Notes under the pieces: generated by a model
The model's input: the letters and a program-made list of their open reading frames with translations, nothing else
Told to the model about the DNA's origin: nothing
The model's database searches: none
Program-made: the position numbers and the translations under genes
Assembly (NCBI GenBank): GCA_013214575.1
Contig: JABSSD010000034.1
Span: 1 to 40,978 of the forward strand
Reading direction: 5' to 3'
Origin: Paracoccaceae bacterium
Lineage (GTDB): Bacteria; Pseudomonadota; Alphaproteobacteria; Rhodobacterales; Rhodobacteraceae
DNA length: 40,978 nt
Part shown: in pieces, positions 1-40,978 of the stretch
Layout: every line of letters starts with the position of its first letter
How positions within the stretch are numbered: position 1 is the first letter of the stretch

Positions 1-201
1 GCGACGACGAAGATGGGAGAGCGATCACTGCGGCGATTGCTGATCATTGGAGCCAACAGCGTTATCATAAAGCGGCATGTCCATCCGTTGGCGCGGCCGG
101 GCACATGGCTGGACGGAATGTTGTTGCGCAAGCCGCCGATGCTTGTGCGCGTGGCACTTGCTAACAAGATGGCGCGGATCGTCTGGGCGCTGATGGTGTA
201 G
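1..201 (+). pseudogene. IS110-family transposase, C-terminal fragment
   Basis: The frame is open from the first base of the window and ends at 201. It matches the C-terminal Transposase_20 end of IS110/IS116/IS902 transposases: a G-R-S-L-R-R-L-L stretch, then LARPGTWLDGML, LLRKPPMLVRVALANKMARI and a short hydrophobic tail. Only about 66 residues are visible because the window starts inside the gene, so whether the element is whole upstream is unknown. About 90 bp after the stop the sequence switches abruptly to the 3' end of an IS6-family element, so the right end of the IS110 element may have been lost. The family assignment rests on motif recognition only. Confidence 0.7.
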
Positions 202-291
202 AATGAAGTTTACAGGGCTCCGGCTGTGGCGGCGTAAGCCGACAGACAGTCGCGAGGCGTTGGAGCGGAAGAGGGCAAGGAGTTGTATGGC

Positions 292-394
292 GCAACCGTA
301 CCGCCGATCTCGCTGAGTGGCGCCAACTTGGCGCGGCATAAAGGACAGTCATATTGTCCTTGCAGAGACCAGTTCGAATTGGTCTGACAGCACC
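292..394 (+). mobile_element. IS6a remnant: 3' end with right terminal repeat
   Basis: This is the last 103 bp of the same IS6-family type that is complete at 9513-10330 and 22241-23058. The reading frame gives the conserved transposase tail RNRTADLAEWRQLGAA followed by a stop (TAA at 338-340). The right terminal repeat GTCTGACAGCACC lies at 382-394. The rest of the element is missing and is replaced by IS110-derived sequence. The Rid-fusion gene ends only 33 bp further on, so this IS end marks the left border of the first metabolic module. Confidence 0.8.
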
Positions 395-427
395 CGCGGC
401 GGGAATGGCGGCCACTGGGTTGATCCC

Positions 428-1903
428 TTAAGTCGCCCCCTGTTCGGTGATTTCGGCTTCGGCTTCGATTTCCACGCGGTAATTACCAATCAGCTGCGCC
501 ACAACAACCAGTGTGTTTGCAGGTTTGATCGAGCCAAATATTCGACCATGTGCTGCAGACACCCGCTCAACATCGTTGACGTCGGTAATGTAGATGCGGG
601 TACGTACAACGTCGTCCATGCTTGCCCCCAACGCCGTCAGGCTTGCCAGGATTTTGTCCAGAATATAGGTCGTCTGAGCCCCCGCATCTTGTGGTGCAAC
701 AGCCCGGTCAAACCCTGCCGTTGCGGTGGTGCCGGAGACCAGAATACGACTGCCAACACGATGGGCCCGGCAATATCCGGCAATATCTTCCCATTTGCTG
801 CCGCTCAGAACCCGCATCGCCCCGGTCCGATGGTCAACCGGAGTGGCCTCAAATCCAGTGTGAAAATTTGTCAAATGGTGGCTCAGGTCACCTGAGGCAG
901 TCAGAAAGGGCGGTTTGCGATATTCATCGCCACAATCGCCCGGCACATCATCGGTGAAATTCTCGCGTAACAACTGGTGATCCTCAGCATCCAGCGCGAA
1001 GCCGAACAGGCGCGTGTTATCAGCCATGTGATTCCGCTCACCCAACCGGGCCCCGATAATCACACCCGCAACACTGGATTGCTCCAACACCCAGCGGGTC
1101 GCGACATTCGACAGGGACACGCCGTGCTTTTTGCCAATCTCGGCGGCGGCTGCCAACAGAGCCTGAAACGCCTCCCAACCGCCTGCGGTGTCGATGAACC
1201 GCTTGTATTTCATCTTGCTCCAGTCTGGAATTTCGACGGGCTCGGGTTTGCCCAGCCAGCGATTCGACAGGAAACCACCGCATAAAGTGCCATAGCCAAA
1301 CAGCCGTGTTTTGGTTGCCTGACACAGGGTCGACAAAGGCCCGGCCGCGCGCCGGTCCAACAGCGAAAACGACACTTGATTTGTTAACAAAGGGATGCCG
1401 TCAGACAGGGCGAGTTGCAGATGCACCGCGTCAAAATTGGTGACACCGATCTCGGAGATCAACCCCTCTTGGCGCAGAGCTGTCAGTTCGTGCAAAGCGT
1501 CCAGCCAGGCCGGATGTTCAAACATCCACCAGTGAAATTGCAGCAGATCAACTTTTTCAACGCCTAACCGATCCAGCCGCTCTTGTACTCCGACGCGTAC
1601 GACTTCGGCGCTCATCTCGCCGGGTTCGGGGCACCATTTGGTGCAAATGATAGGTCGATTAGGCGCGTCTTTGTAGCGCTTCAACAAATGTCCGGAAATA
1701 ATTTCGGCACTGCCATAATGATCGGCCATATCAAAGGTGCTAAACCCGTGGCGAAAATAGGCATCCAGATCATCCGCGCCCTGTTCCGGGTCAATCGTCG
1801 TGCCATCTTTTTCGATGTCGGCGATCTGCCACAACCCGGTCAAAACCCGGCTGATCTGCAGAGTTTCACCAAGCACTATTTGGCTGGGTACAGGGGCGTT
1901 CAT
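428..1903 (-). CDS. Aldo/keto reductase fused to a C-terminal Rid (YjgF) domain
   Basis: A 491-residue two-domain protein. Residues about 10-320 form an aldo/keto reductase barrel with the full catalytic tetrad visible: Asp58 and Tyr63 in FDMADHYG, Lys89 in CTKW and His124 in LLQFHWW. A linker leads to a Rid/YjgF domain at about 363-487. Rid proteins typically hydrolyse reactive enamines or imines, but here the arginine that binds the substrate carboxylate in RidA is replaced (PANTL, Asn463). The barrel closely resembles the separate reductase at 3135-4220, so the two are paralogues. The start codon overlaps the upstream GntR gene by 4 bp (ATGA), indicating co-transcription. I infer linked deamination and carbonyl reduction of a substrate imported by the neighbouring transporter; the substrate is unknown. 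Confidence 0.9.
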   Translation of the reverse strand: MNAPVPSQIVLGETLQISRVLTGLWQIADIEKDGTTIDPEQGADDLDAYFRHGFSTFDMADHYGSAEIISGHLLKRYKDAPNRPIICTKWCPEPGEMSAEVVRVGVQERLDRLGVEKVDLLQFHWWMFEHPAWLDALHELTALRQEGLISEIGVTNFDAVHLQLALSDGIPLLTNQVSFSLLDRRAAGPLSTLCQATKTRLFGYGTLCGGFLSNRWLGKPEPVEIPDWSKMKYKRFIDTAGGWEAFQALLAAAAEIGKKHGVSLSNVATRWVLEQSSVAGVIIGARLGERNHMADNTRLFGFALDAEDHQLLRENFTDDVPGDCGDEYRKPPFLTASGDLSHHLTNFHTGFEATPVDHRTGAMRVLSGSKWEDIAGYCRAHRVGSRILVSGTTATAGFDRAVAPQDAGAQTTYILDKILASLTALGASMDDVVRTRIYITDVNDVERVSAAHGRIFGSIKPANTLVVVAQLIGNYRVEIEAEAEITEQGAT

Positions 1904-2592
1904 TCGGGTATCCGATCAGATATGGGGGCCGGGTTGCCCAGGTATTCCGCCGCGAGATAATTAAAACTGCTTTCGATATCGTTTTTCAACGCATCCAGTG
2001 CCGCATCGCGATCATCGTCACGCAAAGCCCGGATCAGTTCCTTGTGAAATTCATGTTCATCCACGCGCAGGGCATTTTCATGCCGGATGATTAGATGCAG
2101 ATAGGCGCCATATTGCAGCCAAAGCGCCTCGATCAGCGGCAGCATGACTGCCGAGTTGCTTTTACGGTACAGGGTGAAATGGAAATTGTGATTGGCCTGC
2201 AAATCCGGCCCGGTCTTAGCCATGTCAGGGGATGTCTGAATGATCGTTTCCAACACGTCGATGGTCGCGTCGTCCATATTGTCCATGGCAATCTCAAGCA
2301 CCATGGTTTCCATCCCGACTCGGGCCCGTTTCAAATCCAGCATCCGCTCATGGTCAAATGGCGGCACCTGAAGCGTCCGGCTTGGTGTGTCGATCAACGC
2401 GCCTTCGGCCACCAGACGGCGCACAGCTTCGCGCACAGGAGTCATGGACGTGCCCAATTGTTCGGCCAAACCGCGCAAGTTGAGCACCGCACCGGGGGCA
2501 AATTCGCCACGGGTAAACGCATCGCGCAGCGCGGCATAGACCTCTTCACGCAACTTGGACTGATCAATCTTTACAATGCCGAATGTGTTCAT
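1900..2592 (-). CDS. GntR-family regulator, FCD subfamily
   Basis: A 230-residue transcription factor. The N-terminal winged helix-turn-helix (about 10-75) shows the GntR pattern: LREEVYAALRDAF, then LAEQLGTSMTPVREAVRRL. The C-terminal all-helical FCD effector domain has candidate metal-ligand histidines in NHNFHFTLY and DEHEFHKEL. I chose the ATG at 2592 because family alignment begins there; an ATG 45 bp upstream is in frame but would add an atypical leader. It overlaps the reductase-Rid fusion by 4 bp and is divergent from the TIGR04076/reductase/transporter operon. It is therefore the likely local regulator of both transcripts through the 2593-2742 gap. Confidence 0.88.
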   Translation of the reverse strand: MNTFGIVKIDQSKLREEVYAALRDAFTRGEFAPGAVLNLRGLAEQLGTSMTPVREAVRRLVAEGALIDTPSRTLQVPPFDHERMLDLKRARVGMETMVLEIAMDNMDDATIDVLETIIQTSPDMAKTGPDLQANHNFHFTLYRKSNSAVMLPLIEALWLQYGAYLHLIIRHENALRVDEHEFHKELIRALRDDDRDAALDALKNDIESSFNYLAAEYLGNPAPISDRIPE

Positions 2593-2660
2593 TTCTACCC
2601 TATCTCTTGCGCGCAACTCTGCATCAAGACACGCCACAAAGCCCGGTCAGCACAAATTGT

Positions 2661-2690
2661 TTGACTGAGCTTGGATGAAATACATATGAT
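2661..2690 (+). promoter_or_regulatory. Predicted promoter and possible GntR operator in the divergent gap
   Basis: The 150-bp gap 2593-2742 separates the GntR gene from the rightward operon. On the + strand TTGACT (2661-2666) lies 18 bp from TATGAT (2685-2690), each one mismatch from the sigma-70 consensus. A small TGATCA palindrome overlaps the predicted -10 and is a plausible but unproven GntR/FCD site. A purine-rich GGGGGG at 2731-2736 precedes the first start codon. Confidence 0.4.
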
Positions 2691-2742
2691 CAAATATCAC
2701 AGATAACATCAAGCAAGAATCGATGTGCCGGGGGGATTGTGA

Positions 2743-3138
2743 ATGGTGGATGACAGGACAGACGATGGGGGCACCGGGCGGTTCTGGCTGTATGACCTTC
2801 GGGTCCATACGGTGATTGGGGATCGGATCGCTGTTTGTCATCATGTTGAGGGCGATAGTTTTCAGGTTCATGGCGAGAGCCTTGTTTTTGAGGAAGGTCA
2901 GTCAATTTCACTATATGCGCTGGCCGCGTTGCTGCCGCTGTTGCCTGCAAAACAGCGCGACACTGAAGCCAATGACTGGATGTCGACCGACGCTGAAATC
3001 GCCTGTCCTGACCCTCATTGCGGGGCCCGTTTCCGCATTGAACGAACCGCAAAGCGATGGTTCTCGCATGCCGAAACCACCGGCCTGCCTGATGCACGTT
3101 CAACCCCATATTGGCAAAAATCCGGAGCCCCCGAATGA
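2743..3138 (+). CDS. TIGR04076-like small protein
   Basis: A 131-residue protein that resembles the uncharacterised TIGR04076 family. The visible pattern is a beta-rich start (WLYDLRVHTVIGDR), a conserved CHHVEGDSF, a hydrophobic LYALAALLPLLPAKQR helix and the segment NDWMSTDAEIACPDPHCGARF with two cysteines. No signal peptide or membrane segment is obvious despite the hydrophobic stretch. No biochemical function is known for the family. It is the first gene of the rightward operon and its stop overlaps the next start by 4 bp (ATGA at 3135-3138), so it is translationally coupled to the second reductase. Partnership with that enzyme is an inference from this linkage. Confidence 0.7.
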   Translation: MVDDRTDDGGTGRFWLYDLRVHTVIGDRIAVCHHVEGDSFQVHGESLVFEEGQSISLYALAALLPLLPAKQRDTEANDWMSTDAEIACPDPHCGARFRIERTAKRWFSHAETTGLPDARSTPYWQKSGAPE

Positions 3139-4220
3139 GCATTCCCGAAACTGTGCACCTCGGCAGCGGCCATTTGATATCAAGAGTCATTAAAGGCTGT
3201 TGGCAACTGGCTGGCGATCACGGCCCGGTGGACCGGGCCAGCGCAGTGGCGGACATGGAGGCGTTTCTGGACGCTGGCATAACCACTTTTGACTGCGCCG
3301 ACATTTACAAAGGTGTCGAGGAAATGATTGGCGACTTTATCGCCGATCTGCGCCGCAGACGGGGCAGTTCAGTGGCCAATCAGGTCTGCGTGCACACCAA
3401 ACTTGTGCCCGACCTTGCCCGCCTGTCTGACCTGCGCCCGGAGGAAGTTGAGGCGATTATCGACCGATCCTTGCAGCGGTTGCAGGTTGATCAACTGGAT
3501 TTGGTGCAGTTCTATTGGTGGGATATGCAACTGGGCAATGCGGTTGACTCGCTTGGCGTCCTCAAGGACCTGAAACGCAAGGGTAAAATCAGAAATCTTG
3601 GCACTACCAACTGGGATGTTGCCGACATGGATCCCTTTGTTCGCGATGGGTTTGATATTGTATCCGCGCAAGTTCAGTATTCGATTCTGGATCGAAGGCC
3701 TGCCGGTAATCTGACTAGATGGGCAAAGAAAAACAGCGTCCAATTTCTGTGTTATGGCACGCTTGCCGGTGGGTTTCTGACTGAAAAATGGCTCGGAGAA
3801 CCGGACCCGGGATTTCACTTTGAAAACCGTTCGCTGATCAAATACCGGCTTATTATTGATGAGTTCGGGTCTTGGGGCAAGTTTCAGAACCTGCTGAGGA
3901 CGCTCAAGATGATTGGCGACCGGCACGGTGTTTCGCTTGCCGCAATTGCCTCACGCTATGTGCTGGATCAACCACAAGTCGCCGCCGCAATTGTCGGTGC
4001 ACGATATGCGCGGCATCTGCCCATGACGCTAGAGATATTTGACGTGACACTGGATGATCAGGATCGCGCGGCGCTGGATCACATGTTGCAAAAGGCAAAC
4101 GGGCCAAACGGGGAAGTGTTTGCGTTGGAACGAGACCGAACCGGGCGCCACGGGCGCATCATGAAATACAACCTGAATGCCAAACCGGACGACCAGACCC
4201 TTGGCGGCAGCAGTGGTTGA
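3135..4220 (+). CDS. Aldo/keto reductase with catalytic His replaced by Tyr
   Basis: A 361-residue aldo/keto reductase barrel, paralogous to the reductase half of the fusion protein at 428-1903 (shared blocks such as YGTLAGGFL and LDRRPAGNL). Three tetrad residues are present: Asp53 and Tyr58 in FDCADIYKG and Lys89 in VHTKL. The fourth, normally His, is Tyr127 in LVQFYWW. In this superfamily changes at that position alter the chemistry, for example in the steroid 5-beta-reductases that have Glu there, so this may not be a simple carbonyl reductase. I chose the ATG at 3135, which overlaps the preceding stop; an upstream in-frame ATG at 3111 lies inside the previous gene. The 3' end overlaps the next gene, as in an operon. 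Confidence 0.85.
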   Translation: MSIPETVHLGSGHLISRVIKGCWQLAGDHGPVDRASAVADMEAFLDAGITTFDCADIYKGVEEMIGDFIADLRRRRGSSVANQVCVHTKLVPDLARLSDLRPEEVEAIIDRSLQRLQVDQLDLVQFYWWDMQLGNAVDSLGVLKDLKRKGKIRNLGTTNWDVADMDPFVRDGFDIVSAQVQYSILDRRPAGNLTRWAKKNSVQFLCYGTLAGGFLTEKWLGEPDPGFHFENRSLIKYRLIIDEFGSWGKFQNLLRTLKMIGDRHGVSLAAIASRYVLDQPQVAAAIVGARYARHLPMTLEIFDVTLDDQDRAALDHMLQKANGPNGEVFALERDRTGRHGRIMKYNLNAKPDDQTLGGSSG

Positions 4221-4995
4221 GGCGTCGATCCCCATATTGGAAACACGCAACCTGACAAAGAATTTTGGGTCATTTTGCGCGGTCAACAGCGTTTCCTTGA
4301 CGATCAAACCGGGATCGATCACCGGGTTGATCGGTCCCAACGGAGCTGGAAAATCAACATTTTTCAATTTGTTGACTGGTGTCCTTACCCCAACACACGG
4401 GCAGGTATTGCTGAACGGGCAGGACATCTCCGGGCTTGGGCCGGATGCGCTTTTTACCAAAAAACTGGCCCGAACATTTCAAATTCCTCGCCCGTTCAAA
4501 CGGATGTCCGTGTTGGAGAACGTCATGCTGGCCCCTCTTGGACAGGTGGGAGAAGGTATTTTGGGGCCCTTCCTAAACGCTGGCAAGATGCGCGCACAGG
4601 AAGAGGAAATTCGCACGCGAGCGCTGGATATTCTAGAGTTTGTGACGCTTGGAAAGCTGACCGATCAGGCCGCCGGAAAAATCTCGGGCGGGCAGACCAA
4701 ACTGCTGGAGCTGGCACGGGTCTTGATGGGCGACCCGGCGGTGATCTTGCTGGACGAACCGGCGGCAGGGGTAAACCCGTCCCTGACTCGTATCCTGATC
4801 GAGCGCATAGAAGAGCTGAACCGACAGGGCAAAACCTTTGTGATCATCGAACACGACATGGATTTCATCATGCGCCATTGCGATCCCGTCATTGCCCTGG
4901 CCGAAGGGGCCATTGTGTTTCAGGGCACCGCAGAACAGGCGCAAAACAGTCCGACCCTGTTGGACGCCTATCTGGGGGCTCAGGCTGATGGCTGA
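4177..4995 (+). CDS. HAAT-type ABC transporter ATPase (LivG-like)
   Basis: The first nucleotide-binding protein of a branched-chain-amino-acid-type importer. Walker A is GPNGAGKS, the signature is ISGGQTKLLELARVL, Walker B is VILLDEPAAGVNP and the switch histidine is in VIIEHDMDF. The long insert with RTFQIPRPFKRMSVLENVMLA is typical of LivG. The start is uncertain: ATG 4177 lies 44 bp inside the reductase gene, and GTG 4213 would give a shorter leader closer to the usual LivG start. Neither has a strong ribosome-binding site. The stop overlaps livF by 8 bp. The genes around it make up a full LivGFHMJ set, but the substrate need not be an amino acid. Confidence 0.92.
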   Translation: MPNRTTRPLAAAVVEASIPILETRNLTKNFGSFCAVNSVSLTIKPGSITGLIGPNGAGKSTFFNLLTGVLTPTHGQVLLNGQDISGLGPDALFTKKLARTFQIPRPFKRMSVLENVMLAPLGQVGEGILGPFLNAGKMRAQEEEIRTRALDILEFVTLGKLTDQAAGKISGGQTKLLELARVLMGDPAVILLDEPAAGVNPSLTRILIERIEELNRQGKTFVIIEHDMDFIMRHCDPVIALAEGAIVFQGTAEQAQNSPTLLDAYLGAQADG

Positions 4996-5716
4996 AATTC
5001 TGCTACGCGCCACGGATATTGTTGCTGGCTATGTCAAAGACCTGCCGATTCTGAAGAAGGTCAATATTGAGGTCAAAAAGGCCTCGCTGACATTAATTAT
5101 CGGCCCCAACGGTGCCGGAAAATCAACCTTTATCAAGGCCATTGCCGGGGTGGTTCCGGTGACATCAGGTCAGATATCGCTGAGTGGTCAGAACATCACC
5201 GGCATTCGCCCCGACCAGATGGCGCAGCATTCCATTGCCTATGTGCCGCAATCGGACAACATTTTTCGGGCCCTGACCATTCGGCAAAACCTTGAATTGG
5301 TGCTGCGTAAGTCCAAAAATGGCCCGGCCCGCATTGCTGAGATGTTCACCCGTTTCCCCCCACTGGCCGGAAAACAAGCCGAAAAGGCCGGGACATTGTC
5401 AGGCGGGCAGCGCCAAATGTTGGCGGTGGCCATGGCGCTGGCGGTCGATCCCCTGCTTATCCTGATGGATGAACCCTCGGCTGGTCTGTCGCCAAAAGCG
5501 GCGCAGGAGGTGTTGCAACTGGCCCGTGATCTGACCTCACAAGGGGTCACAATTTTGCTGGTCGAACAGAACGTCAAACAGGCGATGCGACTGGCCGATC
5601 ATTGCTACATTCTGGCTGAGGGGCGCAATCAGCATGACGCTGACGCATCAATTCTGCTGGATGACCCCATTGTCGGCGAAATTTATCTTGGTGGCAAACG
5701 GACGAATGTCTCATGA
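4988..5716 (+). CDS. HAAT-type ABC transporter ATPase (LivF-like)
   Basis: The second nucleotide-binding protein of the importer, 242 residues. It has Walker A GPNGAGKST, a Q-loop region AYVPQSDNIF, signature LSGGQRQMLAVAMAL, Walker B LLILMDEPSAGLSP and the C-terminal ILLVEQNVKQA typical of LivF. I chose the ATG at 4988, which overlaps the livG stop by 8 bp; an earlier in-frame start lies deep inside livG and is unlikely. The stop overlaps the permease start by 4 bp. It should pair with the LivG-like protein on the cytoplasmic face of the LivH/LivM pore. Confidence 0.92.
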   Translation: MAEILLRATDIVAGYVKDLPILKKVNIEVKKASLTLIIGPNGAGKSTFIKAIAGVVPVTSGQISLSGQNITGIRPDQMAQHSIAYVPQSDNIFRALTIRQNLELVLRKSKNGPARIAEMFTRFPPLAGKQAEKAGTLSGGQRQMLAVAMALAVDPLLILMDEPSAGLSPKAAQEVLQLARDLTSQGVTILLVEQNVKQAMRLADHCYILAEGRNQHDADASILLDDPIVGEIYLGGKRTNVS

Positions 5717-6627
5717 TCCAGAGCCTTGCAGACGGTATTCTTGTCGGAGCGATTTTGTCCCTGGGGGCTATCGGGCTGACCATGGTCATGCATATCCTGC
5801 GCTTTGCCAACTTCAGCCATGCGGAATTGTTGTCGATCGGTGCCTATAGCGCGCTGGTGTTCGACGCGCTGTTTTCGGGGATTCTTCCGATCCTGGCTAA
5901 TAAAATTGGCCCGTTTTCCATGACCTGGGCGCTGACCCTGTCGATGTTCTGCGCCATGGGGGTGACTGGGTTGTCGGCGATGTTGATTGACCGGTTTGTG
6001 TTTAAACGTATCCGCGAAAAAGGCGATGAGTTGTCCATGGTGTTTGCCTCATTCGGGGTGGCGATGATCATCCGCAATGTTCTGGGGCTGATATTCGGAC
6101 TGAAATCACAGCTTTACAGCAATGATATCGTGTTTGCGGTGATGATCAGCTCTGACCCGATGTTGTTGATTAAACCCGATCAGGTGTTTGTACTGCTGGC
6201 GGCCTTGCTGATCATGCTGGTGCTGCATTTTGTTCTGTCGCGCACCACATTTGGCTATGCCCTGCGCGCGGTTGCGGAAAACCCGTCGCTGGCCGAGGTG
6301 TCCGGCATCCGGTTATCGCGGGTGATTGCTTTGGTCTGGATCATCGGCGGGTGTCTGGCCGCTGCCGCCGGTGTGTTTTATGGCCTCAATAACCACATTA
6401 ACCCGGTGATCGGGCGCGATCTGGTGTTACCGATCTTTGCCGCCACCATCGTCGGCGGCATCGGCAGCGTATATGGCGCGGTTTTGGGTGGGTTCATCGT
6501 GGGCATTGCGGCCAACATGGCGTTGCTGGTGCTGCCATCAGGTTATAGTCCGGCCGTGCCGTTCATGATCATTCTGGCGTTATTACTGGTGCGCCCTCAC
6601 GGATTGTTCGGAGAGCCACAGACATGA
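5713..6627 (+). CDS. HAAT-type ABC transporter permease (LivH-like)
   Basis: A 304-residue inner-membrane permease with about eight hydrophobic segments. LivH hallmarks are the N-terminal GILVGAILSLGAIGLTMVM, then LRFANFSHAEL, the central RTTFGYALRAVAENPSLAEVSGI coupling region and the late AATIVGGIGSVYGAVLGGF. It overlaps livF and livM by 4 bp each, so expression is tightly coupled. It forms the translocation pore with the LivM-like partner. Confidence 0.92.
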   Translation: MIQSLADGILVGAILSLGAIGLTMVMHILRFANFSHAELLSIGAYSALVFDALFSGILPILANKIGPFSMTWALTLSMFCAMGVTGLSAMLIDRFVFKRIREKGDELSMVFASFGVAMIIRNVLGLIFGLKSQLYSNDIVFAVMISSDPMLLIKPDQVFVLLAALLIMLVLHFVLSRTTFGYALRAVAENPSLAEVSGIRLSRVIALVWIIGGCLAAAAGVFYGLNNHINPVIGRDLVLPIFAATIVGGIGSVYGAVLGGFIVGIAANMALLVLPSGYSPAVPFMIILALLLVRPHGLFGEPQT

Positions 6628-7577
6628 TGGGCCTTATCTCATATCTGGTGTTTTTCATAACGATTGCATCAATTCTGGCCATTGCTGTGCTGGGGCTGAA
6701 CCTGCAATGGGGCAATACCGGGTTGTTCAATGGCGGTGTTGTCGCCTTCTTTGGCGCAGGCGCTTATGGCACCCTTTTGTTGGGCGGTGACCCGCAATCC
6801 GATCACATTGGCGGTTTTGATTTGTTCTATCCGCTGGCGCTGCTCGGCGGGGCCGTTGCTGCCGGGGTGCTGGCCTGGGTGGTCGGGCGGCTCACTTTGC
6901 ATCTGCGGCACGACTATTTTGCGATTGCTACATTTGGTGTTGCGGTCACCTTTGAAAACGTCATGCGCAACGCCGAAGGGCTGTCCGGCGGAGCCAAAGG
7001 GTTGCGCGGGTTTACTCGACCCCTTGAGGCCTTCGTGAATAACGGATTTACATATAACGTGCTGTTTTTGCTGGTCGTCACGTCCCTTTTGGTCTGCACC
7101 TATCTGTTTCTTGAACGACTGATCCGCTCGCCTTATGGGCGCCTGCTACGCGCCATCCGCGAGGATGAAATAGCCGCCTGTTCACTGGGCAAAAAACCAG
7201 ACCGCATTCGGCTGACCGCCTTTATCACCGGGTCTTGCATCGTTGGTCTGGCCGGAGGGCTTTATGCCACGTTCTATGCCTTTGTCAGCCCGCAGGACGT
7301 TTTGCCAACATTAACGTTCCAATTATGGGCAATGTTGATTGTCGGCGGTGCGGGCAACAATCGGGGTGCGATTTTTGGCACGTTCCTGATATGGGGCGCC
7401 TGGTCCGCAAGTGGCTGGGGCCTGTCGCGTTTTGCCCCGGTCGAGGTTCAGCTGTATACCGGAACCATGCAATTCATTCTGATAGGCCTCGTCATCGTCG
7501 GCATGTTACTGTGGAGGCCGCAAGGTCTCTTCCCGGAACGGCTGGTCGTTTCACAATCCGGATGTAAATCAAAATAA
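6624..7577 (+). CDS. HAAT-type ABC transporter permease (LivM-like)
   Basis: A 317-residue inner-membrane permease. It carries the LivM pattern LAIAVLGLNLQWGNTGLFNGG near the N-terminus, RLTLHLRHDYFAIATFGVAV mid-protein, the coupling segment SPYGRLLRAIREDEIAACSLGK and a C-terminal WRPQGLFPER. ATG 6624 overlaps the livH stop; ATG 6627 directly follows and is an equally possible start. A 24-bp gap with a ribosome-binding site leads to the binding-protein gene. Confidence 0.92.
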   Translation: MMGLISYLVFFITIASILAIAVLGLNLQWGNTGLFNGGVVAFFGAGAYGTLLLGGDPQSDHIGGFDLFYPLALLGGAVAAGVLAWVVGRLTLHLRHDYFAIATFGVAVTFENVMRNAEGLSGGAKGLRGFTRPLEAFVNNGFTYNVLFLLVVTSLLVCTYLFLERLIRSPYGRLLRAIREDEIAACSLGKKPDRIRLTAFITGSCIVGLAGGLYATFYAFVSPQDVLPTLTFQLWAMLIVGGAGNNRGAIFGTFLIWGAWSASGWGLSRFAPVEVQLYTGTMQFILIGLVIVGMLLWRPQGLFPERLVVSQSGCKSK

Positions 7578-7601
7578 TCCAATCCAACAAGGGAGACTAT
7601 C

Positions 7602-8873
7602 GTGACCATCAAGAGAATAGCCCATAAGGGGACAATAACAGCAGGCGCGCTGTTGTGCATGTCAGCGTTTGCTACATCGGCATCCGCCGCAGATTGTTCG
7701 ATCAAGGTTGGCGCGGTGCTGCCGACATCGGTTGACTGGGGTCGCCCGATTGCCGAAGTGGCGCAATATGCTGTCGACCTTGCGAACGAAGCTGGCGGCG
7801 TGTCAGGCTGCGACGTTGATCTGATATTGCGGGACAGCCAGGTTGATCCCAAGGTCGGTGTTGACGGCGCAAAAGCGCTGGTTGATTTGGACGGGGTACA
7901 ATTGCTGTTAGGCGCGGTTTCCAGCGGTGTATCCATGCCGATCTTGACCTCAGTGGCGGTGCCATCGGGCGTTATGATGATGTCTTGCTGTTCGTCCTCA
8001 ACCGGGTTTACGGCACTCGCGCAAGAGGGCAAATCCAAGGGGTTGTTCTTTCGCACGTTTGCCACCAGCGGCGTTCAGGCTGCGGTCGGCGCAATGGTGG
8101 CCCGTGACAAGGGCTATAATTCGGTCGCTATTCTCTACAAAAACGATGACTGGGGTCAGGATATCAGCAAGCTGATCGCCGCTGATCTTGAATCGCTTGG
8201 CATCACTGTCACTACATCCGTTGCACTGAACGACGCACAACCATCGTACCGGGCTGAAGTAACACAGGCGCTGAAAGGCAAACCCGAGGCCCTGTATCTG
8301 GCGCTCTATCCAACCGAGGGTTCGGCAGCAGTGCGGGAATGGATTTCGCTGGGTGGCACCCAGAACATGATCCTTGCAAATTCTCTTAAGTCAGATGAAT
8401 TCCGTGACAATGTAGGGTTGCAGTATCTGGGCAATGCCACCGGAACCGACACCGCATCGCCGCGCTCAGAGTCTGCCAGCGCCTTTGTCGATCTCTACAA
8501 AGCGAAATTTGGCTCTGAACCGAACGGCCCCGGCCTGTCCAACAGCTTTGATGCTACACTGATTGCGTTGCTGGCGATGCATGCCGCAGGCAAAGACGCA
8601 TCCGGCAGCGAGATTGCCGCGCAGGTCGCCAACGTGACGGATCCCAATGGCACAGCTGTTTCCGCAGACGCCGCCGGGTTCGCCAAAGCGACTGAAATTC
8701 TATCAGGCGGCGGCACAGTGATGTATCAGGGCGCAACGGGCAATGTCCGGTTCGACAGCTTTGGTGATGTGTCCGCGCCTGCAGTCACCTGGACCTTTAC
8801 CGAGGCCGGTACGAAAGAGGCCAGTTACATCACATTGGAAGAGGTTGATGAATTCATGGCCTCTGTCAATTGA
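7602..8873 (+). CDS. Periplasmic substrate-binding protein (LivJ/K-like, HAAT family)
   Basis: A 423-residue type I periplasmic binding protein. It starts at GTG 7602 preceded by AAGGGAGA. A signal peptide of about 29 residues ends in SASA before ADCSIKVGAVLP, after which the Peripla_BP_6 fold follows: a GGVSGCDVDLILRDSQVDP region, ALVDLDGVQLLLGAVSSG and AILYKNDDWGQDIS. The cluster of cysteines in MMMSCCSSSTGF sits near the expected ligand cleft. Being last in the operon and present once, it sets the specificity of the upstream LivGFHM transporter. The ligand cannot be read from sequence; the neighbouring reductases and Rid domain argue for a keto- or amino-compound rather than leucine or valine. 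Confidence 0.9.
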   Translation: MTIKRIAHKGTITAGALLCMSAFATSASAADCSIKVGAVLPTSVDWGRPIAEVAQYAVDLANEAGGVSGCDVDLILRDSQVDPKVGVDGAKALVDLDGVQLLLGAVSSGVSMPILTSVAVPSGVMMMSCCSSSTGFTALAQEGKSKGLFFRTFATSGVQAAVGAMVARDKGYNSVAILYKNDDWGQDISKLIAADLESLGITVTTSVALNDAQPSYRAEVTQALKGKPEALYLALYPTEGSAAVREWISLGGTQNMILANSLKSDEFRDNVGLQYLGNATGTDTASPRSESASAFVDLYKAKFGSEPNGPGLSNSFDATLIALLAMHAAGKDASGSEIAAQVANVTDPNGTAVSADAAGFAKATEILSGGGTVMYQGATGNVRFDSFGDVSAPAVTWTFTEAGTKEASYITLEEVDEFMASVN

Positions 8874-8906
8874 CGGAAAGCACCTACCAGACATGAACAC
8901 GGCGAG

Positions 8907-8928
8907 CGGCTCACGAGTGTATGAGCCG
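8907..8928 (+). terminator. Hairpin after the HAAT operon
   Basis: A 7-bp perfect stem CGGCTCA/TGAGCCG with an 8-nt loop lies 34 bp after the binding-protein stop and is followed by TTTGT. It is a weak intrinsic terminator candidate because the T-run is short. Confidence 0.4.
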
Positions 8929-9025
8929 TTTGTCGCAAACCCGGTCCTGTCAGAGGAACAGAGGTGGTCGCGGGAATTCGGACCAGTAGTTAAGGTGGAT
9001 CAACTTGTGAGAAAGATGATCCCAA

Positions 9026-9307
9026 ATGACGAAACGAAAGAACCATTCGCCCGATTTTAAGGCCAAGGTTGCGCTTGAAGCAATCCGCGAAGAAATGACG
9101 ATGGCGGAGTTATCGAAGAAGTATGGGCTGCATCCCACGCAGATTGGGACTTGGAAGCGCGCTGCCATCAAGAATATGGCCGCGGGATTTTCCAAGAGAA
9201 GCGGTGATCCTGCACAGATCGATGATGCCGTGATAGACAAACTTCATTCCAAAATTGGGCAATTGATGGTGGAGCGCGATTTTTTGAAACGCGCCTGGGA
9301 TCGTTAA
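9026..9307 (+). CDS. IS3-family transposase OrfA
   Basis: A 93-residue helix-turn-helix protein with the OrfA pattern: MTKRKNHSPDFKAKVALEAI, then a helix-turn-helix LSKKYGLHPTQIGTWKRAA and a leucine-zipper-like end KIGQLMVERDFLKRAW. It binds the IS ends and is normally joined to OrfB by -1 frameshifting. It looks intact, but its partner is cut short 200 bp downstream, so the element should be immobile. The left end of the element was not located with certainty; the stretch 8930-9025 probably contains it. Confidence 0.85.
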   Translation: MTKRKNHSPDFKAKVALEAIREEMTMAELSKKYGLHPTQIGTWKRAAIKNMAAGFSKRSGDPAQIDDAVIDKLHSKIGQLMVERDFLKRAWDR

Positions 9308-9512
9308 GCAAGGATCGCAGGCAGATGTGCATTGAAAAAAATCACCAAAAAACCAGCCTACGACGGCAATGCCAAATGTTGTCGCTGGCGCGTTCAAATT
9401 TGTATTACACTCCGAAAGGCGAGAGTGCTGAGAACCTGCAGTTCATGACCATCATCGACAAACAGTTCCTGGAAACGCCATGGTACGGGTCGCGTCAGAT
9501 GGCGCGCCGGTC
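9304..9512 (+). pseudogene. IS3-family OrfB, 5' fragment cut by IS6a
   Basis: In the frame starting at 9304 the sequence reads LSKDRRQMCIEKNHQK and continues through SLARSNLYYTPKGESAENL to LETPWYGSRQMAR, the typical start of an IS3-family OrfB. The match stops at about 9512 exactly where the left end of the IS6a copy begins. The DDE catalytic domain is therefore missing, and it was not found elsewhere in the window. Confidence 0.85.
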
Positions 9513-10330
9513 GGCTTTGTCAGAGCAAAATTGGTTGAGGCGGGCAGGGCGGTCCCTTAGCGTCTTGCCATGACAAAACGCGACCCATTCAAGTATTTCA
9601 AAACGAGCCCCGAGATCATTCGCTTAGCGGTGATGATGTACGTCCGGTTTCCGCTTTCGCTTAGAAACGTGGAAGATCTACTTCACGAACGAGGGATAGA
9701 TATCAGCCACGAAACTATCCGGTTTTGGTGGAACAGGTTTGGCCCGCTGTTCGCGTCAGAAATCCGCAAACGGCGGGTCCAGAAACTACAGTCATATTCG
9801 AACTGGCAGTGGCATCTTGACGAAGTTTTTGTGAAAATCAATGGCGAGACCCATTACCTTTGGCGGGCCGTTGATCATGAAGGAGAGGTGTTGGAAACTT
9901 ATGTAACGAAGCGCCGTGATCGCAAGGCAGCATTGAAATTCCTACGTAAAATCATGAAGCGCTACGGTCCACCGCATATCATCGTGACGGACAAACTACG
10001 ATCCTACGGTGCTGCAATGAAGGTAATTGGCAACGCGGAAAGACAAGAAACCGGTCGCTGGCTCAACAATCGAGGCGAGAATTCACACCAGCCGTTCCGA
10101 CGACGAGAACGGGCTATGCACCGCTTTCGCCGGATGGGTACATTGCAGAAATTCGTCTCTGCCCACGCATCCGTTTTCAACCACTTCAATCAGGAACGTA
10201 GCCTCTCAAAGCGTGATCATTTCAAGGCCGCTCGCATCGCCGCTCTCGCCGAGTGGCGCGGCCTTTGCGCTGCATGAAGGACAGTGATGTTGGCCTAGTA
10301 AAGACGAGTTCGAATTTGTCTGACAGCACC
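9513..10330 (+). mobile_element. IS6a copy 1 (IS6 family), complete, 818 bp
   Basis: A complete IS6-family element. The left end is GGCTTTGTCAGAG (9513-9525) and the right end GTCTGACAGCACC (10318-10330), an imperfect inverted pair. Its length equals that of the copy at 22241-23058. The 8-bp flanks (CGCCGGTC and CATCAAAG) do not match, so there is no target duplication; this is expected if the copy was left by recombination or replicative joining rather than by simple insertion. It joins an IS3 OrfB fragment on the left to an IS5 fragment on the right. Confidence 0.88.
9570..10277 (+). CDS. IS6-family transposase (IS6a copy 1)
   Basis: A 235-residue DDE transposase. It has an N-terminal zinc-finger-less helix region (FKYFKTSPEIIRLAVMMYVR), the HTH LRNVEDLLHERGIDISHETI and the catalytic core: first Asp in WHLDEVFVKING, second Asp in IVTDKLRSYG and Glu in NNRGENSHQPFRRRER. 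It is related to, but clearly not identical with, the copy at 22298-23005 (for example KYFKTSPE against RYFKTSPE, and many changes at the C-terminus), so the copies are diverged isoforms rather than a fresh amplification. It appears intact and may be active. Confidence 0.9.
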   Translation: MTKRDPFKYFKTSPEIIRLAVMMYVRFPLSLRNVEDLLHERGIDISHETIRFWWNRFGPLFASEIRKRRVQKLQSYSNWQWHLDEVFVKINGETHYLWRAVDHEGEVLETYVTKRRDRKAALKFLRKIMKRYGPPHIIVTDKLRSYGAAMKVIGNAERQETGRWLNNRGENSHQPFRRRERAMHRFRRMGTLQKFVSAHASVFNHFNQERSLSKRDHFKAARIAALAEWRGLCAA

Positions 10331-10731
10331 CATCAAAGAGCTTGAACAAATCCTCAACCTTGCCTGCCTGCGCCAGAGCCTCGCGATAAAACCACACGGT
10401 CTTTGCATCCGGAACCCGGTCTCCAAGACCAAGGCCCAGAAACCGCATAAACGAAAGCCGGTCCCTGATCTGATATTCGACCTTGATCGTCCGAAAGGTT
10501 GTAGAGCGCGCTCAGCACCAGCGTCTTGAACATCAGCACCGCATCCATCGGCTTGCGCCCGGCATTGGATTTCCGTTCATTTTTAGGCTTGCGCCAGGCC
10601 GGCTCCAGAAGCGGACGGAACTCTTCCCAAGGAACGACTGCATTGATCTCGACCAGTGGGTCCTTCTTCGCATCCAAGCTCGCGTAACGATCTGAAAGAT
10701 CGAAGAAACCCATCTGTGCCATGACTGCCAT
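10331..10731 (-). pseudogene. IS5-family transposase, N-terminal fragment with frameshift
   Basis: Reading leftwards from 10731 the protein begins MAVMAQMGFFDLSDRYASLD and continues through EEFRPLLEPAWRK and NAGRKPMDAVLMFKTLVLSALYNLSDDQ, typical of IS5-family transposases. One extra G near 10487 then shifts the frame; the expected continuation VEYQIRDRLSFMRFLGLGLG is in the next frame and runs to about 10337, where IS6a cuts it off. The gene is doubly inactivated. Its probable left terminus (GGCACCTCTAGTAATTGCAG on the minus strand) lies near 10773-10792. Confidence 0.8.
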
Positions 10732-10791
10732 CCCTCCGCCGTATCATAACGTAAATCTACAGCGCGCTCAGGTTAACTGCAATTACTAGAG

Positions 10792-10905
10792 GTGCCCATT
10801 GCCTTAAGCCTGCCAGAAGAATTCACCAACTGGGGCATCCACGCCATCAACAAAGCCAATCAAATTAGGCTCGTCATTTTTGGGACGCTCGAAAATGGGC
10901 CATGA
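10792..10905 (+). other. Orphan coding-like remnant
   Basis: Just outside the presumed IS5 end the + strand has an open frame of about 37 codons reading SLPEEFTNWGIHAINKAN and ending at TGA 10903-10905. Composition is protein-like, but I do not recognise the family. It could be the C-terminal end of a gene destroyed by the IS5 insertion. The rest of 10732-10961 shows nothing else. Confidence 0.2.
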
Positions 10906-10961
10906 TTACTCCGCACCGAGGAACAATGTTAGAGTTTCAATTTGGCGCCCGAAAAACAAAC

Positions 10962-12209
10962 TCAATACTCAAACCCGCGACCAAGCGCCTTACCTAACTC
11001 GGACAATTTGGGTGCCAGCGGAATGAGCGCCGCCTGAATGGAATGGTATATGTCCGGCTTGCCCTTGAATTGGGTCACTGTCGGCACGCCCCGCGCGTCG
11101 ATTTCTGGGAACCAACCGCCATGGTCGTGGTCAATGAAATGCTCATCGGCAAATTTCCACAGGCGACTATACCACGCCTTTTGTGTGTCACTTCCGCCAA
11201 GCTTGAGGAAACTAGCCAGTACCCCTATCGCTTCGGTAATCGGCCACCAATAGCGATCAGAAATCAAAGGTGCTCCATCGAAGTCGATCGTATAGACGAA
11301 CCCACCCTTTTTGCTGTCCCAAGCATCTGTTAGCGCTCTTTCGGTCAAAGACCATGCTGTATCGCGGGAGTTGTCATCCGGGCGGCCGATAAGATCCCAA
11401 TATTGCAACAATAGCCGTGCCATCTCAAAGGAATGCCCCGGAGTCGTGCCACGGGGGCGGAACATTGGGTTCCCCGAATAGCTCCGGTCGATTTCCCAGT
11501 CCGATGTATAGTGCTCTGGCAGCCGCCAATTTTCGGTGGCCGCTATCCGATAGACAAAGAAATCGAGGATACGGCTCGCCATGCTCAGGTAGGTTTCGCG
11601 ACCGGTCGCTTCAAAGGCGGTTAATAGCGCCTCGACGCCGTGCATGTTGGCGTTCAACCCGCGATAGCTGGAAAACGGGGCCCAGTCGCGGTTATATTCA
11701 TCGGCAAACAGACCGATGTGCTCTTCCCAATAGCGCGTCTCAAGAATGGCTGTTACGTCGTCAATCAGGCGGTCGGCGTCTGGATGCCCAGCCAGTTTTG
11801 CACTGGCCCCAGCCAGTAGTACGAACACGTGACCGTAGGCAAGTTTGCGCCCGTCATGAATGTTCTCACCGTCGAGAGCCCATAGATAACCCCCATGATC
11901 GCGATCGCGGTGGTGGCTCCACAGATATTCCATCCCCTTGTTGATGACCTCGTCGCACTCCGGAAACCCTGCCAGCTTTCCCAGTGCATAGGAATGGGTC
12001 AAGCGGGCGGTGGTGTGAAGTTCCTGAACGGTATCAGCCAGTGGGGCCCCGTCGTAACCAAGCACAAAAAATCCTGCATCAGGGCGTACACTGGCACGGA
12101 AAAAATCAAATTGTCGCGCGGCATCTGCGCGCAGAAAATCCCGATGGGCAGAGGCTCCGAAGCGGAAAAGGTCAGCGTTGTGATGGTGTGTCTTGGATGG
12201 GTTTTCCAA
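10962..12209 (-). CDS. AGE-family sugar isomerase (mannose isomerase / YihS-like)
   Basis: A 415-residue (alpha/alpha)6-barrel protein of the N-acylglucosamine 2-epimerase superfamily. The three catalytic-site histidines of the aldose-ketose isomerase YihS have clear counterparts: His190 in NANMHGVEA, His259 in PGHSFEMA and His389 in DIYHSIQAA. Glu262 and Arg69 are also in expected places. Family members interconvert mannose and fructose, or sulfoquinovose and its ketose. The downstream kinase is fructokinase-like and no sulfo-glycolytic gene is present, so mannose isomerase is the better guess. It lies 17 bp after the LacI gene and should be co-transcribed with it, divergent from the sugar transporter. 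Confidence 0.85.
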   Translation of the reverse strand: MENPSKTHHHNADLFRFGASAHRDFLRADAARQFDFFRASVRPDAGFFVLGYDGAPLADTVQELHTTARLTHSYALGKLAGFPECDEVINKGMEYLWSHHRDRDHGGYLWALDGENIHDGRKLAYGHVFVLLAGASAKLAGHPDADRLIDDVTAILETRYWEEHIGLFADEYNRDWAPFSSYRGLNANMHGVEALLTAFEATGRETYLSMASRILDFFVYRIAATENWRLPEHYTSDWEIDRSYSGNPMFRPRGTTPGHSFEMARLLLQYWDLIGRPDDNSRDTAWSLTERALTDAWDSKKGGFVYTIDFDGAPLISDRYWWPITEAIGVLASFLKLGGSDTQKAWYSRLWKFADEHFIDHDHGGWFPEIDARGVPTVTQFKGKPDIYHSIQAALIPLAPKLSELGKALGRGFEY

Positions 12210-12226
12210 AGGAGGTCTCGTTTATG

Positions 12227-13285
12227 TCAGCGAACGCCAGGTGCGTGCAATTGTGAATAGGAAAGGGTTTCGTTTGCAGGCGGCTTGCCCAAAATTGGTT
12301 GAATATATTGCAGCTCGTTCACCGGTGCGCCCGAGATGCGTTTCAGCAGCAGGTCCGCCAGCCTTTCACCCGCTTCCGACAGATCCTCGTAGAGGCTGGG
12401 TACCTTTGGGCGCACCAGATCAAAGACACCAGAAGTCTGCTTGACCAATAGCTGGACGTCCTGACCCGGAACCAGCCCCAAATCCTGGATAGCAGCAAGC
12501 GCGGCAAGGCCGGAGACATCGCCGGGAAGAACCAGCCCGTCTGGAGCATTCGGTGCGGTGAACCGTTTGAGAATATTGGCCGAAATGGTATCAGCATTGC
12601 TATCCAGAGAGATGCCATCGAGGATTTCATAATCTATACCCGCCGCTCGGACTGCTGTCATGAAGCCGTGCAACAAGTGCTGACGAAAGGTGAGCTGTTC
12701 GGGTGGTAGCAAAATGCCTAACCGTTTGGCACCTCGATTGATCAGGGTTTCCGCCGCCTGGCGGGCAAAAGCATAGTTGTCACAATCCACAAAAGGATGC
12801 GGCGTCGCCAGCTCTGAACGGCCATGCGACACAAAAGGGAAATCCGCTTCGAGCAGGAATTTGATACGGTTGTCTTCAGGCATGGTGCGCGAAAATATGA
12901 TCCCGTCGGCCAGTTTATCGCGGACCACACGCTGGATCTGGTCAGCCGATTTATCTGGGCCAAAATCAGGCAACACCACTAGATGATAACCGGTATTTTC
13001 CAACCGTTCGCTGATGCCCCGGATCAAAAACGTGCCAAACCCAAGGATTTCTTCGTGAGGTGGCAGGATCAGATTGATCACTTGCGTGCGCCCGGTCCGT
13101 AGGCGTTGGGCTGCGCGATCCGGCGAATAGCCAAGCTCTTTCGCCATCTTTTGCACCAAAGCCCGAGTCTCTTCTGCCATCCGCGGATCATTCGCCAGAG
13201 CGCGCGAAACAGCCCCCACGGAAATCCCCATTTTTGCAGCGATGGTGCGCTGTGTTGGGCGTTTGGTCTTTGATGGTTCTGACAT
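12227..13285 (-). CDS. LacI-family transcriptional regulator
   Basis: A 352-residue repressor. The N-terminal helix-turn-helix TIAAKMGISVGAVSRALAND is followed by a hinge helix region SPDRAAQRLRTGRT and a periplasmic-binding-protein-like sugar domain (INLILPPHEEILGFG, then DGLVLPGDVSG). It is divergent from the transporter operon and co-directional with the isomerase, so it probably represses both until sugar is bound. The candidate operator is the palindrome at 13373-13387. Confidence 0.9.
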   Translation of the reverse strand: MSEPSKTKRPTQRTIAAKMGISVGAVSRALANDPRMAEETRALVQKMAKELGYSPDRAAQRLRTGRTQVINLILPPHEEILGFGTFLIRGISERLENTGYHLVVLPDFGPDKSADQIQRVVRDKLADGIIFSRTMPEDNRIKFLLEADFPFVSHGRSELATPHPFVDCDNYAFARQAAETLINRGAKRLGILLPPEQLTFRQHLLHGFMTAVRAAGIDYEILDGISLDSNADTISANILKRFTAPNAPDGLVLPGDVSGLAALAAIQDLGLVPGQDVQLLVKQTSGVFDLVRPKVPSLYEDLSEAGERLADLLLKRISGAPVNELQYIQPILGKPPANETLSYSQLHAPGVR

Positions 13286-13372
13286 AACTCACTGCTCTAA
13301 AGGTGTCTGACATGGTAATTTATTACGATTTAACAGGCAATCCCCTCGAAAGAAAATTATCATGACTTGCCA

Positions 13373-13387
13373 ACATTTCCGAAATGT
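13373..13387. promoter_or_regulatory. Candidate operator palindrome between lacI-type gene and transporter
   Basis: ACATTTCCGAAATGT is symmetric in its 6-bp arms around a 3-bp centre. It sits 49 bp upstream of the predicted transporter -35 element and 88 bp from the repressor start. LacI-family sites usually have a central CG with even symmetry, so this odd-centred palindrome is only a candidate. Confidence 0.35.
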
Positions 13388-13435
13388 CCGTATTTTACAT
13401 GATGATTGTGGCAAAGTGGGAGCGATTCATGAGCC

Positions 13436-13466
13436 TTGACAGACTTATCTATTTTAACGTTATAAA
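13436..13466 (+). promoter_or_regulatory. Predicted promoter of the sugar ABC operon
   Basis: A perfect TTGACA at 13436-13441 is followed by TATAAA at 13461-13466 (19-bp spacer) or TTATAA at 13460-13465 (18-bp spacer). A strong ribosome-binding site GGGAGGA at 13484-13490 precedes the ATG at 13495, giving a leader of about 20 nt. Confidence 0.55.
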
Positions 13467-13494
13467 TAGTCATGGATTTTTCTGGGAGGAAATT

Positions 13495-14733
13495 ATGAAA
13501 CTCAAACAACTGATGGCCAGCGCGGCGCTTGTCGCTCTCACTTCGGGATCCGCCTACGCTGAAGACGTAGAAGTCCTGCATTGGTGGACGTCTGGCGGCG
13601 AAGCGGCGGCCTTGAATGTATTGAAGGATAATCTGGCGGGCCAAGATATTGGCTGGGTTGATATGCCGGTTGCTGGCGGCGGCGGCGAGGCCGCAATGAC
13701 AACGCTGCGCGCCCGCGTCACTGCAGGCGACGCGCCAACGGCGGTGCAGATGCTAGGCTTTGACATTATTGACTGGGCCAACGAAGACGTTCTGGGCAAC
13801 CTCAACGAAGTAGCCGCAGCCGAAGGTTGGGACGCGGTTGTTCCCGAGGCACTGCAGTTCTTTTCCAAGCACGATGGCAACTGGATCGCGGCGCCTGTGA
13901 ACGTTCACTCGACCAACTGGGTCTGGATCAGCAAGTCGGCGCTGGATGCGACCGGCCTTGGGGAGCCCACAAGCTGGGATGAGTTGGTCGCTGTTCTAGA
14001 CGCGATGAAGGCCAATGGCATCACGCCGCTGGCGCATGGTGGTCAGGCCTGGCAGGACGCCACTATCTTTGATGCAGTGGTGCTCAGCCTTGGCGATGAT
14101 TTCTACAAATCGGCGCTGATTGACCTGGATGCAGACGCATTGGGCGGCGCGACAATGGTCGAAGCCTTCCAACGCATGGACACCCTGCGCGGCTATGTGG
14201 ACGATAACTTCTCGGGTCGTGACTGGAACCTTGCCTCGTCGATGGTGATCAATGGCGAAGCCGGCATGCAGATGATGGGTGACTGGGCAAAGGGTGAGTT
14301 CCTGCGCGCAGATCAGAAACCCGGCGAGGACTTTGTCTGCATCCGCTTCCCTGGAACTCAGGGCGCGGTCACCTTCAACTCTGACCAGTTTGTCATGTTT
14401 AAAGTCGATGAAGGCAACAAAGCGCAATTGGCCATGGCCTCAGCCGTGATGGACCCGGTCTTCCAATCCGCGTTCAACGTGGTCAAAGGTTCGGTGCCGG
14501 CACGCACAGACGTGCCAAACACCGACTTTGATGACTGCGGCAAAAAAGGCATGGTGGATTTGGCCGACGCTGGTGACAACGGGCGTCTGTTTGGTTCGAT
14601 GGCGCATGGTCACTCGGTGCCAGCCTCGGTGAAGAACGCAATTTATGACGTCGTCACCGCCCACTTCAACGGCGAATACGACGCCGAGACTGCGGCGCAG
14701 GAAATGGTCAACGCAGTGGAATCCGCGATGTAA
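13495..14733 (+). CDS. CUT1-family sugar-binding protein (glucose/mannose type)
   Basis: A 412-residue periplasmic solute-binding protein. I chose the ATG at 13495 because it follows GGGAGGA and gives a clean 22-residue signal peptide ending in AYA before EDVEVLHWW; an in-frame ATG 111 bp upstream has no such support. The mature start [19 protein letters not shown] and the middle segment [18 protein letters not shown] resemble the glucose/mannose-binding proteins of Pseudomonas GtsA type and Thermus. It delivers sugar to the two permeases encoded downstream. Two strong hairpins follow the stop, as is common where the binding protein must be made in excess over the membrane subunits. Confidence 0.88.
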
Positions 14734-14741
14734 ACTCCCTT

Positions 14742-14796
14742 GTGAAGCTGGCGAAATGGCTTCACGAACTCTGGGCCGAGGGGAGACCCCCGGCCC
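14742..14796 (+). terminator. Tandem hairpins between binding-protein and permease genes
   Basis: Two stem-loops follow the binding-protein stop: GTGAAGC/GCTTCAC at 14742-14765, and a GC-rich one at 14773-14796 with outer arms GGGCC/GGCCC and inner G/C runs. Neither has a clean T-run. They probably attenuate transcription or protect the 3' end of the binding-protein message rather than stop all read-through. Confidence 0.5.
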
Positions 14797-14844
14797 ATCT
14801 TTGAAAGACTAGTTGGTGCTGGTGCGCCGACAAATGGGGGAAAG

Positions 14845-15741
14845 ATGGCAAACTATGCCTCTGGCGCGGATTTCCGCACGAAACTTCAGGGTTGGATTCC
14901 GAAACTGGTGCTGTCGCCGTCAATCGCGATGATGCTAGTCTTTGTCTATGGATTCATCATTTATACGGTGTATCTCAGCTTCACCAACTCGAAAATGCTG
15001 CCTAAATATGACCTGATCGGCATTGACAACTATGTCCGTCTTTGGGGTCTTTCGACCTGGTGGACGGCCGTCACCAACTTGGCCATTTTTGCATCGCTTT
15101 ACATCATCATCTGCACGGTGATCGGATTGACGCTCGCCATTCTGCTGGACCAGAAGATCCGCGGAGAGGGCATGTTGCGACCAATCTACCTCTATCCGAT
15201 GGCCCTGTCTTTCATCGTCACCGGCACCGCCTGGAAATGGTTTCTGGATCCGGGGATCGGGTTGGAAAACACCATGCATCTGTGGGGCTGGGAGAGTTTT
15301 GAATTTAACTGGATCAAAGACCGCAACATGGCGATCTACACCATTGTCATCGCAGCCGTTTGGCAAACCAGCGGCTTTGTGATGGCGATGTTCCTGGCGG
15401 GCCTGCGTGGCATCGATAATGAAATCCTGAAAGCGGCGCAGATCGACGGGGCCTCAAACTGGCAGCTTTATCGTCGTATTGTCATCCCGATGCTGCGCCC
15501 GGCCTTCCTGTCGGCCTTTGTGATCCTGGCCCACTTGGCGGTCAAATCTTATGATCTTGTCATTGCCCTGACCGGCGGCGGACCGGGTCGCGCAACGGAG
15601 TTACCTGCGACCTTCATGTATTCTTACACCTTCACCCGCAACCAGATGGGAACCGGTGCCGCCAGCGCTGTCATCATGTTGATGACCATTGCGGCGATCA
15701 TGATGCCGTACCTGTATGCTGAGCTGAAGGAGAAGCCGTGA
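14845..15741 (+). CDS. Sugar ABC transporter permease (MalF/GtsB-like)
   Basis: A 298-residue inner-membrane protein with about six hydrophobic segments. The EAA coupling loop that contacts the ATPase reads EILKAAQIDGASNWQLYRRIVIPML, abbreviated here to its core AAQIDGASNWQLYRRIVIP. GGGGGAAAG lies just before the ATG. The stop overlaps the second permease start. It forms a heterodimeric pore with that permease for import of the sugar captured by the binding protein. Confidence 0.9.
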   Translation: MANYASGADFRTKLQGWIPKLVLSPSIAMMLVFVYGFIIYTVYLSFTNSKMLPKYDLIGIDNYVRLWGLSTWWTAVTNLAIFASLYIIICTVIGLTLAILLDQKIRGEGMLRPIYLYPMALSFIVTGTAWKWFLDPGIGLENTMHLWGWESFEFNWIKDRNMAIYTIVIAAVWQTSGFVMAMFLAGLRGIDNEILKAAQIDGASNWQLYRRIVIPMLRPAFLSAFVILAHLAVKSYDLVIALTGGGPGRATELPATFMYSYTFTRNQMGTGAASAVIMLMTIAAIMMPYLYAELKEKP

Positions 15742-16619
15742 TGGCCGCTGCAACACAAGACACCGCCGTCAGCTCAGGTAAGATTACCCGCGTATTTATC
15801 TATCTCGTGCTGTTGCTCTCGGCCCTGTTCTACCTGCTGCCGTTCTTTGTCATGGTGGTAAATTCGTTGAAACCTCTGGATGAAATCACCGGCGGCAACA
15901 TGATGGCCCTGCCGCAAACATGGACGATTGAACCCTGGCTCAAGGCCTGGTCCACCGCTCAGATTGGGGTCGAAGCAACCGGGTTAAAACCCTATTTCCT
16001 GAATTCCATCCTGATGGTGGTGCCCGCTGTGGTCATTTCCACAGGGCTCGGCGCGCTGAATGGCTATGTGCTGACCAAATGGCGGTTTCGCGGCGATACA
16101 ATCCTGTTTGGCCTGCTGCTGTTTTCCTGCTTTATCCCATTTCAGATCGTGCTGATCCCAATGGCGACGATCCTGGGCAAAATCGGCCTGGCCGGGTCGA
16201 TCCCCGGATTGGTGCTAGTCCACGTGGTCTATGGCGTTGGCTTTACCACGCTGTACTACCGCAACTATTATGCCTCATTTCCGAACGAACTGGTCCGGGC
16301 TGCGATGATCGATGGAGCTGGTTTCTTTCGCATCTTCTGGCGCATCATGTTGCCAGTTTCCGGACCAATCACCGTGGTGTCTGTGATCTGGCAGTTCACC
16401 AACGTCTGGAACGACTTCCTGTTTGGCGCCTCGTTTGGCGGCCAGACCCAGCCGATGACGGTGGCGCTGAACAACCTGGTGCAATCGTCAACCGGGGTGA
16501 AAGAATACAACGTCCATTTTGCCGGCGCAATCCTCGCCGCCCTCCCCACTCTTCTCGTCTATATCGTCGCGGGCCGGTACTTTGTCCGCGGTCTGATGGC
16601 CGGATCCGTAAAAGGCTAA
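15741..16619 (+). CDS. Sugar ABC transporter permease (MalG/GtsC-like)
   Basis: A 292-residue inner-membrane protein. The coupling loop reads LVRAAMIDGAGFFRIFWRI, and the C-terminus ends RYFVRGLMAGSVKG, typical of MalG-type subunits. I chose ATG 15741, which shares one base with the previous stop and has AAGGAGAAG upstream; GTG 15738, one codon earlier, is possible. The ATPase gene starts 4 bp after the stop. Confidence 0.9.
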   Translation: MAAATQDTAVSSGKITRVFIYLVLLLSALFYLLPFFVMVVNSLKPLDEITGGNMMALPQTWTIEPWLKAWSTAQIGVEATGLKPYFLNSILMVVPAVVISTGLGALNGYVLTKWRFRGDTILFGLLLFSCFIPFQIVLIPMATILGKIGLAGSIPGLVLVHVVYGVGFTTLYYRNYYASFPNELVRAAMIDGAGFFRIFWRIMLPVSGPITVVSVIWQFTNVWNDFLFGASFGGQTQPMTVALNNLVQSSTGVKEYNVHFAGAILAALPTLLVYIVAGRYFVRGLMAGSVKG

Positions 16620-16623
16620 TCTC

Positions 16624-17736
16624 ATGGGTTTTCTCGACATCTCAAACGTCACCAAATCTTACGGCAACATCGAAGTCCTGCATCATGTGGACATCGCCGT
16701 CGACGAAGGTGAGTTCCTGGTGCTGGTCGGCCCCTCAGGTTGCGGCAAGTCCACATTGCTGAACATGATTGCCGGGCTGGAAGATATCACCAGCGGCGGC
16801 ATCTCCATCAAAGGCCGCGTTATGAACGGCGTGCATCCGTCCAAGCGCAACATCGCCATGGTGTTCCAAAGCTATGCGCTTTATCCAAACATGACCGTCG
16901 GCCAGAATATGACTTTTGGGCTGGAGATGCACGGCGTTGCCAAGCCCGAGCGTGATAAGGCGCTGGCGGATGTTGCCAAGCTACTGCAGATCGAACAGCT
17001 TCTGGACCGCAAACCCGGCCAGCTGTCGGGCGGGCAACGTCAGCGAGTGGCCATGGGCCGGGCTCTGGTTCGCGAACCGGATGTGTTCTTGTTTGACGAA
17101 CCGCTGTCCAACCTTGACGCAAAACTGCGCGTCGATATGCGCACCGAAATCAAGAAGTTGCATGAAAAGCTGAAAACCACAATTGTCTATGTCACCCATG
17201 ACCAGATCGAAGCCATGACGCTGTCCACCCGGATTGCAGTGATGAATGATGGTTACGTACAGCAATTGGGCACACCCAAGGAAATCTACGACACGCCGTC
17301 CAATCTGTTTGTAGCGACCTTTATGGGCTCGCCAGCAATGAACATTCTGCCTGCCAAGGTGTCGATGATCGAGGGCGTTCCCCATGCCGAGATCACCAAC
17401 GGTGCAGGTCAAACCGCCAGCCTTAGGTTCAGCCAGGCCAACATGGCTGATTGGGCGGGCAAAGAAGTCCTTTTGGGCATTCGCCCCGAAGCCCTGACAG
17501 ATCCAGAAGGCGCGGACCGCAAGTCTCGCAACATAGTGACGCTGCAAAATGCCGTGGACGTGATCGAGCCTGCGGGCGCGGATACTTTTGTCACAACAAC
17601 ACTTGGCGATGTGGCTGTGATCGCGCGGATGCGAGCCGATAGCGATGTTGCCTCGGGTCAGATGTTCGACTTTGCCGTGAATATGGAAAAGGCCGTGGTG
17701 TTTAACCCAAAAACTGAGAAGCGTATCGCGCCTTAA
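16624..17736 (+). CDS. Sugar ABC transporter ATPase (UgpC/MsmK/MalK-like)
   Basis: A 370-residue ATPase. The nucleotide-binding domain has Walker A GPSGCGKST, Q-loop VFQSYALYPNMTV, signature LSGGQRQRVAMGRAL, Walker B VFLFDEPLSNLDA and switch VTHDQIEAMTL. A C-terminal TOBE/MalK-type beta domain of about 130 residues follows (MGSPAMNILPAKV onwards, with GIRPEAL). Such proteins energise CUT1 importers and often serve several of them. It is co-transcribed with both permeases. Confidence 0.92.
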   Translation: MGFLDISNVTKSYGNIEVLHHVDIAVDEGEFLVLVGPSGCGKSTLLNMIAGLEDITSGGISIKGRVMNGVHPSKRNIAMVFQSYALYPNMTVGQNMTFGLEMHGVAKPERDKALADVAKLLQIEQLLDRKPGQLSGGQRQRVAMGRALVREPDVFLFDEPLSNLDAKLRVDMRTEIKKLHEKLKTTIVYVTHDQIEAMTLSTRIAVMNDGYVQQLGTPKEIYDTPSNLFVATFMGSPAMNILPAKVSMIEGVPHAEITNGAGQTASLRFSQANMADWAGKEVLLGIRPEALTDPEGADRKSRNIVTLQNAVDVIEPAGADTFVTTTLGDVAVIARMRADSDVASGQMFDFAVNMEKAVVFNPKTEKRIAP

Positions 17737-17793
17737 TCTCCTCACGCCTGTCTGCACTGGCAATTTCACATCAAAACCTGAAAAAGGAAGCCC

Positions 17794-18720
17794 ATGATCC
17801 TATGTTGCGGAGAAGCGTTGATCGATATGATTCCCACTCCAACCCAATCTGGATCAGATGGGTTTGTGCCCCACTCGGGTGGTGCGGTTTTCAACACCGC
17901 AATTGCGCTGGGACGGCTGGGCGTGAAAACCGGAATGCTGACCGGGCTTTCGACCGACATGTTCGGAGCCCAGCTTGAAGCATCGCTTATTGCAAGTCGG
18001 GTGGATACGTCCCCCGTGATCTGGTCAGATCGGCCTACCACGCTGGCCTTTGTCACGCTGGTTGACGGGCAGGCCACGTATTCCTTTTTCGATGAAAACT
18101 CAGCGGGGCGAATGCTTGCGCCGAGTGATATTCAGCCGCTTTCGAAGGATGTTACCGCTCTGTTTTTCGGCGGCATCAGCCTCATCTGCGAACCATGCGC
18201 GCACGCCTATGCCGATCTGGCTGCCCGCACCGCCTGCGACAAAGTGGTGATGCTGGACCCCAATATCCGACCCGGCTTTATCAAGAACATCCCACAGTTT
18301 CGATTGCGCTTGGAACGATTGATCTCAATGGCAGATATTGTAAAGATTTCTGACGAGGATCTTGATTGGATTTATCCGGCGCCCGATACGCTGGCTGCCA
18401 AGGTGACGTTACTGCTCAAAGCAGGTCCTTCAATTGTTGTCTTAACTAAGGGTGCAAAAGGTGCCTCTGCATTTACTGCGGCAGGACACGAGGTTTCTGT
18501 AACCGGCGAGCGGGTCAAAGTTGTCGATACCGTGGGAGCCGGAGATACATTTAATGCGGGATTTCTGGCTAAACTATTCGATCTTGAGGTGGTGACGAAA
18601 GTCGCTTTGAGACAGATTGGCATCAACGACGTCCGGGCTGCGCTTACCTATGGCACAAGGGCAGCAGCGATCACTGTGTCACGCGCCGGGGCCAATTCTC
18701 CATGGGTGGGGGAGTTGTGA
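17794..18720 (+). CDS. PfkB-family carbohydrate kinase (probable fructokinase)
   Basis: A 308-residue ribokinase-fold kinase. The N-terminus ILCCGEALIDMIP and the glycine pair in PHSGGAVFNTAIALGRLG are fructokinase-like. The C-terminal signature DTVGAGDTFNAGF carries the catalytic base Asp251. AAAGGAAG precedes the ATG. With the AGE-family isomerase this gives a plausible route from mannose to fructose 6-phosphate. The gene ends in SPWVGEL, and IS6a-derived sequence starts 2 bp later; the C-terminus still looks natural for the family, so I regard the gene as intact. Confidence 0.88.
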   Translation: MILCCGEALIDMIPTPTQSGSDGFVPHSGGAVFNTAIALGRLGVKTGMLTGLSTDMFGAQLEASLIASRVDTSPVIWSDRPTTLAFVTLVDGQATYSFFDENSAGRMLAPSDIQPLSKDVTALFFGGISLICEPCAHAYADLAARTACDKVVMLDPNIRPGFIKNIPQFRLRLERLISMADIVKISDEDLDWIYPAPDTLAAKVTLLLKAGPSIVVLTKGAKGASAFTAAGHEVSVTGERVKVVDTVGAGDTFNAGFLAKLFDLEVVTKVALRQIGINDVRAALTYGTRAAAITVSRAGANSPWVGEL

Positions 18721-18721
18721 G

Positions 18722-18897
18722 GGTCTTGTCCGAGGATACTCGGTTGTGAAGGGCAGGGTGGCGATTTAGCTTCTCGGCATGACAAAACACAGTCCATTTC
18801 GGTATTTTAAGACCAGTCCCGACATCATTCGCCTTGCGGTGATTTTGTACGTCCGGTTCCCCCTGTCGCTCCGGAATGTGGAGGAATTGTTGCTCAG
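18722..18897 (+). pseudogene. IS6a remnant: left end and transposase N-terminus
   Basis: The left-end region aligns with that of the complete copy at 22241 (shared GGCGA-TTAGCTTCTCGGCATG just before the start), but the terminal repeat is decayed. The ATG at 18779 opens the familiar TKHSPFRYFKTSPDIIRLAV and reaches LRNVEEL before the match stops at about 18897. Only about 40 of 235 residues remain. It marks the right border of the sugar module. Confidence 0.82.
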
Positions 18898-19087
18898 AGA
18901 ATGTTCGCTGGCAGGTCCGTTCCCTCCGCCACTTGCCAAAGAAAACCCATTCTCCGTTTTGGGCCACCGCCGGATTTTCTTGTTGTTTTCAAAGGTTGTA
19001 GCGGCTGGGCTGTTGACTGCGGTAATCCCCCCCGAAACTAAGGGGATGCGGAAGTAGAATTTTCTCGGCAAGATATCTGAGGAGATT

Positions 19088-19354
19088 TTGATGAAGATGA
19101 CGAGATATAGCGAACCCCAAATTCTTACGATCCTACGCCAAGCCGAAGGCGGCGTGCCGGTGTCTGAGCTGTGCCGCGAGCACGGGCTGAGCAACGCGTC
19201 GTTCTACAAATGGAGATCAAAATACGGTGGTATGGACGCGTCGATGATCAGCCAGATGAAGGCGCTTGAGGACGAGAACCGACGGCTGAATAAAATGTAT
19301 GCCGAGATGAGCATGCAGGCAGAATTGCTGAAGGAGGCCCTTGGAAAAAAGTGA
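19088..19354 (+). CDS. IS3-family transposase OrfA
   Basis: An 88-residue protein with an N-terminal helix-turn-helix ([20 protein letters not shown] then [12 protein letters not shown]) and a coiled-coil leucine-zipper segment ([18 protein letters not shown]). GGAG at 19080-19083 precedes the ATG. The gene ends GGA AAA AAG TGA, where a run of six A residues plus G allows -1 slippage into orfB. Alone it acts as the DNA-binding regulatory subunit. Confidence 0.9.
19345..19351 (+). promoter_or_regulatory. Programmed -1 frameshift site (A6G) in the IS3-family element
   Basis: AAAAAAG at 19345-19351 in orfA phase A-AAA-AAG sits directly before the orfA stop. A -1 slip joins LGKK to the frame reading [13 protein letters not shown]. 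This is the classical IS3-family signal for making the OrfAB transposase. Confidence 0.6.
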
Positions 19355-20178
19355 TCCGGCCAGCCCTACGTCGGGGTTTGGCCGAAAAAGCGGTAGCGCG
19401 CCATGGGGTCAGCATTGCGCTGGCCTGCCGCACCTTTGATGTCAGTGAGACCTGCTATCGTTACAGCCCGCTCTTGAGCGATGAGAACGAAGAGATTGCA
19501 GATCTGCTGGTCGAACTGACGGCCGCACGGAAGACGTGGGGGTTTGGGCTATGTTTCCTGCATCTACGTAACGTGCAGGGCCATCCATGGAACCACAAAA
19601 GAGTTTACCGGATCTACTGCGAGTTGGAACTGAACCTGCGCATTAAGCCTCGTAAGCGCTTGAAGCGGGACAAACCTGATGCGCTGGCAGTGCCGGACGC
19701 ACCGAATGTGACCTGGTCTATGGATTTCATGGCAGATCGCCTCGGGGATGGTCGGGCATTCCGGCTGTTGAACGTGCTGGACGACTTTAACCGTGAAGGG
19801 CTTGGCATCGAGGTCGACTTTTCCTTGCCAGCCGAAAGGGTCATTCGCAGCCTTAATAGGATCATTGAATGGCGGGGGAAACCAGGAACCATTCGGGTCG
19901 ATAACGGGCCGGAGTACATCAGTGGAAAGCTGTTGGAATGGGCGGAAAAGCAAGGGATTAGCATCCAGCACATCCAACCGGGAAAGCCGCAACAGAACGC
20001 TTACATCGAGCGCTATAACCGCACCGTCAGGCATGAATGGTTGGACCAACACATCATTGAAAACATAGAGGAGGCACAGGACTTCGCCACACAATGGCTA
20101 TGGACTTACAACAATGACCGCCCGAATATGGGCATCGGCGGCATAACCCCCGCCCAGAAACTAAAAATGGCCGCGTAA
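19351..20178 (+). CDS. IS3-family transposase OrfB (DDE integrase domain)
   Basis: A 275-residue catalytic part. It has an HTH_21 region ([19 protein letters not shown]), then the rve core with DDE residues in WSMDFMAD (Asp), [11 protein letters not shown] (Asp) and [17 protein letters not shown] (Glu), ending [19 protein letters not shown]. It is translated mainly as an OrfAB fusion by frameshifting; the GTG at 19351 only marks the start of the open frame. No stop or deletion interrupts it. Confidence 0.9.
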
Positions 20179-20217
20179 GTTCTACAGCCGCACCCCGTTA
20201 AAAATGGGGGGATTACC

Positions 20218-20729
20218 CTGCCACTTCGGTAGCAGGGCCTGAAATGGTTCTCCCTCCCCCGGTATTCTCCAAAGCTGTTGACTAAGGATGTGTTGGTTCA
20301 CAACTTTAAGTCACAGATATTGCGGGGATTTTCATGAGACTCTCGAGCTGCAGTTTGTCAAATCAGATGGCAGGCGAACGTCACCGGCTTCGAAACGGAG
20401 TTCAGTGGCAACGCAGAGGCGGCCGTTCACCCGCATACCATTTGGATGGCAAAGAGGGCGGAAGGTGGTGGTCTGCTGCAGGTGCGAAATGGTTGACCGA
20501 GTTCCCTGAAACGGTCACTCAAACCGACGTGAATGGCCCATTCCGGGCATTCGCCTGCCCAACAATCGCCGCAGTGCAGCTTTCGCATTCCAGTCATTCG
20601 TGGAGGATGCAGCATTTTTCAAAAAGGAATGACTTCAGCGCGGGCAATCCCGCTTTTGATTGAGCTTCGGCCAATCGCCGCTTTCATGCCTGCGAGCCTG
20701 TATTCGAAGTGATAGAAAACGATAACAGC
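20218..20729. other. 512-bp stretch without a recognised gene
   Basis: Between the IS3-family element and the dioxygenase gene I see no conserved protein, RNA or IS end. Short open frames exist on both strands but none resembles a known family. It is probably decayed coding or former intergenic sequence. Confidence 0.5.
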
Positions 20730-21665
20730 TCACCAGTCCTTCAGTCCAAGCAGTAATTGGCCTAAGTCCGTCAGCACCGCTGGTGAGACGAATTTCTTTT
20801 CCCAATCTCTAGGATCTCCCGGGAAATCAGGGCGCTTTGGAGGCTCGATTTCAGTCCAGAGCCGGATGCGCTCAGCTTTTTCCTCTGAATTCGACGGTTC
20901 CGCTGGATGCATCGAGATGTATTGTGCCAGCCGCACACGGTCCTTCGAGATATTTGGGCGCACGCCATGGGCCAGCAGCGAGTTGAAAATCATCAAATCT
21001 CCAGGGGCCAGTGTGATGTTCTCGCGTTCAATCCCTGTCATATCCGGCATAAGAGGATTTCGATCTGATGGCTGCGTTGCGATCCATTCGTCAAAATGTT
21101 CAAAAAGATAAGGAGCGCACTGAAACCCGCCGGTCTCTTCGTCCTGCGCATCGAGGCTGAGAACGCCTTGCACTCCGATCGGCAGGGGGTAAATTGAGGT
21201 ATTGACGTCCCAATGAATGAAGCCGTCCTTCGAAGTCGCGCCTTTCTTTGGCGGGTTCAGGTTCGCGCGATCAATGGTCACCCATAGGTCTTCTCGGTCC
21301 CAGATGTCGACGAATGCATCATAGAGGCGGGGGGTCTGCCGGTTATCCCAGAGGGCTTGATGGTGATATATTTCAACCATGCCTGCATTGTTCAGCTCTT
21401 TGCGGACGTGAGACCGCCGTTCGGGAGCGTACCATGTGCTAGGATCGTTCGGGTCTTTTTCGTCAAACTCCCAAAGAACATCTACCAGTGCTTTAGTTTG
21501 CGCCGGCGGAACCGCTCGTCTCACAACGACGTATCCTTTGGCGATCCAGTGCTGCCAATCCTCTTTCGACAGAACCCGCAGTGGCAGCGTCTTTTGAACA
21601 TCCTTTAACTGCGTTGTCAGGTTGGTGCTGACTGGATGACTGATTTCGTCTGCAGAAGGCAGCAT
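20730..21665 (-). CDS. Phytanoyl-CoA dioxygenase (PhyH)-family oxygenase
   Basis: A 311-residue Fe(II)/2-oxoglutarate-dependent oxygenase. The iron triad is visible: His151 and Asp153 in FIHWDVNTS, and distal His233 in LLAHGVRPN. Arg243 or Arg245 in KDRVRLAQY would hold 2-oxoglutarate. I chose the ATG at 21665 because GGAGG lies 9 bp upstream; a longer in-frame start at 21734 has no such site. The family hydroxylates varied small molecules, such as phytanoyl-CoA, ectoine and halogenation substrates, so no substrate can be named. It stands alone between IS remnants with no operon partner. Confidence 0.85.
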   Translation of the reverse strand: MLPSADEISHPVSTNLTTQLKDVQKTLPLRVLSKEDWQHWIAKGYVVVRRAVPPAQTKALVDVLWEFDEKDPNDPSTWYAPERRSHVRKELNNAGMVEIYHHQALWDNRQTPRLYDAFVDIWDREDLWVTIDRANLNPPKKGATSKDGFIHWDVNTSIYPLPIGVQGVLSLDAQDEETGGFQCAPYLFEHFDEWIATQPSDRNPLMPDMTGIERENITLAPGDLMIFNSLLAHGVRPNISKDRVRLAQYISMHPAEPSNSEEKAERIRLWTEIEPPKRPDFPGDPRDWEKKFVSPAVLTDLGQLLLGLKDW

Positions 21666-21688
21666 TCCTTGATCCTCCGTAGATCTGA

Positions 21689-23058
<1,370 letters not shown>

Positions 23059-23060
23059 CT

Positions 23061-23693
23061 TACCATCGCTTCGCAAATAGCACGGCAGATGTTGAAGACC
23101 TGTTGGCAGCTCGGGGTGTGGTTGTCAGCCGGGAAGCGATCCGGCTGTGGGTCAATCGCTTTGGCCGACACTTCGCAGATTGCATTCGACGGGATCGTCC
23201 GCTGCCGAACGACAAGTGGCACATGGACGAAGTTGTGATCACGATCCGTGACAAGAAACATTGGCTGTGGCGTGCGATCGACGCGAATGGAGACGTTCTC
23301 GATATTCTTGTACAAACCCGCCGGAATGCCAAAGCTGCCAAGCGGATTTTCCAAAGACTGGTTGCACGGTTTGGCGAACCAAGGGTCGTCATCACCGACA
23401 AATTGCGCAGTTATATCAAACCGATTAAAACACTGGCCCCGGACGCTGACCACCGGGCCCACAAAGGCCTAAACAATGCGATCGAAGTCTCGCACCAGCC
23501 CACCCGTAAACGAGAGAAAATAATTGGCCGGTTCAAATCTCACCGGCAGGCTCAGAGGTTTCTATCCGCGCATGACCAGATCAACCTTATTTTTCGCCCC
23601 CGCCGCTATCAACTCACCGCAACCTCATACCGCCACGCCCGCTCCGATGCGTTCAGCCTCTGGGCCGAATATTCCGCTGAAATGGTGGCCTGA
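23061..23693 (+). pseudogene. ISb (second IS6-like type) transposase, 5'-truncated
   Basis: The frame starts directly at the IS6a right end with YHRFANSTADVEDLLAARGV and continues through the DDE core: HMDEVVITIRDKKHWLWRAI (first Asp), VVITDKLRSYIKPI (second Asp) and NNAIEVSHQPTRKREK (Glu). Compared with the full copy at 35160-35870, about 26 N-terminal residues and the left terminal repeat are missing. The ISb right repeat AACAACTTGGCAATACCC remains at 23728-23745. The IS is therefore one-ended and defective. Confidence 0.88.
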
Positions 23694-23727
23694 CCCCGTG
23701 TCAAAAGAAACGTCACAAACGGCAAGC

Positions 23728-23745
23728 AACAACTTGGCAATACCC
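23728..23745 (+). repeat. ISb right terminal inverted repeat
   Basis: AACAACTTGGCAATACCC is the surviving end of the truncated ISb copy. The same 18 bp lies at 35901-35918, and an inverse with one change lies at 35108-35125. Confidence 0.85.
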
Positions 23746-23760
23746 AGGCAATGCATTCTT

Positions 23761-23791
23761 GCCCTTCTGTCTTTAGAAGGGCGGTATTTTT
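23761..23791 (+). terminator. Rho-independent terminator
   Basis: A perfect 8-bp stem GCCCTTCT/AGAAGGGC with a 6-nt loop, followed by GGTATTTTT. It lies after the ISb end and insulates the downstream operon from IS transcription, or it is the end of a lost gene. Confidence 0.7.
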
Positions 23792-23899
23792 GGGGAAGCT
23801 GAGGTCGAGATCTGTGACAGAGCACCCTGCATTGGGCGCTCAGGGATCCCATAGTTGAAGGAGATTGTTGATTTATATGCAAAAAATGGTCGTTCTAGC

Positions 23900-23943
23900 T
23901 TCATACCAAATGGTTTGACCTATTGGTATGAAATATGCATAGT
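23900..23943 (+). promoter_or_regulatory. Nested palindrome overlapping the predicted promoter of the catabolic operon
   Basis: TTCATACCAA (23900-23909) and TTGGTATGAA (23923-23932) are exact inverse arms; the 13 bp between them contain a further GGT...ACC symmetry, so the whole 33 bp is close to symmetric. Reading across it gives two overlapping ACCAnnTGGT-type units (ACCAAATGGT and ACCTATTGGT) that resemble the core of the RutR consensus TTGACCANNTGGTCAA. TTGACC (23915-23920) with a 17-bp spacer to CATAGT (23938-23943) is a plausible promoter. A RutR-like regulator is encoded in the operon at 30733, so autoregulation is likely. The rest of 23792-24023 shows no gene. Confidence 0.55.
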
Positions 23944-24023
23944 TGACTCATCTAATGTGAGGGATCGGCAATGAAACGGAACCATTTATGGTCGGAGGCA
24001 GTCGAAATCTCTGTGCTTCAACT

Positions 24024-24824
24024 ATGAAACGTCAATGGTCTGATTACTCGAGCCAAGCCTTTGCACAGCTTGACCGTGATCGACTGATCGCGGTGCTGCC
24101 AGTGGGGGCAATTGAGCAGCACGGCCCGCATCTACCGATGTCGGTGGATGCCTGCGTTGCGGATGGGCTCGTCGATATCCTGTCGCAAAAACTGCCAGAG
24201 GCAAGCCCGGTCCTGTTTCTGCCCACGCAAGCCATCTGTAAAAGTAATGAACACCTGCGCTATCCCGGAACGCTGACTTTATCGGCCGAGACGCTGATCC
24301 GGGTCTGGACCGAGATTGGCGCCTGCGTGGCCCGATCTGGGGTGCGCAAAATGGTGCTGCTGAACAGTCACGGCGGCAATATTTCGACCATGGATATTGT
24401 CGCCAGAGAGCTGCGGGTAAATCATGACATGATGGTGTTCTCGGTAAATTGGTTCGGACAGGGCATGCCCGAAGGGGTCTATTCTGAGACCGAAACCCGC
24501 TTTGGTATTCACGCAGGCGACATGGAGACCTCGGTGATGCTGGCGCTGGATCCCGGTAACGTCGACATGAGCCAAGCGCAGGACTTTCGCTCGCGTGGGC
24601 AGGACTTGGCTGAGGATTACCAGCATTTATCGCTGGCAGGTGAGGCAAAACCCGGCTGGCAAATACAGGATATGAATCCGTATGGTGCCTGCGGCGAAGC
24701 GCATCTTGCGACTGCGGAAAAAGGCCAGACCACCTTGGATTTTGCCACTGACAAGCTGGTCGAAGTCCTCAATGAAATCGACCAACTTCCTGTGTCGTGG
24801 CTCGACGAGAAACCTGCATGGTGA
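24024..24824 (+). CDS. Creatininase-family amidohydrolase
   Basis: A 266-residue metal-dependent amidohydrolase. The N-terminal motif LPVGAIEQHGPHLPMSVDA supplies the expected metal ligands Glu31, His33 and Asp42; His116 is in LLNSHGGN and Glu168 in HAGDMETSVM. True creatininase has His-Tyr-Glu at the fourth site, whereas NSHGGN is typical of the wider family (mycofactocin and formamide-type deformylases), so creatinine is not assured as substrate. I chose the ATG at 24024 because family similarity starts there; an in-frame ATG at 23988 is possible and no clear ribosome-binding site decides. First gene of a nine-gene operon; the transporter ATPase starts 4 bp after its stop. Confidence 0.85.
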   Translation: MKRQWSDYSSQAFAQLDRDRLIAVLPVGAIEQHGPHLPMSVDACVADGLVDILSQKLPEASPVLFLPTQAICKSNEHLRYPGTLTLSAETLIRVWTEIGACVARSGVRKMVLLNSHGGNISTMDIVARELRVNHDMMVFSVNWFGQGMPEGVYSETETRFGIHAGDMETSVMLALDPGNVDMSQAQDFRSRGQDLAEDYQHLSLAGEAKPGWQIQDMNPYGACGEAHLATAEKGQTTLDFATDKLVEVLNEIDQLPVSWLDEKPAW

Positions 24825-24828
24825 TGAC

Positions 24829-25629
24829 ATGAATACCGAAAATAACTCAGGGGTTGAGGCCCCGATTCAGATTGAAATGTCCGGTGTCGACAAGGTATTC
24901 GGCAATGGGACGATCGCTGTCCGGGGGTTGAACCTGACAGTCCAGCAGGGCGAATTTGTCAGTTTTCTTGGCCCGTCGGGCTGTGGGAAAAGCACCGCTC
25001 TTAAGATGATCTCGGGGCTTTTGTCGCATTCTGCCGGCGAGATCACGGTCAACGGCCATCCCCCAGGGCAAAGCCAGGACATTGGCTATGTGTTTCAAGA
25101 AGCAACGCTGATGCCTTGGGCCACGGTGTTTGACAATGTCTATCTACCCCTGCGGCTGAAAGGGGTCTCCCGCCCCGACGCGCAGGTCGACGTCGAAGCC
25201 GCCCTGGCATCGGTGGGCCTGTCAAAATTCAATGACTCATATCCGCGGGAATTGTCAGGCGGCATGAAAATGCGGGTCTCGATTGCCCGGGCCATGGTGA
25301 CCAAGCCAAAGCTGCTGCTGATGGATGAACCGTTTGCAGCCCTGGACGAGATGACACGGTCCAGATTGAACAACGATGTCATGGCGCTGTGGAAAAAGCG
25401 GGATCTGACGGTGATCTTTGTCACCCATTCGGTCTTTGAATCGGTTTACCTGTCTAGCCGCGTGGTGGTGATGGCCGCCCGCCCGGGGCGGGTGGTGAAC
25501 GAGATTGCGCAGCACGACAACTATCCCCGAACCGAACAATACCGCACGACCGCCGCCTATGCCGAAAATTGCCGCGTCGTCAGTCAGGCGCTAGAGGAGA
25601 CAATGGATCATGTCGATATCAACCACTGA
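24829..25629 (+). CDS. ABC transporter ATPase (SsuB/TauB/ThiZ-like)
   Basis: A 266-residue nucleotide-binding subunit. Walker A is GPSGCGKST, signature LSGGMKMRVSIARAM, Walker B LLLMDEPFAALDE and switch VTHSVFESVYLSSR; the FQEATLMPWATVFDN block and this switch are typical of nitrate/sulfonate/taurine and thiamine-precursor importers. I chose ATG 24829 just after the creatininase-like gene; earlier in-frame starts lie inside that gene. The permease gene overlaps its 3' end by 20 bp. Confidence 0.92.
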   Translation: MNTENNSGVEAPIQIEMSGVDKVFGNGTIAVRGLNLTVQQGEFVSFLGPSGCGKSTALKMISGLLSHSAGEITVNGHPPGQSQDIGYVFQEATLMPWATVFDNVYLPLRLKGVSRPDAQVDVEAALASVGLSKFNDSYPRELSGGMKMRVSIARAMVTKPKLLLMDEPFAALDEMTRSRLNNDVMALWKKRDLTVIFVTHSVFESVYLSSRVVVMAARPGRVVNEIAQHDNYPRTEQYRTTAAYAENCRVVSQALEETMDHVDINH

Positions 25630-26458
25630 CCCTACCGGGATATCCATTGAAAAAAGAATGCGTCGGCACGCCCAATTTGATCGGCTGCTGCGCCTTGTCA
25701 TTCCGGTACTCACTTTGCTTAGCGCCGTGGCTATGTGGGAGTTTCTGGTCTGGTACCATGAGGTGCCGCACTATTTGATCCCAGCGCCCAGCCGGATTGC
25801 CGCCACTTTGATCACCGATTGGTGGTCGCTGATGGGATCCATGTGGTTCACCGTCAAATTGACGCTTATGTCCTTGGCGCTTGCGATCATTGGCGGCGTT
25901 GCCTTGGGCACGGTGTTTGCTATGTCCCGGGTGGTCGAGATTAGCCTGTTTCCCTTTGCGGTGATCCTGCAAGTGACTCCGGTTGTGGCCATCGCCCCAT
26001 TGATCCTGATCTACGTTCCGAACACGTTTTATGCGCTGCTGATCTGCGCCTGGATCATGGCATTTTTCCCTATCCTGTCCAGCACCGCGATCGGTCTACG
26101 CAGTGCAGATCACAATTTGCGCGACATGTTTACCATGTACCGGGCCAGCCCCTGGCAGCGCCTTCGGTACTTGCTGATCCCATCCGCCTTGCCGTATTTC
26201 ATGGCCGCCCTGAAGATTGCCGGTGGCCTGGCGCTGATCGGTGCCGTTGTGGCCGAATTCGTCGCTGGCACGGCGGGACAGAACACGGGATTGGCATCGC
26301 GCATCCTGGAATCTTCCTTCAGAAGTGAAATTCCGCGAATGTTTGCGGCTTTGTTTTTGGTCTCGGTCCTCGGCATCATCATTTTCCTTATCACCAGCTG
26401 GCTGAGCAAAGCCGTTCTTGGCCATTGGCATGAGAGTGAAATTAAGCGGGAAAGGTGA
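25610..26458 (+). CDS. ABC transporter permease (SsuC/ThiX-like)
   Basis: A 282-residue inner-membrane permease with about six hydrophobic segments. The coupling loop reads MYRASPWQRLRYLLIPSALP, and VVAEFVAGTAGQNTGLASRI near the C-terminus is typical of BPD_transp_1 SsuC-type proteins. It presumably acts as a homodimer with the upstream ATPase and the binding protein at 29069. The start lies 20 bp inside the ATPase gene. Confidence 0.9.
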   Translation: MSISTTDPTGISIEKRMRRHAQFDRLLRLVIPVLTLLSAVAMWEFLVWYHEVPHYLIPAPSRIAATLITDWWSLMGSMWFTVKLTLMSLALAIIGGVALGTVFAMSRVVEISLFPFAVILQVTPVVAIAPLILIYVPNTFYALLICAWIMAFFPILSSTAIGLRSADHNLRDMFTMYRASPWQRLRYLLIPSALPYFMAALKIAGGLALIGAVVAEFVAGTAGQNTGLASRILESSFRSEIPRMFAALFLVSVLGIIIFLITSWLSKAVLGHWHESEIKRER

Positions 26459-26462
26459 TCAA

Positions 26463-27656
26463 ATGGCCTATGACACGGATCAAATCACTGTAGTGCGCGG
26501 GGTCGCCGTGGCTGGACAAACTGGCCGCTATGATCTGGAAATTGTGCAGGGGCTAATTGCCTCAATGACCTCGGTTCCCGAAGGGCATGGTGGTTTGATC
26601 CTGCCCTTAATGGCCGATGCGCATGTTCACCTGGATAAGACCCTGACCCAAGGCAGGCTGCATGGGCGTCCCAACACGCTATTTGAGGCAATAGAACTGG
26701 CCCAGTCGGACAAGGTGAATTGGACCCGTGAAGACCTGCGTGCCCGGGCCACCAGTGCCCTGAAAAAGGCCTATGCACATGGAACGGGTGTCATGCGCAG
26801 CCATGTGGATTGGGTTGAACCCGGAGTGCCACTGCCCTGGGAGATATTGACCGAACTTCGGGAAGAGTGGCGGGGCCGGGTTGAGCTGCAACTGGCGGCG
26901 TTGATGCCGCTGGATCTGGTGCCCGAGGCCGGGGCCGCCGTGGCCAAACGTGTTGCGGCTGATGGCGGGGTGCTTGGGGCGTTTGTGTATCGCAATGATA
27001 TGCTGGTGACCAAAGTCTCGCAGCTTTTCGACCTGGCGGAACAGCATGATCTGGATCTGGATTTCCACGTCGACGAAGGGCTGGACCCCGAGGCTCAGGG
27101 CATTGACGTGATCATCGCCGAGACCGCCCAGCGCGCCTATAGCGGACGGGTATTATGTGGCCATGGCTGCGCGCTGTCGGTGCGCCCTAAACAGGTGGTG
27201 CAAGATCTGCTGGAACGGGCCGCCCGCGCCGGCGTGGCGCTGTGTGTATTGCCGACCACCAACAGCTATCTTCAGGATGCTACGCCCGGACGCACCCCAC
27301 GGTTGCGCGGGATAGCGCCGCTGCACGAGGCCCGTGCGGCCGGTGTCGAGGTGCTGCTGGCCTCGGACAATTGTCGCGACGCGTTCTATCCGCATGGCGA
27401 TTATGACCTGATGGATGTGTACCGGTTTGCGGTGCTGGCGGGGCGTCTGGATGCCGGCAGCTGGCTGTCGTCGATCACCACGATACCAGCCCGAATTTGT
27501 GGCCAGGCAACAGAAATATCCCCCGGCGCAAGCGCTGATTTCATTCACTACGACGCCACGGACATTGACGATATTATCAGTCGTCCCCGCGTGGCGCGAA
27601 CCGTTTGGCGACAGGGTCGCCCATTGAGCGCTGACCCTGAAGGAGAGACAAAATGA
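26463..27656 (+). CDS. Cytosine-deaminase-like amidohydrolase
   Basis: A 397-residue metal-dependent hydrolase of the CodA/AtzC-like branch of the amidohydrolase superfamily. Metal and catalytic residues map well: His54 and His56 in DAHVHLDK, His202 and Glu205 in DFHVDEG, His234 in GHGCAL and Asp302 in LASDNCRD. It should remove an amino or open an amide bond of a cyclic nitrogen compound. I chose the ATG at 26463, after GGGAAAGG; an upstream in-frame start lies inside the permease gene. The stop overlaps the FAD oxidase start by 4 bp. Position between transporter genes ties it to the imported substrate. Confidence 0.85.
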   Translation: MAYDTDQITVVRGVAVAGQTGRYDLEIVQGLIASMTSVPEGHGGLILPLMADAHVHLDKTLTQGRLHGRPNTLFEAIELAQSDKVNWTREDLRARATSALKKAYAHGTGVMRSHVDWVEPGVPLPWEILTELREEWRGRVELQLAALMPLDLVPEAGAAVAKRVAADGGVLGAFVYRNDMLVTKVSQLFDLAEQHDLDLDFHVDEGLDPEAQGIDVIIAETAQRAYSGRVLCGHGCALSVRPKQVVQDLLERAARAGVALCVLPTTNSYLQDATPGRTPRLRGIAPLHEARAAGVEVLLASDNCRDAFYPHGDYDLMDVYRFAVLAGRLDAGSWLSSITTIPARICGQATEISPGASADFIHYDATDIDDIISRPRVARTVWRQGRPLSADPEGETK

Positions 27657-29035
27657 ACGAACACACCGGCCCAAATGCGGCAATTGACTGGGTGAGTTTT
27701 CGCAATGATATCGACGGCATTCCCACCTATGACGACGCTAAATTTCTTGCGGCGCGGTCCAGGGACTACTTTTGGTACAGCCCAATATTAAGCGAAAAAC
27801 TGGACGGACTCGTCGGTGAGTTGATCGTGGTGCCGCGCAGTCAGGACGAGGTTATTCGGGTTGCCGCAGCTGTGGCGCGCCATCGTATCCCACTGACCCT
27901 GCGCGGCGGCGGCACTGGCAACTACGGCCAATGTGTGCCGCTGGAAGGCGGAGTGGTGATGGATCTGACCCGGCTAGATAGAGTGATCGACGTTCAGCCG
28001 GGTCATGTGCGGGTCGAAGCTGGTGCGCGGATTTCACGGCTGGACGACGCGGTCCGCGAGTCTGGCCAAGAGCTGTTGATGTTCCCCTCGACCCGGCAGA
28101 TGGCCACCATCGGCGGTTTTCTGGCTGGTGGGTCTGGTGGCATCGGCTCGTTGCGCCACGGCATGTTGCGAGATCCGGGCAATACGCGCTACGTTAAAAT
28201 CATTACCGTCGAACCCAAGCCACAGATCATTGAGCTATACGGCGAGGACACGCAGAAAATTCATCATGCTTATGGGACCAATGGTATTATCGTCGAGCTG
28301 GAGGTGGCACTGACACCGGCCACCGATTGGATCCACTGCGCGGCGCTGTTTGATGGCTATGACCAGGCCCTGATCTTTGCCCAATCCGCCCAGGAAGAAG
28401 GGCTGGATTGTTATCTTCTGACGACCGTCGAACGCCGGTTTGCACCCTATTATACAAAATTCGGCGACCTGTTTCCCACGAACCGCGACGCAGTGTTTGC
28501 CATGGTTGCGCCAAGTGAGATGGATCGATTTACGGCCCGGGTCGAAGCGATGGGCGCACGGATCTCTTTTGCGATGACCAAGGCGGAAATTCACGAAAAC
28601 AAGCTGCAGCCGGCCTATGAGTGCGGCTGGAACCACACCACATTACAGGCCCTCAAAGCTGACAAAGGCTGGACCTATTTGCAGGTCGCCTATCCGCGTC
28701 CCTTTGATCCAAAACTGGTGATGCAGCAAATGGAACGCTATGGCGACAGGTTGTTTTGGCATCACGAAATGGCCCGTATGGAGGGCGAGATCCAGATCTT
28801 TGCGCTGCCGCTGGTGCGCTGGACCAACAAGGACGACATGTACGCGCTGATGGCCGAACTCGAAGAGCAGGACGGCTGCACCATCTTTGACCCGCATGTT
28901 GTGACCATCGAGGACGGTGGCATGAAGCAAATCGACTCTGCGCAAATCGATTTCAAAAAACAGGCCGATCCTTATGGCTTGATGAACCCGGGAAAAACCC
29001 GTGGCTGGACCGCAGATATGGCCCGGCAAGACTAA
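27653..29035 (+). CDS. FAD-linked oxidase (PCMH/GlcD type)
   Basis: A 460-residue flavoprotein. Residues about 55-215 are a PCMH-type FAD-binding domain with VPRSQDEVIRVAAAV, the diphosphate loop RGGGTGNYGQ, MDLTRLDRVIDVQPG and GGFLAGGSGGIGSL. The C-terminus ends with DPYGLMNPGKTRGW, as in FAD_oxidase_C enzymes such as D-lactate or glycolate oxidases. No His-x-x-x-Cys bicovalent FAD motif is evident. It probably oxidises a hydroxyl or C-N bond generated by one of the two hydrolases. Coupled by 4-bp overlap to the upstream amidohydrolase. Confidence 0.86.
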   Translation: MNEHTGPNAAIDWVSFRNDIDGIPTYDDAKFLAARSRDYFWYSPILSEKLDGLVGELIVVPRSQDEVIRVAAAVARHRIPLTLRGGGTGNYGQCVPLEGGVVMDLTRLDRVIDVQPGHVRVEAGARISRLDDAVRESGQELLMFPSTRQMATIGGFLAGGSGGIGSLRHGMLRDPGNTRYVKIITVEPKPQIIELYGEDTQKIHHAYGTNGIIVELEVALTPATDWIHCAALFDGYDQALIFAQSAQEEGLDCYLLTTVERRFAPYYTKFGDLFPTNRDAVFAMVAPSEMDRFTARVEAMGARISFAMTKAEIHENKLQPAYECGWNHTTLQALKADKGWTYLQVAYPRPFDPKLVMQQMERYGDRLFWHHEMARMEGEIQIFALPLVRWTNKDDMYALMAELEEQDGCTIFDPHVVTIEDGGMKQIDSAQIDFKKQADPYGLMNPGKTRGWTADMARQD

Positions 29036-29068
29036 ATCCAACAGTTTCTAGCGAACAGGGAGAATGTA

Positions 29069-30085
29069 ATGAAACATCTAATCTCAAAGGCCATTGCCGT
29101 TGCGGCAACCGTGATGACGGCCGGGATGGCCATGGCAGGTGACAAGGTTGTCATGGGCACCAATTGGTTGGCGCAGGCCGGTCACGGCGGATTCTATCAG
29201 GCGATTGCCGACGGCACCTATGAAAAATACGGGCTGGACGTTGAAATCATGATGGGCGGCCCACAGTTGAACAACCGCCCAATGCTGGCGGCTGGGCGTC
29301 TTGATTTCCTGATGGCGGGCAACCTGCTGTTGTCGTTTGACCATGTGCGCAACGAAATCCCCACCCGTGTTGTCGCGGCGTTTTTCCAGAAAGACCCGCA
29401 GGCCCTGATGGCACATACCGGAGCCTACGACGGGTTCAAAGGTCTGACCGAAGCCAAAACTGTGCTGATGTCGAAAGACGCGCAATTCAGTTTCTGGAAA
29501 TGGTTGGTTGATGTGCATGGCTTCAACAATGAACAACTGCGCCCCTACGGCTATAATCTGGCGCAGTTCCTAGGCGATGAAAACATGGTGCAACAAGCCT
29601 ATGGCACGGCCGAGCCGCTGTATGCTGCGGCCCAGGGGGCCTCGGTCGATACGTTCCTGTTGGCTGATTACGGCTGGAGCACCTATTCCACCACACTGGA
29701 AACCCGGCAGCAGCTGATCGATGAAAACCCCGAATTGGTGCAGCGTTTTGTCAATGCGACCATCGAAGGGTGGTACAACTTTATCTACGGGGATCGCGCT
29801 GCGGCTTATGCCCTGATTATTGCGTCAAACCCGGAAATGACTGCCGCGAAACTGGACACTGAAATGGAGCAGATGGAGGAGTTGGGCATCATTGATGTCG
29901 CGGGCGCGTTGGAGCAGGGAATTGGTGCCATGAGCGAACAGCGTATTGCCGATTTCTACAACATCGCGATCGCTGCAGGGATTGTCGAAGACGGCAGCGT
30001 CGACCTGTCTAAGGTGGCAGACTATAGCTTTGTGAACAAAGGTCATGGCTTAGATATCAAAGCCACTTTGACCGCAAGTAACTAA
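29069..30085 (+). CDS. Periplasmic binding protein (NMT1/THI5/SsuA-like)
   Basis: A 338-residue solute-binding protein with a signal peptide of about 23 residues ending in AMA before GDKVVMGTNW. The start of the mature protein, NWLAQAGHGGFYQAIADGTY then EKYGLDVEIMMGG, is the NMT1/THI5-like pattern seen in ThiY and related binders of pyrimidine precursors, sulfonates and other small ring compounds. AGGGAGAA precedes the ATG. It completes the importer begun at 24829. The pyrimidine-type relatives agree with the cytosine-deaminase-like enzyme and RutR-like regulator, although the ligand is not proven. Confidence 0.88.
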   Translation: MKHLISKAIAVAATVMTAGMAMAGDKVVMGTNWLAQAGHGGFYQAIADGTYEKYGLDVEIMMGGPQLNNRPMLAAGRLDFLMAGNLLLSFDHVRNEIPTRVVAAFFQKDPQALMAHTGAYDGFKGLTEAKTVLMSKDAQFSFWKWLVDVHGFNNEQLRPYGYNLAQFLGDENMVQQAYGTAEPLYAAAQGASVDTFLLADYGWSTYSTTLETRQQLIDENPELVQRFVNATIEGWYNFIYGDRAAAYALIIASNPEMTAAKLDTEMEQMEELGIIDVAGALEQGIGAMSEQRIADFYNIAIAAGIVEDGSVDLSKVADYSFVNKGHGLDIKATLTASN

Positions 30086-30099
30086 GCAGGGAGCAGGTC

Positions 30100-30732
30100 G
30101 TGCGAAACCTCATTGTATTTTGCCATCCAAGCAAAGACAGTTATAGCGCGAGCCTGCTTCTGACGGCCCGCACCGCCCTGGAACAGTCAGGACACGAGGT
30201 GCGGGTCATTGATCTTTACGAAGAGGGGTTCAACCCGGTCCTGAGCCAAGATGAATGGGATAGCTACATTCCCGATACCCAGGCCAACATTGCCGGGGTG
30301 CAATCCCATGTGGATGCCATGCAATGGGCCGAGGCATTGGTGCTGGTCTATCCCACCTGGATGTATGGCCCGCCGGCCATGTTGAAGGGCTGGCTAGAAC
30401 GAGTCTGGCTTCCCGGCATCGCGTTTGACATTGCCCCGGCCAAGGGCAAACGCGCTACTGGACTTTTGCGCAATATCCGGCAGTTTACCGTTGTCACCAC
30501 TTCGGGGTCGCCGTGGTGGTGGCTGCGTGTGATCCGCGATCCCGGCCGTAGTATGCTGGCGCGGGGCTATCGCGTGTTGTTCCACCCCCTGTGCAGGGTG
30601 CGGTGGTTGCAATTGCATAATATGAACAATACGACTTTGCGGGACCGGCAACGGTTCCTTGCACGTGTCAAACGGGTCTTTTCACGAAAAGCCTTAGTCT
30701 CTGTCCCGGCCGTGTCATCGATGGAGAAATAG
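30100..30732 (+). CDS. NAD(P)H-dependent oxidoreductase, flavodoxin-like fold
   Basis: A 210-residue protein of the NQO1/KefF/MdaB type. The N-terminal RNLIVFCHPSKDSYSASL is the flavin phosphate-binding region, and LVLVYPTWMYGPPAMLKGWLERV is the conserved central motif. It starts at GTG 30100. Such enzymes reduce quinones or flavins with NAD(P)H; here it might regenerate a reduced flavin or handle a quinone-like intermediate. It is followed without a gap by the TetR gene. Confidence 0.85.
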   Translation: MRNLIVFCHPSKDSYSASLLLTARTALEQSGHEVRVIDLYEEGFNPVLSQDEWDSYIPDTQANIAGVQSHVDAMQWAEALVLVYPTWMYGPPAMLKGWLERVWLPGIAFDIAPAKGKRATGLLRNIRQFTVVTTSGSPWWWLRVIRDPGRSMLARGYRVLFHPLCRVRWLQLHNMNNTTLRDRQRFLARVKRVFSRKALVSVPAVSSMEK

Positions 30733-31368
30733 ATGAAACAAACCCGGAAAAGCAGAGCCGAGATCCGGCAAGCCATCCTGGATGCGGCGATCAGCGAATT
30801 TGCCCGCGAGGGGCTGGAAGGGACATCGACCCAGACCTTGGCTAAAGCGGCAGGGATCACCAAGGCGCAGCTGCATTACTACATTTCCTCAAAAGAGGAG
30901 CTGTACGAGGACACCCTGCTTCATATTGTCGAGCTATGGAAAGGGCTGTTTTTCTTCTCTGCGGACCCTGGGGATCCGGCCCGCGAGATTGCAGATTACA
31001 TCGCGCGCAAAGTGCATCATGCGATCGAGTTTCCCGATGCATCACGGTTGTTTGCCCGCGAGGTCGCGAGGGGCGCTCCGGTGCTGCGCCAGCACTGGGC
31101 CGGGCTACAAGACAATGTCAATTTGGCCTCTGGGGTGATTGAAGGCTGGATTGCCCAGGGGCAGATTCAACCGGTACATCCGGTGATGTTTCAGATGAAC
31201 ATCTGGGCGGTGACCCAGCACTATGCTGAATATGAGGCGCAGGCCCGGTTTCTGCTGGGGACTCCAGACGATGAAAAACTGGACCCAGGCCCAATCATAG
31301 CCGAAGTGACTGAACTGTTCCTAAGGCGCTGCGGATTACAGCCAATCCCCGACGAGGCATCATCATGA
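30733..31368 (+). CDS. TetR-family regulator, RutR-like
   Basis: A 211-residue repressor. The N-terminal helix-turn-helix runs IRQAILDAAISEFAREGLEG, then TLAKAAGITKAQLHYYISSK. The ligand domain resembles the YcdC/RutR C-terminal domain (FPDASRLFAREVARGAPVL and WAVTQHYAEYEAQARFLLG). RutR of E. coli senses uracil and controls pyrimidine breakdown. The gene lies inside the operon, and a RutR-like double site overlaps the operon promoter at 23900-23932. Its stop overlaps the Rid gene by 4 bp. Confidence 0.85.
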   Translation: MKQTRKSRAEIRQAILDAAISEFAREGLEGTSTQTLAKAAGITKAQLHYYISSKEELYEDTLLHIVELWKGLFFFSADPGDPAREIADYIARKVHHAIEFPDASRLFAREVARGAPVLRQHWAGLQDNVNLASGVIEGWIAQGQIQPVHPVMFQMNIWAVTQHYAEYEAQARFLLGTPDDEKLDPGPIIAEVTELFLRRCGLQPIPDEASS

Positions 31369-31751
31369 AAGCCCTAACCCCAACACATGGCGCGGTGACT
31401 TTTGGCGCCTATTCGCCTGGAATTGAACACCATGGGGGGCGGATTGTCCTGACCTCTGGCCAGCTGGCGCTTGCAGCGGATGGAACGGTCCCCTCGAGTG
31501 TTGCCGAGCAGACCAATATCTGTTTGCAGGCCATCGAGGCGATCCTGAGGGAGGCCGGGATGGACCGCAGTCATATCTTGCGGCTGAACGCCTATGTCAC
31601 TGATCGCCGCCATATGGCCGAATACATGGCGGCGCGCGACGCCTTTCTGAGTAACGTTGAACCCAAACCCGCCTCCACACTAATGATTGTGTCGGGTTTT
31701 ACGCGTCCGGAATTTCTGGTCGAGATCGAGGCCCACGCCGGAGAAACCTGA
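31365..31751 (+). CDS. Rid-family (YjgF/RutC-like) protein
   Basis: A 128-residue protein with the Rid fold: GGRIVLTSGQLALAADGTV, the helix ICLQAIEAILREAGMD and the end VEIEAHA. The arginine that RidA uses to bind the substrate carboxylate is Ser104 here (KPASTL), resembling the Asn at the same place in the reductase-Rid fusion of module 1. It therefore belongs to an arginine-less Rid subgroup and may act on a non-carboxylate enamine or imine. Last gene of the operon, followed by a strong hairpin. Confidence 0.88.
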   Translation: MKALTPTHGAVTFGAYSPGIEHHGGRIVLTSGQLALAADGTVPSSVAEQTNICLQAIEAILREAGMDRSHILRLNAYVTDRRHMAEYMAARDAFLSNVEPKPASTLMIVSGFTRPEFLVEIEAHAGET

Positions 31752-31759
31752 TTGGCCGG

Positions 31760-31797
31760 GCACAGCGCAATGACCGCTAGTCGGTGCTGCGCTGTGC
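31760..31797. terminator. Bidirectional hairpin between convergent genes
   Basis: A perfect 10-bp stem GCACAGCGCA/TGCGCTGTGC with an inner ACCG/CGGT stem in the loop. It lies 8 bp after the Rid gene and 10 bp from the 3' end of the convergent transketolase-like gene. It can serve both directions, although T-runs are absent. Confidence 0.65.
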
Positions 31798-31807
31798 ATG
31801 GGTCCGT

Positions 31808-34204
31808 TTAACTGGACTGCAGAATCTTACGGAACGGTCGCCCAACCGTTAGCCCCTGAACTTTTTCGACAATGGCAGCGGCGTCGATGCAGAAATGGCG
31901 ATATAGTTCGACGATGCTTCCTGTCTGGCCAAAATGCTCGACCCCCAATGGGATGGTTTGGTGACCCTCGACACTGCCCAGCCAAGACAGGGTGGCCGGG
32001 TGTCCGTCGATCACCGTGACCAATTTGCAGTCGCGCGGCAGGTCTTGCATCAGTTTCTCGATATGAGATTGCGCCGCCGTTGTCCCGCGTGAGCGCGCCC
32101 GTTGGGCCGCCGTCCAACCGGCGTTCAGCCGATCGGCTGAGGTCACTGCCAGCACGCCAATATCACGCCGTCCTTCGGCCAGAGCTCCGGCCGCCTTGAT
32201 TGCTTCGGGGGCGACGGCACCTTGATAGGCAATCACCACCTCGCAGTTCGGTCCCGGTGGGCGCAGCCAATAGGCGCCGTCGATGGCGCCTTGACGAAAG
32301 GCATCATCGTGACGCTGGCCGGGCTGCTCAATCGGGTTGGTGGTCAGGCGCAGATAGACCGAGCCGCCAGTTTCATCCCTCAGCCAGGTGCGCTCATCCG
32401 CATTGCCCTCACCGTCGCGTTGCAGATAGTCAAAAGACCACTGCATAATCACCGCCAACTCGTCGGCGAAGGCTGGTTCAAAGGCGGCGAGACCGTCCTG
32501 GCTCATGCCGATCAGCGGTGTGCCGATGGATTGATGCGCCCCCCCCTCGGGGGCGAGGGTGACACCCGAGGGGGTGCCGACAATCATGAACCGTGCGTCC
32601 TGATAGCAAGCATAGTTCATCGCATCCAAACCGCGACAGACAAAGGGGTCATAGACGGTGCCAATTGGGATCAATCGCTTGCCAAACAGGCTATGCGACA
32701 GGCCCGCAGCACCCAGCAACAAGAACAGGTTCATCTCGGCGATGCCCAGCTCGATGTGCTGACCTTCCGGAGTGAACTCCCATTTGGCGGTGGAGGGAAT
32801 CCGATGCTCGATAAAGGCGTCCGACTGCGCGGTGCGGGCGAACAGTTTGCGCCGATTGACCCAAGGCCCCAGATTTGTGGTGCCGGTGACATCGGGCGAG
32901 GTGGTCATGATGCGGCTGGCCAGAATGCTGTCGCCCTTGGACAGATTATCCAGCACCTTGCCAAAGGCCATCTGGGTCGAGATCTCGCGGTCCGAGCTAA
33001 GCGTGATGGCGGGCACCGGCAGTTTGTCATCGCTAAACCGGCGGCGACCCTTGGCGAAAAACGGCGTTTTATCCAGGAAGGATTGCACCGAAGCCGGGTC
33101 TTGGGCGGTGGCTAGAGGTTGCCATTCCGCGCCCGGTTCTACGCCCATGTGGGACTGCCAAGCCGCGAACTGGGTCTTGTTCATTAGCCCGCCGTGATTG
33201 TCCTTATGACCTGCGATTGGCGTGCCCCAGCCTTTGATAGTATAGGCCAGAAAACACACCGGACGGTCGTGATCTATAGCGGCAAATGTCTCGGCCATGG
33301 TGGCGACACAATTGCCGCCCAGGTTTTCCATCAGCTCGGCCAACTCAGCATCACTGCGCGCCTCGATCAGCGCAGACACATTGCCTTGATCGCCCAAATC
33401 CCGCAACAGCCGGTCGCGCCAGATCGCACCGCCCATGAAGGTCAGCGCCGAATACTCTTGGTTCGAGCAGCCATCGATCCAATCCCGCAGAGCTGCGCCG
33501 CCGGGTTCGGCAAAGGCGGCCCGCTGCAGCGCGCCGTATTTCACCCGCACTACATCCCAGCCAAAGGCGTCAAAGATTTTTTCAACCCGTTCAAACAGGC
33601 CTTCGCGTACAATCCCGTCCAGCGATTGACGGTTGTAATCGACCACCCACCAGGTGTTGCGCAGGTCGTTTTTCCAACCCTCTTGCAGCGCCTCGTAGAT
33701 ATTGCCCTCGTCCATTTCGGCGTCACCCACCAGCGCCACCATGCGACCTAGGTCCCAGTCACCGCCCCAGGATTTGGCCTGGATGTAATCCTGCACCAGC
33801 GAGGCAAAAGAGGTGATCGCCACCCCCAGCCCAACTGAACCAGTGGAGAAATCCACGTCGTCAATATCCTTGGTGCGCGAGGGGTAGCTTTGCACGCCAC
33901 CAAAGCCGCGAAAGTTTTCCATTTTTTCACGGGTCTGGTTGCCCATCAGATACTGAATGGCGTGAAACACTGGCGAGGCATGTGGCTTTACCGCCACCCG
34001 GTCTTGGGGGCGTAATGCCGAGAAATACAGAGCCGTCATGATCGACACCATCGACGCCGAGGAGGCCTGATGGCCACCGACCTTGATGCCATCCGCCTTA
34101 GGCCGGATGTGGTTGGCATGATGGATCATCCAATGCGACAGCCATAACAGCCGTTGTTCAATGGTCTTCAGGTGATGCGCATCGGTGATGCCTTCATTAG
34201 TCAT
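31808..34204 (-). CDS. Pyruvate dehydrogenase E1 (AceE/MdeB)-like thiamine-diphosphate enzyme
   Basis: A 798-residue transketolase-superfamily protein with the layout of homodimeric 2-oxoacid dehydrogenase E1. The thiamine-diphosphate/Mg motif is GDAEMDEGNIYEAL (about 160-173) with the second part VVDYNRQSLDG; His45 (GGHQASS) and His75/His81 are cofactor-site candidates. The pyrimidine-binding half has HIELGIAEMNLFLLLGAAGL. It is shorter than E. coli AceE (887). Pseudomonas MdeB, a 2-oxobutyrate dehydrogenase, is an AceE relative also controlled by an Lrp-type gene, which matches the arrangement here, but no methionine gamma-lyase is adjacent. I chose ATG 34204 over a TTG 12 bp upstream. Confidence 0.85.
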   Translation of the reverse strand: MTNEGITDAHHLKTIEQRLLWLSHWMIHHANHIRPKADGIKVGGHQASSASMVSIMTALYFSALRPQDRVAVKPHASPVFHAIQYLMGNQTREKMENFRGFGGVQSYPSRTKDIDDVDFSTGSVGLGVAITSFASLVQDYIQAKSWGGDWDLGRMVALVGDAEMDEGNIYEALQEGWKNDLRNTWWVVDYNRQSLDGIVREGLFERVEKIFDAFGWDVVRVKYGALQRAAFAEPGGAALRDWIDGCSNQEYSALTFMGGAIWRDRLLRDLGDQGNVSALIEARSDAELAELMENLGGNCVATMAETFAAIDHDRPVCFLAYTIKGWGTPIAGHKDNHGGLMNKTQFAAWQSHMGVEPGAEWQPLATAQDPASVQSFLDKTPFFAKGRRRFSDDKLPVPAITLSSDREISTQMAFGKVLDNLSKGDSILASRIMTTSPDVTGTTNLGPWVNRRKLFARTAQSDAFIEHRIPSTAKWEFTPEGQHIELGIAEMNLFLLLGAAGLSHSLFGKRLIPIGTVYDPFVCRGLDAMNYACYQDARFMIVGTPSGVTLAPEGGAHQSIGTPLIGMSQDGLAAFEPAFADELAVIMQWSFDYLQRDGEGNADERTWLRDETGGSVYLRLTTNPIEQPGQRHDDAFRQGAIDGAYWLRPPGPNCEVVIAYQGAVAPEAIKAAGALAEGRRDIGVLAVTSADRLNAGWTAAQRARSRGTTAAQSHIEKLMQDLPRDCKLVTVIDGHPATLSWLGSVEGHQTIPLGVEHFGQTGSIVELYRHFCIDAAAIVEKVQGLTVGRPFRKILQSS

Positions 34205-34355
34205 AGTCAGCCCCAAGCCATGGATCGCCGGATGTTCCGCGTTCCTGTTGATGCAACTTTAGCTGGAACCAGTGCAGCGTGTCCTACCGAATAAATCGGT
34301 TTTCCGCTTTAGATCAGGTATGATATGCCGCTGTGAAGAGGGACTGGAGTGTTTT

Positions 34356-34835
34356 GTGCCGAAACTTGATTTAGATGCGGTGGATGTCAGGATTCTGCGG
34401 GAGCTGCAGGCGGATTCGAGCCTGACAAATGTCCAGCTCGCTGACCGGGTCGGCCTGTCGGCCTCTCCCTGTCTGGTGCGGGTACGGGCCCTAACCAGCT
34501 CTGGGTTGATCAAGCGGCAAGTGGCGCTTCTTGACCCGCAGCTGTTAGGACTGAAGCTAACGGTCTTTATCAACGTTTCATTGGTCAATCAGTCCGATCC
34601 CGTTTTGCAGAGATTTCAGGCCGCAATTGATAGGTGCTCTGAGGTTTTGGAGTGCTATTTGATGACGGGCGACTCCGACTATCTGCTACGTGTGATCGTA
34701 GCTGATGTGGCTGAGCTGAGAAATTTTGTTTTAAACCGGCTGACGACGGTTGAAGGGGTCTCGGGGATACGATCTTCGATAGCGTTGGATCGAGTGAAAT
34801 ATGAAACGGCTTTGCCAATAAAGGACCCCGCATAA
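34356..34835 (+). CDS. Lrp/AsnC-family regulator
   Basis: A 159-residue regulator. It starts at GTG 34356 (PKLDLDAVDVRILRELQAD), 6-8 bp after a GGAG; longer in-frame starts would add an unrelated leader. The helix-turn-helix is NVQLADRVGLSASPCLVRVR and the C-terminal RAM domain carries CYLMTGDSDYLLRVIVAD, which binds amino acids or related ligands. It is divergent from the AceE/MdeB-like gene with a 151-bp gap and is its likely regulator. Confidence 0.9.
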   Translation: MPKLDLDAVDVRILRELQADSSLTNVQLADRVGLSASPCLVRVRALTSSGLIKRQVALLDPQLLGLKLTVFINVSLVNQSDPVLQRFQAAIDRCSEVLECYLMTGDSDYLLRVIVADVAELRNFVLNRLTTVEGVSGIRSSIALDRVKYETALPIKDPA

Positions 34836-34939
34836 CGTCGCTTGGCTTGTTTCTTATTAAGAGGCCGTTTGAGGCCTTTTGTAGACCGTGTTGCATAGAT
34901 CGAGAATTAACCGGAACGCGCCCTTATCCATGAATTGCC

Positions 34940-35106
34940 TCACGTGACCGCCTCGAATTCAGGGCGGCCCTGTTTGGTCATTTCGTTGAGAACGCTGACG
35001 CCGATCCTGACTTCCGTCTTCTGGTTTTCGAAGTTTCGCGCTTTCAGTTTTGGCCCGTTGACGCCCTTCCAGCGACCCATCTGTGTTTCACCGCGGCTCC
35101 GCTGAT
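34940..35106 (-). pseudogene. IS5-family transposase, C-terminal fragment
   Basis: Reading leftwards from about 35101 the frame gives RSRGETQMGRWKGVNGPKLK then ARNFENQKTEVRIGVSVLNE and a stop at 34940-34942, the usual end of an IS5-family transposase. The sequence GTGTTGCATAGATCGA at 34888-34903 resembles the outer end of such an element. The upstream part is missing because the ISb element begins at 35108. The 50 bp between the Lrp stop and the presumed IS end show no other gene. Confidence 0.75.
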
Positions 35107-35107
35107 T

Positions 35108-35918
35108 GGGTATTGTCAAGTTGTTGGCGACCGATTGTTATGTATTGACCGAGGCTAGCTCATGCCGCCATTTCGGCGGTGTAGTCCGCCCAGAGGTTAA
35201 ATGCGTCGTTGCGGGCATGGCGGTATGAGGTTGCGGTGAGTTGGTAGCGGCGGGGACGAAAGATCAGGTTGATCTGGTCATGCGCAGCCAAAAACCTCTG
35301 AGCCTGCCGGTGGGACTTGAACCTGCCAAACACCTTCTCTCGCTTTCGCGTCGGCCTATGAGACACTTCGATCGCGTTGTTCAGTCCTTTGTGGGCGCGA
35401 TGGTCCGCGTCCGGGTCCAGTGTTTTGATCGGTTTGAAATAGCTGCGCAATTTGTCGGTGATGACGACCCTTGGTTCGCCAAACCGGGCAACCAATCTTT
35501 GGAAAAACCGCTTTGCTGCTTTGGCATTCCGCCGCGTTTGTACAAGAATATCAAGAACGTCGCCATTTGCGTCAATCGCCCGCCACAGCCAAAGCTTCTT
35601 GCAGCAGATCGTGATCACGACTTCGTCCATGTGCCACTTGTCGTTCGGCCGCGGCCGATCCCGCCGGATGCAATCTGCAAAGTGTCGACCAAAGCGATTA
35701 ACCCACAGCCGGATCGCTTCCCGGCTGACAATCACGCCCCGCGCTGCCAACAGGTCTTCAACATCAGCTGTGCTCAGCGCGAAGCGATGGTAAGCCCAGA
35801 TCGCGCAAGCTATTACCTCACGAGGATAACGAAAACCCTTGAGGCGCGGCATATTAGTTGGAGTCTTCATCAGACTAAAATAGCCAGATCAGACACGACG
35901 AACAACTTGGCAATACCC
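35108..35918 (-). mobile_element. ISb, complete copy (IS6-like), 811 bp
   Basis: It is bounded by GGGTATTGTCAAGTTGTT (35108-35125) and AACAACTTGGCAATACCC (35901-35918), an 18-bp inverted pair with one mismatch. The outside octamers CGCTGATT and AATGAAAG do not match, so no target duplication is left. The left flank is an IS5 fragment and the right flank a truncated hydrolase gene. It is inverted relative to the truncated ISb copy at 23061-23745. Confidence 0.88.
35160..35870 (-). CDS. IS6-family transposase (ISb)
   Basis: A 236-residue DDE transposase. N-terminal MPRLKGFRYPREVIACAIWA, HTH DLLAARGVIVSREAIRLWVN, and core residues in HMDEVVITICCKKLWLWRAI (first Asp), VVITDKLRSYFKPI (second Asp) and NNAIEVSHRPTRKREK (Glu). 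Complete and free of stops. It differs strongly from the IS6a transposases, so it is a separate IS species. Confidence 0.9.
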   Translation of the reverse strand: MKTPTNMPRLKGFRYPREVIACAIWAYHRFALSTADVEDLLAARGVIVSREAIRLWVNRFGRHFADCIRRDRPRPNDKWHMDEVVITICCKKLWLWRAIDANGDVLDILVQTRRNAKAAKRFFQRLVARFGEPRVVITDKLRSYFKPIKTLDPDADHRAHKGLNNAIEVSHRPTRKREKVFGRFKSHRQAQRFLAAHDQINLIFRPRRYQLTATSYRHARNDAFNLWADYTAEMAA

Positions 35919-36505
35919 AATGAAAGCACTGCGTCTGCGAAGGCCCTGGGGGCTTCCTGTGGGTAGTTGTGCCCCGTTCCTCTGGTAATGACCCGCCTGT
36001 AGTCACCTATGAAGTGTGGCCGGTCAAAGTCTTCGACGGACGGCGGATCGACGCCATCATCCGCTCCTAGCATAATAACGGTAGGGACAGAAATATCGGG
36101 CTGTTCTGCAAGTTTGGCTTCGGTTTCATCTAGCCTCGGATCGCCGCCAACATCGCCAAAACGATGGCGATACGAGTGAACCACAATGTCTACGAAGTCG
36201 GAGTTTTCAAAGGATCGTGCCGTTTCTTCAAATGTTGGCTGGTCAAAATTCCATGTTGGCGACCAAAGCCCCCAGATATGATGACAAAGTTCCTTGCGGT
36301 TCTTGTTCAAACCGGCCTCGCCACGTCGGGTATTGAAGTAATACATATACCAATAACGGGCCTCTTGGGCAGCAACGGCGGGTTTCCAAGCATTTGATAT
36401 ATCCTGAATATTATAACCCCGCCCGCAACTAACCAAGCCACTAACACGATTGGGCCACAGCGCAGCAAAGATACATGCAGCTCGACCACCCCAATCATAG
36501 GCGCT
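35919..36505 (-). pseudogene. Alpha/beta hydrolase (epoxide hydrolase/dehalogenase-like), truncated at both ends
   Basis: The frame reads AYDWGGRAACIFAALWPNRV at the upstream end and GTGHNYPQEAPRAFADAVLS at the downstream end, where the catalytic His lies. The Asp in YDWGG is the nucleophile position of epoxide hydrolases and haloalkane dehalogenases, so about 100 N-terminal residues including the oxyanion-hole HGxP region are missing. The upstream break falls within about 10 bp of the NmrA-like gene stop with no IS at the junction. The last few native residues are replaced by ISb end sequence read in frame (GIAKLFVVSDLAILV). Almost certainly non-functional. Confidence 0.8.
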
Positions 36506-36510
36506 GGTGC

Positions 36511-37152
36511 TCAATACCCGACGGTAAAAGAGGTCCGTATGAACTGTGCACTCTGCGCTTCGTTCACCAAAGCAACGGCAAAATCCTCCATTGAGATTTC
36601 CGAGTTGCCATTTGCGTCGACCAAAAGCGTATCGGTGCCAGTCCTGAATTTCCCCCGGCGTATCCCGGGCTGCAGAAGGGCAGAGGGGCTGGCGTAGGTC
36701 CAGTCCGCATCGACGGTGTTTATGCAAAGCTCAGCCTGCGCGAGCGAGGCTCTGGCGGTTGGAACGATGCTTTCGGGCAGGAAATCAGGGTCGGAAAGAA
36801 CAGTGTGCGGACTGCCGTTTGGCAGGCGCAACCGCGCGGCACCGCCCACGATGATCACCCGGACATCCGTGATCGAAGCGCCCTTGAGGATGGATTGCGT
36901 GAGGCTGACGACGTCGCCTTCGTGGCCGCGCGGCGTGCGAAGAGAGCTGATCGCCAGATCATGGCCTGCCATGGCTTTTGCAACGGCCGAGGGATCGCTG
37001 ACATTTGAGATAAGACCCGTGACGGTTTCCGGTAGCTTGGCGAGCCCGGCCTCGTTTCTGACCACCGCGGTAACGTCATGACCGCGAGTGACGGCTTCTG
37101 TGACGACGCGAGAGCCGACGTCACCGGTTGCTCCAAATACGATGATTTTCAT
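36511..37152 (-). CDS. NAD(P)H-binding protein, NmrA/atypical SDR family
   Basis: A 213-residue Rossmann-fold protein. It opens MKIIVFGATGDVGSRVVTEA with the GxxGxxG dinucleotide motif and ends FTVGY, a usual end for the family. The ATG at 37152 is preceded by AAAGGAA. Such proteins act as NAD(P)H sensors or quinone and flavin reductases. It is 11 bp downstream of the EamA exporter gene, so both belong to the operon controlled by the MarR palindromes at 38066-38109. Confidence 0.87.
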   Translation of the reverse strand: MKIIVFGATGDVGSRVVTEAVTRGHDVTAVVRNEAGLAKLPETVTGLISNVSDPSAVAKAMAGHDLAISSLRTPRGHEGDVVSLTQSILKGASITDVRVIIVGGAARLRLPNGSPHTVLSDPDFLPESIVPTARASLAQAELCINTVDADWTYASPSALLQPGIRRGKFRTGTDTLLVDANGNSEISMEDFAVALVNEAQSAQFIRTSFTVGY

Positions 37153-37163
37153 TGGGATTTCCT

Positions 37164-38051
37164 TTAGTTGGTTGTATGAATTTCGTGTTGTAGGGGGGCG
37201 CGCGGGGACCGACCGGAGAGCTGCCCAAGCGATATTGCGGAAAGAACGATTCCAGCCCCGGCGATCTGCCAGACGGTGAGAGCTTGACCAAGCAACACCC
37301 AGCCGATCAGAACGGCGGACAACGGGCTGAGGAAACCAAGGGCAGATACCGCGCCCGGTTCGATGCGCGAAATGCCTCTGAACCACAGGATATAGGTCAG
37401 TGCTGCTCCGATGAGGCCAAGATAACCAATACCGAGGATGTTTTGTGCGTCCAACGCTGGCAGAGGTGGCTCAAGCAAAACAGCAAGCGGCACCAACAAC
37501 AGCCCCCCCGCCGTCAATTGCCAAGCGGTAAAGGTAAGGAGTGGTACCGGAGGTTGCCATTTGCGCGTCAGCACGGTCCCGGCCCCCATAGAGACAGCAC
37601 CGCCAAGCCCCGCCGCCAGCCCAGCCGGGTCCAGAACAACGCCCCCGCCAAGTGCAAGAAAGCCGACACCGACAATACCCATGGCCGCGGCGGCGAGTGA
37701 TGTAGGTCTTATAGCGGACCCGAGGGCGATTGAGGCGAGGAACACAACGATGAGCGGCTGAACCGCCCCAACAGTCGCGGCGACGCCACCCGGAAGCCGG
37801 TATGCGGCGACAAACAGCAAGGCCCAGAACAGTGTAAAGTTTAGCGCCCCAAGCGCAAATATACGTGCCCACCAAATCCCTTGCGGCAATTGCCGGGCCA
37901 GTACGAGCAACAACAACCCGGCGGGCAAGGCGCGCAGCGCGGCCATCGTGATTGGATAGCCTGCAGGCAAATACTCTGTCGTTACATAATAGGTGCTGCC
38001 CCAGACCAAGGGCGCGATGGCCGTGAGGGCAATGTCAATTTGTCGGTTCAT
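37164..38051 (-). CDS. EamA/DMT-family transporter
   Basis: A 295-residue inner-membrane protein with about ten hydrophobic segments forming two EamA repeats: the first starts LTAIAPLVWGSTYYVTTEYL, the second has GAVSMGAGTVLTRKW and later FLSPLSAVLIGWVLLGQAL. Relatives export amino acids, metabolites or pigments. The start has GGAG 7 bp upstream. It is divergent from a MarR gene, the usual setting of an inducible exporter. Confidence 0.9.
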   Translation of the reverse strand: MNRQIDIALTAIAPLVWGSTYYVTTEYLPAGYPITMAALRALPAGLLLLVLARQLPQGIWWARIFALGALNFTLFWALLFVAAYRLPGGVAATVGAVQPLIVVFLASIALGSAIRPTSLAAAAMGIVGVGFLALGGGVVLDPAGLAAGLGGAVSMGAGTVLTRKWQPPVPLLTFTAWQLTAGGLLLVPLAVLLEPPLPALDAQNILGIGYLGLIGAALTYILWFRGISRIEPGAVSALGFLSPLSAVLIGWVLLGQALTVWQIAGAGIVLSAISLGQLSGRSPRAPLQHEIHTTN

Positions 38052-38065
38052 GTTGATGCTCCACT

Positions 38066-38083
38066 TATCTTGACGTCAAGATA
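38066..38083. promoter_or_regulatory. MarR operator site 1 (perfect 18-bp palindrome)
   Basis: TATCTTGACGTCAAGATA is a perfect palindrome. On the minus strand its TATCTT (38083-38078) can serve as the -10 of the EamA gene promoter, 16 bp after a TTGACG provided by site 2. Repressor binding would block this element directly. Confidence 0.75.
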
Positions 38084-38091
38084 CATGGAGA

Positions 38092-38109
38092 AATCTTGAC
38101 GTCAAGATA
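38092..38109. promoter_or_regulatory. MarR operator site 2
   Basis: AATCTTGACGTCAAGATA repeats site 1 with one change; 16 bp are perfectly palindromic. The centres of the two sites are 26 bp apart. Its minus-strand TTGACG (38105-38100) is the likely -35 of the leftward promoter, and the pair also offers a weaker rightward promoter for marR. Confidence 0.75.
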
Positions 38110-38131
38110 AATTATCAGTACTCACTACCTC

Positions 38132-38626
38132 ATGGATCAAATTGACCGCATCGTCGCGCAATGGAACAGCGCCCGCCCCGACCTTGACGTTGGACCAATG
38201 GAAACCATCGGTCGACTGTATCGCCTCGCGGCGATGTTGCGAAGTGAGATGGAAAAAACCTGGAAGGCCTATGGTCTGAACCCCGCCAGTTTTGATGTTC
38301 TGGCGACCCTACGCAGATCCGGGAAACCGGATGGATTATCCCCGGGCGAGCTTCTTGACCTGACAATGGTGACGTCCGGAACAATGACCAATCGCGTCGA
38401 CCAGCTGGTGAAGGGGGGCCTTGTTGAGCGGATTCCGAACCCCGAAGACAAGCGTGGTTTTCTTATCCGTCTGACCGAAGACGGTATGACAAAAATTGAG
38501 GCCGCAGTGACCGACCATGTGAAGACACAGCACCGGCTGATGGATGGCTTTTCCCACAAGCAAAGAGGCGAGCTGAACGACCTTCTTCGAATGCTCACTG
38601 GATCAGTGGAAACCGACGCTGGCTAA
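38132..38626 (+). CDS. MarR-family regulator
   Basis: A 164-residue winged-helix repressor. The core is LNPASFDVLATLRRSG, then LSPGELLDLTMVTSGTMTNR for the recognition helix and DQLVKGGLVERIPNPEDKRG for the wing. It is divergent from the EamA exporter across two palindromes that fit MarR dimers, so it probably represses both genes until a small aromatic or phenolic ligand binds. Its stop abuts the end of the truncated LysR gene. Confidence 0.9.
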   Translation: MDQIDRIVAQWNSARPDLDVGPMETIGRLYRLAAMLRSEMEKTWKAYGLNPASFDVLATLRRSGKPDGLSPGELLDLTMVTSGTMTNRVDQLVKGGLVERIPNPEDKRGFLIRLTEDGMTKIEAAVTDHVKTQHRLMDGFSHKQRGELNDLLRMLTGSVETDAG

Positions 38627-38627
38627 C

Positions 38628-38927
38628 TCAAAGCAGCCATTGCCGGGTAACCTTCAAGGGCCCGGGAGGGTGGGACTTCAATTCGTAAATCTGTTCCTGT
38701 TCTTCTTGCAGATCCTCTAACGCTCGTTTCGCGCGCTCAAAATAGATGGCACCTTCTTCGGTCACAGATACGTTCCGCGTAGTGCGGTTGACCTGCAAAT
38801 CCAGTTCCAGGTTCTGGACCTGTTTGGACACAGCGGAACTGGTGATGCCCAGAACGCGTGCCGCCCCTGCGAAGCTGCGGGCCTGAACCACTGCAATGAC
38901 GATCCCGACACGCGATATGTGATCCAT
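38628..38927 (-). pseudogene. LysR-family regulator, N-terminal fragment
   Basis: Only 99 residues remain: the helix-turn-helix (MDHISRVGIVIAVVQARSFA, then ARVLGITSSAVSKQVQNLEL), the linker helix EEGAIYFERAKRALEDLQEE and a break at PPGPLKVTRQWLL. The 200-residue effector domain is absent. There also seems to be a short deletion in LDLQVNRTTRN compared with the usual LLNRTTRN. The truncation falls 2 bp from the MarR stop. It stands divergent from doxX and pirin, the expected position for their regulator. A few start codons precede; MDHIS at 38927 is the family start. Confidence 0.75.
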
Positions 38928-39039
38928 TCTATTGGCAACCATTTGGAATGAGTGAAGTTGTGAATCGCTATATTATCAATCATATCCTGCAATGCAACAT
39001 TGGCCCCAGACGGAAACACGACACATTTGGAGAATGGCA

Positions 39040-39471
39040 ATGACACTGGAAACCAACACAAACTATGGCGCAATGATCACCCGATTGTCCCTTGGCGGCG
39101 TTCTGCTGTCCCATGGGCTCCTGAAGGTGATGGTCTTCACGGTCCCCGGCACAGTGGCATATTTTGAAAGTCTGGGCTTACCTGCGGCAGCGGCGTATCT
39201 GACCATCGTTGCAGAATTGGCGGGCGGCGCGGCTATCCTTCTGGGGCTCTACACCCGGCTTGCTGCCCTTCTGTCGATCCCGCTGTTGGTCGGCGCGCTC
39301 TGGGCACATTCGGGCAATGGTTGGTTGTTCAGCTCCCAAGGTGGCGGCTGGGAATTTCCGCTGTTGCTGGTGGTTCTGGCCTCTGCGGTCGCGGCCCAGG
39401 GAAGTGGCCCCTTCGCTCTTCGCAAACTGCCGATCATCGACAGCTTCATTCCCCAGGCGCTCAAAGCCTGA
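39040..39471 (+). CDS. DoxX-family membrane protein
   Basis: A 143-residue inner-membrane protein with four hydrophobic segments. Family landmarks are ITRLSLGGVLLSHGLLKVM, YFESLGLPAAAAYLTIVAEL and GGAAILLGLYTRLAALL. I chose ATG 39040 because GGAGA lies 6-8 bp upstream; ATG 39034 is too close to it. DoxX-like proteins are linked to quinone or thiol redox balance. It is followed at 63 bp by the pirin gene, a common pairing in Rhodobacterales. Confidence 0.87.
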   Translation: MTLETNTNYGAMITRLSLGGVLLSHGLLKVMVFTVPGTVAYFESLGLPAAAAYLTIVAELAGGAAILLGLYTRLAALLSIPLLVGALWAHSGNGWLFSSQGGGWEFPLLLVVLASAVAAQGSGPFALRKLPIIDSFIPQALKA

Positions 39472-39534
39472 ACCCCGAGCCAATAACCGTCGCAGGCTCG
39501 CGGCATAACCCATTGCCTGCGAAGGAGTAGCAGC

Positions 39535-40275
39535 ATGATTATCGACCAAAACACCACCCAGCAAGGTGGCTTGAATTTAACCGTTCGCCCCTCCAATGAA
39601 CGTGGGCAGGCTGACTTTGGTTGGCTAAGGTCAGCGCATAGTTTCAGCTTTGGGGAGTACTATGATCCAAAGCATATGGGGTTTGGAAATCTGCGCGTCA
39701 TCAACGATGACCTAGTCGCGGGCGGTAAAGGGTTTGGACAGCATCCGCACCGTAACGCCGAGATCTTCTCTTATGTGTTAGGCGGAGCGCTTGAACACAA
39801 GGACTCGATGGGCAACGGCTCGGTCGTTAGCGCGGGCGGCGTGCAATACATGAGCGCAGGCTCAGGCGTGACCCATTCCGAGTTCAATCCATCTTCGGCT
39901 GAATCGATGCGGTTTTTGCAGGTTTGGCTGTTGCCCGCGACAGAGAATACCAAGCCCGCTTATGACACTATTTATCTGTCAAACGAGGACAAGAGCGGGA
40001 AATTTAAGTTGTTCCTTTCTCGCGATGGGTGCGACGGCTCTATGGCTACCCAAGCAGATGCACGGGTCTATGCTGCGACATTGGAGGGCGACCAAGAGAT
40101 CAGCACTGATCTGAAGCCGGGACGCAAAGGCTGGGTGCAGGTTGCTGATGGGTCTCTAAAGGTGAACGGTATCGCTTTGTCTAAGGGCGACGGTCTTGCC
40201 ATTGATGGCAGCGGTTCGCTGATCTTTGATCAAGGCAGCGCCGCAGAGATCTTGTTCTTCGATCTCGCCCAATAG
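39535..40275 (+). CDS. Pirin family protein (YhhW/YhaK-like)
   Basis: A 246-residue bicupin. The N-terminal cupin has WLRSAHSFSFGEYYDPKHMG, the metal-binding GQHPHRNAEIFSYVLGGALE and the second ligand region GSGVTHSEFNPS. Several bacterial pirins open flavonols such as quercetin, while others are redox sensors. AAGGAG at 39522-39527 precedes the ATG. Same direction as doxX and probably co-transcribed. Confidence 0.9.
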   Translation: MIIDQNTTQQGGLNLTVRPSNERGQADFGWLRSAHSFSFGEYYDPKHMGFGNLRVINDDLVAGGKGFGQHPHRNAEIFSYVLGGALEHKDSMGNGSVVSAGGVQYMSAGSGVTHSEFNPSSAESMRFLQVWLLPATENTKPAYDTIYLSNEDKSGKFKLFLSRDGCDGSMATQADARVYAATLEGDQEISTDLKPGRKGWVQVADGSLKVNGIALSKGDGLAIDGSGSLIFDQGSAAEILFFDLAQ

Positions 40276-40290
40276 ACCTGAATAACAAAA

Positions 40291-40314
40291 CTGGTGGCAC
40301 ATTCGTGCCGCCAG
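40291..40314 (+). terminator. Hairpin after the pirin gene
   Basis: CTGGTGGCAC and GTGCCGCCAG form a 10-bp stem (one G-T pair) with a 4-nt loop, 15 bp after the stop. No T-run follows, so termination may be factor-dependent. The following 40315-40554 has no gene that I recognise. Confidence 0.5.
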
Positions 40315-40554
40315 ACCATTCACTACCAGAAATGTTTCATGAGCTGAAATTCTGCTCTCGAGCCACAGTGCCCCGACGCAGACCCGATGGATGCCAATTA
40401 GACAATTATCGTCTCGCGCATGCGGCATTGGCGACTTTGATTTACACCGTGCACTCCCGTCATTGGATCGAAAGATAGTCAGGTCGTTGGTGTGCTTCGA
40501 TCAGATGGGCGTTGATGATGTAACCGCCCCCCGACGGCATCGATGTGCCAAGGT

Positions 40555-40978
40555 GGTACTGTCAGACAAAACTTGGTTGAAGAGGGCAGGCGGCTCACCT
40601 AGCGTTTCCGTATGACAAAACGCAGTCCATTTCGTTATTTTAAAACGTCGCCTGACATCATTCGCCTTGCGGTGATGTTGTACGTCCGGTTCCCCCTGTC
40701 GCTCCGGAATGTGGAGGATTTGCTGCATGAGCGCGGGATCGAAATCAGTCATGAGACTGTGCGGTTTTGGTGGAATCGCTTTGGGCCGTTGTTCGCGGCG
40801 GAGATCCGAAGAAAACGGGTTCAGCAACTTCGTGTTCATTCGAATTGGAAATGGCATTTGGACGAGGTGTTCGTGAAAATCAACGGTGAAACCCATTATT
40901 TCTGGCGGGCTGTGGATCACGAGGGCGAGGTGCTTGAAAGCTATGTCACCAAGCGCCGTGACCGCAAATCGGCATTGA
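40555..40978 (+). mobile_element. IS6a copy 3, running off the right edge
   Basis: The left end GGTACTGTCAGAC (40555-40567) and the following 45 bp match those of the copy at 22241. The element continues to the end of the window, so its right end cannot be seen. Confidence 0.85.
40612..40978 (+). CDS. IS6-family transposase (IS6a copy 3), partial at window edge
   Basis: The start is ATG 40612. About 122 codons are visible: MTKRSPFRYFKTSPDIIRLA, HTH LHERGIEISHETVRFWWNRF and the first catalytic Asp in WHLDEVFVKING. No stop occurs before the edge. It is closest to copy 2 (22298-23005), sharing most codons. Confidence 0.85.
   Translation, partial: MTKRSPFRYFKTSPDIIRLAVMLYVRFPLSLRNVEDLLHERGIEISHETVRFWWNRFGPLFAAEIRRKRVQQLRVHSNWKWHLDEVFVKINGETHYFWRAVDHEGEVLESYVTKRRDRKSAL

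Follow-up and report, generated by a model that had tools for sequence, protein, structure and literature searches.

With a probability that we put at about 0.7, the nine genes described here import a pteridine and dismantle it; what the bacterium most likely gains from the cluster is nitrogen, and perhaps carbon, from pterins. The genes lie on a stretch of 40,978 nucleotides from a member of the Paracoccaceae, which was analysed as a whole and is called the window in the following. Little is known about pterin breakdown in bacteria, that of folate included, and the strings 'catabol' and 'pterin deaminase' are absent from the main text of a 2026 review of pterin signals. The gene set offers candidate genes for the route from uptake through ring opening and connects pterins, in a way that can be tested, to four-carbon sugar acids and hence to the removal of pterins serving as bacterial signals. 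If this reading is right, the database labels 'cytosine deaminase' and 'creatininase' are wrong in detail for these genes.

Gene content and layout

All nine cluster genes are encoded on the forward strand, and the Pfam family assignments hold for each of them. Open reading frames and Pfam matches thus confirm the preliminary description in that two types of amidohydrolase, an FAD enzyme, a flavodoxin-type enzyme, a Rid protein, an importer and a TetR regulator share one cluster. The nine genes and two accessory genes are:

23988..24824, + strand: CRN, creatininase-family amidohydrolase (PF02633, 241.5 bits)
24829..25629, + strand: ABC importer ATPase (PF00005), its placement kept across type-A loci
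25610..26458, + strand: ABC importer permease (PF00528), overlapping the ATPase gene by 20 bp
26463..27656, + strand: AMH, cytosine-deaminase-like amidohydrolase (Amidohydro_3), putative pterin 2-amino deaminase
27653..29035, + strand: FAO, FAD_binding_4 flavoenzyme, putative flavin-dependent pteridine oxygenase (402 bits to PDB 6V42)
29069..30085, + strand: SBP, NMT1/THI5-type periplasmic binding protein of the importer (PF09084, 68.4 bits)
30100..30732, + strand: NQO, flavodoxin-fold NAD(P)H oxidoreductase (Flavodoxin_2; PF02525, PF03358), putative electron donor of FAO
30733..31368, + strand: TetR-family regulator with a YcdC/RutR-type C-terminal domain (TetR_C_3; PF08362, 99.2 bits)
31365..31751, + strand: RID, Rid-family protein (Ribonuc_L-PSP; PF01042, 73.3 bits), putative imine/enamine hydrolase
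31808..34216, - strand: MdeB-like 2-oxo-acid dehydrogenase E1-type protein (aceE model), accessory, possible downstream step
34272..34835, + strand: Lrp/AsnC-type regulator (Lrp model) beside the E1-type gene, accessory

The starts of the ATPase gene (24829, an ATG ahead of the conserved region; longest reading frame from 24682) and of the AMH gene (26463; longest reading frame from 26418) were chosen, and with these starts the eight junctions are, in order, a gap of 4 bp, an overlap of 20 bp, a gap of 4 bp, an overlap of 4 bp, gaps of 33, 14 and 0 bp, and an overlap of 4 bp. The overlaps of 4-20 bp reported earlier therefore exist at three of the eight junctions (4, 4 and 20 bp), the rest being gaps of 0-33 bp. 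Both accessory proteins score below the cut-offs of their models (aceE, 176 versus 860 bits; Lrp, 131 versus 233 bits). An E1-type gene adjoins the cluster in eight of 43 type-A loci, window included, and its pairing with an Lrp-type gene also occurs in Mameliella, Leisingera and Roseateles loci.

Conservation of the cluster

The cluster occurs in many soil and marine Proteobacteria. Loci were assigned to types A, B and C in hand-made lists according to the identity of their FAO to that of the window, whose own cluster is type A (L112 is in none of the lists). Counts for type A refer to the 43 of 55 loci with at least 6 kb of flank on both sides of the FAO gene, 12 loci with short flanks being dropped, and all counts of neighbouring genes rest on BLAST identity limits, by which divergent copies are missed. 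Counted in this way and with the window included, the CRN gene lies within 9 kb of the FAO gene in 40 of the 43 loci, and the genes for AMH, SBP and the permease do so in 38 each. As to gene-neighbourhood conservation, the cluster is thus a widely conserved unit and no chance neighbourhood. A point against the proposed function is that three Rhodobacter/Tabrizicola loci have CRN, AMH and FAO as their sole cluster genes.

Types A and B differ in their surroundings. In BLAST searches with the window's TetR protein and one Rhizobium LysR protein as queries, TetR genes were found in 31/43 type-A and 1/39 type-B loci, and LysR genes in 0/43 and 13/39, respectively. Genes for ferredoxin reductase, E1-type and tetronate proteins are almost confined to type-A surroundings.

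The FAD enzyme

The sole close solved relative of FAO is PDB 6V42, with which it shares 43% identity (402 bits over 18-453) and whose title names a flavin oxygenase "involved in folate catabolism"; no paper on 6V42 was found in the literature, and its function is that given by its title. An alignment-based AlphaFold model of FAO (pLDDT 90.3, compared to only 32.3 for a single-sequence model) fits 6V42 with a TM-score of 0.93 and an rmsd of 2.1. The C-terminal motifs NHTT, FxPH and GGMK are common to the two proteins, and N327-T330, H415, G422-G423 and K425 are invariant across 39 aligned sequences, 6V42 having them too. In the FAO tree, the window protein and 6V42 fall into opposite main halves, which together with 43% identity suggests that their substrates may differ. 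The nearest relative of 6V42 among the loci compared (86%) belongs to Hoeflea (L091), where the order CRN-RID-SBP-ATP-PERM-AMH-FAO-NQO-NQO comprises the same gene set as in the window.

The deaminase-like amidohydrolase

The closest PDB relatives of AMH are cytosine deaminases, and its HxH, H..E, H and D blocks, which we take to be a metal site of the cytosine-deaminase type, are intact in all 16 sequences aligned, the window's included. On the cytosine deaminase model PRK07583 (NF005759) it scores 350.5 bits, below the cut-off of 403, and the Rhizobium-type AMH of L018 reaches 688 bits. In all seven Variovorax type-A loci whose stretch holds AMH (L061, L062, L063, L067, L071, L072 and L073; Pfam check on L061), a Rid gene follows directly on the same strand. 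The AMH of L073 has 398 aa, while those of L061, L063 and L072 are 42-45% identical to the window AMH; the identity between Variovorax AMHs and those of Rhizobium type in L018 and L091 is 35-38%. The published pterin deaminase of Variovorax sp. F1 has 399 aa and 37% identity to Arad3529, and in V. paradoxus an 'endoribonuclease' gene lies downstream of the pterin deaminase gene (PMC9513972). Judged by length, neighbouring gene and identity, AMH is a candidate pterin deaminase.

The likeness of FAO to 6V42, taken together with the AMH-Rid layout in Variovorax, therefore points to a pteridine as the likeliest substrate rather than to uracil or creatinine. The preliminary description had called the operon a candidate undescribed one, which is true only in part, as 6V42 was deposited as a folate-catabolism oxygenase and the Variovorax deaminase-Rid pair is published. 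The Variovorax paper leaves open the fate of the deaminated products; its main text contains neither 'cluster' nor 'ABC transporter', and no proposal of a ring-opening enzyme was found in it (PMC9513972).

Remaining enzymes and proposed electron donors

CRN, the sole PF02633 match in the window's genome (E <= 0.001), aligns with creatininase 1Q3K over 17-199 and scores 103.3 bits on the creatininase equivalog TIGR04448 (cut-off 235). In RID, the arginine of YjgF 1QU9 (PARS) aligns with a serine (PAST). Quinone reductases make up most of the 29 PDB matches of NQO. A gene for NQO, ferredoxin reductase or PDR is nearby in 37 of the 43 type-A loci; in 12 of these loci the ferredoxin reductase and in six the PDR is found without NQO, and BLAST found none of the three donors in 6/43 type-A loci, 5/39 type-B loci and both group-C loci. 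Such an exchange of NQO for other reductases in related clusters is what would be expected if FAO were an electron-requiring oxygenase; the loci with none of the three speak against this reading. An amino-acid oxidase step was discarded, the neighbouring gene being a ferredoxin-NAD reductase by Pfam (Pyr_redox_2 and Reductase_C). Contig C31 of the same genome as the window carries a reductase with 58% identity, which is not counted as part of the system, since its neighbours include genes for a Cons_hypoth95 methyltransferase and a FemAB-like protein.

Proposed pathway

From the gene set, its conservation, the protein families, the predicted fold of FAO and the linked modules, we infer the substrate, the order of steps, each reaction and the regulation as follows. 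The binding protein, ATPase and permease would take up a pteridine, from which AMH would strip the pterin 2-amino group to give a lumazine and ammonia. FAO would then oxidise the pteridine ring system with O2, drawing its electrons from NQO or, in related clusters, from a ferredoxin reductase with ferredoxin or from a PDR-type reductase. CRN would act next on the oxidised product, hydrolysing an amide or lactam in it, and RID would hydrolyse an imine or enamine, freeing ammonia. The TetR protein would sense a substrate or an intermediate. Two other lineages with type-A clusters may channel the C6 side chain, released as a four-carbon acid, into the D-erythronate/L-threonate pathway.

Three further ideas were dropped. 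Homarine catabolism, considered since relatives are marine roseobacters, gave nothing usable in the literature and was abandoned after 6V42 had been identified. Genes for urea carboxylase and allophanate hydrolase adjoin the Rhizobium CB782 cluster and might point to a release of urea; among the loci searched they were found in L018 only. Of the 15 genomic matches to M20 peptidases (possible carboxypeptidase G), the window's contig carries none, so that they are uninformative.

Tetronate genes and the possible pterin substrates

Tetronate genes adjoin the type-A cluster in Aquamicrobium, Paenochrobactrum, Frigidibacter and Variovorax; by BLAST, DenD, LtnD, OtnI, OtnK and OtnC are all found beside the clusters L040, L046, L049 and L063. 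When ten proteins from L049, L063 and L061 were scanned, a tetronate model was the best match for all ten and the curated cut-off was exceeded by eight: four of five in L049 (OtnI, 264.8 bits, is below 325) and LtnD, DenD, OtnK and OtnI in L063, OtnC of L061 falling short (229.8, cut-off 250). Carriers of the cluster have DenD in 40/45 and OtnK in 34/45 genomes over cut-off, compared to 34/101 and 25/101 in a set of relatives; as the two sets differ in taxonomy, with many Variovorax and Ochrobactrum carriers, only physical linkage is used as evidence here.

D-erythronate and L-threonate differ only at C3. Likewise, neopterin and monapterin differ only at the 2'-hydroxyl (PMC13259868). The two acids are what cleavage at C6 of neopterin and monapterin would be expected to release, which suggests both pterins as natural substrates. 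Tentatively, type-A clusters may thus constitute a catabolic pathway for bacterial trihydroxypropyl pterins, in which AMH would deaminate neopterin and monapterin, FAO would cleave the pyrazine ring, C6 and its three-carbon side chain would thereby leave as an acid, D-erythronate in the case of D-erythro-neopterin and L-threonate in that of L-threo-monapterin, and both acids would reach DHAP through DenD and LtnD. Such a pathway would consume signal pterins. Within the window no tetronate gene was found, and its genome has two DenD proteins over cut-off and no match to OtnK, the 3-oxo-tetronate kinase, at E <= 1e-90, so that the final tetronate step is unsupported in this genome.

Somewhat doubtful, in our view, is a pathway specific for folate or pterin-6-carboxylate like that of 6V42, with the tetronate genes as unrelated passengers. 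Folate catabolism is named in the 6V42 title, folate and pteroate are both substrates of the Variovorax F1 deaminase (PMC9513972), and OtnI/OtnC are near none of the 39 type-B loci and DenD/LtnD near one. The window, however, is type A; OtnK lies within the cluster locus in 10 of 44 genomes, in two arrangements, versus 0.19 expected by chance (an expectation for placement only, in which relatedness is not corrected); and the OtnI and AMH genes of Variovorax L073 overlap by 4 bp.

Other substrates and functions

A different N-heterocycle, either a pyrimidine (uracil, cytosine, thiamine pyrimidine) or creatinine/hydantoin, is an unlikely substrate. AMH is cytosine-deaminase-like, CRN belongs to the creatininase family, SBP is of THI5/NMT1 type, and RutR is the best NCBIfam match of the regulator. 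Nevertheless, this match is below cut-off (144 versus 368 bits), RID misses the RutC model (22 versus 169 bits) as CRN does that of creatininase, the best RutA match across the window's genome is 42.4 bits (cut-off 498.3), and the title of 6V42, the close solved relative of FAO, places that protein in folate catabolism. Of the earlier claims, an N-heterocycle catabolic operon and ring opening independent of RutA are well supported; the parallel to RutR and RutC survives at the superfamily level and fails as membership; and the pyrimidines, hydantoins, creatinine and thiamine pyrimidine then suggested are less likely substrates than pteridines.

It is quite improbable that FAO is a 2-hydroxy-acid dehydrogenase of the D-lactate/glycolate type, passing electrons out via NQO or ferredoxin in a carboxylic-acid operon. 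D-lactate and D-2-hydroxyglutarate dehydrogenases are its next fold matches (TM-score about 0.7), and genes for 2-hydroxy-acid dehydrogenase and E1-type proteins are beside some clusters, but 6V42 is far closer in the fold search (E = 1.8e-50 versus 1.3e-23), and FAO is constantly accompanied by an amidohydrolase of deaminase type and a hydrolase of creatininase type. Hardly any credence is due to the view that this is a common uptake operon of the sulfonate/taurine type whose enzymes are unrelated: SBP is within the SsuA/NMT1 superfamily but reaches 18.6 bits on the SsuA model (cut-off 163.5), no sulfonate monooxygenase or dioxygenase is among the nine genes, and CRN, AMH and FAO stay together in L055-L057, where no cluster ABC gene was found and, in L055, a sulfate-permease-type gene adjoins CRN.

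Comparison with known systems

Like the Rut system, the cluster combines a candidate oxygenase, a reductase, an amidohydrolase and a Rid protein with a TetR regulator whose C-terminal domain is of the same family as that of RutR. Unlike it, the cluster draws its candidate oxygenase from the FAD_binding_4 family, would leave ring hydrolysis to an enzyme of creatininase type and encodes, by Pfam, no isochorismatase-type protein such as RutB; nor does the genome have a RutA over cut-off. The five genes of the tetronate pathway stand beside type-A clusters elsewhere but were not found in the window, whose genome has DenD without OtnK. AMH has the cytosine-deaminase metal site in common with Arad3529 of Agrobacterium radiobacter K84 and the Variovorax deaminase; the Variovorax type-A AMH (L073) agrees with the published Variovorax enzyme in length to within one residue and in its downstream Rid gene, although the window AMH itself is more distant from its Variovorax counterparts, as given above. 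The 6V42/6V43 system, finally, is type B, lies in the other half of the FAO tree and has LysR rather than TetR in part of its loci, yet its FAO is homologous over nearly the full length, and the cluster of its nearest relative likewise holds CRN, ABC importer, AMH, FAO, NQO and RID.

Organisation and conservation of the cluster

With respect to the operon proposed in the preliminary description, which had envisaged the breakdown of a nitrogen heterocycle by an undescribed route, the observed gene set proved real; it is a conserved unit that recurs around the gene for a flavin enzyme, here called FAO. In the window, which makes up one entire contig (C147) of a 5.59 Mb genome, three of the eight cluster junctions are overlaps (20, 4 and 4 bp) and the other five are spacers of 0 to 33 bp.

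Features of the cluster and its flanks
22298-23005: IS6-family transposase gene directly left of the cluster (profile scan)
23103-23693: second transposase-like frame left of the cluster, resembling the IS6 frame (from sequence alone)
23988-31751, forward strand: nine cluster genes, head to tail in the order CRN, ABC ATPase, ABC permease, AMH, FAO, SBP, NQO, TetR regulator, RID
CRN: creatininase family
AMH: cytosine-deaminase-like amidohydrolase
FAO: FAD_binding_4 enzyme
SBP: NMT1/THI5-type binding protein
NQO: flavodoxin-fold NAD(P)H oxidoreductase
Remaining members: ABC ATPase, ABC permease, TetR regulator and RID
Right of the cluster, convergent: 2-oxo-acid-dehydrogenase E1-type gene with Lrp-type regulator

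Among Rhodobacterales relatives, some likewise have an E1-type gene and some a gene for a 2-hydroxy-acid dehydrogenase. Elsewhere in the window, an ORF at 21875-22288 contains a His-Arg repeat run ahead of what resembles, by sequence alone, a chemotaxis methylesterase-type domain, and maybe reflects slippage or a pseudogene, and a 491-aa ORF at 428-1903 (reverse strand), adjoined by a GntR/FCD regulator gene, carries an aldo/keto reductase domain and a C-terminal Rid (Ribonuc_L-PSP) domain in what looks like an unusual fusion.

Relatives of FAO were found in 13 of the 101 genomes searched (100 relatives plus that of the window; E <= 1e-20), in 146 plasmid records and across at least 590 genome stretches from bacteria and archaea, the best 80 of which were used, and cluster genes recur around FAO across the examined loci. 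The FAO tree (112 rows; midpoint root, for drawing only) falls into two large halves. Type A holds the FAO of the window and, among others, those of roseobacters, Ochrobactrum-like bacteria and Variovorax; type B comprises, among others, FAOs from Rhizobium, Mesorhizobium, Klebsiella and Pantoea. A small group C (4 rows) joins type A. Neighbour counts were restricted to loci in which FAO has 6 kb or more of sequence on both sides, which left out 12 of 55 type-A, 6 of 45 type-B and 2 of 4 group-C loci.

Loci with each gene near FAO (RID counts are underestimates at the BLAST limit used, the divergent Rid genes of loci L035, L058, L061 and L065 having been recognised with Pfam)
Type A (n = 43): CRN 40, AMH 38, SBP 38, permease 38, ATPase 37, TetR 31, NQO 19, RID 17
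Type B (n = 39): CRN 37, ATPase 36, AMH 35, SBP 35, permease 35, NQO 32, RID 28, LysR 13
Group C (n = 2): CRN 2, AMH 2, RID 1

By the same BLAST comparison, neither group-C locus with such flanks has the ABC or NQO genes of the cluster. The ABC genes were also not found in L055, L056 and L057, and in the first of these, from Tabrizicola, a sulfate-permease (SulP/STAS) type gene (6134-7897) adjoins CRN, AMH and FAO. Further neighbours are a 5'-nucleotidase-type gene (Metallophos and 5_nucleotid_C) between the CRN and permease genes of L023 (G020:C1, 12764-14650), genes for Fe(II)/2-oxoglutarate oxygenases within or next to the cluster in L115 and L116 (of the TauD type in Ruegeria TM1040 and of another type in Paroceanicella), and a GcvT-type gene (aminomethyltransferase folate-binding domain) in the Ochrobactrum-like loci L038, L042-L045, L047 and L066; these seven of the 43 type-A loci all belong to one 13-row clade of the FAO tree.

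The flavin enzyme and its electron supply

The sole close PDB relative of FAO is the protein of entries 6V42 and 6V43 (402 bits; next match 57.8), the former entitled 'Crystal structure of the flavin oxygenase with cofactor bound involved in folate catabolism'. An AlphaFold model of FAO built from a 39-sequence alignment (pLDDT 90.3) likewise retrieved 6V42 first with Foldseek (E 1.8e-50, TM 0.93, 43% identity). No paper on 6V42 was found in the literature collection searched. The crystallised protein shares 86% identity with the FAO of Hoeflea sp. BAL378 (L091) and 74-78% with those of L100, L102, L103 and L106 (Mesorhizobium and one Rhizobiaceae bacterium). In L091 the FAO gene is accompanied by CRN, RID, the importer genes SBP, ATPase and permease, AMH and a pair of NQO genes. 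The crystallised enzyme therefore very probably belongs to a type-B cluster of largely similar composition. Seven loci (L086, L087, L099, L108, L110, L074 and L076) contain a second FAO gene from another branch, which might mean that two oxidation steps are required or that two substrates are handled.

If FAO is an oxygenase, it would need reduced flavin. NQO, a ferredoxin-NAD reductase or a PDR/VanB-type reductase is encoded nearby in 37 of 43 type-A and 34 of 39 type-B loci, the assignments in selected loci resting on Pfam domain checks; none of the three was found in the other six type-A and five type-B loci or in either group-C locus. Among the type-A loci, 12 have a ferredoxin reductase without NQO, six a PDR-type reductase without NQO (as do Klebsiella and Pantoea in type B), and six a 2Fe-2S ferredoxin gene. 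Such interchangeability of donors is more in keeping with an oxygenase than with a dehydrogenase, short of proof. The ferredoxin-NAD reductase gene, present near 14 of the 43 type-A clusters, is in many of them divergent and on the left side, and in the window an insertion, marked by the frames at 22298-23693, may have replaced such a gene.

The amidohydrolase

In the PDB, AMH matches cytosine deaminases best and N-isopropylammelide amidohydrolases next, and its metal-binding blocks are intact in all 16 sequences compared. Rid proteins were formerly called endoribonucleases. According to one report (PMC9513972), the pterin deaminase of Variovorax sp. F1 has 399 aa and shares 37.0% identity with Arad3529 of Agrobacterium radiobacter and 76.7% with Vapar5141, and in V. 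paradoxus endoribonuclease genes lie downstream of the deaminase gene. In seven Variovorax-type loci (L061, L062, L063, L067, L071, L072 and L073) the fetched stretch includes AMH, each time followed directly by a Rid gene on the same strand; their identity to the AMH of L073, a protein of 398 aa, is 73-100%. The fetched stretches of L060, L064, L069, L070 and L075 hold no such AMH; in Herbaspirillum L068 both genes, AMH and Rid, are more distant. The case for equating the Variovorax cluster AMH with the tested pterin deaminase is strong but indirect. The AMHs of L061, L063 and L072 show 42-45% identity to the AMH of the window and 35-38% to the Rhizobium-type AMHs of L018 and L091.

Possible link to the D-erythronate/L-threonate pathway

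A search for recurrent cluster neighbours brought up genes of this pathway. DenD, LtnD, OtnK, OtnC and OtnI are all present in L040, L046 and L049, and DenD and LtnD in L017 and L039; the seven Variovorax loci have OtnI, OtnC and OtnK, together with DenD and/or LtnD in five. In L073, the OtnI and AMH genes lie on one strand and share 4 bp, as judged by predicted starts.

Model scores (cut-offs: both OtnK and L-threonate dehydrogenase 350, D-erythronate dehydrogenase 325, OtnI 325, OtnC 250)
Variovorax L063: L-threonate dehydrogenase 464, D-erythronate dehydrogenase 389, OtnK 627, OtnI 380
Variovorax L061: OtnC 230, under the cut-off
Aquamicrobium L049: L-threonate dehydrogenase 389, D-erythronate dehydrogenase 390, OtnK 548, OtnI 265, OtnC 302

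In 10 of 44 genomes the fetched locus contains OtnK, where copy number and genome size would predict 0.19. These ten loci show two arrangements, one alphaproteobacterial and one of Variovorax, and the linkage may reflect as few as two independent events. Near type-B clusters, OtnI and OtnC occur in none of 39 loci and DenD in one.

The trihydroxypropyl side chain at C6 of a pterin together with ring carbon 6 amounts to a four-carbon acid, presumably D-erythronate from D-erythro-neopterin and L-threonate from L-threo-monapterin. According to PMC13259868, the 2'-hydroxyl is where these pterins differ. Because of the tetronate neighbours and these predicted acids, the type-A cluster might serve neopterin or monapterin catabolism. 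In the window's own genome two DenD genes score just above the cut-off (338 and 331 bits vs 325) on other contigs, and the four-carbon route is unsupported there because a genome-wide search found no OtnK at E <= 1e-90.

Comparison with known systems

Taken together, the cluster is best read as pteridine catabolic and not as following the pyrimidine or creatinine routes considered in the preliminary description. As such it is partly known already, through the deposited 6V42 structure and the deaminase published from Variovorax; what is new is the type-A form, with its TetR regulator, its exchangeable electron donors and its link to the tetronate genes.
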